From: Methylobacterium oryzae
GTDB lineage: Bacteria > Pseudomonadota > Alphaproteobacteria > Rhizobiales > Beijerinckiaceae
Direction of reading: 5' to 3'
NCBI RefSeq assembly: GCF_021398735.1
Contig: NZ_CP090349.1
Location: 2,551,001 to 2,615,000, forward strand
Length of the DNA: 64,000 bases
In this document: one piece after another, positions 1 to 64,000 of the stretch
Position numbering within the stretch: position 1 is the stretch's first letter
How the letters are laid out: each line of letters opens with the position of its first letter
Made by a program: the position numbers and the translations under genes
The notes under the pieces: model-generated
Databases searched by the model: none
Told to the model about the DNA's origin: nothing
The model's input: only the letters and a program-made list of their open reading frames with translations

Positions 1-150
1 GACGATGTCGAAGGCACCGTAGACGATCCGCTCGGCGGTCGACTTCTTGCCCTCGTACATGATGGAGTTCATGAACTTCGTCAGCACCACGTCCCCGTAC
101 TTCGGGTCCGGGATGATCTCACGCTTCTCGGCAGAGTGACGACGGGACAT
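1..150 (-). CDS. rpsG: 30S ribosomal protein S7, 5' part only
   Basis: The first 50 codons of S7, the 16S rRNA 3'-major-domain assembly protein of the small ribosomal subunit. The N-terminus [12 protein letters not shown], followed by PDPKYGD and the stretch reading through [11 protein letters not shown], is characteristic of S7. The ATG lies at 150-148 and the gene runs off the left edge of the window. It follows rpsL on the same strand, as in the str operon, so fusA and tuf would be expected further left. The identification is firm; the remainder cannot be seen. Confidence 0.97.
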
Positions 151-251
151 CTTCTGAGACTCTCGAACGAAAAGATCTTAAGCGCCCCGCGCAGGCCGCC
201 TTAGCCCTGAGGCCGGCGACATCCTTGCGAGGCCGTGGAAACGCGTACCGG

Positions 252-272
252 CGCCCGGGAAATATCCGGGCG
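252..272 (-). other. Stem-loop in the rpsL-rpsG spacer
   Basis: CGCCCGG (252-258) pairs perfectly with CCGGGCG (266-272) around a 7-nt loop GAAATAT. It lies just beyond the rpsL stop codon in the 128-bp spacer before rpsG. There is no T tract, so it could be a processing site or mRNA-stabilising hairpin rather than a terminator. No function is shown. Confidence 0.5.
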
Positions 273-278
273 TCCGAC

Positions 279-650
279 TTACTTCGGGCGCTTGGCGCCG
301 TACTTCGACCGGCGCTGCTTGCGGTTCTTCACGCCCTGCGTGTCGAGCACGCCGCGCAGGATGTGGTAGCGCACACCCGGAAGATCCTTCACGCGGCCGC
401 CGCGGATCATCACCACGGAGTGCTCCTGAAGGTTGTGACCCTCGCCCGGGATGTAGCCGATCACCTCGAAACCGTTGGTGAGGCGCACCTTGGCGACCTT
501 CCGGAGCGCCGAGTTCGGCTTCTTCGGGGTCGTCGTGTAAACGCGGGTGCAGACGCCGCGCTTCTGCGGGCAAGCGTCGAGCGCCGGAACCTTGTTGCGG
601 CTCCGCTGGATCTTCCGCGGCTGGGCGATCAGCTGGTTGATCGTCGGCAT
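279..650 (-). CDS. rpsL: 30S ribosomal protein S12
   Basis: S12 of the small subunit decoding centre, 123 aa, the normal length. The sequence begins [13 protein letters not shown] and contains the conserved segments [18 protein letters not shown] and [27 protein letters not shown]. Lys in TPKKPNSA is the wild-type, streptomycin-sensitive state at the position equivalent to E. coli K42. The start chosen is the ATG at 650-648; an upstream in-frame extension lacks family similarity. It is the first gene of a leftward str operon with rpsG behind it. Confidence 0.98.
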
Positions 651-1424
651 CCTGTGCCCTCTTCCTCGGTCACCTAGTCCGAACTGCGCAGGGCAGTCCG
701 CAAAACGAATATGCGCCGGAGGGCCTGTCACGGACCCTCGGCGCGGTGTGGGCAGAGGAGCACGCCCGAAACGAACGCGCTCGTACCTACGGATCTGACT
801 TACAGCGTCAGGCGATTTGAACCCTCGGAGCGCTCGGTGCGATGGCGGCGGCTTCCGGGGTTGCGCCCAAGGGCCGTCGGCAGCCGATGGCCGTCCGAAG
901 TGGCGCGCTTCTAGACGCCGTTGCGCCGCAGGTCAATGCGGTCACGGCAGAAAACTGCACCGCGGCGGAGGTTAAGGATCGGTCAAGGGCGCGCACGGCG
1001 CCCGCGATCGGCGAGCCTTCGCGACGGCGGAGCCGAGGGACCGCTATCGCGCACGGCGCCTTGTCCCGTCAACGGAAGCCGGGGCAGGCCGGCCACGTGG
1101 CGGCGGGACTTCGGCGCAGCCTCGGGCCGTGCCCGGGCGCGGCAGGAAAATCTGCCCCGCAGCCGCCAGATCTTTCGGCGAGCGGCGCCCACCCGCGAGG
1201 AAAAAATAGAATCTTTCTCCGTTGATTTTCGCGTTCTCCAAAGATGAAAATGTGGCGGCGGTCGAGATAAATCCGACTGGCATCCTCTGACTTTGCGCAA
1301 AGAGCGAAGACAAGATCGATTTATACCTCAACTCAGGAGTCCGACGCGGTTTAGACTGCAATATTCGCGATATTTGATCATCGCTCTGCCTGTACCGGCC
1401 CCGAACCATTCGACGGAGTCACCC
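651..1424. promoter_or_regulatory. 774-bp divergent intergenic region
   Basis: No credible gene is seen between the divergent rpsL and ABC transporter genes. The part from about 1200 to 1400 is clearly richer in A and T than the surroundings and probably holds the rightward promoter. An inverted repeat AATAT-TCGCG-ATATT at 1360-1374 sits about 50 bp before the transporter start and could be an operator. The rpsL promoter should lie in the 651-900 part, but no clear -35/-10 pair was recognised. This is also where a proposed inversion joined the str and spc clusters. Confidence 0.4.
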
Positions 1425-2228
1425 GTGCGCCGCCTCTTCGCCCTCGTTCTCGCGACCCTCCTGTCGGTCGGCCCCGCAACGGCCGACCGTCTGGACGACA
1501 TCAGAAAGGCCGGCGTTCTCCGGGTCGCCGCCTTCGACAGCAACCCGCCGTTCGGCTTCGTCGATCCCGCGAGGAAACGGATCGCCGGCCTCGACGTCGA
1601 CTACGCGCAGGCCATCGCCGACGCGCTCGGCGTCAAGCTGGAGATCCGGCCCACCAACCCGGCGAATCGTATCCCGCTGCTGACCTCCGGCAAGGTCGAT
1701 CTGGTTCTGGCGAACTTCACCATCACGGACGAGCGGGCTAGGCAGCTCGATTTCAGCATCCCGTACTTCGCCTCCGGCCAGCAGTTCCTGGCCAAGAAGG
1801 GCACCCTGTCGTCGCCGGAGCAGCTCAATGGGCTTCGAATCGGTGCAGACAAGGGCACCACCAACGAGATCGTCCTGCACCGCGACTTCCCGAAGGCGGT
1901 CGTGGTCGCCTTCGACGACACGCCCTTCGCATTCACGGCCCTGCGCAACGGCAATGTCCAGGCGATCACGCAGGACGGCCCGAAGCTGGTCGGGCTGCTC
2001 GCGAAGGTGCCGGACCGGCAGAACTACGAGATCCCCGCCTTCAGCATCTCCAACGACTATATCGGCGTCGGCATCCCGAAGGATGAGGCGCGGCTCCGGG
2101 ACCGCGTGAACGAGACCCTGCGCGGCCTGGAGTCGAGCGGCAGGGCGGCGGCGATCTATGATCGCTGGTTCGGGCCCGCGACCGAGCAGCCGCTGCCGCG
2201 ACTGTTCCGGATCGGGGACCGTCCCTGA
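1425..2228 (+). CDS. Amino-acid ABC transporter, periplasmic substrate-binding protein
   Basis: A family 3 (polar amino acid) solute-binding protein, 267 aa. A signal peptide of about 20 residues (VRRLFALVLATLLSVGPATA) precedes the mature part, which shows the typical opening IRKAGVLRVAAFDSNPPFGF, the GLDVDYAQAIADALG helix and the SGKVDLVLANFTITDERA segment. The GTG at 1425 is chosen because it starts the signal peptide and has GGAG eight bases upstream; a longer reading frame has no such features. Two permease genes follow at once. The substrate cannot be read from the sequence. Confidence 0.88.
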   Translation: MRRLFALVLATLLSVGPATADRLDDIRKAGVLRVAAFDSNPPFGFVDPARKRIAGLDVDYAQAIADALGVKLEIRPTNPANRIPLLTSGKVDLVLANFTITDERARQLDFSIPYFASGQQFLAKKGTLSSPEQLNGLRIGADKGTTNEIVLHRDFPKAVVVAFDDTPFAFTALRNGNVQAITQDGPKLVGLLAKVPDRQNYEIPAFSISNDYIGVGIPKDEARLRDRVNETLRGLESSGRAAAIYDRWFGPATEQPLPRLFRIGDRP

Positions 2229-2247
2229 CCGGGGCGGCACGACGACG

Positions 2248-2985
2248 ATGGCCGCGCTGTTCGGCGATCCACTCGCGCCGCGCTACCTCGTCTGGCTGCT
2301 GCAAGGCTTCGGGACGACCCTGACCTTGTCGGCAGCCACCTGCCTTGCCGGCACGGTGCTGGGCCTCGCGGCGTGCGGGCTGCGCGAGGCGGGCGGGCGC
2401 GCCGGGCGCGGCGCCGTGGCCGTCTCCGTCGGCATCGTCCGCAACACGCCGCTGCTGGTGCAACTCTTCGTCTGGTACTTCGCGGTGGCCGCCGCCCTGC
2501 CGCAGGGCGTGACGGCCTGGCTCAACGCGCCGCACGTCCTGGACCTGGGATTCGGGATCCTGCGCTGGCCCGCTTACGAGAGCCTCGCCGGGTTCTGCGG
2601 GCTCACGCTCTACGCGGGCGCCTACATCGCCGAGGAACTCCGCGCCGGCATCAGGGCCGTCCGGCCCGCTCAGCGGGCGGCGGCCCTGGCCCTCGGCCTC
2701 ACGCCCGTCCAGGCGTTCCGCCACATCGCTCTGCCCCAGGCCCTGCGCGTCGCCTGGCTGCCGATCGTCGGCCAGTACCTCAACACGCTCAAGAACACGT
2801 CACTGACCATGACGATCGGCCTCGCGGAGCTGTCCTACGCGTCGCGGCAGGTGGAGACCGAGACCTTCCAGACCTTCCAGGCCTTCGGCATCGCGACGCT
2901 GCTCTACGTCGGCGCGGCCGCCGCGGCAGAGACGACCGGGCAGATGCTCGACCGCCGCGCCCGTCGACCGGGCCGGCACCGATGA
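2248..2985 (+). CDS. Amino-acid ABC transporter permease (HisM/GlnP type)
   Basis: A 245-aa inner-membrane permease of the polar amino acid uptake family. It has several hydrophobic segments, the early motif SVGIVRNTPLLVQLFVWYF, and the cytoplasmic EAA loop around residues 145-175 (RAAALALGLTPVQAFRHIALPQALR) that docks onto the ATPase. The ATG at 2248 lies 19 bp after the binding-protein stop. The 3' end overlaps the next permease by 4 bp (ATGA), so the two are probably translated together as the heterodimeric channel. Confidence 0.88.
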   Translation: MAALFGDPLAPRYLVWLLQGFGTTLTLSAATCLAGTVLGLAACGLREAGGRAGRGAVAVSVGIVRNTPLLVQLFVWYFAVAAALPQGVTAWLNAPHVLDLGFGILRWPAYESLAGFCGLTLYAGAYIAEELRAGIRAVRPAQRAAALALGLTPVQAFRHIALPQALRVAWLPIVGQYLNTLKNTSLTMTIGLAELSYASRQVETETFQTFQAFGIATLLYVGAAAAAETTGQMLDRRARRPGRHR

Positions 2986-3677
2986 ATCCGTCGGTCATCA
3001 TCGACAATCTCGGCTACCTAATGGTCGGGGCCTGGCCCGACGGGCCGGTCGGCGGGCTGGCCCTGACGCTGATCCTCTCCGGCCTGTCCGGTCTGGCCTC
3101 GGCCGCGCTCGGGCTCGTCCTCGGCATCGCCCTGGCCGTGAGCGCGGGCGCGGCCCGGGCAGCGCTCACAGCCGGGCTCGGCTTCCTCCGCGCCGTGCCG
3201 GTCGTGATGCTGATCTTCTGGACCTACTTCCTGCTGCCGATCCTGTTCGGCGTGTCGATCCCCGAGATCGGCACGGTCGCGGTGGCGCTGTCGCTCGTCG
3301 GAGGCGCCTACCTGTCCTACGGGGTGGCGGCGGGCATCGCGAGCGTCGGCCGTGGTCAGTGGGAGGCCGGCCTCGCGCTCGGCCTCGACCCCTGGCGCAC
3401 CCTGCGCTTCGTCGTCCTCCCGCAGGCGCTGCGGGCCATGGCACCGTCCTTCGTCAACCAATGGACCACGCTCATCAAGGACACGTCGCTCGCCTACGTG
3501 ATCGGCGTGCCCGAACTCGCCTTCGTGGCGGCGCAGGTGAACAACCGCGCGATGGTCTACCCGGCCGAGATCTTCCTCTTCGTCGGTGCCGTGTACGGCA
3601 TCCTCTGCGCCGGTCTCGACGGGCTGGCCGCCCGGCTGACGAATACCGGCAAGGTCGCGGCACATCGCACCCCGTGA
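2982..3677 (+). CDS. Amino-acid ABC transporter permease (second subunit)
   Basis: A 231-aa inner-membrane permease paired with the preceding gene through an ATGA overlap. It carries RAVPVVMLIFWTYF near residue 70 and the EAA loop AGLALGLDPWRTLRFVVLPQALR near residue 130. It is a typical polar amino acid uptake permease. No ATP-binding subunit follows: after the stop comes about 190 bp without a gene and then an unrelated small gene. The transporter must borrow an ATPase encoded elsewhere, or has lost it. Confidence 0.87.
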   Translation: MNPSVIIDNLGYLMVGAWPDGPVGGLALTLILSGLSGLASAALGLVLGIALAVSAGAARAALTAGLGFLRAVPVVMLIFWTYFLLPILFGVSIPEIGTVAVALSLVGGAYLSYGVAAGIASVGRGQWEAGLALGLDPWRTLRFVVLPQALRAMAPSFVNQWTTLIKDTSLAYVIGVPELAFVAAQVNNRAMVYPAEIFLFVGAVYGILCAGLDGLAARLTNTGKVAAHRTP

Positions 3678-3870
3678 CGGAGCGGCCGGCCGACGCGCCC
3701 GAGCCGGCTCGCGGGACACGACCGATTTACCGGGGCACACGTGCAAGGCGTACCGGATCGGGGCAGGTGCGCGCCGGCACGGTCTACGGAGAATTAAAGC
3801 GATCCATCGAATTGTCGCGCACATCGGGCGGCCAAGTCGCCGCCGCAGGTTCGCGTCGAGGGTGTTGCGT

Positions 3871-4248
3871 ATGGGTTGCGTCGCGGTCAGCAACGTCGTT
3901 CCGTTCCGGCGGCCGATTCCCGCCCAGGCCCCCGGCGAGCGGGAGGCGCGCAACCGTCGCCGCAGCGAGCAGCGCTCCCTCCTGGACGCTGTCTACGCGA
4001 CTGGCAGCATGGTCGTCGCCGCGGAGGATCGCGGCCTCAAGCTCACCGCCTCGCGGCTGCAGGTCTACGGCTTCCTGGCGATCGAGGAGGTCGGCGAGGA
4101 CGGCCTAATGCGGCGGCTTCGCCCGTCCGAGGCGATTCGCGCCCGGTCGGAGCGGCCCTGGCGCCTGTCGAGGCCCGCGAGCGAAGCCTCGGTCACCATC
4201 CCGAGCCTCGACGGATTCCTGTTCGAGACGGCCGGCCAGCCGATCTGA
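3871..4248 (+). CDS. Hypothetical protein, 125 aa
   Basis: I do not recognise this protein. It is basic at the N-terminus (PFRRP, then EREARNRRRSEQR), lacks a signal peptide or membrane segment, and contains the helical stretch SLLDAVYATGSMVVAAEDRGLKLTASRLQVYGF, which has the feel of a small regulatory or HTH-like fold. The ATG at 3871 is preferred to an upstream GTG at 3862 because GAGGG lies eight bases before it. The gene stands alone between the transporter and the rplN leader, followed by a strong stem-loop. Confidence 0.6.
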   Translation: MGCVAVSNVVPFRRPIPAQAPGEREARNRRRSEQRSLLDAVYATGSMVVAAEDRGLKLTASRLQVYGFLAIEEVGEDGLMRRLRPSEAIRARSERPWRLSRPASEASVTIPSLDGFLFETAGQPI

Positions 4249-4274
4249 TCGACCCCGAACGCTGCACGTCAACC

Positions 4275-4302
4275 GACCGGCGCGCCGAAAGGCGCGCCGG
4301 TC
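4275..4302 (+). terminator. Perfect stem-loop with GAAA tetraloop
   Basis: GACCGGCGCGCC (4275-4286) pairs perfectly with GGCGCGCCGGTC (4291-4302) around a GAAA loop. It begins 27 bp after the stop of the preceding small gene. There is no T tract, but the 12-bp GC stem and GNRA loop make an RNA 3'-end or stability element likely. It would separate the orphan gene from the ribosomal operon downstream. Confidence 0.6.
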
Positions 4303-4515
4303 GTCGCACGTTCAGGGCTCGCGTTCCGCGGCCGGACGGGCGGGCACCGCAGCGATCGAGCCGCGCGGCGCCGCGGACCAGCCCCGAAGCCGGATCAGCC
4401 CCCCTATGCGGCAGCGACGATTTCCCGCCGCTCCGCTTGCCATCACCCGCGGCCCGTAGTATGCGCCCGGCCTTCGCGACATTTCCGATGGGTGCTCGCA
4501 CCCCGTGAACGCGGT

Positions 4516-4552
4516 GACCGCGCCGGTGTCTGACGACACCGCCAGCGCGGTC
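4516..4552 (+). promoter_or_regulatory. Two-tier hairpin in the rplN leader
   Basis: Within the 402-bp gene-free stretch 4249-4650, an outer stem GACCGCG/CGCGGTC (4516-4522 with 4546-4552) encloses an inner stem GGTGTC/GACACC (4525-4530 with 4535-4540) and a TGAC loop. It lies about 100 bp before the first gene of the spc operon. It could be a leader structure used for feedback or attenuation, or a terminator for transcription arriving from the left. No further gene is seen in this stretch. Confidence 0.4.
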
Positions 4553-4650
4553 GAACACATGAGCCGGGGGCGTCAGGTCCCCATCAGGCGTCGTCCGCCG
4601 GGCAATACCGTCCGTGTGCGGAAACCCGCCTGAAACAAGGAGTCACGCAC

Positions 4651-5019
4651 GTGATCCAGATGCAGACGAATCTGGACGTCGCCGACAACTCGGGTGCACG
4701 CCGTGTGATGTGCATCAAGGTTCTCGGCGGGTCGAAGCGCAAGTATGCCGGCGTCGGCGACGTGATCGTCGTCTCCGTCAAGGAGGCGATCCCGCGCGGT
4801 CGCGTCAAGAAGGGCGACGTCATGAAGGCGGTCGTCGTCCGCACGGCGAAGGACGTGAAGCGCGCCGACGGTTCGGTGATCCGCTTCGACAAGAACGCCG
4901 CGGTCCTGATCAACAATCAGAAGGAGCCGATCGGCACCCGTATCTTCGGACCGGTGCCGCGCGAGCTCCGCGCCCGCAACCACATGAAGATCATCTCCCT
5001 GGCTCCGGAGGTGCTGTAA
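4651..5019 (+). CDS. rplN: 50S ribosomal protein L14
   Basis: L14, 122 aa, the usual length. It begins [28 protein letters not shown] and ends [19 protein letters not shown], both diagnostic. The start is the GTG at 4651 with AAGGAG eight bases upstream; the next Met at codon 4 would cut into the conserved N-terminus. It is the first gene of the rightward spc operon. In most relatives rpsQ precedes it directly, but here a 402-bp leader does. Confidence 0.98.
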
Positions 5020-5333
5020 TGGCCGCCAAGATCAAGAAGGGCGACAAGGTCGTCGTGCTCACCGGCCGTGATTCGGGCCGGTCGGGCGAGGTGATCCAGG
5101 TTCTGCCGAAGGAAGGCCGGGCCTTCGTGCGCGGCATCAACCTGGTGAAGAAGCACCAGAAGCAGACCCAGAACCAGGAAGGCGGCATCATCTCCAAGGA
5201 GGCCGCCATCCAGCTCTCGAACATCGCGGTCGCGGATGCCAACGGCAAGCCGACCCGCGTGGGTTTCCGCATCCTCGAAGACGGGCGCAAGGTCCGGTTC
5301 GCCAAGACCACGGGGGATCAGATCGATGGCTGA
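5019..5333 (+). CDS. rplX: 50S ribosomal protein L24
   Basis: L24, 104 aa, an early assembly protein of the large subunit. It shows the KOW motif region [20 protein letters not shown] at residues 6-25 and the typical [12 protein letters not shown] segment. The ATG at 5019 shares its A with the rplN stop codon (TAATG), so translation is coupled. It overlaps rplE by 8 bp at its end. Confidence 0.97.
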
Positions 5334-5892
5334 GGCCGACAAGAACGCCTACACCCCGCGCCTGCGCAAGCACTACGACGAGGTGGTTCGCCAGAAGCTG
5401 ATCGAAGAGTTCGGCTACAAGAACCCCATGGAAGTGCCGCAGATCACGAAGATCGTGATCAACATGGGCGTCGGCGAGTCCACCGCGGACTCGAAGAAGG
5501 CCTCGGTGGCGGCGGGCGACCTCGCCCTGATCGCCGGCCAGAAGCCGGTCATAACCAAGGCCCGCAAGGCCATCGCGACTTTCAAGGTCCGCGAGGGCAT
5601 GCCGATCGGCTGCAAGGTGACCCTGCGCAAGCAGCGCATGTACGAGTTCATGGACCGGTTGATCACCATCGCGCTGCCGCGCGTGCGTGACTTCCGCGGC
5701 CTGAACCCGCGCTCGTTCGACGGCCGCGGCAACTACGCCCTGGGTCTCAAGGAGCACCTCGTGTTCCCGGAGATCTCCTACGACAAGGCCGAGCAGATGT
5801 GGGGCATGGACATCGTCGTGGCGACCACCGCCAAGACCGATGCCGAGGCCAAGGCGCTGCTCGCCGCCTTCAAGTTCCCGTTCCGGCAGTGA
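5326..5892 (+). CDS. rplE: 50S ribosomal protein L5
   Basis: L5, 188 aa, which contacts 5S rRNA in the central protuberance. Conserved stretches include [17 protein letters not shown], the segment [18 protein letters not shown], and [20 protein letters not shown]. The ATG at 5326 lies inside the end of rplX, giving an 8-bp overlap. An N-terminal extension ([18 protein letters not shown]) of the alphaproteobacterial kind is present. Confidence 0.97.
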
Positions 5893-5932
5893 GGCCCTCG
5901 GGTCTCAGACGCGGACACCGGAGATAGACGAC

Positions 5933-6238
5933 ATGTCGAAGAAAAGCTCAGTCGAGAAGAATGAGGCCCGCAAGGCGCTGGTGAAGCGCTTCGCGGCCAA
6001 GCGGAAGGCGCTCCTCGAGATCGCCAACAACGACGCCCTCGAGATGGAGGAGCGCTTCGAGGCGCGCCTCAAGCTCGCGGAGCTGCCGCGCAACTCGTCG
6101 GCCACGCGCATCCGCAACCGTTGCGGCATGACCGGCCGTCCGCGCGCCTACTACCGCAAGATGGGCATCTCGCGCGTGGCGCTGCGCGAGCTTGGCAACC
6201 GGGGCCTGATCCCCGGTCTGGTCAAGTCGAGCTGGTAA
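5933..6238 (+). CDS. rpsN: 30S ribosomal protein S14
   Basis: S14, 101 aa. This is the long form without the zinc-binding CxxC pairs of the short paralogue. It reads [20 protein letters not shown] at the N-terminus and ends with [20 protein letters not shown] followed by a typical C-terminal SSW. The ATG at 5933 follows the rplE stop by 40 bp. It sits in the usual spc order between rplE and rpsH. Confidence 0.97.
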
Positions 6239-6248
6239 GGAGGTCCCC

Positions 6249-6644
6249 ATGGTCAACGATCCCGTGGGCGACATGCTCACCCGCATCCGCAACGGCCAGC
6301 TGCGCCGTCGCAACGTCGTCCAGACGCCCGGCTCGCGCCTGCGCGCCAGCGTCCTCGACGTCCTGAAGTCCGAGGGCTACATCCGCGACTACGCGGCGAC
6401 CGACCTCGGCAACGGCCGCACCGAGTTCGCCATCGAGCTCAAGTACTACGACGGGCGCCCCGTGATCCGCGAGATCAAGCGCGTCTCGAAGCCGGGCCGC
6501 CGGGTCTACTCGTCGGTCGGCGAGCTGCCGCACGTGGCCGACGGCCTCGGCGTCACCATCGTCTCCACCCCGCAGGGCGTCATGGCCGACCACGAGGCGC
6601 GTGAGCGCAACGTCGGCGGTGAAGTGCTCTGCACCGTGTTCTGA
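6249..6644 (+). CDS. rpsH: 30S ribosomal protein S8
   Basis: S8, 131 aa, a primary 16S rRNA-binding protein; in E. coli it is also the translational repressor of the spc operon. The start [17 protein letters not shown] and the C-terminal half ([39 protein letters not shown]) are diagnostic. AAGGAGG lies just before the ATG at 6249, partly in the rpsN stop region. Whether S8 feedback works here is not known. Confidence 0.97.
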
Positions 6645-6666
6645 TCGGGACGGAGGAGGTTATCCC

Positions 6667-7200
6667 ATGTCTCGCGTAGGCAAGAAGCCGGTCCCCGTAC
6701 CGGCCGGCGTTACCGCCACGGTCACCGGTCAGACGGTGAAGATGAAGGGTTCGAAGGGCGAGCTGTCGTTCGTCGTTCCGTCGCTCGTCAACGTGGCGAT
6801 GAAGGACGGCGCCATCGAGGTGCAGCCCGTCAACCAGTCCAAGCCGGCGCGCTCCCTGTGGGGCACGTCGCGGGCGCAGATCGCCAACATCGCCGAGGGT
6901 GTTTCGAAGGGCTTCGAGAAGAAGCTCGAGATCACCGGCGTCGGCTATCGCGCCGCGATGGCCGGCAAGGCGCTGAAGCTGTCGCTCGGCTACAGCCACG
7001 ACATTGAGTACGCGATCCCGGCCGGGATCACGATCGTTACCCCGAAGCCCACCGAGATCACGATCTCCGGGATCAACCGCCAGCAGGTCGGTCAGGTCGC
7101 CGCCGAGATCCGCGACTACCGCGGACCCGAGCCCTACAAGGGCAAGGGCGTGAAGTACGCGGGCGAGTTCATCTTCCGCAAGGAAGGCAAGAAGAAGTAA
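6667..7200 (+). CDS. rplF: 50S ribosomal protein L6
   Basis: L6, 177 aa, near the sarcin-ricin loop and factor-binding site of the 50S subunit. The start [15 protein letters not shown], the middle [19 protein letters not shown], and the C-terminal [19 protein letters not shown] are typical. GGAGG precedes the ATG at 6667. Length matches the family. Confidence 0.98.
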
Positions 7201-7210
7201 GGAGGGCATC

Positions 7211-7573
7211 ATGTCTCGCAAGCTCGAAGCCCTCGATCGCCGCAAGGCGCGCGTCCGCCGCGCGCTGCGAGCGGCCGCCAACGGCCGTCCGCGGCTCTCG
7301 GTGTTCCGCTCGTCGAAGCAGATCTACGTGCAGGTCATCGACGACGTCGCCGGCAAGACGCTGGCCTCGGCCTCGTCGATCGACAAGGCGCTCAAGGGCG
7401 AACTGAAGACCGGCGCCGATGTCGCCGCCGCCAAGGCGGTGGGCAAGCTCGTCGCCGAGCGCGCCAAGGCGGCGGGCGTCACGAAGGTGATCTTCGACCG
7501 CTCCGGCTACATCTACCACGGCCGCGTCGCCGCCGTGGCCGAAGCCGCCCGCGAGGGTGGCCTGGAGTTCTAA
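7211..7573 (+). CDS. rplR: 50S ribosomal protein L18
   Basis: L18, 120 aa, which helps bind 5S rRNA. It has the [18 protein letters not shown] segment, the [20 protein letters not shown] motif and the C-terminal [14 protein letters not shown]. The ATG at 7211 follows TAAGGAGG overlapping the rplF stop, so spacing is only 10 bp. Standard spc position. Confidence 0.98.
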
Positions 7574-7677
7574 GTCACGACGGCGGGCCGGGCGGATCCT
7601 CTTCGCCCGGCATATCCGAAACCCGATCGAGCGAGCGGCCCCGCCGGCCGCGTCAGTGAGATGGACAGGTAGACAAC

Positions 7678-8265
7678 ATGGCACGTGAACGTGAAGGCGG
7701 GGGCCGCGGCCGCCGCGAGGATCGCGAGGAGCGCGACAGCGAGTTCGTGGACAAGCTCGTCCACATCAACCGCGTCGCCAAGGTGGTCAAGGGCGGCCGT
7801 CGCTTCGGCTTCGCCGCCCTCGTCGTCGTCGGCGACCAGAAGGGCCGCGTCGGCTTCGGCCACGGCAAGGCCCGCGAGGTGCCGGAGGCCATCCGCAAGG
7901 CGACCGAGGCCGCCAAGCGCGGTCTGATCCGCGTTTCCCTCCGCGAGGGCCGGACCCTGCACCACGACGTCAACGGCCGCCACGGGGCAGGCAAGGTGAT
8001 CCTCCGCGCGGCCCCGCAGGGCACCGGCATCATCGCCGGCGGCCCGATGCGCGCCGTGTTTGAGACGCTCGGCATGCAGGACGTCGTCGCCAAGTCGCTG
8101 GGTTCGTCGAACCCCTACAACCTCGTGCGCGCCACCTTCGAGGCGCTCAAGAACGAGGACAGCCCGCGCTCCGTGGCGGCCCGCCGCGGCATCAAGGTGT
8201 CGACGCTGCAGTCGCGTCGCCGCGATGCCGATCCGGCCGACCAGTCCGAAGCCGCGGTCGCGTAA
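7678..8265 (+). CDS. rpsE: 30S ribosomal protein S5
   Basis: S5, 195 aa, a decoding-fidelity protein. After a charged, Arg/Glu-rich N-terminal tail (about 20 residues) come the S5 N-domain ([20 protein letters not shown] at residues 23-42) and the C-domain segment [18 protein letters not shown]. The 104-bp spacer after rplR is longer than its neighbours' and holds a possible ribosome site just before the ATG at 7678. The C-terminal tail is alphaproteobacterial in style. Confidence 0.97.
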
Positions 8266-8276
8266 GGGAGGGTCCG

Positions 8277-8468
8277 ATGGCACAGAAGACCGTCCGCATC
8301 GAGCAGATCGGCTCGCCGATCCGCCGCGAGGCCAGCCAGCGCCAGACGCTGATCGGCCTCAAGCTCAACAAGCTCCACCGCGTGTCCGAGCTGGAGGATA
8401 CTCCCTCCGTTCGCGGCATGATCCGCAAGGTTGCGCACCTCGTGCGCGTCCACGGCGACGTGGCGTGA
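8277..8468 (+). CDS. rpmD: 50S ribosomal protein L30
   Basis: L30, 63 aa, a small large-subunit protein. It contains the diagnostic core [19 protein letters not shown], followed by [21 protein letters not shown] lies immediately before the ATG at 8277. It sits between rpsE and rplO as expected. Confidence 0.97.
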
Positions 8469-8478
8469 GGAGGTCCCG

Positions 8479-8982
8479 ATGAAGCTCAACGAGATCAGCG
8501 ACAACCCCGGCGCAACCAAGAACCGGATGCGCGTGGGTCGGGGCATCGGCTCCGGCAAGGGCAAGACCGCGGGTCGCGGCGTGAAGGGTCAGAAGGCCCG
8601 GACCGGCGTGTCCATCAAGGGCTTCGAGGGCGGTCAGATGCCGCTGCATCGTCGCCTGCCGAAGCGCGGCTTCAACAACCTCTACGCCCAGGACTTGAAC
8701 GAGGTGAACCTCGGCCGGATCCAGGAGGCCGTCGACGCGGGCAAGCTCGACAAGGCCGCCACCGTGACGGTGGAGAGCCTGGTCGCCGCCGGCATCATCG
8801 CCCGTCCCCGTGACGGCGTGAAGCTGCTCGGCGTCGGCGAGCTGACCGCGAAGCTCAGCTTCGAGGTGACCCGCGCCTCCAAGTCCGCCGTCGAGGCGGT
8901 CGAGAAGGCCGGTGGCTCGGTCAGCACCGTCTACGCCCAGGGTGCCTCCACCCGCGGCGGCAGCGAGGCGGCCACGGCCTGA
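8479..8982 (+). CDS. rplO: 50S ribosomal protein L15
   Basis: L15, 167 aa, a late assembly protein of the 50S subunit. The Gly-rich N-terminal part ([20 protein letters not shown]) and the segment [19 protein letters not shown] are diagnostic. The C-terminal half carries a short L18e/L15 fold. The ATG at 8479 follows GAGGAGG next to the rpmD stop. A terminator-like hairpin lies between it and secY. Confidence 0.97.
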
Positions 8983-9043
8983 CGGGAGCGACTCCGGAAC
9001 CCGTTGCACGGGCTCCGCGCACCCTTTAAGCCGATCCTTCGAG

Positions 9044-9079
9044 CGGCGGCCCTGCGACCACGCGGGCCGCCGTTTTCAT
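9044..9079 (+). terminator. Attenuator-like hairpin between rplO and secY
   Basis: CGGCGGCCC-t-GCG (9044-9056) pairs with CGC-GGGCCGCCG (9061-9072) around ACCA, leaving one bulged T, and is followed by TTTTCATTT. This is one of the few hairpins here with a T-rich tail. It could lower transcription into secY relative to the ribosomal genes, or end the transcript. Confidence 0.6.
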
Positions 9080-9127
9080 TTCATCCGGGCGCCGGTCGCC
9101 CGGCGACACTTCCAGGACGCGACGCTT

Positions 9128-10474
9128 ATGGCCTCAGCCGCCGAGCAGCTTGCCGCCAATCTCAATTTCGGTGCGATCGCGAAGGCCGATGAGCTGAAGA
9201 AGCGCATCTGGTTCACGCTCGGCGCCCTCGTGGTGTTCCGGCTGGGCACGTACATCCCGATCCCCGGCATCGATCCGGAGCAGTTCGCCCGGAACTTCCA
9301 GCAGCAGGCGGGCGGCGTGCTGGGCCTGTTCAACATGTTCTCGGGCGGCGCCGTGGAGCGCATGGCGATCTTCGCCCTGAACATCATGCCCTACATCTCG
9401 GCCTCGATCATCGTGCAGCTCCTGACCTCGGTGATCCCGAGCCTGGAAGCGCTCAAGAAGGAGGGCGAGTCGGGCCGCAAGGTCATCAACCAGTACACCC
9501 GCTACCTGACGGTGGTGCTGGCGCTGGTTCAGTCCTGGGGCATCGCCATCGGCCTCCAGGGCTCCTCGGCCGCCATCGATCCGGGGCCGTTCTTCCTGGC
9601 CTCGACGGTGATCACCCTGACGGGCGGAACCCTGTTCCTGATGTGGCTCGGCGAGCAGATCACCTCGCGCGGCATCGGCAACGGCTCGTCGCTGATCATC
9701 TTCGCCGGCATCGTGGCCCACCTGCCGGTGGCGATCGCGGGCGCGCTCGAGCTCGGCCGCACCGGCGCCCTGTCCCCGGCGATCATCCTGGGCGTCGGCG
9801 TCGCCGCCGTCGCGCTCGTCTACTTCATCGTGTTCATGGAGCGCGCCCAGCGCCGGCTCCTGATCAACTACCCGAAGCGCCAGGTCGGCAACCGCATGTA
9901 CGAGGGTCAGACCTCGTTCCTGCCGCTCAAGCTCAACACCTCGGGCGTGATCCCGCCGATCTTCGCCTCGTCGCTACTGCTGCTGCCGGCGACCGCCGCG
10001 AGCTTCTCGGCCAACGGGGGCGCCACGGGCTGGCTCGGCACGGTCACGGCCTATCTCGGCCACGGCACCCCGCTGTTCATGGTGCTCTACGCGGCGCTGA
10101 TCATCTTCTTCACGTTCTTCTACACCGCAGTCGTCTTCAATCCGCAGGAGACGGCCGACAATCTGAAGAAGCATGGCGGCTTCATCCCGGGCATCCGGCC
10201 GGGCGAGCGCACCGCGGCCTTCATCGACAAGGTGCTGACTCGCATCACGGTGATCGGCGCCCTGTACCTGACCCTCGTGTGCCTCTGCCCGGAGATCCTG
10301 TCGTCCTACGCCGCGGCCAGCCTCGGCTTCGGCGGCACGTCCCTGCTCATCGTGGTCTCGGTCACGATGGACACGGTGGCGCAGGTCCACGGGCACCTGA
10401 TGGCCCATCAGTACGAGGGCCTCGTGAAGAAGGCCAAGCTGCGTGGCGCGTCGACCACGCAACGGCGGCGCTGA
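9128..10474 (+). CDS. secY: Protein translocase subunit SecY
   Basis: SecY, 448 aa, forms the protein-conducting channel of the Sec translocon with SecE and SecG. Ten hydrophobic segments can be followed. Family signatures include GTYIPIPGIDPEQF near residue 40, the segment FNMFSGGAVERMAIFALNIMPYISASI, GIGNGSSLIIFAGI, and the cytoplasmic loop IPGIRPGERTAAFID. The ATG at 9128 gives the normal length. It follows the spc ribosomal genes and precedes adk, as in most bacteria. Confidence 0.97.
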   Translation: MASAAEQLAANLNFGAIAKADELKKRIWFTLGALVVFRLGTYIPIPGIDPEQFARNFQQQAGGVLGLFNMFSGGAVERMAIFALNIMPYISASIIVQLLTSVIPSLEALKKEGESGRKVINQYTRYLTVVLALVQSWGIAIGLQGSSAAIDPGPFFLASTVITLTGGTLFLMWLGEQITSRGIGNGSSLIIFAGIVAHLPVAIAGALELGRTGALSPAIILGVGVAAVALVYFIVFMERAQRRLLINYPKRQVGNRMYEGQTSFLPLKLNTSGVIPPIFASSLLLLPATAASFSANGGATGWLGTVTAYLGHGTPLFMVLYAALIIFFTFFYTAVVFNPQETADNLKKHGGFIPGIRPGERTAAFIDKVLTRITVIGALYLTLVCLCPEILSSYAAASLGFGGTSLLIVVSVTMDTVAQVHGHLMAHQYEGLVKKAKLRGASTTQRRR

Positions 10475-10644
10475 GCCTGCTACAGAGGCGGCCGGACTCC
10501 GAGGACGCTCCCGCCTCTGGCCCAAAGGTCTGGATGCCTCACCGGCCCGGACCGGCTAGAAAACCCCGAACCCGGCGATGCCAGGGAGGCTTCGCCACCA
10601 CGGCTTGTGCCCACTGAGAGAGTGGGCCGAACGAGGACAACGCC

Positions 10645-11247
10645 ATGCGCATCATTCTGCTCGGGCCGCCCGGTGCGGGGAAGGGGACGCAATCCGAGCG
10701 GATCGTACAGCGCTTCGGCATCCCGCAGCTGTCGACGGGGGACATGCTGCGCGCCGCAGTGGCCGCCGGCACGCCGGTCGGCCTCGAGGCCAAGGCGGTG
10801 ATGGAATCCGGCGGTCTCGTCTCAGACCGGATCGTGGTCGGCATCGTCGCCGACCGGATCGAGGAGCCGGATGCCCGCCGCGGCTTCATCCTCGACGGCT
10901 TCCCGCGCACGGTCGCACAGGCGGAAGCGCTCAGCGAGATGCTGGCGAGCAAGGGCTTGAGCCTCTCCGCCGTCATCGAGCTGAAGGTCGACGAGAACGC
11001 CCTAGTCGGCCGCATCGAGAAGCGCGCCGCCGAGACCCTGGCCCGCGGCCAGGCCGTGCGGAAGGACGACACCCCCGAGGTGTTCAAGCAGCGGCTTGAG
11101 GCATACCGCGCCCAGACGGCGCCCCTCTCCGCCTATTACGCGCAGAAGGGCATGCTGGAGACCATCGACGGCATGCAGCCGATCGACAAGGTCACGGCCG
11201 ACCTGATGGCGACACTGGAGCCGCACGAGGAGCGCGTCGCCTCCTGA
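10645..11247 (+). CDS. adk: Adenylate kinase
   Basis: Adenylate kinase, 200 aa, interconverts AMP + ATP and 2 ADP in the cytoplasm. The P-loop [10 protein letters not shown] is at residues 7-16, the AMP-binding [10 protein letters not shown] at about 30-39, and the lid-hinge DGFPRT at about 84-89. The short (lid-less) form is usual in alphaproteobacteria. It follows secY by 170 bp. A 10-bp stem-loop follows the stop. Confidence 0.97.
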
Positions 11248-11257
11248 GGGCGATCGC

Positions 11258-11286
11258 GGCGCGCTGACCGGCCGTTTCAGCGCGCC
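11258..11286 (+). terminator. Stem-loop after adk
   Basis: GGCGCGCTGA (11258-11267) pairs perfectly with TCAGCGCGCC (11277-11286) around a 9-nt loop. It starts 10 bp after the adk stop. No T tract follows, so it is a probable, not certain, terminator. It would uncouple adk from rpsM. Confidence 0.55.
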
Positions 11287-11342
11287 CGTGAACCCGGCGG
11301 TGTCCCTGGGGGTTATGGGGCGGGTCCACGATCGGAAACGCC

Positions 11343-11573
11343 ATGACCGTCCGCCTCCTCGCCACCGCCTCCCTCCTGCTCGCGGTGGCCCTCCCGCCGC
11401 TGCCGGCCTTCGCGCAGAGTCCGGCCCAGTCCTTCGTGTACGGCCAGAAACGGTTCCGCAACGCCTGCCGGCCGCCGCTGAAGTATCTGGCGGGGACTTG
11501 CGCCCGCCGCTGCCCGGCGGGCTACCAGGACATGGGCCGCACTTGCCGGCTGCGGAATCAGGGCTTTCGCTGA
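11343..11573 (+). CDS. Small secreted Cys-containing protein, 76 aa
   Basis: The family is not recognised. A clear signal peptide (residues 1 to about 24, MTVRLLATASLLLAVALPPL then PAFA-Q) is followed by a basic mature part with four cysteines (NAC, GTC, RRC, RTC) that could form two disulfides in the periplasm. The pattern CPAGYQDMGRTCR resembles short Cys-rich repeats in secreted proteins. It lies between adk and rpsM, where ribosomal operons normally have no such gene. Confidence 0.65.
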   Translation: MTVRLLATASLLLAVALPPLPAFAQSPAQSFVYGQKRFRNACRPPLKYLAGTCARRCPAGYQDMGRTCRLRNQGFR

Positions 11574-11605
11574 GGCGCGGGCGGGCCGCCCGTCGGGGGC
11601 GTTGC

Positions 11606-11962
11606 TCAGATCCGGCCCTCCCTGCGGAGGCTGCCGAAGAAATTGACGACGTCCATCTGGAGCGACCGGTGGCCGAACAGCCGGAGCGGGTAGCCCTCCG
11701 CGGTGCCGTCGCGCAGCTCGATCATCGCCGTCATCGTGTTGTAGCGGAACACCATGCGGCGACCGGCGAAGGTCGCCCAGAGCAGGGGCGGACCGCCATC
11801 CGCGTCCTGCAGCGCGACCGAGCCAGGCTCCGCCTCGGCGAGAACGCCGCCGATCACCGCCAGCGTCACCGGCATGACCTCCTCCAGGGTCTCCTCGGCG
11901 GCGCGCAGCACCGAATCGGCGAAGGCCCGCAGGGTCGCGCCGTCGCTCGTCAGAACCGCCAT
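11606..11962 (-). CDS. Hypothetical protein, 118 aa
   Basis: Not recognised. It is a soluble-looking protein with an N-terminal helix (LRAFADSVLRAAEETLEEV) and a strand-rich second half containing GGPPLLWATFAGRRMVFRYNT. The start at 11962 is preferred over a longer frame because GAGGAG lies just upstream. It faces the opposite way to the ribosomal genes on both sides and converges on the small secreted gene, leaving only 32 bp between them. Confidence 0.55.
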   Translation of the reverse strand: MAVLTSDGATLRAFADSVLRAAEETLEEVMPVTLAVIGGVLAEAEPGSVALQDADGGPPLLWATFAGRRMVFRYNTMTAMIELRDGTAEGYPLRLFGHRSLQMDVVNFFGSLRREGRI

Positions 11963-12212
11963 CTCCGCTCCTCGATCAGATCCCAGGGCGCCCCGACGCG
12001 CGCGTGACGGGGCGAGGCCGTGCCGACCCGTCGTTGACAACGGGCCGCCCGCGCGCTAGCAGGCCCTCCTTCGTCCAACCGAACGATGGTCCGAGGTGCC
12101 CTGTCCAGGGCCGCCCGCGGGCCGCGTCGTCGTTTCACGTGCGCAGGGGCCGGCCTCCACCGGACGCGCGCGACAGCGGCCCGGATCCCCGGGTCCCATA
12201 TGGAGAGTGATC

Positions 12213-12581
12213 GTGGCCCGTATCGCAGGCGTCAACATCCCGACCAACAAGCGCGTCGTCATCGCGCTCCAGTACATCCACGGCATCGGCGCCAAGAAGG
12301 CCGAGGAAATCACCCAGAAGGTGAACATCCCTGCCGAGCGTCGCGTCAACCAGCTGACCGACGCCGAGGTTCTGTCGATCCGCGAGACGATCGATCGCGA
12401 CTATCTCGTCGAGGGCGACCTGCGCCGCGAAGTCTCGATGAACATCAAGCGCCTGATGGATCTCGGCGCCTATCGCGGTCTGCGTCACCGCAAGCAGCTG
12501 CCGGTCCGCGGCCAGCGCACCCACACCAACGCCCGCACCCGCAAGGGCAAGGCGAAGCCGATCGCCGGCAAGAAGAAGTAA
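12213..12581 (+). CDS. rpsM: 30S ribosomal protein S13
   Basis: S13, 122 aa, in the head of the 30S subunit near the P-site t[23 protein letters not shown] at the start and [20 protein letters not shown] near the end are diagnostic. The start is the GTG at 12213 with GGAGAG upstream. It heads the alpha operon, here separated from adk by about 960 bp holding two unrelated small genes. Confidence 0.97.
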
Positions 12582-12594
12582 GTTTTTGGAACTG

Positions 12595-12619
12595 GGAGGC
12601 CGTGCTCCGCTCGGCCTCC
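12595..12619 (+). other. Stem-loop in the rpsM-rpsK spacer
   Basis: GGAGGCCG (12595-12602) pairs with CGGCCTCC (12612-12619) around a 9-nt loop. It lies 14 bp after the rpsM stop in an unusually long (173 bp) spacer for these two genes. It may be an attenuator or processing site; no T tract follows. Confidence 0.45.
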
Positions 12620-12754
12620 TTCCCGTCGCGCCAGGTATCCCGCAACGGGTCCGGCGCCGGCTCGACCGCCCTGCACGGGTGCTCCGGCCAAGTCCCAAAA
12701 AGAATCCCGAGCGCCTGGTGTTACGGGCGTGCCTGAAGGAAGAGTGAGACCAGA

Positions 12755-13144
12755 ATGGCTAAGGAACCGCAACGCGTCCGCCGCCGCGAGCGCAAGAACA
12801 TCGTGTCGGGCGTCGCCCACGTGAACGCCTCGTTCAACAACACGATGATCACCATCACGGACGCGCAGGGCAACACGATCTCGTGGTCGTCCGCCGGTGC
12901 GATGGGCTTCAAGGGTTCGCGCAAGTCGACCCCGTACGCCGCCCAGGTCGCCGCAGAGGATGCTGGCCGCAAGGCCGCCGAGCACGGCATGCGCACCCTC
13001 GAGGTCGAGGTGTCGGGTCCGGGTTCGGGCCGCGAGTCGGCGCTCCGCGCCCTGCAGGCCGCGGGCTTCACGGTGACCTCGATCCGCGACGTCACCTCGA
13101 TCCCGCACAACGGCTGCCGGCCGCGCAAGCGCCGCCGCGTCTGA
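12755..13144 (+). CDS. rpsK: 30S ribosomal protein S11
   Basis: S11, 129 aa, in the 30S platform near the mRNA exit. The stretches [20 protein letters not shown] and [20 protein letters not shown], and the C-terminal [17 protein letters not shown], are diagnostic. The ATG at 12755 follows GGAAGAG. It is followed by a non-ribosomal hydrolase gene before rpoA. Confidence 0.98.
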
Positions 13145-13169
13145 TCGAAGCCTCTTGACGGAGAAGTTC

Positions 13170-14042
13170 ATGACGGGATCGAAGCCGCTTCCGGGCGTGC
13201 TGCGTTGGAACCTCGGGGACCTCACGGTCACCGCGCTCAATGACGGCTGGTTTCAGGCCAGCCTCGATCTCGTCACGGGCATCTCCAAGGAGGAGGCCGG
13301 GCGGCTCCAAGTGGCGGGTTTCCGCACGGAGCAGCCCAAGATCACGCTGAACGCCTTCCTGATCACGGGTCCGGGCCTCAAGCCGACCCTGATCGACACG
13401 GGCTACGGCGACCTCGCCCCGGCACCGACCCTGGGTCGCGCCGGTGCAGCGCTCGCGCTGACCGGCGTCGCGCCGGAGGAGATCGGCACGGTGCTGGTCA
13501 GTCACCTGCACCCCGACCATGTCGGCGGTCTCGTGAAGGACGGCGCGGCGCGCTACCCGAACGCCGAGATCGTGCTGCACGCCGACGAGGCGGCGCACTG
13601 GCTTCCGGACGAGGCCCTGGCCAAGGCGCCGGAGGCCGCGAAGCCCTACTTCGAGGGCGCCCGCAAGTCCCTGGCTCCCTACGCCGGCAAGGTGCGCGAG
13701 CACCGCGGCGGCGAGGTCCTTCCGGGGATCACGGCGGTCCCTCTTCCCGGCCACACGCCGGGCCATTGCGGTTTCCGCATCGTCTCCGGTGGACAGGCGC
13801 TGATGATGTGGACCGACGTGGTGCACCTGCCGGCGATCCAGTTCAAGAACCCGGAGGCCGGCGTCGGCTTCGACGTCGACGGCGACCAAGCGCGGGAGAC
13901 GCGCAAGCGGATCCTGGACGAGGTGGCCCGCGAGCGCACGCTCATCGCCGGCGGCCATCTCGAGTTCCCGGCGCTCGGCTACGTGGATCGGGATGGGGCT
14001 GGCTACAGCTTCGTGCCGGTGCTGTGGGTCGGCGGCGAGTAA
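13170..14042 (+). CDS. Metallo-beta-lactamase-fold hydrolase
   Basis: A 290-aa cytoplasmic MBL-fold hydrolase. The metal-binding HxHxDH motif is seen as [10 protein letters not shown] near residue 112, with further ligands in [11 protein letters not shown], in MWTDVVHL and in AGGHLEF. The substrate is not evident; relatives include quorum-quenching lactonases and other thioester or phosphoester hydrolases. ATG at 13170 has GGAG six bases upstream. It lies 25 bp after rpsK and 109 bp before rpoA on the same strand, so it is probably co-transcribed with the alpha operon. Confidence 0.85.
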
Positions 14043-14151
14043 CGGCGGATACGGATTTCAGGGACCGTTCGGGGCGCCAGGGGGCGGCACCGAGTGGCCG
14101 AAGCGCGGGGACGGGCGTCGCGGATCCCGGGCAAGGACGAGAGGTAGGATC

Positions 14152-15171
14152 GTGGTCATTCAGAAGAATTGGCAGGAACTGATCAAGCCGAACAAGCTGC
14201 AGGTCACGACCGGCGACGACCCGAAGCGGGTCGCCACGGTCGTCGCCGAGCCGCTCGAGCGCGGCTTCGGCACGACGCTGGGCAACGCCCTGCGCCGCGT
14301 GCTCCTGTCGTCGCTCCAGGGCGCGGCCGTGACCTCGGTGCAGATCGACGGCGTGCTGCACGAGTTCTCGTCGATCCCGGGCGTGCGCGAGGACGTCACC
14401 GACATCGTCCTCAACATCAAGACCATCGCGATCCGCTCGCAGACCGACGCGCCCAAGCGCATGACCCTGCGCAAGACCGGCCCGGGCCTCGTCACCGCCG
14501 GTGACATCGGCACGGTCGGCGACATCCAGATCCTGAACCCCGACCTCGTGATCTGCACCCTCGACGACGGCGCCGAGATCCGCATGGAGTTCACGGTCGC
14601 AACCGGCAAGGGCTACGTCCCGGCCGAGCGCAACCGTCCCGAGGACGCGCCGATCGGCCTGATCCCGGTCGACTCGCTGTTCTCGCCGGTCACCAAGGTC
14701 AGCTACCGCGTCGAGACGACCCGCGAGGGCCAGGATCTCGACAAGGACAAGCTGACCATGACGGTCGAGACCAACGGCGCGGTCTCTCCGGAGGACGCGC
14801 TCGCCTACGCGGCGCGCATCATCCAGGACCAGCTGCAGGTCTTCGTGAACTTCGAGGATCCGCGCAAGGAAGAGGCCGCGCCGCTCGCGCCGCAGCTTCC
14901 TTTCAACCCGGCGCTGCTCAAGAAGGTCGACGAGCTGGAGCTGTCGGTCCGCTCGGCGAACTGCCTGAAGAACGACAACATTGTCTACATCGGCGACCTC
15001 ATCCAGAAGTCCGAGGGCGAGATGCTGCGGACCCCGAACTTCGGCCGCAAGTCGCTCAACGAGATCAAGGAAGTGCTCGCCGGCATGGGCCTGCATCTCG
15101 GCATGGACATCCCCGGCTGGCCGCCGGAGAACATCGAGGATCTCGCCAAGCGCTTCGAGGAACACTACTGA
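14152..15171 (+). CDS. rpoA: DNA-directed RNA polymerase subunit alpha
   Basis: RpoA, 339 aa, scaffold for RNA polymerase assembly and target for activators. The N-terminal domain has [20 protein letters not shown] at about residues 30-49 and [14 protein letters not shown]. The C-terminal domain has [20 protein letters not shown] and the helix-turn [20 protein letters not shown]. The start is the GTG at 14152 with GAGG seven bases upstream; the in-frame upstream extension has no family similarity. It precedes rplQ as usual. Confidence 0.98.
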
Positions 15172-15192
15172 GAGGCGAAGCCGCCTCGAGCT

Positions 15193-15225
15193 GAACCGGG
15201 CGGCGCCGCACCGCGCCGCCGGTTC
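15193..15225 (+). terminator. Stem-loop between rpoA and rplQ
   Basis: GAACCGGGCGGCGC (15193-15206) pairs with GCGCCGCCGGTTC (15213-15225) with a single bulged base. It starts 21 bp after the rpoA stop. No T tract follows. It may reduce readthrough into rplQ, which lies 200 bp further on. Confidence 0.5.
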
Positions 15226-15371
15226 GGCCCATCCAGGCCCGGGACCCGCGGCGACGACGCCAAGTCCCGAACGAATCCCGCCGCGGGGTTACGCGGACAT
15301 CAACCGCCCCGTTCCCGGGGCACCCGGCCGTACCGTGGCACGGCGGCCGAGACGAGAAGGAAGCCAGCACC

Positions 15372-15782
15372 ATGCGTCACGCCTACCGCGGCCGCCGTTT
15401 CAACCGCACCGCCGAGCATCGCAAGGCGATGTTCGCCAATATGTCCGCCGCGCTGATCAAGCACGAGCAGATCATCACCACCCTGCCGAAGGCGAAGGAC
15501 CTGCGTCCGGTCGTCGAGAAGCTGATCACGCTGGGCCGCATCGACAGCGTCCACACCCGCCGCCTCGCCATGGCGCAGCTCCGCGACGCCGACATGGTCA
15601 AGAAGCTCTTCACCGTCCTCGGCCCGCGCTACAAGGGCCGTCCGGGCGGCTACTGCCGGATCATGAAGGCGGGCTTCCGCCAGGGCGACAACGCCCCGCT
15701 CGCGGTGATCGAGTTCGTCGACCGCGACGTCGAGGCTCGCGGAAAGGATTCCGGTCCGAGCCAGGTCTCCGAAGCCGCCTGA
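15372..15782 (+). CDS. rplQ: 50S ribosomal protein L17
   Basis: L17, 136 aa, at the peptide exit side of the 50S subunit. [20 protein letters not shown] at the start and the segment [20 protein letters not shown] are diagnostic. AGGAAG lies before the ATG at 15372. It is the last gene of the alpha operon and is followed by a strong terminator. Confidence 0.98.
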
Positions 15783-15815
15783 TCGGCACGGAGCGCCCCG
15801 TCGCTCCTAGTCTTT

Positions 15816-15850
15816 GAGAAGCCGTCCCGGACCCTCCGGGGCGGCTTCTC
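15816..15850 (+). terminator. Terminator of the alpha operon
   Basis: GAGAAGCCGTCCCGGA (15816-15831) pairs with TCCGGGGCGGCTTCTC (15835-15850), a 16-bp stem with one T-G wobble and a CCC loop. It lies 33 bp after the rplQ stop. The downstream sequence has only a short T run (GCGTTTC). Confidence 0.75.
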
Positions 15851-15896
15851 GCGTTTCGGCTCCTCGCCGCGATCGCCATGACGACGCGCGAACAAC

Positions 15897-15926
15897 AAAA
15901 AAACCCGCCGGCTCGCGCCGACGGGT
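15897..15926 (-). terminator. Rho-independent terminator for leftward transcription
   Basis: Read on the minus strand, ACCCG-t-CGGC, loop GCGA, then GCCG-g-CGGGT is followed by seven T residues. This is the best classical intrinsic terminator in the window. It serves transcripts coming from the chemosensory operon and/or the short ORF at 16025-16111, and faces the alpha operon terminator 46 bp away. Confidence 0.8.
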
Positions 15927-16024
15927 CTGAAGCAGGGTCCACGTCTCGGATGGTCGCGGGAGCTCGCCCTGGCGGCCCGTCTCAGACAGGCCGGGAACTC
16001 GACCGCGCCGCGCTCCGAAAACCC

Positions 16025-16111
16025 CTATCCCTGCCGGGACTCGTCCGGTGGACCGTCCTGGTCGAGATCGTTGTCACGCCTGCGGCGCGGGAAGATGCCG
16101 TGATTGCTCAT
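16025..16111 (-). CDS. Possible 28-residue protein
   Basis: The ATG at 16111-16109 is preceded by AGGAGG with ideal spacing and opens a 28-codon frame, MSNHGIFPRRRRDNDLDQDG then PPDESRQG. The product would be hydrophilic, with a basic RRRR cluster and then an acidic segment. It lies between the last chemosensory kinase gene and the minus-strand terminator. The strong ribosome site argues that it is translated; without homologues this remains an inference. Confidence 0.4.
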   Translation of the reverse strand: MSNHGIFPRRRRDNDLDQDGPPDESRQG

Positions 16112-16134
16112 GGTCCACCTCCTCTTCGTAACCC

Positions 16135-16150
16135 GGGGCCTGCGGGCCCC
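16135..16150 (-). other. Short GC hairpin after the chemosensory operon
   Basis: GGGGCC (16135-16140) pairs with GGCCCC (16145-16150) around TGCG. It lies 45 bp beyond the stop codon of the kinase gene ending at 16195, and just before the ribosome site of the 28-codon ORF. It is too short to call a terminator with confidence. Confidence 0.35.
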
Positions 16151-16194
16151 ACGAGGAGAGAATGAGCCGGCAACCGATTGGTTGCAAGCCCCCG

Positions 16195-18081
16195 TCAGCC
16201 GACGGGTCCGGCTCCGCCGTCAAGCAGCGTGGCGACGCGGGCCGCGAGGTCCGCGGAGCGGAACGGCTTCGTGAGCACCGGCAGGTCGTCGGGGATCTGC
16301 ATCGCCTCGGCATGTCCGGTAAGGATCAGGACCGGCAGGCGCGGATCGCGCTCGCGGATCTCGGCGGCCAGCTCGATGCCGCTCATGCCGGGCATGGCGA
16401 GGTCGGCGACGACGATGTCGTAGCGGTCCGCCTCGAGGAGCCGGAGCGCGGCCTCGCCGTCGCCGGCTTCCGTGGTGCTGTGGCCGAAGCCGGTGAGGAA
16501 CGAGGCCGTCACGTGGCGCACCTGCGAATCGTCGTCGACGATCAGGACGCGGGCCCGCCGGCCGGCGACCGGGACGGTGCCGGCGGCCTCGGGCGCCTGC
16601 TCGGGCGCCTGATCGGCGAAGGGGAGGGCGAGCTCCACGCGGGTGCCCCGACCGACCACGCTGTCGATCGCCAGCCGGCCCTTGGATTGCTGCGCGAGGC
16701 CGAACACCATGGCGAGGCCGAGCCCGGTGCCCTGGCCGACGGCCTTGGTGGTGAAGAACGGCTCGCAGACCCGGCGCAGGATCTCCTCCGGGATGCCGGT
16801 GCCCTCGTCGGTGACGCTGATGCCGAGATAGGTGCCGTCGGCGATCTCGGGATCGCCGCTGATGGCGAGCCGGCGCGTCGCGACCGTGATCGCCCCCCCG
16901 TCCGGCATGGCGTCGCGGGCGTTGATGCAGAGGTTGAGCACGGCGAGTTCGAGCTGGTCCGGATCGACCTGAACCGCCGGCAGTCCGTCCGCGAGGTCGG
17001 TCCGGACCGTCACGAGGCCGCCGAGGCTGCGTCCGAACAGGTCGCTCATCCCGGAGATCAGGGTGTTCACGTCGACGGCGCGCGCCTGGAGGTCGTGGGC
17101 GCGGCTGAAGCTCAGGAGGCGCTTGGTCAGGGACGCCCCGCGCTCGGCGGCGCCGCGGGCGTTCTCGATCAGGCGCTGGACCCGCGGCTGGTCGGCGACC
17201 TTCGGGCCGGCGAGCTCGAGGCTGCCGAGGATCGCGGTCAGCAGGTTGTTGAAATCGTGCGCGATGCCGCCCGCGAGGGTGCCCAGCGCCTGCATCTTGT
17301 CGGACTGGCGCAGGCGCGCCTCCAGGGTCCGCTGCTCGGTCACGTCGCGCTCGATCGTCGCGAGGTGGCTGATCGCCCCGCCCGCGTCGCGGATCGGCAC
17401 CCGCGTCACGTGGCTCCACTGCTCGGCGCCGGTCGGGCCGTCGCTGATCAGGCTCTCGACCACCGCCCCGGACCGGATCGCGGCCGCGTCCGCCGCCGTC
17501 ACGGGCTCGGCCTTCGGGCCGAGAAGTTCGTCCTCACGCCGCCCGAGGCTGGCGGCGACGTCGTGGCCGAGCAGGGCGGCCTTGCGGCCGTTCAGCCGGA
17601 CGAAGCGGCCCTCCGCGTCCTTGAAGCTGATCGCGTCCTGGGCGTGGTCGAGGAGGCCGCGCAGGAGAGCCCGCTCGGTGGCGAGGTCTCGGCCGAGGCG
17701 GTGGCGCTCGAAGGCCTGCCGGACGGTGGAACGGAGCAGGCCCGCGTCCCAGGGCTTGGTGACGTAGCCGACGATGCCGCCGCGGTTGAGGGCGGCGATC
17801 ACCGCGGTGATGTCGGCGTAGCCGGTCAGCAGGATCGCCTGCGCGTCGTGGAAGCTGCGGGCCTCGGCGAGGAGCGCGTCGCCGGTGAGGCCCGGCATCC
17901 GCTGGTCCGAGAGCACGACGGCGATGTCGGGTTCGGCGCGCAGGATCTCCAGCGCCTCGGCCGGGCGCGAGGTCGTCAGAACCCGGTAGGAATCCTCGAA
18001 CAGGTCCTCCAGGGCGATCAGGATGTCCGGCTCGTCGTCGACGGCCAGGATCGTCCCTACACCTGCCGTACCGTCACTCAT
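16195..18081 (-). CDS. Hybrid histidine kinase, REC-PAS-HisKA-HATPase-REC
   Basis: A 628-aa cytoplasmic kinase with no membrane segment. The N-terminal receiver (residues 10-125) has ILAVDDEPD and the phosphoacceptor in VVLSDQRMPGLTG. A PAS domain (about 140-260) follows, then the H box GTLAGGIAHDFNNLLTAILG, the N box LNLCINARDAMPDGG, the G boxes DEGTGIPEE and GTGLGLAMVFGL, and a C-terminal receiver with VLIVDDDSQ and VVADLAMPGMSG. The H box is of the blind-hybrid HisKA type. The start overlaps the previous gene's stop (ATGA). It is the last gene of the chemosensory operon and a likely output or phosphorelay partner of CheA. Confidence 0.9.
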   Translation of the reverse strand: MSDGTAGVGTILAVDDEPDILIALEDLFEDSYRVLTTSRPAEALEILRAEPDIAVVLSDQRMPGLTGDALLAEARSFHDAQAILLTGYADITAVIAALNRGGIVGYVTKPWDAGLLRSTVRQAFERHRLGRDLATERALLRGLLDHAQDAISFKDAEGRFVRLNGRKAALLGHDVAASLGRREDELLGPKAEPVTAADAAAIRSGAVVESLISDGPTGAEQWSHVTRVPIRDAGGAISHLATIERDVTEQRTLEARLRQSDKMQALGTLAGGIAHDFNNLLTAILGSLELAGPKVADQPRVQRLIENARGAAERGASLTKRLLSFSRAHDLQARAVDVNTLISGMSDLFGRSLGGLVTVRTDLADGLPAVQVDPDQLELAVLNLCINARDAMPDGGAITVATRRLAISGDPEIADGTYLGISVTDEGTGIPEEILRRVCEPFFTTKAVGQGTGLGLAMVFGLAQQSKGRLAIDSVVGRGTRVELALPFADQAPEQAPEAAGTVPVAGRRARVLIVDDDSQVRHVTASFLTGFGHSTTEAGDGEAALRLLEADRYDIVVADLAMPGMSGIELAAEIRERDPRLPVLILTGHAEAMQIPDDLPVLTKPFRSADLAARVATLLDGGAGPVG

Positions 18082-19796
18082 GCACTGGCCGCCTGCCGCG
18101 GAATCCCGATCACGAAGCAGGCTCCCCCACCCGGGGCCGTCTCCACGGTGAGCGAGCCGCTATGCGCTTGAACGACGCTGTAGGCAATCGCAAGACCCAG
18201 GCCCGTGCCGGATCCGACCGGTTTCGTCGTGAAGAACGGCTCGAAGATCTTCTCACGCAGCGTATCCGGGATGCCGGGCCCGGTATCGCTGATGCGAATC
18301 TCGTCGAGTTCGGGGTTCGACTGGGTCGTGATCCGGATCGTGCCGCCCTCCGGCATGGCGTCGGCGGCGTTGCCCAGGATGTTCATCACCACCTGATTGA
18401 GCAGCGCCGGGGTGCAGTGGATCTCGGCGCGGCCCGTGAAGCTGCGCTCCACGGCGATGCGCTCGCCGAGCTTGTGCTGGATCAGCGCGAGCACCGTCTC
18501 GATCGCCTCCGGCACGTTGACCAGGGCGCGCTCGCCCTCGTCGAGGCGCGAGAACTTCCGGAGGTTCAGCACCAGATCCTGGATGCGGGTCAGCCCCATC
18601 CGCATCGAGCCGACCCGCTGCCGGGCCTTGTCGATGGCGCGGGTGGCGGCCTCCGGAGCGGCGCCCGGCAACTCGCCGAGCAGGCGCTCGACGGTGCCCT
18701 GGTGGGCCAGGATGAAGGCCAGGGGATTGTTGATCTCGTGGGCGATCCCCGCCACCAGCTCGCCGAGCGAGGCCATCTTGGCGGCCTGGACGAGCTTGGA
18801 CTGCGCCTCGGTGAGCTGGCGGTTGGCGTCGGCGAGGTCGCGGTTGGCCCGCTCCAGGGCGTCGGCGAGGCCCGCTCGGGCCTCGGCCGCGTCGGCCTCC
18901 GCGCGGGCGCGCTCCACCGCCCGCTCGCGCTCGCCGAACTGGCCGGCGATGCGCCGGTCGTCCTCCTCCAGGAGCCGCCGCCGCACGAAGCCGCGGACCC
19001 GCAGGGCCAGGACCTCGGCGTCGGTCTTCGAGACCACGTCGTCGGCGCCGGCCGCGTAGGCTTCGACGAGGAAGTCCTTGGCGGGATCGCTGCCGGCGAT
19101 GCCGACGAGGTGGAAGCCCGCGCCGGCCGCCTGTCCCGAGCGCCGCTGGCTGATCGCCCGGCACAGGGCGAGGCCGTCATAGGCGTGCCCCAGGAGATCG
19201 ACCGTCACGCAGTCGAAGGCCCCGTCGCCGGCGGCCGCGTCCAGGGCGGCCAGGGCCGCCTCCGGCCCGTCGACGCTCGCCACGTGGTGGCCGTCCTGGC
19301 CCATCACGCCGGCGAGGAAGGTCCGGTAGGTGGCGCTGCCGTCGATCACCAGGACCCGCCCGCGCCGGAACGCGGCGGCGCCCGGTCCCTCACCGTCGGT
19401 CGTCGGCCGGCGCTCGCGCAGCAGGGCGCGGATGCGCAGGATCATCAGGTCGCGGTCGGCGGATTTCGGCAGGTAGGCGTCGGCGCCGCTCTCCAGACCC
19501 TGGCGCTCGCCGCCGCTGCCGCCGGTCAGCATCAGGACCGGCAGGGCCCGGGTGCGCAGCGACAGGCGCATCTGCCGGATCAGCTCGTCGCCGTTCATGC
19601 CCGGCAGGTGGTAATCGGCCACCACGAGGTCGGGCTGGCTGCGATTGAGGTGATCGAGGGCGGTCTCGGCGGAGGCGCAGCGCTCCACCGCGAAGCCGTG
19701 CGCCTCCAGCAGCAGGCGCAGTTCCAGGGCCTGCGTCTCCGAATCCTCGACCAGCAGGATCCGGGCCGGCACCTCCGCCGGGCCGGCCTCGCTCAC
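18078..19796 (-). CDS. Histidine kinase with two N-terminal receivers (REC-REC-HisKA-HATPase)
   Basis: A 572-aa soluble kinase. Receiver 1 (about 13-130) has [10 protein letters not shown] and [12 protein letters not shown]. Receiver 2 (about 148-270) has [10 protein letters not shown] and an Asp in [12 protein letters not shown], with a looser surround. A coiled coil rich in Ala, Arg and Glu leads to the H box [20 protein letters not shown] and the ATPase boxes [24 protein letters not shown] and [12 protein letters not shown]. The GTG start at 19796 overlaps the cheB stop (GTGA). Two receivers ahead of the kinase fit a protein that takes phosphate from CheA and then acts as a kinase. The substrate is unknown. 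Confidence 0.88.
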
Positions 19797-20860
19797 GGCC
19801 GCGCCCCCGCATCCACGAGGCGCAGGACGTGGTCGGCGACGCGGTCGAGGGGCAGGACGGCGCGGGCGGCCCCGAGACGCACGGCCGCCGCCGGCATGCC
19901 GTAGACCACGGCGGTGCTCTCGTGCTCGGCCACGGTCTGGGCGCCGGCCCTGTGCATGTCGGCGAGGCCCAGGGCCCCGTCCTCGCCCATGCCGGTGAGC
20001 AGCACGCCGATGCCGGAGGGGCCGGATTGCCGGGCCATGGACCGGAACAGCACGGTGGCGGCCGGGCGCTGGCCGGAGACCGGCGCGGAATCGATCACCC
20101 GCAGGATCCGGCCGGAGCCGATCTCCAAGTGGCGGTCGCCCGGGGCCACGTAGACCCGGCCGGGTTCGGCGCGCTCGCCGTCCTGGGCGAGGGAGACCGG
20201 GAGGGCGACGACGCTTTCGAGCCAGCTGGCGAACCCGTCCATGAAGGCCGCGCCCATGTGCTGGACGACCAGGACCGGCAGCGGGAAGTCCTTGGGCAGG
20301 GCGCCGATCACCCGCGCCAGCGCCGGGGGACCGCCCGTCGAGGCGGCGATGCCCAGGAGGCTCGGGGCCTGCCCGGACAGGTCGGCCAGCGGCGCCTGGG
20401 GCGCGACGGCGGAGCGGCCGGCCCACTCGGTGCCGATCGGCCGGCGGCGGATGACCGGAACCTGGGCCATGATCCGCAGCTGCGTGCAGATCTCGCCGGC
20501 CACGCCCTCGTAGCCGGCATGGGTCGTGGCCACGGGCTTCTCGACGACCGACAGGGCCCCGGCCCGGAGCGCGTTCATCGAGATGCGCAGCGAGTTATCC
20601 TCGACCGAATCCGCCACCACGACGATCGGCGTCGGGTGCTCGGCCATGATCCGGCGGGTCGTCTCCAGCCCGTCGATCCCCGGCAGGCGGATGTCCATCG
20701 AGATCACGTCCGGCCGCACGGTCCGGAGCTTGTCGAGGGCCTCCTCGCCGGAGGCGACCGCGGCCACGAGCTCGAGGCGGGGATCGCGGGAGACGATGTG
20801 GCGCAGCAGCTCGCGCACCACGAGGCTGTCCTCCACGAGCATCACACGGACGGGGGTCAT
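19793..20860 (-). CDS. cheB: Chemotaxis-type protein-glutamate methylesterase CheB
   Basis: CheB, 355 aa, removes methyl esters from (and deamidates) the MCP for adaptation. The receiver domain has MLVEDSLVVREL and Asp56 in VISMDIRLPGIDG. The esterase domain shows the catalytic triad Ser174 (GIAASTGGPPA), His201 (VVQHMG) and Asp294 (TGMGEDGA). It overlaps cheA upstream (ATGA) and the next kinase downstream (GTGA). It corresponds to WspF in the Wsp arrangement. Confidence 0.94.
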   Translation of the reverse strand: MTPVRVMLVEDSLVVRELLRHIVSRDPRLELVAAVASGEEALDKLRTVRPDVISMDIRLPGIDGLETTRRIMAEHPTPIVVVADSVEDNSLRISMNALRAGALSVVEKPVATTHAGYEGVAGEICTQLRIMAQVPVIRRRPIGTEWAGRSAVAPQAPLADLSGQAPSLLGIAASTGGPPALARVIGALPKDFPLPVLVVQHMGAAFMDGFASWLESVVALPVSLAQDGERAEPGRVYVAPGDRHLEIGSGRILRVIDSAPVSGQRPAATVLFRSMARQSGPSGIGVLLTGMGEDGALGLADMHRAGAQTVAEHESTAVVYGMPAAAVRLGAARAVLPLDRVADHVLRLVDAGARP

Positions 20861-23151
20861 AGGAGCTGCCCGATCGTATCCAGCAGCTGGCGCTGGTCGA
20901 ACTTCTGCTTGGTCAGGTAGGCGTCGGCGCCGAGATCCAGGCCCCGGGCGACGTCGGCGGCATCCCCGCGGGAGGTCATCAGGATCGCCGGGAGCCGGGC
21001 GAAGCGCTCGTCGGCCCGCAGGGCCTTCAGGAGGCCGAACCCGTCGAGGCGCGGCATCTCCACGTCGGCGAGCACCAGATTCACGGGCTCGATCTCGGCG
21101 CGCAGCCGGTCGAGGGCGTCCTGCCCGTCGACGCAGACGACCACGCGGTAGCCGGCGGCTTCCAAGATTCCCTTCTCCAGAGTCCGGGTGGTGATCGAAT
21201 CGTCGACGACCAGGATGGTCGCGCGCGCGGACGCGGCCGCCGCGGCGTGAGTCGTCGAACGTGGAGCCGGCGCCATCGTTCCGAGCGCGCCGCCCGTTGT
21301 CCCGGCCTGGGCGCGCGAAGCGAGCCCCTCGGGGTCGAGGACCAGCACCGGCACGTCCCCGTTCAGCACCGCCGTGCCGGCGATCAGACCCGGATCGGCG
21401 CCGAAATCCGGCGCGGGCAGGACCAGGAACGGACGGACGTCGTGCAGGCGGTCGACCGCCAGGGCCAGACGGCCGCCGCCGGTCCGCAGGACGACGGCGG
21501 TCAGCGTGCCGGGATCGGCCGGGTCGGCGACCTGTCCGAGGATCGCGGCGAGGTCCGTCACCGGGTGGCTCGTCGCGGCGTCCCCGTCACCGAGGCGCAC
21601 GATCGTCCGGCCCATGGCGACCGGCAGGTCGTCGCGCCGCAGGCGCAGGAGGCGCTCCACGGCGCCCCCGGGGAGGGCGTAGCTGCGCCCGGCCGCCTCG
21701 ACCAGCAGCAGACTGCGCCGGGCCGCTGAGAGCGGCAGGCTGAAGATCAGGGCGGTGCCGGCCGGGTCGCGCGGCTCCAGGCGGACGCTGCCCATGAGCT
21801 GGCGGGCGGCGTCCGCGGCCACCGAGAGGCCGTAGCCGCGCCCCGACAGGGTGTCGACCGCCTCGGCGGTGGAGAAGCCGGGCTCGAACACGAGGCGCAG
21901 CAGGGTGTCGGGTTCGGCCGCGGAAGCGGGGCCGAGGAGGCCGCGCTCGCGGGCCGCCGCCTCGATCCGGGCGAGGTCGGGGCCGGGCCCGTCGTCGAAC
22001 ACGGTAACATGCAGGCGGGCGCCGCGCACCGCGACCTCCAGCCCGAGGCCCAGGGCCTCCGGCTTGCCGGCCGCGCGCCGCACCTCCGGCGCCTGCCAGC
22101 CGTGGCTGAGGGCGTTGCGCAGGGCGTGGAGCAGCGGATCCTTCAGCGCCTGCAGCGTGCCGCGCTCCACCGGCAGGTCGAGGCCCCGCAACGTGAGATC
22201 GACCTCGCGGCCCTGCTCCCGGGCGGTCTCGCGCAGCGACCGGGCGAGGGGGGCCAGGACGGTCTCGGCCGGGACCAGGGCGAGGCGCTCGGCGGCGGCG
22301 CGGACGCGGGTCGCGGCGCCCTCGACCGCGCTGGTCGCGGAGGCCTGGCGCCGCGACAGGTCCGCGGCCTCCCGGGCGAAGGCGCCCGCGCGCGCCGCGA
22401 GGGCGCGCCACTCGGGCCGCTCCGCGCCGGCCCCGGCCGCGAGGGCCTCGGCGCCGACGCGCAGGTCGCGGGCCAGGCGGGCGAGCCGGGCGAGGCCGTC
22501 GGCCGCGGGCGCCTGGCCGGCCAGGGTGCTGGCGAGATCGTGACTCGCCCGGGCCAGCGCCTCGACGGCCTCCGCCGGCACCCGCAGGATCGCCGCGGAG
22601 GCCTCCGGCGGCTCGGAGCCGGGTTTCGGCGCGGGGTCGGCCTGTGTCGGCGCGGCGGTCGCGGCCGGCGGGGATGCCGGCGCGGCGGGGGGCCCCGGTG
22701 GCGGGCTCGGACTCGGATCCGGCAGCGGGGCGGGGGGCGGTGCGGCGGGTGGTGCGGGTTGTGCCGGCAGCGGCGTCTCGCCCGGGAGCCGGAGGACGTG
22801 GCCGAGGGCCGCCAGGGCGTCGGCCGGCATGTCCGGACCGGACCCGTCGGTGAGGCCGGCGACGTAGGACTCGATCCGGTCGAGGGCGAGGTGGACGGCG
22901 TTGGCCGCCTCGCGGTCGAGGGCGGTGGCGCCGGTGCGCACGCCCTCGAACAGCGTCTCGAGACGGTGGGCCACCGCCTCGACCGCCGGGAGGTCGACGG
23001 CGCGGGAGGCGCCCTTCAGGCTGTGGGCGCGGCGGAAGACGTCGTTCCAGTCCGGCGTGGCGCTGCCGAGCGCCCCGCGGATCGCCGCGACGTGCTCCCG
23101 GTGCTCGACGTCGAAGGCGGCGAGCAGGAGCTTGCGGATATCCTCGGCCAA
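20857..23151 (-). CDS. cheA: Chemotaxis-type histidine kinase CheA fused to a receiver
   Basis: A 764-aa CheA-REC hybrid. The HPt domain carries His43 in RRAHSLKGASRAV. A Pro/Ala-rich linker (about residues 145-190) follows, then the dimer and ATPase domains (LLHALRNALSHGW, VFDDGPGPDL and GRGYGLSVAADAARQLMG), a CheW-like domain, and a C-terminal receiver with TILVVDDSITTR and LVLADVEMPRLDG. No separate CheY-binding P2 domain is evident, as in WspE. The only suitable start is TTG at 23151, since the mcp stop lies 13 bp upstream. Weak ribosome binding could keep kinase levels low. Confidence 0.92.
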   Translation of the reverse strand: MAEDIRKLLLAAFDVEHREHVAAIRGALGSATPDWNDVFRRAHSLKGASRAVDLPAVEAVAHRLETLFEGVRTGATALDREAANAVHLALDRIESYVAGLTDGSGPDMPADALAALGHVLRLPGETPLPAQPAPPAAPPPAPLPDPSPSPPPGPPAAPASPPAATAAPTQADPAPKPGSEPPEASAAILRVPAEAVEALARASHDLASTLAGQAPAADGLARLARLARDLRVGAEALAAGAGAERPEWRALAARAGAFAREAADLSRRQASATSAVEGAATRVRAAAERLALVPAETVLAPLARSLRETAREQGREVDLTLRGLDLPVERGTLQALKDPLLHALRNALSHGWQAPEVRRAAGKPEALGLGLEVAVRGARLHVTVFDDGPGPDLARIEAAARERGLLGPASAAEPDTLLRLVFEPGFSTAEAVDTLSGRGYGLSVAADAARQLMGSVRLEPRDPAGTALIFSLPLSAARRSLLLVEAAGRSYALPGGAVERLLRLRRDDLPVAMGRTIVRLGDGDAATSHPVTDLAAILGQVADPADPGTLTAVVLRTGGGRLALAVDRLHDVRPFLVLPAPDFGADPGLIAGTAVLNGDVPVLVLDPEGLASRAQAGTTGGALGTMAPAPRSTTHAAAAASARATILVVDDSITTRTLEKGILEAAGYRVVVCVDGQDALDRLRAEIEPVNLVLADVEMPRLDGFGLLKALRADERFARLPAILMTSRGDAADVARGLDLGADAYLTKQKFDQRQLLDTIGQLL

Positions 23152-23164
23152 CGGGGCGCCCGCC

Positions 23165-24838
23165 TCAGTGCCGGTATCGTTCGGCCAGGGCCATGAGGGC
23201 CTGGGCGAGCTCGGTGAGGTTGGCGGAGGCGGCCTCGACCTGCCGCGTGCCGGCCGCGGTCTGCTGGCTGGCCTGGCGGATGTTCTGCAGCGCCCCCATC
23301 ACCTGCTCGATGCCCAGCTGCTGCTGGTTGGTCGAGGCCACGATCTGCTGGAACGTCTGCACGTTCTCCTCCACCCGCGCGGTGATCTCCTCGATCGTGC
23401 GCTGCGTCGTGTCCGAGCGCGTCTTGCCCGCCGCCGCGCGCTTGACCGCCTCCTCGGTCAGCATCACCGACGTGTTGATGCCCCGCTGGATCTCGCCCAG
23501 GATCCCCCGCACCTGCCCCGTGGCCGCCTTGGCCTGGTCGGCCAGGAGCTTCATCTCCGAGGCCACCACCGAGAAGCTGCGCCCGCTCTCGCCGGCCGCG
23601 GCCGCCTCGATGGCGGCGTTCAGCGCCAGCAGGTGCGTGCGCTCCGAGATGTCGTTGACCGTCTCGATGATGTCGCCGATCGTCTGGGTCTTCTCCGACA
23701 GGCTGACGATGTTGCCGGCCACCGCCTCCGCCTGCTCGCGGATCGCGTCCATGGCCTTGGCGGTGTCGGACACCGCGCGCAGCCCCTGGCGCGAGGTCTG
23801 CGCGGTGGCCTGGGCGGTGGCGATCACCTCGGTGGCGCGCTTGGAGATCTGCGCCCCCGAATGGGTGATCTCGTCGACCGTGGCGGCGGTCTCCTGCACG
23901 GCGGCGAACTGCTGCTCGACCGAGGCGGCCTGCTCCTGCGCCGAGGCGCGGATCTCGGCCGCGGCCGCGTTCAGGTCCGCCGTCGCCGCCCGGTTCGTCC
24001 GCGCCAGGTCCGACAGACCCGAGACCATCGTGTTCAGCGTCGTGCTCAGACGGCCGATCTCGTCGCGCCCGCCCGCCGCCAGCTGGCCAGACAGGTCGCC
24101 CTCGCCGACGCGGCCGACGAAAGCCATGACCGTCTCGAGCGGCCGCACCACCGCGCGGCTGATCAGCCACGTGATCAGGACCGCCAGCAGCACCGCGGCG
24201 GCCAGGGTCAGGTAGATCGAGAGGCGCGAGCGCTCGTAGACCTCCTGCGCGGCGCGCTGTCCCAGCGCCATGCCGCCGTCGAGCTGCGAGCGGAGGTTCT
24301 TGATCCCCTCGAGGAAGGGTGCCTGCAGCCGCGCGATCTCCGCGTTGCGGGCCTCGACCGCCGCGACGTCCTGCTGGGCGATGGCGGCGAACTGCGCCTC
24401 GCCCTGCGCCCTGACCTCGCGGAACGAGCCCTGGACCGCGGTCGCCGCCGCGGCGATGCGGTCCCAGGCCGCGACGCGCTCGGCGGATACGACCTGCGTC
24501 CGGTACTGGGTGGCGAGCTGGATCGTCGTGGCGAGCCGGTTCTCGACCTGGGCCGCGGTCTGGCGCCAGGTCGCCAGGGTGTCGCCGGCCTGGGTCGCGC
24601 GCCCCTGGGCCTGCATCAGCATCGTGATCACGGCCGTGCGGCGCAGGAGACCGAGGTCGCGCGCGTCGTTCCCGAGATCGTCGAGCTGGCGCAGGATCGT
24701 CATGTCCCGCCGGACGATCGCGTCGGTCGTGTCGCGCACGGCGCCGATCTGCTCCAGGGCGTAGAGGCCGAGCGCCACCACCACCACCGTGATGGCGAAG
24801 AAGCCGAGGAGGATGCGTTTTCCGATCGAGAGCGACAC
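23165..24838 (-). CDS. Methyl-accepting chemotaxis protein (WspA-like)
   Basis: A 557-aa inner-membrane receptor. One transmembrane helix lies at residues 9-30 (ILLGFFAITVVVVALGLYAL) and another near 205-227. Between them is a roughly 170-residue, mostly helical periplasmic domain of four-helix-bundle type. A HAMP domain follows (RAVVRPLETVMAFVGRVGEGD), then a signalling hairpin with the tip IGDIIETVNDISERTHLLAL (the usual tip has QTNLLAL). There is no C-terminal CheR-tethering pentapeptide; the protein ends AERYRH. It is encoded between cheW and cheA and is the probable sensor of the system. Confidence 0.92.
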   Translation of the reverse strand: MSLSIGKRILLGFFAITVVVVALGLYALEQIGAVRDTTDAIVRRDMTILRQLDDLGNDARDLGLLRRTAVITMLMQAQGRATQAGDTLATWRQTAAQVENRLATTIQLATQYRTQVVSAERVAAWDRIAAAATAVQGSFREVRAQGEAQFAAIAQQDVAAVEARNAEIARLQAPFLEGIKNLRSQLDGGMALGQRAAQEVYERSRLSIYLTLAAAVLLAVLITWLISRAVVRPLETVMAFVGRVGEGDLSGQLAAGGRDEIGRLSTTLNTMVSGLSDLARTNRAATADLNAAAAEIRASAQEQAASVEQQFAAVQETAATVDEITHSGAQISKRATEVIATAQATAQTSRQGLRAVSDTAKAMDAIREQAEAVAGNIVSLSEKTQTIGDIIETVNDISERTHLLALNAAIEAAAAGESGRSFSVVASEMKLLADQAKAATGQVRGILGEIQRGINTSVMLTEEAVKRAAAGKTRSDTTQRTIEEITARVEENVQTFQQIVASTNQQQLGIEQVMGALQNIRQASQQTAAGTRQVEAASANLTELAQALMALAERYRH

Positions 24839-24874
24839 GGGCGGGGATGGCTCCGGTTGGGGCAGGCGGCCCGG

Positions 24875-25447
24875 TCAGGGCAGCGCGCGGCGCAGGAGGC
24901 GGGGGAGGTCGATGACGACGAAGTCGGGACGGCCGTCGCCCGCCGCCCCGGAGGCCGGGGCATAGACCGAGGCGGCCTCGTTGCCCAAGCGGTCGGGATC
25001 GGCCGCCCCGGCGCCGGCCGCGGCGACCGCGCCAGGGGCCCGGGCGATGCCCAGGACCCGGTCCACCGCGAGGGCGAGGGGCTGGGGGTGGACGCCGCGC
25101 AGCACGATCATGTGGGCCGCCGCGTCGGCGTCGGACGCGGGATCCGGCCGGCCGAGGGCCCGGGCGAGGCTGAGCACGCCGACGATCCGCCCGGACAGGG
25201 CGACGAGACCGTCCAGCGCCGGCACCGCCCCGGGCATCGGCGTGGCGGGGCGCGACGGCAGGACCTGGGCGACGGCCGCCAGCGGCACGCCGTAGCGCTC
25301 GCCGCCGCAGGCGCAGACGAGGTGATCGACGCCCGAATCGGTCGCGGCCGCCGCGGCACCGCGCCGGGCGAGGGCGGCGGCGCGCTCGGCGCGCAGGTCC
25401 CGCTCCGGCCGCGGACGGCCGCCCTGTGCACTCGGGCCTGCGCCCAT
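24875..25447 (-). CDS. cheW: CheW-like coupling protein (second cheW of the operon)
   Basis: A 190-aa coupling protein. After a charged, Arg/Ala-rich N-terminal tail of about 40 residues, the CheW fold runs from VDHLVCACGGERYGVPLAAV to the C-terminus. It includes VPALDGLVALSGRIVGVLSL and PLALAVDRVLGI. The ATG at 25447 has AGGAGG five bases upstream and shares a base with the cheR stop (TGATG). It corresponds to WspD, the CheW that follows the TPR methyltransferase. Confidence 0.88.
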   Translation of the reverse strand: MGAGPSAQGGRPRPERDLRAERAAALARRGAAAAATDSGVDHLVCACGGERYGVPLAAVAQVLPSRPATPMPGAVPALDGLVALSGRIVGVLSLARALGRPDPASDADAAAHMIVLRGVHPQPLALAVDRVLGIARAPGAVAAAGAGAADPDRLGNEAASVYAPASGAAGDGRPDFVVIDLPRLLRRALP

Positions 25448-26979
25448 CAGGACCTCCTGCTGCCGGCGCCGCCGAGCGCGGCGCGGGCCGCGGCCGCGCT
25501 GGCCGCGATCTCGCCCGCGGAGGCGCCGTCGCCCTCGGGCAGCGCCGTGTCCGGCCCGAGGGCTTGACTCAAGGCGACGGCGTTGTCGAGGGCGCGGAGC
25601 GCCTCGTGCGGCCGTCGCAGCGCGATCAGCAGCAGGCCGAGGTGGTAGTGGGCCATCACGAAACCGCGGTCGAGGTAGAGCGCGGCCCGCAGCGCCCGCT
25701 CGGCCTCGGCGTCGCGTCCGAGGGTGCGGGCCAGGAGACCCTCGTAGAAGCGCAGGGCGGTGTCGGTCGGATCGCGGTCGAGGGCGCCCCGCAGCGCCCG
25801 CCAGGCCGCTCCGGTCTCGCCGGAATCGGCCAGCGCGCGGATCCGGTCGAGGTCGACGGCGTCCTCCTCTTCCGGCCGGTCCTCCCGGGTCTCGGGCGCT
25901 GCGGGAGCCGGACCGGTGCCGGGTGCGGCGACCGGGTCCGGGGAGGGAACGGCCGCGGCGTCGGCCTCTGCGGCCCCGGACTGGCCCGGGCCAGGATCCG
26001 CCGGGGGCGGCTCCGTCGCCTGTCGCGCCGGAGGGACGGGGTCCGGTGCGGGCGCACCGGACAGGTCGACCGATGGCGCGACCGGCGGCGCCTCGGCGCG
26101 CGGTCGGTAGGCCACGGTCCCCGGCAGGCTGACGGCGTCGAGGAAGCTCGCGAAGGCGGGACTCGGCTCGGCGTGGCCGAGGAGCAGCCAGCCCTCCGGC
26201 CGCAACCTTCGGCCCAGCCCGCGCACCACCGCGGCGACCGTCCGGGCATCGAAGTAGATCAGCACGTTCCGGCAGAGGATCAGGTCGAAGGGCTCGCCCT
26301 GCGGCGGCCCCGGCTCGACGAGGCTCAGCAGGTTGCCGCGCTCGAACCGGACCGGACCGCGGTATTCGGGCCGGAGGGCGTAGCCGCCCTCGCGCCGGAT
26401 GCCCGGCGCGGGCGGCAGCCGGGTGAAGTAGCGGAGCCGGTCCTCCGGCGGCATGGTCCGGAGCGCCCAGCGGCCGTACTCGGCGGCGCGGGCCGTGGCG
26501 AGCGCCTCGACGCTGATGTCGGTGCCGAGGATCGCCACCCGCCACTCGGGCAGGGCGTCGCCGAGCAGCTCGTGCACCAGGATCGCCAGGGAATAGGCCT
26601 CGGCCCCGGTGGAGCAGCCCGCGCTCCAGATCCGCAGGACGCGCTCGGACGCCCGCGCCGCGATCAGCGCCGGCAGGATCGTCGCGCGCAGCGCGCTGAA
26701 CTGCTCGGCGTAGCGGAAGAAGAACGTCTCGCCGACGGTGATCTCAGCTTCCAGCCGGGCCCATTCCGCCTCGCCTTCCGCGCCGCTCGACAGGAGGGCC
26801 GCGTAGGCGGCGCAATCGGCCACGGCGGCGGCGCGGAACCGGCGGTGCAGCCGCTCGATCAGCAGCTCGTCCTTGTCGGTGTAGTAGTGGTGGCCGGTGC
26901 GCGCGATGATCCGCGCCTTGAGCGGCGCGTAGGCGGGATCGGCACTCAGGTCGGGACGGGGATTCCCCGGTCGGGCCAT
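25447..26979 (-). CDS. cheR: CheR-type methyltransferase with TPR C-terminus
   Basis: A 510-aa MCP methyltransferase. The CheR N-domain has ITVGETFFFRYAEQF near residue 80. The SAM-binding site is VLRIWSAGCSTGAEAYSLAI at about 114-133, followed by AILGTDISVEAL, the segment FDLILCRNVLIYFDAR, and LRPEGWLLLGHAEPS. A Pro/Ala-rich linker (about 300-365) leads to tetratricopeptide-like repeats (DAEAERALRAALYLDRGFVM and MAHYHLGLLLIALRRPHEAL). CheR-TPR fusions are typical of Wsp/Che3-type systems (WspC), where the TPR can replace pentapeptide tethering. Confidence 0.92.
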   Translation of the reverse strand: MARPGNPRPDLSADPAYAPLKARIIARTGHHYYTDKDELLIERLHRRFRAAAVADCAAYAALLSSGAEGEAEWARLEAEITVGETFFFRYAEQFSALRATILPALIAARASERVLRIWSAGCSTGAEAYSLAILVHELLGDALPEWRVAILGTDISVEALATARAAEYGRWALRTMPPEDRLRYFTRLPPAPGIRREGGYALRPEYRGPVRFERGNLLSLVEPGPPQGEPFDLILCRNVLIYFDARTVAAVVRGLGRRLRPEGWLLLGHAEPSPAFASFLDAVSLPGTVAYRPRAEAPPVAPSVDLSGAPAPDPVPPARQATEPPPADPGPGQSGAAEADAAAVPSPDPVAAPGTGPAPAAPETREDRPEEEDAVDLDRIRALADSGETGAAWRALRGALDRDPTDTALRFYEGLLARTLGRDAEAERALRAALYLDRGFVMAHYHLGLLLIALRRPHEALRALDNAVALSQALGPDTALPEGDGASAGEIAASAAAARAALGGAGSRRS

Positions 26980-26986
26980 CGCGCGG

Positions 26987-27487
26987 TCAGACGGCGTGCG
27001 GCAGCGCGGCGAGACGTTCGGCGGCCGCCCGGGCCAGGGCGTCGACGCGGGCCCGTTCCTGCACGGTCAGGAGGCGCTCCGGCGCCAGAGCGTGGACGAG
27101 GCGCTCGCCGAGGACGAGCTCGGCCGCGACGCAGCCGTTGAGCGTGTCGGCCGCCTCGGCCGGCCGGACCGCGGAATCCGGGACGGTCGCGAGGTCCGCC
27201 ACGCGATCGACGAGGTACGCGACGGCCTCGCCCTGCATCAGCGCGAGATGGGCGTAGAGACCGGGCGTCGCGCCGGCCGGGCGCAGGCCGAGCAGCGCCG
27301 CGAGGTCGACGACCGGGACCGGCGTGCCGCCGAGATTGAGGAATCCGGTGAGCCAGCTGCCGGAAGCGGGCGGCGCGTGCAGATCCGGCAGCGGCAGGAT
27401 CTCGGCGACCGCGCCGCGGGGCAGGGCGCAGGCCGTGCCTGCGACATCCAGCAGGAGATAGGCCGAACCGCTGCTGGCCACCGCCAC
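26987..27487 (-). CDS. cheW: CheW-like coupling protein (first gene of the chemosensory operon)
   Basis: A 166-aa CheW-fold protein corresponding to WspB. It has SAYLLLDVAGTACALPRGAV at the start, then SGSWLTGFLNLGGTPVPVVD, and VAYLVDRVADL near residue 90. The start is the GTG at 27487, with GGGGAG just upstream. It is the promoter-proximal gene and is separated from cheR by 7 bp. The 200-bp divergent region with the small secreted gene at 27689 should hold the operon promoter. Confidence 0.86.
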   Translation of the reverse strand: MAVASSGSAYLLLDVAGTACALPRGAVAEILPLPDLHAPPASGSWLTGFLNLGGTPVPVVDLAALLGLRPAGATPGLYAHLALMQGEAVAYLVDRVADLATVPDSAVRPAEAADTLNGCVAAELVLGERLVHALAPERLLTVQERARVDALARAAAERLAALPHAV

Positions 27488-27688
27488 CCGCTCCCCTGTT
27501 GCTCGGTCGCGGCCGGGCCGGGACGGGTCGCGACATAGGCCGAGTTAACGCTGCCGGCAATTGTGCGCCGCACGGGCGCGATGACGCGGAACCAAGTCTC
27601 GCCTGAGCCGCTTATTTTCCGACGCAGCGGCAACGCGCCTGACGAGGCGCGGCGCTTTGCCTGCGCCGGTCTACGCCAGGGATTGACG

Positions 27689-27931
27689 ATGAGGAAACTT
27701 CTGTTGGCCGCCGCGTCGCTGACGCTCCTCGCGGGCTCCGCCTACGCCCAGGGCAACTCGCCCTACAACGCCTCGGGCGCGCAGGCCGGCGGCCCGCGCG
27801 GCGGCCTGGAGCGCGCCGGCGAGGCGGCCGCGATGGAGCAGGGAGCCGCTCCGGCCGCGCGTCCGATGATGCGCAAGCGCATGAAGCACAAGCGGATGAA
27901 GCATCATCGCCGGATGCGCCACCACATGTGA
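27689..27931 (+). CDS. Small secreted protein with His/Met/Lys/Arg-rich tail, 80 aa
   Basis: The family is not recognised. A signal peptide (residues 1-20, MRKLLLAAASLTLLAGSAYA) is followed by a Gly/Ala-rich linker and a tail from about residue 59 that is dense in Met, Lys, Arg and His (for example MKHKRMKHHRRMRHHM). The tail suggests metal or polyanion binding in the periplasm. It is transcribed away from the chemosensory operon and ends at a strong terminator. Confidence 0.65.
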   Translation: MRKLLLAAASLTLLAGSAYAQGNSPYNASGAQAGGPRGGLERAGEAAAMEQGAAPAARPMMRKRMKHKRMKHHRRMRHHM

Positions 27932-27975
27932 GTGGCGAACACCGGGACGCGCCGCAGGCGTCGTCCGGGTGGCTC

Positions 27976-28005
27976 GGCCTGTCGCACCCGCGGCAGGCCT
28001 TTTTT
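27976..28005 (+). terminator. Rho-independent terminator
   Basis: GGCCTGTCGC (27976-27985) pairs with GCGGCAGGCC (27990-27999), with one T-G wobble and an ACCC loop, and is followed directly by six T residues (28000-28005). It ends the transcript of the small secreted gene. Confidence 0.85.
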
Positions 28006-28137
28006 ATGCCCGGTCGCAGGCGAAATGCCGGTCGTGCGGGCCTGAAGCATAGTGCAGTCCGGTCGACGCGTGCCGTCCGACTGTTGCCGGCCGGCGCGGC
28101 GCGGTCCAGAGTTGTGCGAAAGCCGCTACGCCCGAAC

Positions 28138-28155
28138 ATGTTCGCAAACGAACAT
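28138..28155. promoter_or_regulatory. GlpR operator upstream of glpR
   Basis: ATGTTCG-CAAA-CGAACAT is a perfect 7-bp dyad with a 4-bp spacer. It matches the core of the established E. coli GlpR recognition sequence (ATGTTCG-ATAA-CGAACAT in its symmetrical form). It lies 55 bp before the glpR start, so GlpR probably represses its own gene and the operon. Confidence 0.75.
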
Positions 28156-28209
28156 CGTCCGGCAATCAGTACAGCGGTGCGACGGCCTCACGAAGGCGAG
28201 GGAGTATCG

Positions 28210-29031
28210 ATGTCACGACCGCTCGACCGGAGATCCGACGACAGGATCGAGGCGACCGGTGTCGAGGGGCGGCGCAGCGCGATCGTCGCCTCGGTCCGCC
28301 AGCGCGGCTTCGTGACGATCGAGGCCCTGGCGGCGCAGTTCGGCGTCACCGTCCAGACGATCCGGCGCGACCTCAACGAGCTGAGCGCCGAGGGGCGGCT
28401 GGAGCGCTACCGCGGCGGCGGCGGCCTGCCCTCCAGCGTCGAGAACATCGATTACGCCGACCGGCGGGTGACCCTGCTGCCGGAGAAGAGCCGGATCGGC
28501 CGCCTCGCGGCGAGCCGTATCCCGTCGCACTGCTCGGTCTTCATCAACATCGGCACGACACCGGAGGCCGTCGCCCGCGAGCTGACCCGACACGACGATC
28601 TCAGCATCATCACCAACAACCTCAACGTGGCGATCTCGCTCGCCGAGACGACCGAGTTCCGCATCGTCGTGGCGGGCGGCACCGTGCGGAACCGCGATGG
28701 CGCGGTGCTGGGTCAGCTCACCTGCGACACGCTCAGCCAGTTCCGGGTCGACGTGGCGGTGATCGGCATCAGCGGCATCGACGGCGACGGGGCGCTCCTC
28801 GACTACGATTACGAGGAGGTGCGGGCGACCCAGACCATCCTGGCCCATGCCCGGAAAACCTTCCTGGTGGCCGACCACACCAAGTTCACGCGGCGGCCCA
28901 TGGTCCAGGTCGGGCGCCTGGAGCAGGTCGACACCTTCTTCACCGACCGGGCGCCACCGGCCGAGATCGTCGCGCTCATGGAGCGCCTGGGCGTAAACTT
29001 GGCGGTCGCCGACAGCGCGGACGAACCGTAA
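28210..29031 (+). CDS. glpR: DeoR/GlpR-family repressor of the glycerol regulon
   Basis: A 273-aa DeoR-family regulator. The N-terminal winged helix is at about residues 22-75 (RRSAIVASVRQRGFVTIEAL then AAQFGVTVQTIRRDLNELSA). The C-terminal sugar-phosphate sensor domain has INIGTTPEAVARELTRHDDL and the GISGIDGDGALLDYDYEEV segment. The ATG at 28210 follows GAGGGAG. It lies directly upstream of glpD, so glycerol-3-phosphate is the expected inducer. Matching operators are visible at 28138 and near 29032-29057. Confidence 0.92.
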   Translation: MSRPLDRRSDDRIEATGVEGRRSAIVASVRQRGFVTIEALAAQFGVTVQTIRRDLNELSAEGRLERYRGGGGLPSSVENIDYADRRVTLLPEKSRIGRLAASRIPSHCSVFINIGTTPEAVARELTRHDDLSIITNNLNVAISLAETTEFRIVVAGGTVRNRDGAVLGQLTCDTLSQFRVDVAVIGISGIDGDGALLDYDYEEVRATQTILAHARKTFLVADHTKFTRRPMVQVGRLEQVDTFFTDRAPPAEIVALMERLGVNLAVADSADEP

Positions 29032-29057
29032 CGAACATCAATTTTTCGCTTGCGAAA
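29032..29057. promoter_or_regulatory. Probable GlpR operator at the glpD promoter
   Basis: A half-site CGAACAT (29032-29038), identical to one arm of the upstream operator, is followed by the dyad TTTCGC-TT-GCGAAA (29044-29057). The dyad carries the TCG/CGA cores of GlpR sites and overlaps the candidate glpD -35 element. Repressor binding would therefore block polymerase. Confidence 0.55.
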
Positions 29058-29080
29058 GCCGACCGCCGCGTCAATATAGT
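29050..29080 (+). promoter_or_regulatory. Candidate glpD promoter
   Basis: TTGCGA (29050-29055) and TATAGT (29075-29080) are separated by 19 bp and could be -35 and -10 elements. The glpD ATG lies 35 bp downstream. The spacing is slightly long, so the -35 assignment is tentative; the TATAGT is more convincing. Confidence 0.45.
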
Positions 29081-29114
29081 GCCGAACCGCCACCAAGGCG
29101 GCCCAGGAGGAATC

Positions 29115-30647
29115 ATGGCGGCTGCACCGCGACAGCGCGAGCCGTCCGACGCCTACGATCTCCTGATCATCGGCGGCGGCATCAACGGCACGGGCATCGC
29201 CCGGGACGCGGCCGGCCGGGGTCTGTCGGTCCTGCTGGCCGAGCGCGGTGACTTGGCCGGCTTCACCTCCTCGTCGTCGACGAAGCTGATCCACGGCGGC
29301 CTGCGCTACCTCGAATACTACGAGTTCCGCCTCGTGCGTGAGGCGCTCGCCGAGCGCGAGCGGCTGCTGCGGCTCGCCCCGCACGTGATCTGGCCCCTGC
29401 GCTTCGTCCTGCCTCACGACGAGGGCCTGCGCCCGGCCTGGATGCTGCGGCTCGGCCTGTTCCTCTACGATCACCTCGCGCGGCTGCGCACGCTCCCGGG
29501 CTCGCACGGGGTCGACCTGCGCAGCTCCGCCTACGGGGCGCCGCTGCAGCGGCGCCTGACGCGCGGCTTCGTCTATTCCGACTGCTGGGTCGAGGACAGC
29601 CGCCTCGTGGTGCTCAACGCCATGGACGCCCGCGAGCGCGGCGCCACGGTGATGACCCGCACCGGCGTCGTCTCGGCCCGGCGCGAGGGTGACGGCTGGG
29701 TCGCGACGCTGCGCGACGAGCGCGGCGGCACCGAGCGGACGGTCCACGCGAAGGCCGTCGTCAACGCCGCCGGCCCGTGGGTCAGCGAGACGCTCGGCGG
29801 CACGCTCGGCATCAACAGCCGCGCGGCGGTGCGGCTGATCAAGGGCAGCCACATCGTGGTCAAGCGCCTGTTCGCGGGCGATCAGGCCTACATCCTGCAG
29901 CAGCCCGACAGGCGCATCATCTTCGCGATCCCCTACGAGCGCGACTTCACGCTGATCGGCACCACCGACGTCCCCTACGAGGGCGAGCCCGGCCCGGTCT
30001 CGATCTCCGAGAGCGAGACCGACTACCTCTGCGGCTGCATCAACCGCTCCTTCGACACGACGATCACCCCGGCCGACGTGGTCTGGAGCTACTCGGGCGT
30101 GCGCCCGCTCTACGACGACGCGGCCGAGAACGCGTCGGCCGTGACCCGCGACTACGTCCTCGACGTGGAGGACCAGGGCGGGGCGGCTGCGGTGCTGTCG
30201 GTCTTCGGCGGCAAGATCACGACCTACCGGCGGCTCGCCGAGCACGCGCTCGAGAAGCTGAAGCCCTACTTCCCGCACCTCGGGAAGTCCTGGACCGGCG
30301 ACGCGGTCCTGCCGGGCGGCGCCATGAAGGACGCCGATTTCGACCAGTTCCTCGCCAAGCTGCGGGCCGAGACGCCGTTCCTTCCGGAGGAGACCGCCCG
30401 CCGCCTCGCCCGCGCCTACGGCACCCGGGCCCGGGACATCGTCGGGACGGCGCAGTCCCTGGCGGATCTCGGCGAGGCCTTCGACGGCGGCCTCACGGCG
30501 GCCGAGGTCGACTACCTGCGCACCGAGGAGTGGGCGGTCACCGCCGACGACATCCTGTGGCGGCGCTCCAAGCTCGGTCTGCGCACCGGCGCGGAGAGCG
30601 CCGCGCGCCTCGCCGCCTACCTCGACCGCAGGGCCGAGGCCGCCTGA
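29115..30647 (+). CDS. glpD: Glycerol-3-phosphate dehydrogenase, FAD-dependent
   Basis: Aerobic glycerol-3-phosphate dehydrogenase, 510 aa. It oxidises sn-glycerol-3-phosphate to dihydroxyacetone phosphate at the inner membrane and passes electrons to quinone. The FAD-binding motif [20 protein letters not shown] is at residues 15-34. The family signature [18 protein letters not shown] follows at about residue 57. Further motifs are the segment [17 protein letters not shown] and [16 protein letters not shown]. The ATG at 29115 has AGGAGG four bases upstream. It is followed by glpK. Confidence 0.96.
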
Positions 30648-30702
30648 CGCTTTCGAACCCGATCCGGCGACAGACCGCTCGGGCCATCTAGGGGAGGGAA
30701 CG

Positions 30703-32208
30703 ATGAGCCGTTACGTCGGGGCCATCGACCAGGGCACAACCAGCAGCCGCTTCATCGTGTTCGACCGGGAGGGCAGCGTGATCGCACTCGCCCAGGCCGA
30801 GCACGCGCAGATCTACCCGGCTCCCGGCCACGTCGAGCACGACGCCACCGAGATCTGGACGAAGACCCAGAGCGTGATGCGCGAGGCCCTGGAGAAGGGC
30901 GGGCTCCAGCCCTCCGACCTCGCGGCAGTCGGCATCACCAACCAGCGCGAGACCACGCTGATCTGGGACCGGACGACCGGCAAGCCCCTGCACAACGCCC
31001 TGGTCTGGCAGGACACCCGCAACGACCGGCTGGTGGGCGAGTTCGCCCGCGACGGCGGCCGCGACCGGTTCCGCGACCTCACCGGCCTGCCGCTGGCGAG
31101 CTACTTCTCCGGCCTCAAGCTGCGCTGGCTGCTCGACCACGTCGAGGGCGCCCGGCAGAAGGCCGAGGCCGGGGACGTGCTGTTCGGCAACATCGACACG
31201 TGGCTCGTCTGGAACCTGACCGGCGGCACCGAGGGCGGCCTCCACGTCACCGACGTGACCAACGCCAGCCGCACGCAGCTCATGTCACTGAAGACCCTCG
31301 ACTGGGACGAGGGCATGCTGTCGACCTTCGGCATCCCGCGGGCGATGCTGCCGAAGATCGTCTCGTCGAGCGAGGTCTACGGCGAGACCAGCGCTCCGTT
31401 CGCGGGCGTTCCGATCGCCGGCATCCTGGGCGACCAGCAGGCGGCCCTGTTCGGCCAGACCTGCTTCGCGCCGGGCGAGGCCAAGAACACCTACGGCACC
31501 GGCTGCTTCGCGCTGATGAACACCGGCGAGGAGCCGGTCCCGTCGAAGGCCGGCCTCGTCACCACGCTGGCCTACCGCCTCGACGGCCAGAAGCCGGCCT
31601 ACGCGCTCGAAGGCTCGATCGCCATCACGGGCGCCCTGGTGCAGTGGCTGCGCGACAACCTGCACATGATCAAGGATTCCGCCGAGGTCGAGACGCTCGC
31701 CACGACGGTCGAGGACAACGGCGGCGTCTACTTCGTGCCGGCCTTCTCGGGCCTCTACGCGCCGCACTGGAACGAGGGCGCCCGCGGCCTGATCATCGGC
31801 CTGACCCGCTACGTCAACCGCGGCCACATCGCCCGCTCGGTGCTGGAGGCGACCGCCTTCCAGACCCGCGAGGTGCTGCAGGCCATGGCCAAGGATTCTG
31901 GCATCCCCGTCAAGGAGTTGCGGGCCGACGGCGGCATGGTCGCCAACAACACCCTGATGCAGTTCCAGTCCGACCTGCTCGACGTGCCGGTGGTGCGCCC
32001 GAAGGTGGCCGAGACCACGGCGCTCGGCGCCGCCTACGCGGCGGGTCTCGCGGTCGGCTACTGGAAGGGCCTCGACGACCTCAAGCGCAACTGGGGCGTC
32101 GACAAGCGCTGGACGCCGAAGATGGATGCCGGCCAGCGCGAGAAGATCGCCGCCGCCTGGAGCCGGGCTGTGCAGCGCTCCTTCGACTGGAAGACCGACG
32201 AGGATTGA
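30703..32208 (+). CDS. glpK: Glycerol kinase
   Basis: Glycerol kinase, 501 aa, makes sn-glycerol-3-phosphate from glycerol and ATP. FGGY-family motifs are [17 protein letters not shown] at the start, then [14 protein letters not shown], the block [20 protein letters not shown], and the ATP-site [20 protein letters not shown]. It lies 55 bp after glpD with GGGGAGGG before the ATG. It feeds glpD and completes the glycerol pathway with the facilitator downstream. Confidence 0.97.
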
Positions 32209-32309
32209 GACGGGCTCGGGGCGCACACGCCCCGCGCAGTCCCACTCGCGCCCGCATCCGGAGCCGCTGCGCGGCGGCCTCGAAGAAGGGCTCCAGATCG
32301 CCGCGGGAT

Positions 32310-32339
32310 CCCCGGAGGCCTTCGAAGAGGCCTCCGGGG
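32310..32339 (+). terminator. Perfect stem-loop between glpK and the glycerol facilitator
   Basis: CCCCGGAGGCCT (32310-32321) pairs perfectly with AGGCCTCCGGGG (32328-32339) around TCGAAG. It lies in the 259-bp spacer after glpK. There is no T tract. It could cause partial termination or protect the glpK mRNA. A palindrome CAAAGCTTTG at 32420-32429 follows nearer the next gene. Confidence 0.55.
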
Positions 32340-32467
32340 CGCTCCGGTACCGCAGGAGAGGGTGCCGGCCCGGATCTGCGTAACCATTCGGTGACCGCCA
32401 CCGGCGTTCACGCGCTCGCCAAAGCTTTGAACTTTCACAAAAAGCAGCGAACGGGGGAGACGAGACG

Positions 32468-33199
32468 ATGACATCACCCTTCCTGGGCGAATTCCTGGGC
32501 ACCATGACCCTGATCGTGCTCGGCGACGGCGTCGTGGCCGGCGCCCTGCTCAAGCATTCCAAGGGCGAGAATGCCGGCTGGATCGCCATCACGGCGGGCT
32601 GGGCCTTCGCGGTCCTCGCGGGCGTCTTCGTGGCCAACGCCACCGGCAGCGCCGACGCCCATATCAACCCGGCCGTCACCGTGGCGGGCGCGGTCAGTTC
32701 CGGCGATTTCAGCAAGATCCCCGTCTACATCCCGGCCCAGATGCTCGGCGCCTTCGTGGGCGCCGTGCTCGTCTGGCTCCACTACCTGCCGCACTGGGGC
32801 GCGACCCAGGATCCCGGCCTCAAGCTCGCCTGCTTCTGCACCGGCCCGGCGATCCGCGACGCGAAGGCCAACTGGATCTCCGAGATCATCGCGACCTTCT
32901 TCCTGATCCTGACGATCTCCGCCCTCGTGACCACCACCCTGGGCTCGGCCGGCGCGATCCCGCGGGCCGTCGCGCCCTACATGGTCGGCATGCTGGTCTG
33001 GGGCATCGGCCTGTCGCTCGGCGGCACCACCGGCTACGCCATCAATCCGGCCCGCGACCTCGGGCCGCGCGTCGCCCACGCGGTGCTGCCGATCGCCGGC
33101 AAGGGCAGCTCCGACTGGGGCTACGCGCTGATCCCGGTGGCCGCGCCCCTGGTCGGGGCGGTGCTGGCCGGGCTCTTCGTCCGGGCGCTGGGGATCTGA
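32468..33199 (+). CDS. glpF: MIP-family channel, glycerol facilitator
   Basis: A 243-aa aquaglyceroporin of the inner membrane with six transmembrane helices. Both NPA loops are present: HINPAVTVAG near residue 66 and GYAINPARDLGPRVAHAVLP near residue 190. Asp after the second NPAR is the mark of glycerol facilitators rather than strict aquaporins. It lies downstream of glpK on the same strand, which fits a role in glycerol entry. Confidence 0.92.
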   Translation: MTSPFLGEFLGTMTLIVLGDGVVAGALLKHSKGENAGWIAITAGWAFAVLAGVFVANATGSADAHINPAVTVAGAVSSGDFSKIPVYIPAQMLGAFVGAVLVWLHYLPHWGATQDPGLKLACFCTGPAIRDAKANWISEIIATFFLILTISALVTTTLGSAGAIPRAVAPYMVGMLVWGIGLSLGGTTGYAINPARDLGPRVAHAVLPIAGKGSSDWGYALIPVAAPLVGAVLAGLFVRALGI

Positions 33200-33333
33200 C
33201 GGAACGGCCGCACCCTCAACCACCGCGGGGCGGCCCGGCGTCGCGGCGGTTTGCGGCGCGCGGCCTTGGGCCTTAAGTCAGGACGATCCCGACCGCGCCC
33301 CTGGGGCGCTTGCCCGCGGTGTGCCCCCGACCC

Positions 33334-34317
33334 ATGGCCGTCGTCCTCGACACCCTGAAGAACGATCCGCGGCCGGTCCGCCTGCGCCACCCCGAGAAGG
33401 CGCACCGGCCCGACCAGCCCGTCCAGGCCAAGAAGCCGGACTGGATCCGCGTGAAGGCGCCGGGTTCGAGGGCCTGGTCCGAGACGCAGAAAATCGTGCG
33501 CGAGCACGGTCTGGTCACGGTCTGCGAGGAGGCGGGCTGCCCGAATATCGGCGAGTGCTGGGAGAAGCGGCACGCCACCTTCATGATCATGGGCGACACC
33601 TGCACGCGGGCCTGCGCCTTCTGCAACGTGCGCACCGGCCTGCCCGACGCCCTCGACCTGGGCGAGCCGGACAAGATCGCCGATTCGGTGGCCAAGCTCG
33701 GCCTGCACCACGTGGTCATCACCTCGGTGGACCGGGACGACCTGAAGGACGGCGGCGCCGAGCATTTCGCCCGGACCATCGCGGCCATCCGGCTCGCGAG
33801 CCCCGGCACGACCGTCGAGATCCTGACGCCCGACTTCCTGCGCAAGGACGGGGCGCTGGAGGTCGTGGTCGCCGCCAAGCCCGACGTGTTCAATCACAAC
33901 CTGGAAACGGTGCCGGCCAAGTACCTCACGGTGCGGCCGGGTGCCCGCTACTTCCACTCGGTGCGCCTGCTGCAGCGGGTGAAGGAGCTCGACCCGACGA
34001 TCTTCACCAAGTCCGGCATCATGGTGGGGCTCGGCGAGGAGCGGAACGAGGTGCTCCAGCTCATGGACGACCTGCGCTCGGCCGACGTCGACTTCCTCAC
34101 CGTCGGCCAGTACCTGCAGCCGTCGAAGAAGCACCACGAGGTCGTGCGCTTCGTCCCCCCCGACGAGTTCAAGGCCTACGAGACCACCGCCTACGCCAAG
34201 GGTTTCCTGCTGGTCTCGGCCACGCCGCTCACGCGCTCGTCGCACCATGCCGGCGAGGATTTCGCGCGTTTGCAGGCGGCGCGCCTGGCCAAACTGTCGC
34301 CCGCGCTCTCGGCCTGA
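33334..34317 (+). CDS. lipA: Lipoyl synthase
   Basis: LipA, 327 aa, radical-SAM enzyme that inserts two sulfurs into octanoyl groups on lipoyl domains. The auxiliary cluster motif is [12 protein letters not shown] at about residues 65-76, and the radical-SAM motif CTRACAFC at about 92-99. The C-terminal part [17 protein letters not shown] has the conserved RSSxxA. The ATG at 33334 is chosen because an upstream TTG adds residues without similarity. No clear ribosome site is seen. It is followed after 15 bp by the RatA/COQ10-type gene, a common pairing in alphaproteobacteria. Confidence 0.96.
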
Positions 34318-34332
34318 GGATATCCGAAGACC

Positions 34333-34791
34333 ATGCCGTCCTTCCGGGTCACCCGCGCGGTGAAGCACACGCCGCAGCAGATGTACGACCTCGTCGCCGA
34401 CGTGGAGCGCTACCCCGAGTTCCTGCCGCTCTGCGAATCCCTGCGGGTGATCCGCCGGCAGGACATGCCCGAGGGCGGCCAGGTGCTGATCGCCGAGATG
34501 GGCGTCGGCTACAAGGCGATCCGCGAGCGCTTCACCACCCGGGTCACCCTCGATCCGGCGAGTCTCAAGATCGTCGCCGAGTACATCGACGGCCCGTTCC
34601 GGCACTTGGAGAACCGCTGGCTGTTCAAGGACGGCCCCGACGGCGGCTGCAACGTCGACTTCTTCATCACCTACGAGTTCAAGAGCCGCACCCTGGGGCT
34701 CCTCATGGGCACGATGTTCGACCGCGCCTTCCGCAAGTTCACCGACGCTTTCGAGGGGCGGGCGAACCGGATGTACGGGGCGCGGGCTTAG
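34333..34791 (+). CDS. RatA/COQ10-family START-like protein
   Basis: A 152-aa polyketide cyclase/START-fold protein of the COQ10/RatA group. The N-terminus reads RVTRAVKHTPQQMYDLVADV then ERYPEFLPLCE. It continues with VDFFITYEFKSRTLGLLMGT and FRKFTDAFEGRAN. Alphaproteobacterial members are usually annotated as ubiquinone-binding or type II toxin RatA homologues. The lipA neighbour and lack of an antitoxin favour the quinone-related role. A palindromic repeat starts at its stop codon. Confidence 0.85.
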   Translation: MPSFRVTRAVKHTPQQMYDLVADVERYPEFLPLCESLRVIRRQDMPEGGQVLIAEMGVGYKAIRERFTTRVTLDPASLKIVAEYIDGPFRHLENRWLFKDGPDGGCNVDFFITYEFKSRTLGLLMGTMFDRAFRKFTDAFEGRANRMYGARA

Positions 34792-34889
34792 CCGCCGTCC
34801 TCGCGCGCACCGTGAAGCGACCCAGGGAAATGGGACGCCTCCGAATGTGGCGTTGCCCTGGATTGCTTCGCTGCGCTCGCAAAGACGGT
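34792..34889. repeat. Palindromic intergenic repeat, copy A
   Basis: A 98-bp element abutting the stop of the preceding gene. Read on the minus strand it starts ACCGTCTTTGCGAGCG and continues AGCGAAGCAATCCAG, then ends with CCCTGGGTCGCTTC and a GGACGGCGG end. The two ends are imperfect inverted repeats of each other. A second copy in the opposite orientation lies at 62465-62560. The ends are conserved and the middle differs, as in REP/MITE-like elements. Confidence 0.75.
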
Positions 34890-34903
34890 GCGCAGGGATG
34901 GCG

Positions 34904-35263
34904 TCAGGCCCGCAGCGACACGCGCACGTGCTCGGGCCGCACATCCATCCCGATCCTCAGCGCCGGAAGGACCTGAAGCCGCGGCAGGGCGTCGAGGAGG
35001 CGCAGGGCCAGCGGCGCCCGGAGCGGCACGTCGGCCGCCAGCGACGCGGCGATCACGCGGGACTGAATGGGGGAGGGCGCGGAAGCGCTCGGTGAAGCCC
35101 GGCTCGTCCATCGGCTGGAGGGGTGGATGGTGTCGCCGCGGAAGTCGCGCAGGAAGTCCGCGTGCGTCTCCAGAACGGTGACGTCGAGGCTCGCGCGGAC
35201 GAAGAGCAGGCCGGCCATCGTCCCGGCGGGGCCCCCGCCGACGAGGCAGAGGCGGGTCGTCAC
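34904..35263 (-). pseudogene. FAD-dependent oxidoreductase remnant (frameshift plus internal deletion)
   Basis: The N-terminus MTTRLCLVGGGPAGTMAGLL then VLETHADFLRDFRGDTIHPS is that of aromatic-hydroxylase-like flavoproteins of about 400 aa. After IHPS the open frame turns to nonsense, while another minus-strand frame continues with LQPMDEPGFTERFRALPHS, showing a frameshift. The ending LRAPLALRLLDALPRLQVLP then GMDVRPEHVR looks like the C-terminus of the same family, so roughly 290 codons are missing between. It is a decayed gene. It lies between cinA and repeat copy A. Confidence 0.75.
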
Positions 35264-35295
35264 CGTACCCGTGGGCCGTCCTTCCCGTGCCGCGA

Positions 35296-35793
35296 TCAGT
35301 CGCCGAGGGCGTCCTCCAACAGACCGAGCGCGTCGGCCACGGCGGCGCGGCGGATGCCCGCGCGCCCGAGATCGCCGTAACGCCGCTCCAGGTGGCGCGT
35401 CTCGCCATCTCGCCGACTGAGGCCGAAATGCACCAGCCCCACCGGCTTCTCGGCGCTCCCGCCCCCCGGGCCGGCGATGCCGGTGATCGCGACAGCGACG
35501 GAGGCCCGCGACGCGGCCAGCGCCCCGGCGGCCATCGCCCGCGCCACGGGCTCGCTGACCGCGCCGTGCCGGCGGATCAGGTCGATGGGCACACCGATCG
35601 CCTCGGCCTTCGCGTCGTTCGAGTAGGTGACGAAGCCGCGCTCCAGGACGGCCGACGAGCCCGGTACCGCGGTGAGCAGCCCGGCCACGAGGCCGCCCGT
35701 GCAGGACTCGGCGGTGGCGACGGTGCGCCCGTCCGCCGCGTAGGCGGTCACCAGCGCCTCGGCCCGGGCGAGAAGCTCTGCGTCGTCGACCAT
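35296..35793 (-). CDS. CinA C-terminal domain protein, nicotinamide-nucleotide amidase
   Basis: A 165-aa stand-alone CinA C-terminal domain (PncC type). This family hydrolyses nicotinamide mononucleotide to nicotinate mononucleotide and ammonia. It has [20 protein letters not shown] at about residues 25-44, then [16 protein letters not shown] and [20 protein letters not shown]. The ATG at 35793 gives the standard domain boundary; an upstream in-frame Met would add 41 unrelated residues. The N-terminal competence-damage domain is absent, as in many proteobacteria. Confidence 0.9.
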
Positions 35794-35896
35794 CGCGAAC
35801 GGGCTCCCCTCGGGCGCCGCCGCCCTATCTCCTGTTGTGACCCATGGCCGAGCCCGGCTCAAGGACCGGCGGCCGCCGACTGGAGACAGCCCTTCC

Positions 35897-36295
35897 ATGA
35901 TCTTCCCCGCGACCACGGCCTTCTACGCCGGGCTGCTCGCCCTCGTGTACCTAGGCCTCTCGGGATGGGTGATCGGGGCCCGCGTCTCCGGGAACGTGCT
36001 GCTCGGCGACGGCGGCGACGACACGGTCCTCAGGCGCGTGCGCTCGCACGCCAATTTCGCGGAATACGTGCCGCTGGCCCTGATCGTCATCGGCCTGCTG
36101 GAGGCGAGCGGCGGCAGCCACGGGCTCGTCCGGGCGCTGCTGGTCGCCCTGCTGGTCGCCCGGATCCTGCACCCGATCGGGATGTTCGCGCCCCCGAACT
36201 CGCCGCGCCAGTTCGCCTGCCGGGGCGGCGGCATCCTGCTGACGATGGCGGTCCTGGGCGTCGCGGCGATCGCGCTGCTGGTGCGGGTGGCCTGA
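35897..36295 (+). CDS. MAPEG-family membrane protein
   Basis: A 132-aa inner-membrane protein with four hydrophobic segments. The MAPEG signature region is [20 protein letters not shown] near residue 44, followed by [12 protein letters not shown]. The family includes glutathione S-transferase-like enzymes, but bacterial members of this length have no assigned substrate. The ATG at 35897 has GGAGA upstream. It is divergent from cinA, sharing a 103-bp promoter region. Confidence 0.85.
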
Positions 36296-36311
36296 CACCG
36301 AGCGCGACGCG

Positions 36312-36380
36312 CCCAGCCCTGGCCGCCCAGCCCTGGCCGCCCAGCCCTGGCCGCCCAGCCCTGGCCGCTCAGCCCTGCCG
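36312..36380. repeat. 14-bp tandem repeat, four exact copies plus a partial
   Basis: CCCAGCCCTGGCCG is repeated four times without change from 36312 to 36367 and once degenerately to 36380. The last, altered unit contains the stop codon and final codons of ispDF, which runs the other way. Each unit contains the near-palindrome CAGCCCTGGC, so the array can fold on itself. It fills the convergent MAPEG-ispDF gap and may act as a bidirectional terminator. Confidence 0.85.
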
Positions 36381-37706
36381 CATCGCCGTCTCGGCCTGCG
36401 CGTCGAGGGCGGGGCCGTCCTCCTCGGGCAGCCGGACCGTCGCGGCCGCCTGGGCGGCGAGCCCCTCCGCCCGGCCGACGAAGCCGAGCTTCTCGGTGGT
36501 CGTCGCCTTGATGGAGACCGCCGAGAGCGGAACGCCCGCGATGGCGGCGATGCGCGCGCGGATCTCCTCGCGGTGCTTGCCGATGCGGGGAGCCTCGGCG
36601 AGCACGGTGATGTCGAGGTGGTCGATGCGGCCGCCGCGGGCACGGACGAGGTCGCAGGCATGGGCCAGGAACTGGTCCGAGGAAGCCCCGCGCCAGCGCT
36701 CGTCGGAGGGTGGGAAGTGGGTGCCGATATCGCCGTCCGCGATGGCCCCGAGCAGGGCGTCGGTCAGGGCGTGCAGCGCGACGTCGCCGTCCGAATGGGC
36801 GAGCACGCCGCGGTCGGCGGGGATCTTCACTCCGCCCAGCCAGACATGGTCGCCGGTGGTGAAGGCGTGCACGTCGAAGCCGGTGCCGAGGCGGGTCACG
36901 TAGGTGGTCATGGCGCGGGCTCCCGGCGCTGGCAATGCGGTGGTCTCGGTCGCGAAGGCGCGGTCCGCCTCGATCAGGTCGGCGGGCTGGGTGATCTTGC
37001 GGTTGGCGACGTCGCCCGCGAACACCACCACCGGCAGGCCGGCCCATTCGGCGAGGGCGCCGTCGTCGGTGAAACCGTCGAGGCCCTGCGCGGCGGCGTC
37101 TCGGTGGGCGCCGAGCAGCGGGCCGAACACGAAGGCCTGGGGTGTCTGGACCGCGCGCAGGTGCTCCCGCGGCGGGGTCTCGTGCACCCGGCCGATGCCG
37201 GGCGCGATGTCGACGACGCGCTTGACCGTGTCGGTGACCGGCACGCCGGGAACGGCCGCCCCGTGGTCGCGGCCAGCCGCGATCGCCCGGGCGATCAAAG
37301 CGGAATCCACGTAGGGGCGGGCGGCATCGTGGACGAGCACGATCTCGGGCGCGTCGCCGGCGGCCAGGGCCTCGAGACCGGCGCGCACGGAGAGCTGGCG
37401 CGTCGCGCCGCCCTCGACCGGCGGCGCGAGCTTGGCGCGGATCGCGGGCGCGAGTTCCTCCAGGCAGTCGCGGAAGAACTCCGCCGCGTCGGCGGCGATC
37501 ACAGGCTGGATCCGCGCGATCGCGTCGTCCGCCGCGAGCGCCGCCAGGGTGCGGGTGAGGACCGCCTGGCCGCCGACTCGGCGGTACTGCTTGGGGGTGC
37601 CGCCGCCGATGCGGATGCCGCGTCCGGCCGCCACCACCACCGCGGCGACGCCGGCTCCCGCGCTGGCGGGTCCGGTGGCTGGCGTGCCGGTGGCGGGCAT
37701 GGGCAA
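36369..37706 (-). CDS. ispDF: Bifunctional IspD/IspF enzyme of the MEP isoprenoid pathway
   Basis: A 445-aa fusion of 2-C-methyl-D-erythritol 4-phosphate cytidylyltransferase and 2-C-methyl-D-erythritol 2,4-cyclodiphosphate synthase. The IspD half (about 20-245) has [20 protein letters not shown] and [16 protein letters not shown]. The IspF half (about 288-440) has [11 protein letters not shown], the segment [20 protein letters not shown], and [19 protein letters not shown]. Such fusions are typical of alphaproteobacteria. The first 19 residues are a low-complexity extension, so the true start could be slightly later. Confidence 0.95.
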
Positions 37707-37871
37707 CGAGCTCGTGACGTCCTGAGGGGCGGAATGGCGGCCAGCGCGCGGGCCAGGCGTGCCGCCGTGACCCTGCCGCGGAGGGTGCCCGTCGTTTAAG
37801 CGGGGGAGGGCCCGAAATCAACGCGCGGTCCCGCTTGCCAGCGGACCGGCTTTGCCTCATTGTTGTGCAGA

Positions 37872-38906
37872 ATGACGACTGACCAATATTTGAGCGCGCT
37901 GCGCCGTGCGGGAGCGACCGCGGAGGGGGCAAACGGGACCGATCCCGCCCCGCTCTGCCTGCTCGCGCCGCTCTCGGGCGTCACCGACCTGCACATGCGC
38001 CGCATCGCCCGCCGCTGCGGCGCCGACGCGGTCGTCTCCGAGATGGTGGCGGCCCGGGAACTCGCGCGCGGGTCCGGCGAGGCCGCGATGCGCGCCGAGG
38101 GCTCCGGGGTCGACCTGCACGTGGTCCAGCTCGCGGGCTGCGAGGCGGGCCCGATGGCGGAGGCCGCCCGGATCGCGGAGGCCGGGGGCGCCGACGTGAT
38201 CGACGTGAACATGGGCTGCCCGGCCAAGATCGTGACGGGGATCGCCTCGGGCTCGGCCCTGATGCGCGACCTCGACCACGCCGAGCGCCTGCTCGCCGCG
38301 GTCCGGGGCGCGGTGTCGGTCCCGGTGACGGTGAAGATGCGCCTCGGCTGGGACGACGCGAGCCGCAACGCCGTGGATCTCGCCGCCCGGGCCGAGCGGC
38401 TGGGCCTGAACGCCGTGACGGTCCACGGGCGCACCCGGCAGCAATTCTACAAAGGCAGCGCCGACTGGTCGGCGATCGGGGCCGTCGTCGCGGCGGTGTC
38501 GATCCCGGTGATCGCCAACGGCGACGTGACCGACCTCGCCAGCGCCCGCGCCTGCCTGGACGCCTCCGGCGCCGCGGGCGTCATGATCGGCCGTGCGGCG
38601 ACCGGCCGCCCCTGGCTGGTCGGCCAAGTCGCCGCGGCGCTCGCGGGCCGGCCGGCCGCGGAACCGTCCCGGGCCGCGCAGGCCGTCCTGGCCGCCGAGC
38701 ATTACGCGGGGCTGCTGTCGCTCTACGGCCGCGACATGGGCGTGCGCCACGCCCGCAAGCACCTCGCCGCCTATGCCGAGACCGGCGGCGCGCTGGGTCC
38801 CGCGGAACGCGCGACCCTCCTCACCACCACCGACCCGGAGATCGCGCTCAACCTGCTGGCCCGGGCCTTCGCGGGTGCGGCGAACCCCGTGCAGGAGGCC
38901 GCGTGA
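37872..38906 (+). CDS. dusB: tRNA-dihydrouridine synthase (DusB/NifR3 type)
   Basis: A 344-aa FMN-dependent enzyme that reduces uridine in tRNA. It has [20 protein letters not shown] at about residue 31, the catalytic region [11 protein letters not shown] with its conserved Cys, then MRLGWDD, the segment [20 protein letters not shown] and [12 protein letters not shown] at 37872 is preferred to upstream TTG codons, though no clear ribosome site is seen. It forms the classic nifR3-ntrB-ntrC operon and overlaps ntrB by 4 bp (GTGA). Confidence 0.94.
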
Positions 38907-40045
38907 GCGACGAGCCCCTCCCGCGCGAACCCGGCACCCGGCGCGACACGGCCGCCGAGGCCGTCCTGAACGCGCTGCCGCTGCCGGTCCTGACCATCGG
39001 CGCCGACGAGCAGATTCTCCACTGCAACCACGCCGCGGAGGCGTTCTTCGACTACTCGGCGCGCCTGATGCAGCGCCGGCGCCTGCGCGACATCATCCCG
39101 TTCGCCTCGCCGATCATCGCGCTCGTGGCCGAGGTCCGCCGCCGCCGCGCCAGCGTCAGCGAGTACCGGGTCGAGCTGACCCAGCCGCGCCTCGGCCTGG
39201 AGCGCAGCGTCGACGTGTTCGCGACGCCGCTCGGCGACGACGGCGAGGCCGTGGTGATGATGCTCCAGGAGCGCACCATCGCCGACAAGATGAACCGCCA
39301 GCTCACCCATCGCGGCGCGGCGCGCTCGATGGTGGCGCTCGGCGCGATGCTGGCCCACGAGATCAAGAACCCGCTCGCCGGCATCCGCGGCGCGGCGCAG
39401 CTCCTCGAGAGCACCGGCGCCGAGGAGGACCGGCTGCTCACCCGCCTGATCTGCGACGAGTCGGACCGGATCGTCCGCATCGTCGAGCGCATGGAGCTGT
39501 TCGGCGACGAGCGCCCCTCGGATCGCGGCGCCGTCAACGTCCACGGGGTGCTCGACCAGGTGAAGCGCTCGGCGCAGTCGGGCTTCGCCCGGCACATCCG
39601 GTTCATCGAGACCTACGACCCGTCGCTGCCGCCGGTGCTCGGCAACCGCGACCAGCTGATCCAGGTGATCCTGAACCTCGTGAAGAACGCCGCCGAGGCG
39701 ATCGGCCCGGACGCGGTCGAGGGCGAGATCACCCTGTCGACCGCCTTCCGCACCGGCCTGCGCCTGCAGGTTCCGGGCTCCCGCGAGCGGGTCAGCCTGC
39801 CGATCGAGGTGGCGGTGCGCGACAACGGCCCGGGCATCTCGGCCGACCTGCTGCCCGACCTGTTCGACCCGTTCGTCACCACCAAGGCGCAGGGTTCCGG
39901 CCTGGGTCTTGCTTTGGTGGCCAAGATCGTCGGCGATCACGGCGGGATCGTCGAGTGCGATCCCGCCCCGCGCCGCACGGCGTTCCGCATCCTTCTGCCG
40001 ATGTCGAGTGCCCGGGACGGGCGCGAATCGGCGGTCGATCCGTGA
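38903..40045 (+). CDS. ntrB: Nitrogen regulation sensor kinase NtrB
   Basis: NtrB (GlnL), 380 aa, cytoplasmic kinase/phosphatase for NtrC, normally controlled by PII. A PAS domain (about 20-125) is followed by the H box [20 protein letters not shown]. Then come the N box [13 protein letters not shown] and the G boxes VRDNGPGIS and [12 protein letters not shown]. No membrane helix is seen. The start is GTG at 38903 within the dusB stop. It is followed by ntrC after 48 bp. Confidence 0.95.
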
Positions 40046-40093
40046 TGTCGATCCCCGAATCCGGCCCCCCGTCGGAGGTCTGAGTAGAGAGTC

Positions 40094-41560
<1,467 letters not shown>

Positions 41561-41593
41561 GGCGATCCCCGGCCGATCCCAACACATCCCAGG

Positions 41594-41622
41594 TCCCGAG
41601 GTGCGCGCGGCGCGCCCCGGGA
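41594..41622 (+). terminator. Stem-loop after ntrC
   Basis: TCCCGAGGTGCGC (41594-41606) pairs with GCGCGCCCCGGGA (41610-41622), with one mismatch and one wobble, around a 3-nt loop. It lies 34 bp after the ntrC stop, in the convergent gap with the small gene ending at 41661. No T tract follows. Confidence 0.55.
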
Positions 41623-41660
41623 TCACGCGGAGGGTGGGATGAGCGCGCTCCGGCCCGCTC

Positions 41661-41930
41661 TCAGCGGCCCGGCAGGATCGGGTCGCCGCGCATCAGCGCG
41701 TGCAGCCGCTCCGTGTCGAACCCGTTGGGGATGCTGGGCACGGCCGGCTTCGGCGCCGGTGCGGCCTTCGCCGTAAGCGGGATCGACCCCGTCGCCGACG
41801 GCTCGGCCTGGGCGGCACGGACCACCGGCGCCGGCGCCAGATGGGCGAGCCGGTCGGCGCTGACGAGGGCGACGGTCGCCGTCGAGACGAGGACGAGGAC
41901 GGCGCCGAGGAGGGAACGCAGGATACGCAA
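41661..41930 (-). CDS. Hypothetical membrane-anchored or secreted protein, 89 aa
   Basis: Not recognised. An N-terminal hydrophobic segment (residues 3-23, ILRSLLGAVLVLVSTATVAL) could be a signal peptide or anchor, followed by an Ala/Pro-rich linker (AKAAPAPKPAVPSIPNGFD) and a short C-terminal segment TERLHALMRGDPILPGR. The layout suggests a periplasmic tail anchored in the inner membrane. It is divergent from the RMF-like gene. Confidence 0.6.
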   Translation of the reverse strand: MRILRSLLGAVLVLVSTATVALVSADRLAHLAPAPVVRAAQAEPSATGSIPLTAKAAPAPKPAVPSIPNGFDTERLHALMRGDPILPGR

Positions 41931-42018
41931 GCGACCACCCGGGACGCGACTTGAGACGGCAACAGATTTACGGCGCGGCCGTTAACGAAGCCCCACTCCA
42001 AGTCTTCGGGAGGCGATA

Positions 42019-42192
42019 TTGACCAACGTCCAGGCCACCGCGAGCGACAGCCCGTTCATCCAGGGCCGCAACGCGCGCCTCTACGGGAAGCCCGTGAGCG
42101 AATGCCCCTATCCGGAGGGCTCCCAGGAGCGCGCCGCGTGGATGGAGGCCTACGAGGAGGCCGCGGTCTCGGATCCGCCCGAGAAGCCGTGA
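42019..42192 (+). CDS. Ribosome modulation factor-like protein, 57 aa
   Basis: A short basic/acidic protein whose centre, GRNARLYGKPVSECPYPEG then RAAWMEAYEEA, matches the pattern of the ribosome modulation factor family (a G-x-A-R-x-G motif, then CPY, then a W-containing motif). RMF drives 100S ribosome dimer formation in stationary phase in enterobacteria; alphaproteobacterial RMF-like proteins are less studied. The only suitable start is TTG at 42019, with GGGAGG five bases upstream. It stands alone upstream of metC. Confidence 0.7.
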   Translation: MTNVQATASDSPFIQGRNARLYGKPVSECPYPEGSQERAAWMEAYEEAAVSDPPEKP

Positions 42193-42299
42193 CGGCGGAA
42201 AACGCGGCGGCCCGGCACTGCGAGCCCGCGCGTCCGGCTTGACCTCGCCGGGCGCGGCGCGCTTCGTGCGGTGCACCGCAACGCGATCTCCGAGCCTCG

Positions 42300-43490
42300 A
42301 TGTCCCTGAAGCCCTCGCCCGACGCCACGCAGACCTTCGCGCCCGCGACGCGCCTCGTCCACGCGGGCCGCGACCCGGGCGAGCAGCACGGCTTCGTGAA
42401 CACGCCGATCTACCGCGGCTCCACGGTCCTCTACCCGACCTACGACGCGATCAAGAACCGGCGCGGGCGCTACAATTACGGCACCTCGGCGACGCCCACC
42501 ATGGACGCGCTGACGGGGGCCTGGACGGAACTCGCCGGCGCCGCCGGCACCGTCGTGACGCCCTCGGGCCTCGCGGCGCTCACCGTGGCGCTGATGGCCG
42601 CGGTGTCGGCGGGCGACCACCTCCTCGTCACCGATTCCGCCTACCGGCCGACCCGCCAGTTCTGCGACGGCGTGCTGGCGCGCTACGGCGTCGAGATCAC
42701 CTACTACGACCCGGTCATCGGCGCCGGCATCGCGGAACTGATGCGCCCGAACACCCGGGCCGTGCTGGTCGAGGCGCCCGGATCTCAGAGCTTCGAGATG
42801 CAGGACATCCCGGCCATCGCCGAGGTGGCGCACGCCCACGATGCCTGCGTGATCATGGACAACACCTGGGCGACGCCGCTGCTGTTCCCGCCGCACGCGC
42901 GCGGGGTCGACATCGCCGTGGAGGCCGGCACCAAGTACCTGAGCGGCGGCTCGGACCTGCTGATCGGCCTGACCTCCGCCAACGCGCGCTACTACCCGGC
43001 CGTGCGCCGCACCTTCGACCATTTCGCCATGTGCGCCGGCGCCGAGGACATCTTCCTGGCGCTGCGCGGCCTGCGGACGATGAACCTGCGGCTGCGCGAG
43101 CACGGCCGCGCCGGCCTTGAGATGGCCCGGTGGTTCCAGGCGCGCCCCGAGGTGCTGCGGGTGCTCCATCCCGGCCTGCCGGAGGATCCGGGCCACGCGA
43201 TCTGGAAGCGCGACTTCGCGGGCGCCTCCGGTCTGTTCGGGGTGATCCTCAAGCCGGTGCCCGAGGCGGCGGTGGCGGCCATGCTCGACGGGCTGCAGCT
43301 CTTCGGGATGGGCTTCTCCTGGGGCGGCTTCGAGAGCCTCGTGATCCCCTTCGACTGCGCGGGCTACCGGACCGCGACCCGGTGGGCGCCCGGCGGACCG
43401 GCGCTCCGCTTCCACATCGGCCTCGAGGACACCGCCGACCTCAAGGCCGACCTCGACGCCGGCTTCGCGCGCCTCCGGGCGGCGTCGTAG
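42300..43490 (+). CDS. metC: Cystathionine beta-lyase
   Basis: A 396-aa PLP-dependent enzyme of the Cys/Met metabolism family. It has TRLVHAGRDPGEQHGFVNTP at the start, the YGTSATPTMDAL segment, and the PLP lysine in VEAGTKYLSGGSDLLIG. The C-terminal motif FGMGFSWGGFESLVIP is typical of MetC rather than of cystathionine gamma-synthase. It converts cystathionine to homocysteine, pyruvate and ammonia. The ATG at 42300 gives full length. Confidence 0.9.
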   Translation: MSLKPSPDATQTFAPATRLVHAGRDPGEQHGFVNTPIYRGSTVLYPTYDAIKNRRGRYNYGTSATPTMDALTGAWTELAGAAGTVVTPSGLAALTVALMAAVSAGDHLLVTDSAYRPTRQFCDGVLARYGVEITYYDPVIGAGIAELMRPNTRAVLVEAPGSQSFEMQDIPAIAEVAHAHDACVIMDNTWATPLLFPPHARGVDIAVEAGTKYLSGGSDLLIGLTSANARYYPAVRRTFDHFAMCAGAEDIFLALRGLRTMNLRLREHGRAGLEMARWFQARPEVLRVLHPGLPEDPGHAIWKRDFAGASGLFGVILKPVPEAAVAAMLDGLQLFGMGFSWGGFESLVIPFDCAGYRTATRWAPGGPALRFHIGLEDTADLKADLDAGFARLRAAS

Positions 43491-43493
43491 GGC

Positions 43494-43519
43494 GGTCCCG
43501 TCCCCGACGGGCGGGGACC
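43494..43519 (+). terminator. Hairpin after metC
   Basis: GGTCCC (43494-43499) pairs with GGGACC (43514-43519), and an inner GTC/GAC pair can form, directly after the metC stop. No T tract follows. Modest support for a terminator. Confidence 0.4.
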
Positions 43520-43655
43520 GGCGAACCTCAGGGCCGGGACGCGCGGCGGGAGCGGCGCCACATCCGCGCATCGTGATGTGCGTGCGCGCCGTCGCGACCG
43601 GCGACGGCACCACCGTATTTGACCTCGCGCCGCGTTCCTGATTGACCGGCCCGGC

Positions 43656-45377
43656 ATGACCACGAGCCTCTCCGCCGGCGGCGCGCCGCGCCTTGCCCCC
43701 GTCGACCGGATCGGCCGCGGGCTCGACGCGCTGAGCCTCACCCATGCCAGGGCCGCCGCCGCCCTGCTGGCGCTGTGCCTGCTCCTGTTCCTGCCGGGCC
43801 AGATCTCGCTGCAGCCGATGGACCGCGACGAGCCCCGCTTCGCCCAGGCCTCGAAGCAGATGCTGGAGAGCGGCGACCTCGTGGATATCCGCTTCCAGGG
43901 CGAGGCGCGGCACAAGAAGCCGGTGGGGATCTACTGGGCGCAGGCCGCCGCCGTGGCGGCCGGCGAGGCGCTGGGCGTGCCCGGCGCCCGCACCCAGATC
44001 GCCCTGTACCGCATCCCGTCGCTGATCGGCGCCGTCGCCTCGGTCCTGCTCGCCTACTGGGGGGCGCTCGCCTTCCTGCCCCGACGGTCGGCGCTGCTCG
44101 CCGCCGCCCTCTACGGCGCCTGCCTGATGCTCTCGGCCGAGGCCCACCTCGCTAAGACCGACGCGCTGCTCGCCGCCTGCGCCACCGCGAGCCTCGCCGC
44201 GCTCGCCCGCGCGTGGCTGGCGCCGCGGGACGGCAGGCCGGTCTCGGGGCCGACCTTCGCGGCGTTCTGGCTCGGCATGGCGGTCGGGATCCTGGTGAAG
44301 GGGCCGATGGTGCCGCTCTTCGTCGCGCTGCCGGCGCTCGGCCTGTCGCTCGTCGCGCGGTCCGGCCGCTGGCTGCTGCCCCTGCGGCCGTGGCCGGGCC
44401 TCGCCCTGACGCTCCTGCTGGTGGCGCCCTGGTTCGCGGCGATCGCCTGGAAGAGCGGCGGCGCGTTCTACGCCGAGGCGGTCGGGCACGACATGCTCGG
44501 CAAGGTCGGCGGGGTGGCCGAGCGGCACTGGGGACCGCCCGGGGCCTACGCGCTCGTGTTCTTCGCGACCTTCTGGCCCGGGGCGGCCTTCGCCGCCATG
44601 AGCCTGCCCTTCGCGTGGCGGGCGCGGCGGGAGCCCGCCGTGATCTTCCTGATCGCCGCGGTGCTGCCGGCCTGGCTGATCTTCGAGGCGGTGCCGACCA
44701 AGCTGCCCCACTACGTGCTGCCGCTGATGCCCTGGCTCGCGATCCTGACCGTGCTGGCGCTGAACCGGGGTGCGCTGGACCCGCGCCTGCGGGGCGCCCG
44801 CCTGACGGCCCTGCTGCTGCCGGCGATCCCGGTCGCCCTGACCCTCGGCCTCTGCCTCGCCGGCTGGCGCCTGGACGCCCACACGATCCCGTGGCCGGCC
44901 CTCCCGCTGCTCGCCGCTGCCTGCGCGGTCGCATTCCTGGCCTGGCTCGCCTTCGCGCACGGGTCGGCCGAGCGCGCGCTCGTCCTCGGCGTGCTGGCCT
45001 CCGCCCTGCTCGGGCCCGCGGTGCTCGGCGTGGCGCAGCGCTCGCTGCCGGCCCTGAAGGTCTCGCCGCGGCTCGCGGCCCTGCGCGAGCGGATGCCCTG
45101 CCCGAACCCGCTCGTGGCGAGCCTCGGCTACCGCGAGCCGAGCCTCGTCTTCCTCGTCGGCACCGGCCTCGCCCTGCCGCCCGACGGGGCCGCCGCCCGG
45201 TCCTTCCTCGAGGGCGGCGGCTGCCGCCTGCTCTTCGTGGAGTCCCGGGACCGCGACGATTTCAACGCGGCCTGGCCGGTGGGACGCGGCGCGCCCGCGC
45301 CCCTGGCGGAGGTCGAGGGCTTCAACCTCAACACCGGCCGCCGGGTCTTCGTGACGGCCTACGCGGTGGCGCCGTGA
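43656..45377 (+). CDS. GT83-type membrane glycosyltransferase (ArnT-like)
   Basis: A 573-aa multi-spanning inner-membrane glycosyltransferase of the ArnT/dolichol-phosphomannosyltransferase group. The catalytic first loop carries PMDRDEPRFAQASKQMLESG at about residue 53, then DIRFQGEARHKKPVGIYWAQ. About ten or more hydrophobic segments follow. It should move a sugar from a polyprenyl-phosphate donor to an envelope acceptor on the periplasmic side. It overlaps the GT2 gene by 4 bp (GTGA), and that gene likely makes the donor. The sugar is unknown. Confidence 0.82.
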   Translation: MTTSLSAGGAPRLAPVDRIGRGLDALSLTHARAAAALLALCLLLFLPGQISLQPMDRDEPRFAQASKQMLESGDLVDIRFQGEARHKKPVGIYWAQAAAVAAGEALGVPGARTQIALYRIPSLIGAVASVLLAYWGALAFLPRRSALLAAALYGACLMLSAEAHLAKTDALLAACATASLAALARAWLAPRDGRPVSGPTFAAFWLGMAVGILVKGPMVPLFVALPALGLSLVARSGRWLLPLRPWPGLALTLLLVAPWFAAIAWKSGGAFYAEAVGHDMLGKVGGVAERHWGPPGAYALVFFATFWPGAAFAAMSLPFAWRARREPAVIFLIAAVLPAWLIFEAVPTKLPHYVLPLMPWLAILTVLALNRGALDPRLRGARLTALLLPAIPVALTLGLCLAGWRLDAHTIPWPALPLLAAACAVAFLAWLAFAHGSAERALVLGVLASALLGPAVLGVAQRSLPALKVSPRLAALRERMPCPNPLVASLGYREPSLVFLVGTGLALPPDGAAARSFLEGGGCRLLFVESRDRDDFNAAWPVGRGAPAPLAEVEGFNLNTGRRVFVTAYAVAP

Positions 45378-46165
45378 GCGGATCCCCCCATCTCAGCGTC
45401 GTCGTTCCGGTCAAGAACGAGGCCGGCAACATCGCGCCCCTGGTGGCCGAGATCGAGGCCGCCTGCGCGGGCCTCGCCTTCGAGCTGATCTACGTGGATG
45501 ACGGCTCCACCGACGGCACGCCGGCGGCCCTGGCGGCGGCCCGGGCGGGGCGCCCCTGGCTGCGGGTGCTGCGCCACGCGCGGAGCGGCGGCCAGTCGGC
45601 GGCGGTGCGCAGCGGCGTCCTGGCGGCCCGCGGCGGGATCGTCGCGACCCTCGACGGCGACGGCCAGAACGATCCGGCCTTCATCCCCGCGCTGCTCGAG
45701 GCCCTTGAGGCGGCGGGACCGGGGGCCGGTCTCGCCCAGGGCCAGCGGCGCGGCCGCAAGGACGGCCGCTTCAAGATGCTCCAGTCCCGGATCGCCAACG
45801 GCGTGCGCGGCCGGATCCTCAACGATTCCACCCGCGACACCGGCTGCGGCCTGAAGGTCTTCCGCCGCGCCGTGTATCTCAGGCTGCCGTATTTCGACGC
45901 CCTGCACCGGTTCATGCCGGCCCTGGTCGCCCGCGAGGGCTTCTCCGTCGTCCACCGCGACGTGGTCGACCGGCCGCGGCTGACGGGGGTGTCCAATTAC
46001 GGCCTGTTCGACCGCCTCTGGGTCGGGCTCCTCGACCTCGCCGGCGTCTGGTGGCTGATCCGGCGCAAGCGCGCGGACCCGCGGCCCGAGGAGATCGCCG
46101 GCCCGGCCGGCGCGCCGGCGGAGCCGCCGGCCGGCCAACCCGCGGACCAGGACGTCGGATGCTGA
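45374..46165 (+). CDS. GT2 glycosyltransferase, polyprenyl-phosphate sugar synthase type
   Basis: A 263-aa GT2 enzyme of the dolichol-phosphate mannosyltransferase type. It has HLSVVVPVKNEAGNIAPLVA at the N-terminus, the DxD-like LIYVDDGSTDGTPAAL, and VATLDGDGQNDPAFIP. TGCGLKVFRRAVY follows. A Pro-rich C-terminal tail ends the protein. The start is GTG at 45374 overlapping the GT83 stop. It should charge a lipid carrier for the neighbouring transferase. It overlaps the LABN gene by 7 bp. Confidence 0.87.
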   Translation: MSGSPHLSVVVPVKNEAGNIAPLVAEIEAACAGLAFELIYVDDGSTDGTPAALAAARAGRPWLRVLRHARSGGQSAAVRSGVLAARGGIVATLDGDGQNDPAFIPALLEALEAAGPGAGLAQGQRRGRKDGRFKMLQSRIANGVRGRILNDSTRDTGCGLKVFRRAVYLRLPYFDALHRFMPALVAREGFSVVHRDVVDRPRLTGVSNYGLFDRLWVGLLDLAGVWWLIRRKRADPRPEEIAGPAGAPAEPPAGQPADQDVGC

Positions 46166-46491
46166 TCCAGCTCGCCCACGATCTGCCGGCCTATTTCTAC
46201 GACGTGTTCGTCACCCGGCTCGACTTCTGGCTGGTGTTCGGAATCGTCGCCCAGGTGGTGTTCGGATCGCGCTTCATCCTGCAGTGGATCGCGAGCGAGC
46301 GGGCCGGGCGGAGCGTGATGCCGCTGTCGTTCTGGTTCCTGTCGATCCTCGGCGGGATGATGACGCTGGTCTACGGGTTCGTGCGCCGCGAGCCGGTGAT
46401 CATCATCGGCCAGAGCCTCTCCACCGGCATCTACCTGCGCAACCTCGCGCTGATCTTCCGCGAGCGGCGGAGGAAGCGGGGCGCCGCATGA
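46159..46491 (+). CDS. LABN-domain (lipid-A-disaccharide synthase N-terminal-like) membrane protein
   Basis: A 110-aa protein with three hydrophobic segments. The LABN signature is FGIVAQVVFGSRFILQWIAS at about residues 25-44, then SVMPLSFWFLSILGGMMTLV and GQSLSTGIYLRNLALIFRER. Such small proteins are repeatedly found beside ArnT-like and GT2 genes in lipid A or polysaccharide modification loci; a flippase-like role has been suggested but is not certain. The ATG at 46159 overlaps the GT2 end by 7 bp. Confidence 0.85.
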   Translation: MLIQLAHDLPAYFYDVFVTRLDFWLVFGIVAQVVFGSRFILQWIASERAGRSVMPLSFWFLSILGGMMTLVYGFVRREPVIIIGQSLSTGIYLRNLALIFRERRRKRGAA

Positions 46492-47090
46492 CACGGACGC
46501 CGCTGCCCGCCTTCTACGACGACCTCGACGCCACCTTCGCGGAACTCTGGCGGCTGCTGGCGGACGGGGCCGCCCATGGCCGTGGCGGCGTCCACCTGCC
46601 GACCCTGGCGACGCTCGGGGCCGATGGCGGGCCGCGGCTGCGCACCGTGGTCCTGCGCGCCGCCGACCCGGGAGAGGGAACGCTCCGGTTCCACTGCGAC
46701 CGCCGCTCCGACAAGGCCGCCGAGATCCTGGCCGCCCCCGCCTGCGCCCTCGCCGCCTACGACGCGGCCGCGAAGATCCAGATCCGCGTCGAGGGCCGCG
46801 CCGCGCTGCACACCGACGACGCTCTGGCCGAGGCGGCCTGGACCGGGTCCCGGGCGATGAGCCGGGTCTGCTACGGGGCCGAGCCCGGCCCCGGCACGTC
46901 GCTTCCGGCGGGGGACGCCTACAGCCTGCCGGACGAGACCGCGGCCGCGACGCTCGGCCGGCCGCACTTCGCCGCCGTTCTGGTTCGGGCCGAGCGGCTG
47001 GATTTCCTCTATCTCGACCGCCGCGGACACCGCCGGGCCGCCTGGCATCGGCTGGCCGGCGGGTGGTCCGGTGGCTGGATCGCGCCGTAG
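46488..47090 (+). CDS. PNPOx-like FMN-binding protein
   Basis: A 200-aa protein resembling pyridoxamine 5'-phosphate oxidase. It has PTLATLGADGGPRLRTVVLR near residue 40, then FHCDRRSDKAAEILAAPACA, and a C-terminal HFAAVLVRAERLDFLYLDRR. RRAAW and GGWIAP near the end mirror the RxxW and final Pro of PNPOx. It may be a true PdxH variant or a related flavin-binding protein. It overlaps the LABN gene by 4 bp (ATGA), an unusual partner for a glycosylation operon. Confidence 0.75.
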   Translation: MTRTPLPAFYDDLDATFAELWRLLADGAAHGRGGVHLPTLATLGADGGPRLRTVVLRAADPGEGTLRFHCDRRSDKAAEILAAPACALAAYDAAAKIQIRVEGRAALHTDDALAEAAWTGSRAMSRVCYGAEPGPGTSLPAGDAYSLPDETAAATLGRPHFAAVLVRAERLDFLYLDRRGHRRAAWHRLAGGWSGGWIAP

Positions 47091-47236
47091 CCGGAGCGCC
47101 GTCCGCGAGCCGGGCCGCCCGGGGTCGGCTCGCCGGTCCAGATGGCAGCCCTGCACCGCCCGGCCTGTCGCGATCGGGCCGTCCGGGCTAAAGCCCGCGG
47201 ACCCGGCCGCCCATCCGGGTCGACCGGGAGGACTCC

Positions 47237-48133
47237 GTGGGCCTCGTCTACGCGCTCGCCGCCTATCTGAGCTGGGGCCTCGTGGTCCCGGTGCATTTCC
47301 GGATGCTCGGGGCCTACACGCCGTACCACATCCTGTCGGAGCGGATCGTCTGGTCGAGCGTGTTCGCCGGCGCGCTGGCGCTGATCCTCGCGGCCCGCCA
47401 CCGCCTCAACCTGCCGCTGCCGCTCCGGAAGCGCCACGCGCTGCTGGTGCTCTCGGCGGCGATGATCGGCGTGAACTGGCTGCTCTACCTCTACGCCGTC
47501 AGCGGCGGGCACCTGCTCGACGCGAGCCTCGGCTACTACATCAATCCCCTCGTGAGCGTGGCGTTTGGCCGGGTGGTGCTGGGCGAGCGCCTGCGGCCGG
47601 CGCAGGCCGTCGCGATCGGTATCGCCGCGACGGGCGTCGCCGTCGCGGTGGTGTGGGCCGGGGAACTGCCGCTGATGTCACTGTCGCTGGCGGTGAGCTT
47701 CGCCCTCTACGGGCTCGCCCGGAAGATCGTCGGCGTCGACGCGCTGGTCGGGTTCCTGGCCGAGACCCTGCTGCTGCTGCCGGCGGCGATCGTCTGGCTC
47801 GTCCTGTCGCCCGAGCCGTTCCTGCCGGCCGCGCCGGGGGACCGTGCCCTGCTGATGCTCACGGGGCTGACCACCGCGCTGCCGCTGATCTGGTTCGCCG
47901 CCGCGGCGGTGCGCCTGCGGCTCACGACCCTGGGCCTCCTGCAGTACGTGGCGCCGACCTGCCTGCTCGTTCTGAGCGTCCTCGTCTACGGCGAGCGCGT
48001 CGAGCCGCATCGGGCGCTGATGCTCGCGCTGATCTGGGTGGCGCTCGCGCTCTACACGATCGACGCCCTGCGGTTTCGCCGGCCGCCGGCCCCCGCGGCC
48101 CCGCGGTCGGATCCGGACGCGATGCGTGTATAA
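47237..48133 (+). CDS. rarD: RarD-type EamA-family transporter
   Basis: A 298-aa inner-membrane protein with about ten transmembrane helices, of the drug/metabolite transporter superfamily. The N-terminal GLVYALAAYLSWGLVVPVHF and the block INWLLYLYAVSGGHLLDASLGYYINPLV (read here as VNWLLY then LDASLGYYINPLV) are characteristic of RarD. The start is GTG at 47237 with GGGAGG upstream. The substrate is unknown. Confidence 0.85.
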   Translation: MGLVYALAAYLSWGLVVPVHFRMLGAYTPYHILSERIVWSSVFAGALALILAARHRLNLPLPLRKRHALLVLSAAMIGVNWLLYLYAVSGGHLLDASLGYYINPLVSVAFGRVVLGERLRPAQAVAIGIAATGVAVAVVWAGELPLMSLSLAVSFALYGLARKIVGVDALVGFLAETLLLLPAAIVWLVLSPEPFLPAAPGDRALLMLTGLTTALPLIWFAAAAVRLRLTTLGLLQYVAPTCLLVLSVLVYGERVEPHRALMLALIWVALALYTIDALRFRRPPAPAAPRSDPDAMRV

Positions 48134-48185
48134 GGAATACTGGTTCAAGCCGCCGCGGGGCGGGTGACGGGACAGCGTCGGGTCG

Positions 48186-50576
48186 ATGAGCGAGACTGAG
48201 AGCGGCCCAGGGTCCGTCACGGATGCCGATTACCGCAACCTCGCCGAGACGCTGCCGCAGCTCGCCTGGATCGCCGAGGCCGACGGCACCATCGTCTGGT
48301 ACAATCAGCGCTGGTACGACTACACGGGCACCTCCCTCGACGAGATGCGGGGCTGGGGCTGGCGCACGGTCCACCACCCGGACCACGTCGCGTCGGTGAC
48401 CGAGCGCTACCGCGCCGCGATCACGCTGGGCCGGTCCTGGGAAGACACGTTCCCGCTGCGCGGCCGCGACGGAAGCTACCGCTGGTTCCTGTCGAAGGCG
48501 CTGCCCTACCGGGACGAATCCGGGCGGATCCTGCGCTGGTACGGGACCAACACCGACATCACCGTCCGCCGCGCGGTCGAGGAGCGCCTGCGCCATTCCG
48601 AGCAGCGCTTCCGGGCGCTGGTGGACGCCTCGGCGGCTGTGATCTGGAACACGGATGCGGCGGGCGAGCTGATGCCGCCGCAGGTCCGGTGGAGCACCTA
48701 TACCGGCCAGACCGAGGAGGCCTACCAGGGCTGGGGCTGGCTGGACGCCGTCCATCCCGACGACCGGGGTCACGCGGCCGATGCCTGGGCCGCCTGCGTG
48801 GAGGCGCGCGCGACCTACGAGGTCGAGTACAGGCTGCGCCGGCACGACGGGGCTTGGCGCGCCATGGAGGTGCGCGGCGTGCCGGTTCTCGCCGAGGACG
48901 GCTCCCTGCGGGAATGGGTCGGTACCTGCGTCGACGTCACCGAGCGCAAGGAGGCCGAGGAGGCGGTGGAGCGCGCCCGACAGGCCGCCGAGGCGGCCAA
49001 CCGGGCCAAGAGCCAGTTCATCGCCAACATGAGCCACGAGCTGCGCACCCCGCTCTCGGCGGTGATCGGCTACTCCGAGATGCTCGGCGAGGAGCTGGAG
49101 GATATCGGCCAGGCCGCCCTGCTGCCGGACCTGCGCAAGATCGAGGCGGCCGCCCGTCACCTGCTGTCGCTGATCAACGACGTCCTCGACATCTCGAAGA
49201 TCGAGGCCGGCCGCATGACCGCCTCGGCCGAGACCTTCACGGTGGCCGACCTGCTCCGGGACGTCACCGACTCCACCGGCTCCCTGGTCGAGAAGAAGGG
49301 CAACCGCTTCGTCCTCGACGCCGGCGCGGCGGGCGAGGCCGGCCTGGGCTCCATGCACCAGGACCAGACCAAGATCCGCCAGTGCCTGCTGAACCTGATC
49401 GGCAACGCCGCGAAGTTCACCGAGCGGGGGACGATCACCCTGACGGTGCGGCGGCACCGCGAGGCTGGGGCCGACTGGCTGTCCTTCGCGGTCGCCGACA
49501 CCGGCATCGGCCTGACCGAGGCCCAGATCGACCGCCTGTTCGAGCGCTTCGTCCAGGCCGACGATTCGACCACCCGGCAGTTCGGGGGGACGGGCCTCGG
49601 GCTCGCCATCACCCGCGCGTTCTGCCGGACGATGGGCGGCGATATCGGCGTCGCCAGCACCCCGGGCGCGGGCGCGATCTTCACGATCCGCCTGCCCGCG
49701 ACCCTGCGCCCGGAGGACGCGCCGCCGACCGAGGCCGAGGCGCACACGCCGGTGGAGCCGCACGAGGAGCACGAGACGGTGCTGCTGGTTGACGACGACC
49801 CGGCCGCCCGCGAGCTGCTCCAGCGCTTTTTGGAGCGCGAGGGCTTCCACGTCCGCAGCGCCAACGACGGCCGCGCCGGCCTGACGCTCGCCAGGGCCCT
49901 GAAGCCGCGGGCGATCCTGCTCGACGTCGAGATGCCGCGCATGGACGGCTGGGCGGTCCTGCACGCGGTCCGCAACGACCCCGACCTCGCCGGGACGCCG
50001 GTGATCATGACCTCGGTGGTGGCCGAGCAGGGGCTCGGCCAGGCGCTCGGCGCCACCGACTACTTCGTCAAGCCGATCGACTGGGACCGGCTCAAGGGCC
50101 TGATGGAGCGCTACCGGCCCGCGGCGCCGAACGAGGCGCGGGTCCTCGTAGTCGACGACGACGCGGATGCCCGGGAGCGCCTGCGCCGCTCGCTCGGCCG
50201 CGAGGGCTGGACCGTCGACGAGGCGGAGAACGGCCGGATCGCCCTGGAGCGGGTCAGCCAGGCGCGGCCGAGCCTGATCCTGCTCGACCTGATGATGCCC
50301 GAGATGGACGGGTTCGGCTTCCTGCGGGCGCTGCGGTCACGGCCCGACGGCGACGTGCCCGTGGTGGTGCTCACCGCCAAGGAGGTCACGGCGGCCGAGA
50401 AGGAGAGCCTGAACCGGCAGGCCGACCGGGTGATCGCCAAGGGCTCCATGAGCCTCGCGGAGATCGGCCGGCAACTGCGCGTCCTCTACGCGCGTTCGGC
50501 GACCGAGCCGGTGCCGGGGCAGCTCCAGGGATTGCTGGATCGGCTGGCCGAGAAGGACGCGGGAGAACCACGATGA
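48186..50576 (+). CDS. Hybrid histidine kinase, PAS-PAS-HisKA-HATPase-REC-REC
   Basis: A 796-aa cytoplasmic hybrid kinase. Two PAS/PAC domains lie at about residues 15-130 and 140-258. A short coiled coil leads to the H box [20 protein letters not shown], then the N box [15 protein letters not shown], the G boxes [10 protein letters not shown] and [12 protein letters not shown], and two receivers. Receiver 1 has [11 protein letters not shown] and [12 protein letters not shown]; receiver 2 has [11 protein letters not shown] and [12 protein letters not shown]. Paired C-terminal receivers suggest a branching phosphorelay or one regulatory receiver. The stop overlaps the next small gene (ATGA). 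Confidence 0.93.
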
Positions 50577-50854
50577 GCGCGGACGGGATCGATCCGGAGA
50601 AGGCGGTGGCCATCCGGCTGCGGGCGCGGCTCGCGGTGGTGGAGCGGGCGGCGTGGTTCGGCTTCGTCCACGCGATGAAGACCCGGCCGGTCGAGACCGA
50701 GGCCTACATCGCCTCGGAGCGGGCGCGCTGCACGGACGGGTTCGGCAGCGGCGCCTGGGCCAAGGACCTCACCGACGCCGAGCGGACGATGCTCGCCGAG
50801 GAGGTCGACAGCGGGCTGGCGCAGCTGCTGGAGGATGCCCGCGCCGAGCTGTGA
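50573..50854 (+). CDS. Hypothetical 93-aa protein coupled to the hybrid kinase
   Basis: Not recognised. A short all-helical, acidic/basic protein with no signal peptide. Its centre is [20 protein letters not shown] then [12 protein letters not shown], and it ends with a Glu-rich helix ([20 protein letters not shown]). The ATG overlaps the kinase stop by 4 bp, so it is translated with the kinase. It could be a partner or small regulator of the phosphorelay; this is inference from position only. Confidence 0.65.
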
Positions 50855-50928
50855 GGCTCGGCCGGCGGCGCGGAGCTGGTCCGCGCGTCCCGATGGCAAC
50901 GAAAGACGATCTCCCGCTTTGACGGCGT

Positions 50929-50948
50929 GACGTCGACGGGACGACGTC
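50929..50948 (+). promoter_or_regulatory. Hairpin just before the NIPSNAP gene
   Basis: GACGTCG (50929-50935) pairs perfectly with CGACGTC (50942-50948) around ACGGGA; flanking GGCG and GCC can extend the stem with a bulge. It ends 4 bp before the GAGG ribosome site of the gene starting at 50961. It may terminate the kinase transcript or affect translation of the next gene. Confidence 0.4.
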
Positions 50949-50960
50949 GCCGAGGCGCCC

Positions 50961-51575
50961 ATGCTGTACGAACTCGCGACCCTCTCGTGCCCGCTGCTCG
51001 CGGTGGGTCAGGTCTCGGCCGGCGTCGAGGCCTGGCTGGACGATCCCGACGCCAAGGGCGAGCTGGTCGGCTGCTGGCGCACCGAGATCGGGACGCTGGG
51101 GCGCCTGATCGTGCTGCGCGGCTTCGCGGCGCCCGAGGACATGACCGCCGAGCGCCGGCGCGCCCTGCTCAGCGCCAACCCGTTCAACGCCGGGCACGTG
51201 ATCACCGCGCTGGAGATGGACAGCTACGCCCCGTTCCCCTTCCTGCCGCCGATCCGGACGGGCGACCGGGGCGGGGTGTACGAGATCCGGACCTATCGCC
51301 AGAAGCCGGGGGGCCTGCCGCCGACCCTCGCGGCCTGGGAGGCCGCGATCGAGCCGGCACGCGCCTACACGCAGCACCTCGTCGTCAACATGTACGCCCT
51401 CGACGGCGCGCCGCGCATCACGCACATCTGGGGTTTCCCGAGCCTCGAGGAGCGGGCCGCGCTGCGGTCCCGCGCCTACGAGGCGGGAATCTGGCCGCCG
51501 AAGGGCGGCCCGGACCAGATCGCCGAGGCGACCGCGACGATCGCGCTCCCCCAGGGGCGCTCGCCCCTGCGCTGA
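50961..51575 (+). CDS. NIPSNAP-family protein
   Basis: A 204-aa protein with two ferredoxin-like NIPSNAP/dimeric alpha-beta barrel halves. The first has MLYELATLSCPLLAVGQ. The second has GGVYEIRTYRQKPGGLPPTL, and THIWGFPSLEERAALRSRAY near the end. Function in bacteria is not established. The ATG at 50961 has GAGG five bases upstream. A strong stem-loop follows its stop. Confidence 0.85.
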   Translation: MLYELATLSCPLLAVGQVSAGVEAWLDDPDAKGELVGCWRTEIGTLGRLIVLRGFAAPEDMTAERRRALLSANPFNAGHVITALEMDSYAPFPFLPPIRTGDRGGVYEIRTYRQKPGGLPPTLAAWEAAIEPARAYTQHLVVNMYALDGAPRITHIWGFPSLEERAALRSRAYEAGIWPPKGGPDQIAEATATIALPQGRSPLR

Positions 51576-51601
51576 CCGCCATCCCTCGAGAGCCGCAACC
51601 C

Positions 51602-51635
51602 GCGCTGGCGCCACCCCAGGGGGCGGCGCCAGCGC
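51602..51635. terminator. Bidirectional stem-loop between convergent genes
   Basis: GCGCTGGCGCC (51602-51612) pairs perfectly with GGCGCCAGCGC (51625-51635) around a 12-nt loop. It fills the 66-bp gap between the convergent NIPSNAP and GCG-CRPN genes and can serve both. No T tracts are present. Confidence 0.6.
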
Positions 51636-51641
51636 CGTCAC

Positions 51642-51908
51642 TCAGCGGCGGCAGACGCCCCGCGGGCCGCGATAGAGGCCGGGCGGGCAGCCGCGGGGAG
51701 CGCCGGTGACGGCGCGGCGGATCGCACCGCGCGGGCCGCGATTCAGGCGGCAGCCGCCGTAGGCCCCGCGATGGGCGCCGAACCCGCAGCCGCCGCGGAC
51801 GAGGGTGACGGCGGCGTCGCCGCCGGTCAGCGGTGCCACGGGCATCGCCTGGGCTCCGCCGGCGAACAGGGCGACGGACGCGGCGACGATCAGGCCGGTC
51901 ATTCTCAT
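51642..51908 (-). CDS. GCG-CRPN type small secreted protein
   Basis: An 88-aa secreted protein. A signal peptide (residues 1 to about 22, MRMTGLIVAASVALFAGGAQ) is followed by the motif GCGFGAHRGAYGGCRLNRG near residue 42 and a C-terminal CPPGLYRGPRGVCRR. This is the pattern of the GCG_CRPN family common in Methylobacterium and relatives, here with CRLN in place of CRPN. Four cysteines may form two disulfides. Members are often near modification genes; here none is adjacent. Function is unknown. Confidence 0.75.
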   Translation of the reverse strand: MRMTGLIVAASVALFAGGAQAMPVAPLTGGDAAVTLVRGGCGFGAHRGAYGGCRLNRGPRGAIRRAVTGAPRGCPPGLYRGPRGVCRR

Positions 51909-52030
51909 GAGATTCTCTCCCGCTAAGCACAGGGCGCGGCCCGGTGCGATCCGGGCCGCGTCGCGGCCTCCGGCCGCGGCCAGTAACCCCGGGCCTGCGG
52001 CATCGTTCCGCGCGCGGGCGGGGCCGCCGA

Positions 52031-53053
52031 TCAGGCGCCGAACAGGTCGCGCCAGGCCGGTGGAAGCCCTGTACCGGCCAGGGGCAATGACGGCGCGTGT
52101 CCGGGCAGGCTCGTCGCCGAGAACACGCCGCGGGCCACCGCCCGGGCCAGGACGCGCGCGGCGACGTCGCCGAGGCGGGCGAGGTCGACCACCGGTTCGG
52201 CGAGGGGCACGGCGCCGGTCGCCGCGGCGAAGACTAGGTCGCCGTCGAGGGGCGTGTGCGCCGGCACGAGCGCGCGGGCGAGGCCGTCCTGCGCGGCTAC
52301 CGCGAGGCGCCGGCACTGCGCCTTGGTCAGCGCCGCGTCGGTCGCCACCACGGCCAGCGTCGTGGCGGCGCCCGGCAGCGCCCGGGCCGGGAAGGCGAGT
52401 GCCTCCGGCGGCACCCGGACCGGCGCGCCGAGACCACCGAACTCGTCGCCCTCTTCGAAGGGCGCCGCCCAGAAATGCGGCCCGGCGCCGATCGTCGCGT
52501 TGCCGAAGGCGTTCACGGCCGCGAGCGCCCCGACGCGGAAGCCCGTTCCCGGCACCTGCGCCGAGGCGGATCCGATCCCGCCCTTCAGTCGCCCGGTGCG
52601 CGCGCCCGTCCCGGCCCCGACCGAGCCCAGGGCGAAATCCTCCGCCGCGGCCGCGGCGGCCTCGAAGCCCAGCTCGCGATAGGGCGGATAGCGGCCCCAG
52701 GCCTTGTCCCCGCCGTTGGGGAGATCGAACAGGACCGCCCCGGGGACGATCGGCACCCGCATGGCGCCGACCGGGAAGCCGCGCCCGGCTTCGGCGAGCC
52801 ACGCCGCCACGCCCGCCCCCGCGTCGAGGCCGAAGGCCGAGCCCCCGGAGAGCACGAAGGCGTCGACCCGCTCCACGGTGCGCTCGGGGTCGAGCAGGTC
52901 GGTCTCGCGGGTGCCCGGCCCGCCGCCGCGCACGTCGACCGCGGCGATGGCCGGCTCATCGAACACGATCGCGGTGACGCCGCTGGCGAGCCGCAGGTCG
53001 GTGGCGTGGCCGACCCGCAGGCCGGGAATGTCGGTGATGCGATTCTGCAGCAT
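52031..53053 (-). CDS. P1-family (DmpA/S58) peptidase
   Basis: A 340-aa member of the P1 (S58) self-processing N-terminal-nucleophile peptidases. It has RITDIPGLRVGHATDLRLAS at the start, the segment FVLSGGSAFGLDAGAGVAAW, and GSVGAGTGARTGRLKGGIGS. Family members are beta-aminopeptidases or D-amidases; substrate cannot be predicted. The ATG at 53053 gives the usual N-terminus. It is divergent from the dehydrogenase gene, sharing a 108-bp promoter region. Confidence 0.87.
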   Translation of the reverse strand: MLQNRITDIPGLRVGHATDLRLASGVTAIVFDEPAIAAVDVRGGGPGTRETDLLDPERTVERVDAFVLSGGSAFGLDAGAGVAAWLAEAGRGFPVGAMRVPIVPGAVLFDLPNGGDKAWGRYPPYRELGFEAAAAAAEDFALGSVGAGTGARTGRLKGGIGSASAQVPGTGFRVGALAAVNAFGNATIGAGPHFWAAPFEEGDEFGGLGAPVRVPPEALAFPARALPGAATTLAVVATDAALTKAQCRRLAVAAQDGLARALVPAHTPLDGDLVFAAATGAVPLAEPVVDLARLGDVAARVLARAVARGVFSATSLPGHAPSLPLAGTGLPPAWRDLFGA

Positions 53054-53161
53054 GGATCGAGCTTGCCACGCCGTGCGAGCGCCGCAAATCCGGCCGGGGC
53101 CGTTGACCGCCGGCCGGGATTTCCCAGTTGGCAGACGGCACAGCGCGTCGAGGAGCACGGC

Positions 53162-54031
53162 ATGGACGTCGGATTCATCGGGATGGGGCGGATGGGTCGC
53201 GCCATGGCGGCCAATCTCGCCCGGGCCGGCCACACGGTGCGCGCCTGGAACCGCTCGCCGGAGGCCGCGCGCGGCATCGACGGCGTCACCCCCGTGGCGA
53301 GCGCCGCCGAGGCGTTCGCCGGGGACGCCGTGATCACCATGCTGGCCGACGACGCGGCACTCGAGGCCGTGATCGTGGCCGGCGGCCTCCTCGACCGGCC
53401 GGAGCGCCCCGGCCTGCATATCGGGATGAGCACGGTCTCGGTGGCCCTGGCGAAGCAGCTCGCCGCCGTCCACGCGCGGGCCGGCGTCCCCTACGTCTCG
53501 GCCCCGGTCTTCGGGCGGCCGGACGTGGCGGAGGCCGGGAAGCTCAACATCGTTGCGGCGGGAGAGGGAGCCCTCATCGACCGCGCCGGCCCACTCCTCG
53601 ACGCGATGGGCGCCAGGACCTGGCGCTTCGGCGACGACCCGACGCGGGCGAACGCCGTCAAGCTCGCCGGCAACTTCATGCTGATCTCGGCGATCGAGGC
53701 CATGGCCGAGGCCTGCGCCCTGACGGAGGGCCACGGCGTCCCGGGCGCCGAGTTCCTCGACCTGATGACCAACACGCTGTTCGCCTCGCCGGTCTACAAG
53801 GGCTACGGCGCCTCGATCGCACAGAACCGCTACGAGCCGCCGGGCTTCATCCTCAGGCTCGGGGCCAAGGACGTGCGGCTCGCCCTGCAGGCGGCCGAGG
53901 GCGCCGGGGTGCCGATGCCCTTCGCCAGCGTGCTGCGGGACGGTCTCATCGAGGCGATCAGCCACGGCGACGGCGAGAAGGATCTGGCGGCGCTCGCCCG
54001 CGTCTCCGCCCGGCGCGCAGGGCAGGGTTGA
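53162..54031 (+). CDS. NAD(P)-dependent beta-hydroxyacid dehydrogenase family protein
   Basis: A 289-aa member of the 3-hydroxyisobutyrate/6-phosphogluconate dehydrogenase family. The nucleotide-binding motif DVGFIGMGRMGRAMAANLAR is at the N-terminus. The substrate loop VSAPVFGRPDVAEAGKLNIV and the catalytic Lys in ANAVKLAGNFMLIS follow. The usual substrate-loop GG is replaced by FGRP, as in GLYR/plant glyoxylate reductase-like relatives. Substrate is uncertain. GAGGAG lies before the ATG at 53162. Confidence 0.87.
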   Translation: MDVGFIGMGRMGRAMAANLARAGHTVRAWNRSPEAARGIDGVTPVASAAEAFAGDAVITMLADDAALEAVIVAGGLLDRPERPGLHIGMSTVSVALAKQLAAVHARAGVPYVSAPVFGRPDVAEAGKLNIVAAGEGALIDRAGPLLDAMGARTWRFGDDPTRANAVKLAGNFMLISAIEAMAEACALTEGHGVPGAEFLDLMTNTLFASPVYKGYGASIAQNRYEPPGFILRLGAKDVRLALQAAEGAGVPMPFASVLRDGLIEAISHGDGEKDLAALARVSARRAGQG

Positions 54032-54044
54032 AATCTGCGGCAAT

Positions 54045-54065
54045 GGCTCGCCTTTCTGGCGAACC
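54045..54065 (+). terminator. Stem-loop after the dehydrogenase gene
   Basis: GGCTCGCC (54045-54052) pairs with GGCGAACC (54058-54065) with one mismatch around TTTCT. It starts 13 bp after the stop codon. Without a T tract it is only a likely terminator. Confidence 0.45.
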
Positions 54066-54128
54066 TTAACCCGTCATTTCAACCTCACGACAGAGTGTCC
54101 GGCCGGCTATAGGCACGGATACCAATAG

Positions 54129-55847
54129 ATGCGCACACATTCCTATTCGCTGCGCAGGATGACTCTGTCGACGAAAGTCATCCTGCTGGCGATGCTCGCC
54201 GTGACACTCACCGCCGGCGCCATCTGGATTACGGTCTCGCGACAAACTTGGTCGCAGATGGAGGTGCGCTAGCGCACCAACGGCGAGCGCAACCTGAGAA
54301 CTCTGGCGCTCGTCCTGGCGGCGCGGGTCGAGGGCGCGGCGGCGGATCTCGACGGCGCGCGCGTCGCCCGGGTGTCGACGCCGAGCCTGTCGGGCTTCGC
54401 CGATGCCCGCGTCGTGGACGACGCCGTCGCCTACTCGGGCGGCCTGGCGACGGTGTTCAGCTACGAGCCCGCCTCCGACAGCTTCGTACGGCGCCAGACC
54501 ACCGTGCGCCGGGAGGACGGGACCCGCGCGGTCGGCACGGCGCTCGCCGCCGACAGCCCGGCCCAGGCCGCGATCCGCGCCGGGCGAACCTACGAGGGGC
54601 CGGCGACCCTGTTCGGGCGGCGCTACCACACGGTGTACCAGCCGACGGTCGACGCCGCCGGCAAGGTGAACGGCATCCTGTTCGTCGGCCTGCCGATCGA
54701 GATGTACTTCGACGCCCACGCCCAGACGATGACGAGCCTCAGCGTCGCCGCCCTGATCATCGCGGTGCTGGCCTGCGCCCTCGTGGGGCTGGCGGCGGCG
54801 CGACTGTTCCGGCCCTTCGCGACGATCGCCGCGCGGATCGAGGCCCTCGCGGCCGGCGACCTGGACTCGGCGATCCCCCACGCGGCGCGCGGCGACGAGA
54901 TCGGCACGGTGGCGCGCGCCCTCGAAGTGCTGCGCGTCTCCGGCCTGCGGACCCGGGAACTCGAGAGCCTGCAGAGCGCGGGCGCGGCCGACGAGACGCG
55001 GCGGCGGGCCGCGCTCGACCGCGCCATCGAGGCGTTCCGGGGCCAGATCGTCCGCTTGAAGGACGCGCTGACCGCCAGCACCGGCGCGATGCGCGCCCGG
55101 GCCGGCGAGATGGCGGCCAGCTCCGCCGAGGCGGAGGCCGCCGTCGCCGAGACCGAGCGCGGCTCGCACGAGACCTCCGCCAGCGTCCAGACCGTCGCGA
55201 GCGCCGCCGAGGAGCTCTCCGCCTCCATCGCGGAGATCGGGACCCAGCTCGACCAGGCCGAGGCCCTGGTGGCCACGGCCGCCGCGGAGTCGGACGCCAT
55301 GAACGCCGAGATCGGCGAGCTCGCCGAGGCCGCGGGGCGCATCGGCGCGGTGGTCGGGCTGATCCGCCAGATCGCCGAGCAGACCAACCTGCTGGCGCTC
55401 AACGCCACGATCGAGTCCGCCCGGGCGGGCGCCGCCGGCAAGGGCTTCGCCGTGGTGGCCGCGGAGGTGAAGGCGCTGGCGTCGCAGACCGCGCGGGCGA
55501 CCGAGGAGATCGGCAGCCAGATCGCCGGCGTGCAGGCCTCGACGACGGCGGCCGTGGCGGCCATCGGCCGGATGGGCGAGCGGATGCGGGCGGTCAGCGC
55601 CACCACGGGCGGGATCGCGTCGGCGGTCTCGGCCCAGGGCGCGGCCACCGCCGAGATCTCCCGCAACGTCGCCGACACGGCCGGCGCCACCGAGGCCATC
55701 GCGGGCGGCCTGACCACGGTCGCCGGCGCCGCGCGGCGCTCGGCCCGCATGGCCGCCACGGTCACCGAGGCGGCTCAGACCGTCGACGCGGTCGCGGCCG
55801 ACCTCGAGGGCGAGATCGAGCGCTTCCTCGGTCAGGTCGCGGCCTGA
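54129..55847 (+). pseudogene. Methyl-accepting chemotaxis protein interrupted by an amber codon
   Basis: From ATG 54129 (or 54159) a frame with a transmembrane helix (TKVILLAMLAVTLTAGAIWI) runs into TAG at 54270-54272 (codon 48), then continues open for 524 codons to 55847. The continuation encodes a Cache-type sensor ([19 protein letters not shown] region and [15 protein letters not shown]), a second membrane helix, HAMP, and a full signalling domain with [22 protein letters not shown]-to-TAG change would explain it. Either the gene is inactive, the stop is read through, an internal start makes a receptor lacking the first helix, or the base is a sequence error. Confidence 0.8.
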
Positions 55848-55851
55848 GCCC

Positions 55852-56709
55852 TCAGAGCCCGTAGCGGGCGAAGGCCGCGCGCTCCGCGAACGCGGCCATC
55901 GCCCCCTCGGCCAGGTCGATCCCGCCCGGCGCGCCGCCCCGGCGCAGGATGCGGGAGAGCAGGCCGCCGCGCGCCTCGGCGACGAGGCGCAGGTCGACCT
56001 TCTCGCCGAAGCGCGCGCGCATCGCGGTGCGCACGTCGCCCAGGGCGTCGACGAGGCCGAGGGGCAGCGCCTGCCGCCCGGTCCAGACCGCGCCGGTGAA
56101 CAGGTTCTCGGACGTCGACAGGCCCGGGCGCCGGGCCGTGACGAGGCCGGTGAACAGGTCCTGCACGTCGGCCTGGATGCGCTTCAGGCGCTCCACGTCG
56201 GCGGGATCCTCCGGGCGGAACGGGTCGAGCATCGACTTCGCCTCGCCCTGCGTGTGCACCCGGCGCTCGACACCGAGCTTCTCCAGGAGGCCGTGGAAGC
56301 CGAACCCGGCCGAGACCACGCCGATCGAGCCGATGATCGAGGTCGGATCGGCGACGATCTCGTCGGCCGCGCAGGCGATCATGTAGCCGCCGGAGGCCGC
56401 GACATCCTCCACGAAGGCGATCACCGGCACGCCCTTCTCCTCGGCCAGCGCCCGGATGCGGCGGTGGATCAGGTGCGACTGCGCCGGCGAGCCGCCGGGC
56501 GAGTTGATCACCAGCGCCACCGCCTTCACCCCCGGCATCCCGAAGGCGCGCTCCAGGCTGCCCGCGACGCCCCCGATCGAGAGCCCCGGCCGGAGCGGCG
56601 AGACCGCCCCGATCGTGCCCGACAGCCGGACCACCGCGACCCGCGGGCGTCGGTCCCGGAAGCGGCGCGGGAGGAGGGCGCGGAATGTGTCGGGGAACGC
56701 GAACGCCAT
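55852..56709 (-). CDS. S49-family signal peptide peptidase (SppA/SohB type)
   Basis: A 285-aa serine peptidase that cleaves signal peptides or membrane-bound fragments. It has VALVINSPGGSPAQSHLIHR near residue 73, the nucleophile region VEDVAASGGYMIACAADEIV, then IGSIGVVSAGFGFHGLLEKL, and the likely catalytic Lys in TQGEAKSMLDPFR. The ATG at 56709 is preferred over a 30-residue extension of low complexity. It converges on the broken MCP gene with only 4 bp between them. Confidence 0.9.
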   Translation of the reverse strand: MAFAFPDTFRALLPRRFRDRRPRVAVVRLSGTIGAVSPLRPGLSIGGVAGSLERAFGMPGVKAVALVINSPGGSPAQSHLIHRRIRALAEEKGVPVIAFVEDVAASGGYMIACAADEIVADPTSIIGSIGVVSAGFGFHGLLEKLGVERRVHTQGEAKSMLDPFRPEDPADVERLKRIQADVQDLFTGLVTARRPGLSTSENLFTGAVWTGRQALPLGLVDALGDVRTAMRARFGEKVDLRLVAEARGGLLSRILRRGGAPGGIDLAEGAMAAFAERAAFARYGL

Positions 56710-56803
56710 GGGAGTCTTACGCGGCTCGTCGGGAAGCCGGGCGGGAGACGGCCCGGAAGCGCCTGCTCCGGAAACTGGGCGCTTTCCGGCCCCGCGCAAG
56801 GGC

Positions 56804-56842
56804 GGTGCGCGAGGGTGGTGCGCGAGGGTGGTGCGCGAGGGC
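56804..56842. repeat. 13-bp tandem repeat, three copies
   Basis: GGTGCGCGAGGGT is repeated twice exactly and once with the last base changed. It lies in the 259-bp gap 56710-56968 upstream of both sppA and the His-rich gene. No gene is seen in this gap. It could be simple slippage expansion or a set of protein sites. Confidence 0.75.
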
Positions 56843-56968
56843 GGCGCGTCTGCGCAGTCGGAACGGATCGAACCGTTTGCCGACCTTGGCCGTTTCAGGC
56901 GACGGCGCGAGCCTCGTGCCGGCCCGGATCCGCTGGACTCGGACGGGCGCTCACACGGGAGAGAAACG

Positions 56969-57298
56969 ATGCGACCCTGGCCGATCCTGGTCCTCCTCGC
57001 CGCGCTGCTCGGCGGGCTGGCGAGTGCGCCCGCGCGCGCGGCGCCCCTGCCGGTCCCCGCGAGCGCCGAGGCCGCCGCGCCCGCCCCCGCGGTGCAGCAG
57101 GCCCACTGGCGCCACCGCCGCCACTGGCACCGCCGCCACCACTGGCGCCGCCACTGGCACCACCGCCGCCACTACTGGCACCGTCGCCATCACTGGCACC
57201 GGCACCACCATTTCCGCCGGCACTGGCACCGCCACCACGTCTGGCATGGCCGCCCGTACGCCCGTCCGTACGGCCACCGGCACGTCACGTTCTACTGA
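56969..57298 (+). CDS. Secreted His/Arg/Trp-rich protein, 109 aa
   Basis: A signal peptide (residues 1 to about 26, MRPWPILVLLAALLGGLASA) and a short Ala/Pro linker precede a striking tail from about residue 49 to 95 built of repeats such as HWRHRRHWHRRHHWRRHWHH. The protein ends PYARPYGHRHVTFY. Dense histidines suggest metal binding in the periplasm; similar small proteins are common in rhizobial and Methylobacterium genomes without known function. The ATG at 56969 has GGAGAG upstream. A perfect palindrome follows the stop. Confidence 0.75.
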   Translation: MRPWPILVLLAALLGGLASAPARAAPLPVPASAEAAAPAPAVQQAHWRHRRHWHRRHHWRRHWHHRRHYWHRRHHWHRHHHFRRHWHRHHVWHGRPYARPYGHRHVTFY

Positions 57299-57310
57299 GC
57301 GCAGCCCTGC

Positions 57311-57338
57311 GCGCCCCGGCCCGATCGGGCCGGGGCGC
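57311..57338. terminator. 28-bp perfect palindrome
   Basis: GCGCCCCGGCCC (57311-57322), GATC, GGGCCGGGGCGC (57327-57338) is a perfect 12-bp stem with a 4-nt loop, itself part of a 28-bp palindrome. It starts 12 bp after the stop of the His-rich gene. It likely ends that transcript ahead of gyrA. No T tract. Confidence 0.6.
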
Positions 57339-57377
57339 ATCCCTGCCGGGACGCGCGCCGGCAGCCGCGCTGCGACC

Positions 57378-57406
57378 TTGCGGGCGGCCTCGGAAAACCT
57401 TATTTA
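57378..57406 (+). promoter_or_regulatory. Candidate gyrA promoter
   Basis: TTGCGG (57378-57383) and TATTTA (57401-57406) are 17 bp apart and resemble sigma-70-type elements. The gyrA start is 66 bp downstream. The surrounding AT-rich patch (AAAACCTTATTTAACC) is unusual for this GC-rich region and supports the assignment. Confidence 0.45.
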
Positions 57407-57472
57407 ACCGTCTGATATCACTGCTCTTCCGAGAGGCCGTTCCGGCGCATCGCGCGCCACCCGGGAACGGCC

Positions 57473-60244
<2,772 letters not shown>

Positions 60245-60293
60245 GGCGCCGCCCGGTTCCGTCCGGCGCGAAAATGCTCTAGGTCGGGTCGCG

Positions 60294-60797
60294 ATGACCC
60301 GCACTGCCCTCTACGCCGGCTCGTTCGATCCGGTCACGAACGGCCATCTCGACGTGGTCCGCCAGGCCTGCCGGCTGGTGGACCGCCTCGTGATCGCCAT
60401 CGGCGTCCACCCCGGCAAGGCCCCGCTGTTCTCCGCCGAGGAGCGGGCGGCGCTGCTGAGCGAGACCTGCGGGCCGGTGGCCCAGGCCGAGGGTGCGGCG
60501 CTGGAGATCGTCACCTTCAACGATCTCGCCGTCTCGGCCGCCCGGCGCTGCGGCGCCGCGATCTTCATCCGCGGCCTGCGCGACGGCACGGATCTCGACT
60601 ACGAGATGCAGCTCGCCGGCATGAACGGCGCCATGGCGCCCGAGGTGCAGACCGTGTTCCTGCCCGCCTCGACGCAGGCCCGCCCGATCACCGCGACGCT
60701 GGTGCGCCAGATCGCCGGCATGGGGGGCGACGTCTCGCCCTTCGTGCCCGCGGCGGTCGCCGCGCGCCTCCGGCAGCGCTTCGCCGCCCATTCCTGA
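60294..60797 (+). CDS. coaD: Phosphopantetheine adenylyltransferase
   Basis: CoaD, 167 aa, makes dephospho-CoA from 4'-phosphopantetheine and ATP. The nucleotidyltransferase motif is [20 protein letters not shown] at residues 5-24, followed by [20 protein letters not shown] and the ISSTxxR-like [18 protein letters not shown] at 60294. It lies 49 bp after gyrA, a common neighbourhood in alphaproteobacteria with cyclophilin genes after it. Confidence 0.96.
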
Positions 60798-60824
60798 CAC
60801 CGGCCCGACCCTGGAAGGACTTCG

Positions 60825-61373
60825 ATGAACCGACGCCACGCCCTCCTCGCGCTCGCCCTGACGCTCGGCACCGCTCAGGCGGCCCGGGCCGCCGACGCCA
60901 ACACGGTCTATCTCCAGACCAAGGACGGGCGGATCACCATCGAGCTGCGGCCCGACATCGCGCCCAAGCACGTCAAGCAGATCAAGACCCTTGTCTCGCA
61001 GGGCTTCTACAACGGCCTCAAGTTCCACCGCGTCATCGACGGGTTCATGGCCCAGACCGGCGACCCGAAGGGCAACGGCACCGGCGGCTCCAGCCTGCCG
61101 AACATCCCGGCCGAGTTCACGCAGTCGGCCCAGTTCCGCCGCGGCACCGTGGGCATGGCCCGCTCGCAGGATCCGAACTCGGCGAACTCGCAGTTCTTCA
61201 TCTGCCTCGGCGACGCGCCGTTCCTGAACGGCCAGTACACGATCGTCGGCAACGTCACGGACGGGCTCGACGTCCTCGACAAGATCAAGAAGGCCGCCCC
61301 GGGCGCGCCGGGCGGGGCCGTCCAGGATCCCGACAAGATCGTCAGCATGACGCTCGCCGAGAAGGCCAAGTAG
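60825..61373 (+). CDS. Periplasmic cyclophilin-type peptidyl-prolyl isomerase
   Basis: A 182-aa cyclophilin with a signal peptide (residues 1-22, ending QAARA-AD). The catalytic domain has GFYNGLKFHRVIDGFMAQTG, then GTVGMARSQDPNSANSQFFI, and FLNGQYTIVGNVTDGLDVL. It catalyses proline isomerisation during folding of exported proteins. GGAAGG lies before the ATG at 60825. It is the exported partner of the cytoplasmic cyclophilin at 61956. Confidence 0.93.
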   Translation: MNRRHALLALALTLGTAQAARAADANTVYLQTKDGRITIELRPDIAPKHVKQIKTLVSQGFYNGLKFHRVIDGFMAQTGDPKGNGTGGSSLPNIPAEFTQSAQFRRGTVGMARSQDPNSANSQFFICLGDAPFLNGQYTIVGNVTDGLDVLDKIKKAAPGAPGGAVQDPDKIVSMTLAEKAK

Positions 61374-61380
61374 CGGCCGC

Positions 61381-61878
61381 ATGCCGGGCCGGCGCGCCGC
61401 CTCGATCCTCTTGCTGAGCTTGATCCCGGCGGCCGCCGCGGCCTATGACGGCGCGCCGTTCTACGGCTACGCCGAGGAGCCGGGGGGCGGCTACCCGCTG
61501 AGCCTGCCCCAGACCCTGCGCGCCACGGTCCCGGTCCCGGTCGCCCGGATGGCGACCAAGCCCGCCGACACCCTGGCCGAGCTCTACCCGGCGCTCGCCG
61601 CCTGCTGGCAGGCACCGGGCGGCCTCGGCCGCCCGAGCGGCGGGTCCGACGACATCGAGATCACCCTGCGGCTCGCGCTGCGGCGCGACGGCAGCCTGAT
61701 CGGGCCGCCCCGCGTCACCTACGCGGCGGGGGTCGCGGGCGATCGGCGGAATACCCTGGTGCGCGGGACCCTCGACGCCCTCGCGCGCTGCACCCCGGTC
61801 CACATCACGCCGGGTCTGGGCCGGGCGATCGCGGGGCGGCCGGTGGCGCTCCGCTTCGTCTACCGCCCGCCGGCCTGA
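61381..61878 (+). CDS. Secreted protein with TonB/TolA C-terminal-like domain, 165 aa
   Basis: A signal peptide (residues 1 to about 21) is followed by a short linker rich in Pro/Gly/Tyr. The remaining part, from about residue 60, has LAELYPALAACWQAPGGLG then DIEITLRLALRRDGSLIGPP and CTPVHITPGLGRAI. This resembles the C-terminal domain of TonB/TolA, with a conserved Cys pair (AACW and ARCTP). There is no membrane anchor beyond the signal peptide. It starts 7 bp after the cyclophilin stop and is likely co-expressed. The exact function is unknown. Confidence 0.7.
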   Translation: MPGRRAASILLLSLIPAAAAAYDGAPFYGYAEEPGGGYPLSLPQTLRATVPVPVARMATKPADTLAELYPALAACWQAPGGLGRPSGGSDDIEITLRLALRRDGSLIGPPRVTYAAGVAGDRRNTLVRGTLDALARCTPVHITPGLGRAIAGRPVALRFVYRPPA

Positions 61879-61955
61879 GCGCCGGCGAGACCGACACGGG
61901 CGCTGGCCGGATCCGGCACGCGCCGATACAGTTCCCCCAACCGGAAGGAAAGACT

Positions 61956-62414
61956 ATGGCCGACAACGAGACCATCGTGCTGGAGACCACCAAGGGCCGC
62001 GTCGTGATCGCGCTGCGCCCCGACCTCGCCCCGGGCCACGTCGAGCGCATCAAGACGCTCGCCGCCCAGGGCTTCTACGACGGCGTGCCGTTCCACCGGG
62101 TGATCGACGGGTTCATGGCCCAGACCGGCGACCCGACCGGCACCGGCTCGGGCGGCTCCGACCTGCCGGACTTGAAGGCCGAGTTCAACGCCGAGCCGCA
62201 CGTGCGCGGCACCTGCTCGATGGCGCGGACGAACTTCCCGCACTCGGCGAACTCGCAGTTCTTCATCTGCTTCGACGACGCCCGCTTCCTCGACAAGCAG
62301 TACACGGTGTGGGGCAAGGTCGTGGAAGGCATGGATGTGGTCGACACGATCAACAAGGGCGAGCCGCCGCGCTCGCCGGACAAGATCGTGAAGGCGACCG
62401 TCGCGGCGGCCTGA
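61956..62414 (+). CDS. ppiB: Cytoplasmic cyclophilin-type peptidyl-prolyl isomerase
   Basis: A 152-aa cyclophilin without signal peptide. It has GFYDGVPFHRVIDGFMAQTG, then GTCSMARTNFPHSANSQFFI and FLDKQYTVWGKVVEGMDVVD. It is close to the exported paralogue at 60825 and probably arose by duplication. GGAAGG precedes the ATG at 61956. A 15-bp perfect hairpin follows its stop. Confidence 0.94.
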   Translation: MADNETIVLETTKGRVVIALRPDLAPGHVERIKTLAAQGFYDGVPFHRVIDGFMAQTGDPTGTGSGGSDLPDLKAEFNAEPHVRGTCSMARTNFPHSANSQFFICFDDARFLDKQYTVWGKVVEGMDVVDTINKGEPPRSPDKIVKATVAAA

Positions 62415-62430
62415 GCTCGGATCAAGCCTC

Positions 62431-62464
62431 ACAGCCGAAGCCATCTCTCGATGGCTTCGGCTGT
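62431..62464. terminator. 15-bp perfect hairpin after ppiB
   Basis: ACAGCCGAAGCCATC (62431-62445) pairs perfectly with GATGGCTTCGGCTGT (62450-62464) around TCTC. It begins 16 bp after the ppiB stop and directly abuts the palindromic repeat copy B. It should act as terminator or 3'-end stabiliser for ppiB. Confidence 0.7.
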
Positions 62465-62560
62465 ACCGTCTTTGCGAGCGGAGCGAAGCAATCCAGTAGC
62501 GCCGCGTCTTCACGCGTCGCGCTGCCCTGGGTCACTTCGCTTCGCTCGTGATGACGGCGG
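62465..62560. repeat. Palindromic intergenic repeat, copy B
   Basis: A 96-bp element between the convergent ppiB and mobA. It starts ACCGTCTTTGCGAGCG, then AGCGAAGCAATCCAG, and ends CCCTGGGTCACTTC, then CGCTTCGCTCGTGATGACGG. The two ends are imperfect inverted repeats, so the whole can fold into a cruciform. Copy A at 34792-34889 lies in the other orientation. The central part (about 20-30 bp) differs between copies. Confidence 0.75.
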
Positions 62561-62566
62561 GCCGCA

Positions 62567-63181
62567 TCACCCGCGGTCCAGGGCTTCCGCCGCCGCCAGA
62601 TCCGCCGGCGAATTGATGTTGAGGAACGGGTCCACCGGCTCGATCGGCCAAGTCGCGACCGCGGCCCCGTGGCGCGCGATGAAGGCGCCGACGCGCCGCT
62701 CGCCGCGTTCGAGATAGTCCCGAAGCGCGTCGCTCAGAGCCGTCGGCCAGAGCGCGATCGTGTAGTGCTGCCGCTCCCCTGAGGCCGCGAGCGCGATGCC
62801 GGTCTCTGGTCCGGCCGCGCCGAGGCGCGCTACCAGATCCTCCGGCAGGAACGGCGCGTCGCCCGACACGCTCACCACCCGCGCGATACCCCGCGCGCCG
62901 GCGTGCTCCAGCCCGGCGAGGATGCCGGCGAGCGGGCCCGGCTGATCCGGCACGGGGTCCTGCAGGACCGGACCGGGAAAGCCGGAGAACCGCGCCGGGT
63001 CGCCGTTGGCGCTGAGCGCCAGTCCCGCCCCGCATTGCGGCCCGAGCCGCTCGACCACCCGCTCCAGCAGGGTCCGCCCCCCGAGCCGCAGCAGCGGCTT
63101 GTCGCCCCCGCCCATCCGCCGCGCCCGCCCACCGGCGAGGATCAGGCCCAGGACCGGCGGCGGAAGAGGCGGGGAGGGCAC
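62567..63181 (-). CDS. mobA: Molybdenum cofactor guanylyltransferase
   Basis: MobA, 204 aa, attaches GMP to molybdopterin. The GTP-binding motif LGLILAGGRARRMGGGDKPL is at about residue 9, followed by PGPLAGILAGLEHA, the segment VVSVSGDAPFLPEDLV and a C-terminal LNINSPADLAAAE. The start chosen is GTG at 63181, five bases after the mrp stop, because the in-frame upstream extension is Arg-rich nonsense. No strong ribosome site is seen, so reinitiation after mrp is likely. Confidence 0.88.
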   Translation of the reverse strand: MPSPPLPPPVLGLILAGGRARRMGGGDKPLLRLGGRTLLERVVERLGPQCGAGLALSANGDPARFSGFPGPVLQDPVPDQPGPLAGILAGLEHAGARGIARVVSVSGDAPFLPEDLVARLGAAGPETGIALAASGERQHYTIALWPTALSDALRDYLERGERRVGAFIARHGAAVATWPIEPVDPFLNINSPADLAAAEALDRG

Positions 63182-63185
63182 AGGA

Positions 63186-64000
63186 TCACTCGAAGACGAT
63201 CTTCGGCGCCGTCCGCCCGGCCGGAGCGCCGGACAGGTTCGCCCAGAGCTGAGCGGCGATGTCCCGGTAGACCTTGGCGTGCGGCCCCTCCGGATCGGTC
63301 GCCACCACCGGCCGACCGGCATCCGAGGTCTCGCGGATGGTCATGTTCAGCGGCACCTCGCCGAGGAACGGCACGCCGAGCCGCTGCGCCTCGTTCCGCG
63401 CGCCGCCGTGCCCGAAGATGTGCGAGGCGTGGCCGCAATTCGGGCAGACGAAGGTCGCCATGTTCTCGATCACGCCGAGGATCGGCACCGCGACCTTCTT
63501 GAACATGGTCACGCCGCGCCGCGCGTCGATCAGCGCGAGATCCTGCGGGGTGGAGACGATCACGGCGCCGGAGAGCGGCGTCGCCTGCGCCATGGTGAGC
63601 TGCGCGTCGCCGGTGCCGGGCGGCATGTCGACGAGCAGCACGTCGAGCTCGCCCCAGAGCACGTCGCGCAGCATCTGGGTGATGGCCGACTGCACCATCG
63701 GGCCGCGCCAGATCATCGCCGTCTCGGGCTCGATCAGGAAGCCGATCGACATGACCTTGAGGCCGTAGCCGACCATCGGCTCCATGGCCTTGTTGTCGAC
63801 GACGTTAGGCTTGCCCGAGAGCCCGAACAGCTTCGGCACGGAGGGGCCGTAGATGTCGGCGTCGAGGAGGCCGACCTTCAGCCCCTGCGCCTGGAGCGCC
63901 AGGGCGAGGTTGCAGGCGGTGGTCGACTTGCCGACGCCGCCCTTGCCGGAGGCGACCGCCACGATGTGGCGCACGCCCGCGATCTGCGGGCCCTGGTTCG
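63186..64000 (-). CDS. mrp: Mrp/NBP35-family Fe-S cluster carrier ATPase, N-terminus missing
   Basis: At least 271 residues of the Mrp/ApbC P-loop ATPase, running off the right edge. The frame stays open to the last base (NQGPQIAGVRHIVAVASGKG reads across the edge), so the N-terminal MIP18-type domain lies outside. The deviant Walker A is SGKGGVGKSTTACNLALAL. Further motifs are LLDADIYGPSVPKLFG, the segment DVLLVDMPPGTGDAQLTMAQ, and the Fe-S CxxC in MATFVCPNCGHASHIFG. It delivers iron-sulfur clusters. It is followed by mobA after 4 bp. Confidence 0.93.
   Translation of the reverse strand, partial: NQGPQIAGVRHIVAVASGKGGVGKSTTACNLALALQAQGLKVGLLDADIYGPSVPKLFGLSGKPNVVDNKAMEPMVGYGLKVMSIGFLIEPETAMIWRGPMVQSAITQMLRDVLWGELDVLLVDMPPGTGDAQLTMAQATPLSGAVIVSTPQDLALIDARRGVTMFKKVAVPILGVIENMATFVCPNCGHASHIFGHGGARNEAQRLGVPFLGEVPLNMTIRETSDAGRPVVATDPEGPHAKVYRDIAAQLWANLSGAPAGRTAPKIVFE

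Follow-up and report, generated by a model that had tools for sequence, protein, structure and literature searches.

What does a chemotaxis-type array control when the genes downstream of it encode two receiver-bearing histidine kinases? The question is raised by a block of eight minus-strand ORFs at 16195-27487 of the window, the 64,000-nucleotide stretch of Methylobacterium oryzae DNA analysed here, arranged in the order cheW1, cheR, cheW2, mcp, cheA-REC, cheB, HK1 and HK2 (Table 1). ORF and Pfam analyses bear out the eight leftward genes, the order and the outer coordinates of the initial annotation. That annotation also described the genes as nearly all overlapping and cheR as fused to TPR repeats. 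Overlaps are indeed present at four of the seven junctions (1 base at cheR/cheW2; 4 bases each at cheA/cheB, cheB/HK1 and HK1/HK2), but "nearly all" goes too far, with gaps of 7, 36 and 13 bases at cheW1/cheR, cheW2/mcp and mcp/cheA. Likewise, TPR matches are found in CheR, but all fall below the curated Pfam cut-offs (TPR_2, 25.5 versus 27 bits; TPR_8, 20.7 versus 25.7), and the TPR assignment, taken alone, is weak. The receptor has two hydrophobic segments, as read from its sequence, with no Pfam match in the stretch between them. An alignment of 12 upstream sequences reveals a TTGC...CTAT block that recurs in close relatives, and TTGCCG-16-CTATGT is a possible operon promoter. A 782-aa ORF was rejected as the extent of HK1, its extension running through cheB.

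Table 1. Positions of the cassette genes, domains and putative promoter within the window
Feature	Position	Strand	Description	Basis
Possible operon promoter	27533..27560	-	TTGCCG-16-CTATGT	Upstream alignment
cheW1	26987..27487	-	166 aa, GTG start	Pfam CheW, 67 bits
cheR	25447..26979	-	510 aa; weak C-terminal TPR-like repeats	Pfam CheR, 145 bits
cheW2	24875..25447	-	190 aa, ATG start overlapping cheR stop (TGATG)	Pfam CheW, 65.5 bits
mcp	23165..24838	-	557 aa; membrane receptor	Pfam HAMP + MCPsignal
cheA-REC	20857..23151	-	764 aa, TTG start	Pfam Hpt + HATPase_c + CheW + Response_reg
CheA Hpt	about 22867-23127	-		Pfam
CheA HATPase	about 21727-22140	-		Pfam
CheA CheW	about 21310-21711	-		Pfam
CheA REC	about 20872-21216	-		Pfam
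cheB	19793..20860	-	355 aa; methylesterase with receiver	Pfam Response_reg + CheB_methylest
HK1	18078..19796	-	572 aa, GTG start at 19796; REC1-REC2-linker-HisKA-HATPase	Pfam two Response_reg + HisKA + HATPase_c
HK1 REC1	19431..19760	-	Predicted CheA target, Asp61 (= CheS3 Asp54)	Homology to CheS3 REC1
HK1 REC2	18972..19361	-	Degenerate pseudo-receiver	Residue counts in alignment
HK1 kinase core	18093..18767	-	HisKA + HATPase, His353	Alignment
HK2	16195..18081	-	628 aa; REC1-PAS-HisKA-HATPase-REC2 hybrid kinase	Pfam Response_reg + PAS_4 + HisKA + HATPase_c + Response_reg
HK2 REC1	17707..18051	-	Second predicted CheA target, Asp59	Conservation
HK2 REC2	16234..16548	-	C-terminal receiver, Asp560; missing in some lineages	

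The eight-gene block is one unit. Its conservation across many genera argues against a chance arrangement. Among the best 80 of 326 loci fetched by HK1 similarity, from Methylobacterium, Microvirga, Roseomonas-type bacteria, Gluconacetobacter and others (the named loci), cheB, HK1 and HK2 are consecutive and in the same order in all 80, and the full eight-gene order is present in 56. The departing loci include 15 that start less than 600 bases from the locus end and are cut, five with no detectable cheW1, three with no detectable cheW2 and one (L130) that has cheA-cheB-HK1-HK2 with mcp located elsewhere; by a recount, cheW1 is undetected in five uncut and two cut loci. The same order is seen in 12 of 12 congeners, although in one the contig ends within cheA, and in two distant genomes, Rhodoligotrophos and Iodidimonas. 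The comparative check suggested by the initial annotation thus confirms that both kinases are conserved with the che genes. In L173 and L204, HK1 and an HK2-like kinase even accompany a CheA from another clade, lying upstream of it.

As first annotated, the block lacks a CheY: no free receiver gene is present among the eight genes, nor is a free receiver ORF found within 2.5 kb of the cassette in the 80 named loci, although upstream truncation of 15 could hide such a gene there. The eight raw receiver matches near these loci are all the cassettes' own cheA. Among 12 Azospirillaceae control loci, the same receiver model detects a free receiver upstream of cheW in six, although one of these, CheY3, was in the model. 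The claim that no motility gene is nearby also stands among the Pfam-matched neighbours tested between about 8.9 and 35.8 kb, which are secY, adk, S13, S11, a metallo-beta-lactamase fold, rpoA, L17, a DeoR-type regulator, an FAD oxidoreductase, an FGGY kinase, a MIP channel, a radical SAM protein, a polyketide-cyclase fold and CinA. No conserved flanking regulator is seen in two sets of neighbours, one of ten proteins flanking nine loci (eight sampled downstream and one upstream) and one of ten upstream neighbours from ten loci. The former are a solute-binding protein, HslV- and HslU-type proteins, GatZ/PfkB, a HAD hydrolase, PrpD, one unmatched protein, a further HslV, another MCP in L088 and, on the upstream side of L072, an unrelated hybrid kinase; the latter are a TPR protein, an FAA hydrolase, a copper amine oxidase, a spore photoproduct lyase, an alpha/beta hydrolase, a weak MarR match, a histidine phosphatase and three unmatched proteins.

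The initial annotation considered this cassette Wsp-like. Wsp does share two CheW, CheR, CheA-REC, CheB and one MCP with the cassette. However, mcp comes first in Wsp, followed by cheW-cheR-cheW-cheA-cheB, while it is fourth in the cassette, and the output differs: the Wsp-order clusters we found end in REC-GGDEF (L163) or REC-SpoIIE (L165, L174), whereas Pfam detects no GGDEF domain among the eight cassette genes. The CheA phylogeny instead groups cassette CheA with the Che3 CheA of Rhodospirillum centenum with support of 100/100 for 21 rows, in a tree whose root we placed on the Wsp-order rows and in which the eight Azospirillaceae rows do not by themselves form one clade. Wsp-order CheA forms a separate clade, and a tree test rejects its grouping with the cassette (AU p 9e-12; no named Pseudomonas WspE among the rows). 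The annotation's further view that such systems usually end in WspR or an NtrC-type regulator does not agree with the published survey PMC3447774, in which around 40% of the response regulators from cheR-TPR clusters have a histidine-kinase module. Histidine-kinase outputs in these clusters are thus common and already published. The alternative cellular function (ACF) class with CheR-TPR described there resembles the cassette in having multidomain REC-HK proteins and, as far as the weak TPR matches go, CheR-TPR, and the cassette shows the output trait of this class, multidomain receiver proteins. The parts of PMC3447774 covered here describe no eight-gene block with two kinases, and neither Methylobacterium nor Gluconacetobacter is named in its main text.

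Comparison with R. centenum, whose Che3 locus was pinned by CheS3 D54, A191 and H453 and CheA3 H49 and D663 at their published positions, identifies the cassette as a relative of the Che3 system in which the kinase parts have been exchanged. Both share the core order cheW-cheR-cheW-mcp-cheA(REC)-cheB, with CheS3 in the slot of HK1, and identities reach 51% for CheB, 42% for CheA (483 residues), 50% for the signalling part of the MCP and 37% for CheR. The REC1-REC2-linker part of HK1 is homologous to that of CheS3 (38.6% identity over 350 columns, E 1e-34), but the match stops before the kinase core, and the cores themselves give no significant BLAST match. The HK1 core is a HisKA without PAS, whereas that of CheS3 is of the HWE type; the PAS of CheS3 is taken from PMC3868531, while Pfam at E 1e-4 gave HWE and not PAS. 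In addition, the Che3 cluster contains a single-domain CheY3 where the cassette has no cheY, and the cassette has a second kinase, HK2, with no counterpart in Che3.

In both HK1 and CheS3, REC1 is intact and REC2 degenerate. HK1 REC1 is 54% identical to CheS3 REC1 over 105 residues and keeps its five catalytic residues in 95 of 95 aligned rows, although this is partly selected for by the REC1 motifs used as patterns in the loci scan. HK2 REC1 played no part in locus selection, and it too keeps the acid pair, the Asp and the Lys in 95/95 rows and the Thr in 94 (Ser in the other). In contrast, the phospho-site of HK1 REC2 is D in 61 rows, N in 26 and another residue in 8, its T/S position is S or T in only 11/95 and its second acid is D or E in 29/95; searched alone against CheS3, HK1 REC2 gave no BLAST match at E 1e-3. 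The REC-REC-HK architecture first assigned to HK1 is thus right for the number of receiver domains matched by Pfam, but because REC2 is degenerate the alignment points to one usable receiver, not two. The remaining catalytic positions are well kept: the His, N-box, G1 and G2 positions of the HK1 core and five catalytic and receiver residues of CheB in 95/95 rows, the CheA receiver residues in 93/93 and the CheA Hpt His in 90/93, with a gap in the other three. A genome search reported one internal stop in HK1 in each of four congeners (G003, G004, G006, G008), and re-extraction found none in 95/95 rows. In the same extraction, tblastn alignments crossed a stop in ten cheR, four HK2, two cheB and two cheW1 rows.

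Taken together, we consider it likely that the cassette is a Che3-type "alternative cellular function" pathway in which CheA, through REC1, switches HK1 and, probably in parallel, HK2, with response regulators encoded elsewhere. By their families, the receptor, two CheWs and CheA-REC would form the sensory unit, with CheR and CheB tuning it. Autophosphorylated CheA would either lose its phosphate to its own C-terminal receiver, acting as a sink, or pass it to the REC1 of a kinase. The precedent is the CheA3-CheS3-CheY3 pathway that controls cyst formation in R. centenum, where CheA3 phosphorylates CheS3 REC1, only as the receiver mutant D663A, wild-type CheA3 giving no detectable transfer (PMC3868531). 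By this homology, CheA is expected to phosphorylate HK1 REC1, as a switch and not as a relay step. It probably acts on HK2 REC1 in the same way, a prediction resting on linkage and conservation, since Che3 has no HK2 counterpart. Phosphorylated REC1 would then switch the kinase to which it is joined, most likely to an inhibited state: in CheS3, REC1 mutants and kinase mutants show opposite phenotypes, and phosphorylation of REC1 is interpreted as inhibitory, apparently turning CheS3 off (PMC3868531). This sign may not carry over to HK1, because its core has no significant match to that of CheS3. HK1 and HK2 may in turn pass phosphate to at least one response regulator whose gene lies elsewhere, HK2 doing so either directly or by way of its C-terminal receiver and then an Hpt protein.

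The initial annotation favoured a three-tier relay instead, with CheA phosphorylating the N-terminal receivers. The signal would then travel as a single phosphate chain, continuing from receiver to kinase or from HK1 into one of the HK2 receivers. Some features fit such a chain. HK1 has no C-terminal acceptor and no linked free receiver, the adjacent HK2 has two intact receivers, and in a sister protein (L195) the domains REC-REC-HisKA-HATPase-REC-Hpt make up a single polypeptide. The HK1 His region also reaches its highest share of strong covariation for HK2 REC1, but by small margins, and in the 93 loci (58 after reduction at 90% identity) scores were similar for every donor-receiver pair. 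A receiver at the N-terminus usually acts on its kinase as a signal and not as a phosphate donor, and the C-terminal REC2 of HK2 is absent in 3/95 rows (L083, L106, L108) and also in L171. Furthermore, no phosphate transfer from the CheS3 kinase His to REC1 was detected (PMC3868531). This result, together with the inhibitory reading of phosphorylated REC1, supports a switch better than a linear relay, which we regard as unlikely here.

A Wsp variant ending in c-di-GMP, in which the response regulator targeted by the kinases would be a diguanylate cyclase or phosphodiesterase with its gene elsewhere, appears more improbable still. Related cores do adjoin REC-EAL (L162) or REC-PAS-GAF-GGDEF-EAL (L204) genes, and the L204 protein is 53% identical to HK2 in its REC and 36% in its PAS. 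However, Pfam finds no c-di-GMP gene within the cassette, and the CheA tree rejects its grouping with Wsp. The L162 kinase was also rejected as an HK2 orthologue: other kinases match it best in G000, G008, G016, G059 and G353, and in G000 HK2 ranks 11th among the matches. Nor is a universal REC-EAL output supported for the genus of the window, where in nine genomes (window included) the matches listed to the L162 REC-EAL protein begin no earlier than query residue 114 and cover EAL only; full-length matches occur in G016, G059 and G080. That the kinases are only co-transcribed with the che genes, sensing their own signals outside CheA control, is the least probable of all, for although HK2 carries its own PAS domain and CheA phosphotransfer to the cassette kinases is a prediction, the linkage spans distant genera and, for HK1 with an HK2-like kinase, survives rearrangement, CheS3, with receivers homologous to those of HK1, does use CheA, and REC1 is 52-58% identical where the kinase core is just 23% identical (L195) or unmatched (CheS3).

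Beyond the switch itself, we tentatively propose a modular rule, in which the receivers addressed by CheA are held constant (REC1-REC2-linker in HK1 and CheS3; REC-PAS in HK2), effectors are swapped (HisKA, HWE, no kinase or GGDEF-EAL) and one array sets two kinases, HK1 being a coincidence switch. The degenerate REC2 of HK1 could be a structural or ligand-binding pseudo-receiver. Such a pseudo-receiver reportedly binds nucleotide, and a 2015 study is said to have dealt with adenylate charge and CheS3. HK1 may integrate two inputs, that of the array at REC1 and another, possibly a nucleotide, at REC2. It would then serve as a coincidence switch for a programme of development or stress in Methylobacterium, Microvirga and acetic acid bacteria. 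R. centenum Che3 is the published case we found of a chemotaxis-type kinase controlling another kinase via a receiver. In Myxococcus xanthus Che3/CrdS-CrdA, a CheA-type pathway likewise modulates a separate kinase-regulator pair, as modelled for the cassette, but there, compared by description only, CheA serves as a phosphatase of the regulator CrdA (PMC3868531). The results indicate that related wiring, with two kinases and other cores, is a stable block in many Alphaproteobacteria, including tractable plant-associated and acetic acid bacteria, and it offers a way of asking how two kinases are governed by a single array and which processes non-motility arrays regulate. Stand-alone REC-REC proteins also occur (L192, L194, L200), and in their sequences it is the first receiver that looks degenerate instead.

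The eight-gene cassette (cheW1, cheR with weak TPRs, cheW2, mcp, cheA-REC, cheB, HK1, HK2) was recovered in the order and on the strand given by the initial annotation, and Pfam confirmed each family. The genes are less compact than the "nearly all overlapping" arrangement first described, as their coordinates place overlaps at four of the seven junctions and gaps of 7, 36 and 13 bases at the others. HK1 is a REC1-REC2-linker-HisKA-HATPase kinase and HK2 a REC1-PAS-HisKA-HATPase-REC2 hybrid kinase. Three further CheW-domain sites lie on the main contig at about 0.84, 5.69 and 5.91 Mb, so the cassette is not the sole chemosensory system of this genome.

Coordinates of the features discussed, in the window or in the fetched loci (L-numbers)
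Location	Feature	Position	Strand	Size
Window	eight-gene cassette	16195-27487	-	
Window	HK1	start 19796	-	572 residues
Window	metallo-beta-lactamase-fold gene	13155-14042	+	
Window	GGAAC-N16-CGCT	27588-27612	+	
Window	divergent ORF	27683-27931		82 aa
L092; L104	HslV- and HslU-type genes	13866-15781; 14020-15863	+	
L130	cheA-cheB-HK1-HK2	6673-13542		
L165	REC-SpoIIE end of Wsp-order cluster	6392-7543	-	
L174	REC-SpoIIE end of Wsp-order cluster	11813-12958	+	
L195	HK1-like protein	12600-15563	+	987 aa
L204	REC-PAS-GAF-GGDEF-EAL protein	6071-8635	-	

The cassette is kept as a unit. In 11 of the 12 congeners HK1 finds a match of 77-98% identity; G012, the remaining one, matches in two stretches with 67 and 72% identity. 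Placing the eight proteins on 14 stretches, from these congeners, Rhodoligotrophos (G016) and Iodidimonas (G059), gave an identical order in all 14; 13 hold all eight genes, and in the other (G011) the contig ends within cheA. The HK1 of G016 is identical to that recorded for Rhodoligotrophos appendicifer. Scanning a species-genome collection with an HK1 alignment turned up a relative on 326 stretches, and the best 80 were taken further. The search for a conserved gene order, proposed in the initial annotation, came out positively in these best 80 of 326: conditional on HK1 presence, cheB, HK1 and HK2 stand in order in all 80 loci and the complete set was detected in order in 56. Among the same 80, 15 start less than 600 bases from the locus end, five have no detectable cheW1 and three no detectable cheW2. 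In one more of them, from Methylobacterium sp. Leaf118 (L130), the cassette is split, with only its last four genes at the locus and an mcp of 72% identity on a separate contig. Distribution is nevertheless patchy, because only 2 of 142 genomes sampled evenly across the class, the window's included, match HK1 at E 1e-60. Of a sample of 385 genomes, ten matched CheA-REC at E 1e-100, with only two candidates scored per genome. Five of the ten (G000, the window's genome, with G008, G059, G353 and G374) have an HK1 and HK2-type pair beside the core, upstream of it in G374, and five (G060, G080, G117, G187 and G195) have none, the G080 contig ending soon after.

The CheA tree does not sustain the Wsp-like label of the initial annotation. 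It holds 29 sequences in groups defined by gene order before the tree was seen; its root was placed on the Wsp-order rows (clusters with mcp first) by our choice, the window's row is of unusual residue composition, and no named Pseudomonas WspE is among the sequences. The cassette's 13 rows cluster together (support 100/98), and with eight Azospirillaceae rows, Rhodospirillum centenum included, they make up a 21-row group (100/100). The three Wsp-order rows stand apart, and a tree that unites them with the cassette fails the AU test (p 9e-12). Two genomes of a single genus (G059, G187) have Wsp-order clusters whose last gene encodes a REC-SpoIIE protein, and G059 carries the two-kinase cassette as well.

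The closest system is the Che3 cyst-formation pathway of R. centenum, in which CheS3 occupies the slot of HK1. In the family of the Niveispirillum-like G195, which we take to be Azospirillaceae, 46 of 59 genomes contain a CheA match at E 1e-80, 26 of these below 1e-150. One of them, G405, has the order 135-aa receiver-cheW-cheR-cheW-mcp-cheA-cheB-kinase, in which CheS3 D54, A191 and H453 and CheA3 H49 and D663 sit exactly where published, none of the other offsets tried giving a fit; the receiver also has the D64 of CheY3, yet for that residue one further offset fits as well. On these residues we take G405 to be R. centenum and the cluster to be its Che3 locus. Identity to the window is 51% for CheB, 50% for the MCP signalling part, 42% over 483 residues for CheA, 37% for CheR, and 40 and 36% for the aligned parts of the CheW proteins. 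CheS3 aligns with HK1 residues 12-330 (38.6%, E 1e-34) and shows nothing significant beyond; identity reaches 54% in REC1 and 56% in the linker. HK1 REC2 alone finds no match in CheS3 at E 1e-3, and the kinase core is HisKA in HK1 and HWE in CheS3.

According to the R. centenum study, the CheA3 receiver drains phosphate, CheS3 REC1 is visibly phosphorylated by CheA3 D663A and not by the wild type, REC1 and kinase mutants of CheS3 have opposite phenotypes, and CheY3 is phosphorylated by CheS3, not CheA3 (PMC3868531). Homology leads us to expect the same first step in the cassette, and it predicts phosphotransfer from CheA to HK1 REC1. The sites were surveyed in the window and 94 loci, some genomes being represented twice; at a 90% identity cut-off, 58 remain of the 93 loci that have all four proteins. 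Of 93 CheA rows, 90 have the Hpt histidine and three a gap there. The CheA receiver and the checked CheB sites are intact, as are the kinase histidines and ATP boxes of both kinases, with one G1 position in CheA as the sole exception. All 95 rows have an intact HK1 REC1, which partly reflects how the loci were selected, two REC1 motifs having served as scan patterns. HK1 REC2 is degenerate: its phospho-site is D in 61, N in 26 and another residue in 8 of the 95 rows, the Thr position is S/T in 11, and the second acid is present in 29. HK2 REC1 is intact in all 95 (Thr replaced by Ser in one), and the C-terminal receiver of HK2 is missing in three of the 95 and also in L171. Since HK2 REC1 is intact and linkage is tight, HK2 would be controlled in parallel with HK1. 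The three-tier relay put forward initially, in which CheA passes phosphate to the N-terminal receivers of both kinases and these drive a second phosphorelay, is a less likely reading.

Effectors behind related receivers differ between loci. A HisKA core follows the receivers in the cassette, and an HWE core in R. centenum, L197 and L199. After cheB, L195 encodes an HK1-like REC-REC-HisKA-HATPase-REC-Hpt protein, both N-terminal receivers of which look intact; L192, L194 and L200 have a kinase-less REC-REC protein of 255-266 residues, with a hybrid kinase encoded separately by the next gene. In L204 a GGDEF-EAL protein directly follows cheB, its REC 53% and its PAS 36% identical to those of HK2. 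Both L204 and L173 carry an HK1 and HK2-like pair upstream, their CheA proteins fall in another clade of the tree, and their HK2-like kinases keep REC1 (46-48%) better than the kinase core. REC-kinase outputs in cheR-TPR clusters are already described (PMC3447774). We found no paper on the eight-gene block in the open-access literature searched, which does not prove its absence elsewhere.

The output probably exits through a protein encoded elsewhere. With eight hits to the cassettes' own cheA excluded, none of the 80 loci yielded a receiver ORF to a receiver model at up to 2.5 kb from the cassette. Applied to 12 Azospirillaceae control loci, the same model picks up a small receiver gene in six, upstream of cheW, and Pfam concurs on all six, two of them, CheY3 included, falling marginally below its cut-off. 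Neighbours of the cassette vary by lineage, except for HslVU-type genes common to the two acetic acid bacteria checked (L092, L104), where they lie directly after the cassette. Within the window's alpha ribosomal operon, the metallo-beta-lactamase-fold gene separates rpsK (S11) from rpoA, and gene calls place an ORF of equal length (295 aa) at the corresponding position in L099. The EcfG general-stress promoter consensus is GGAAC-N16-CGTT; the GGAAC-N16-CGCT block upstream of the divergent ORF is one base off, and of the 12 upstream regions in the alignment 7 conserve it.
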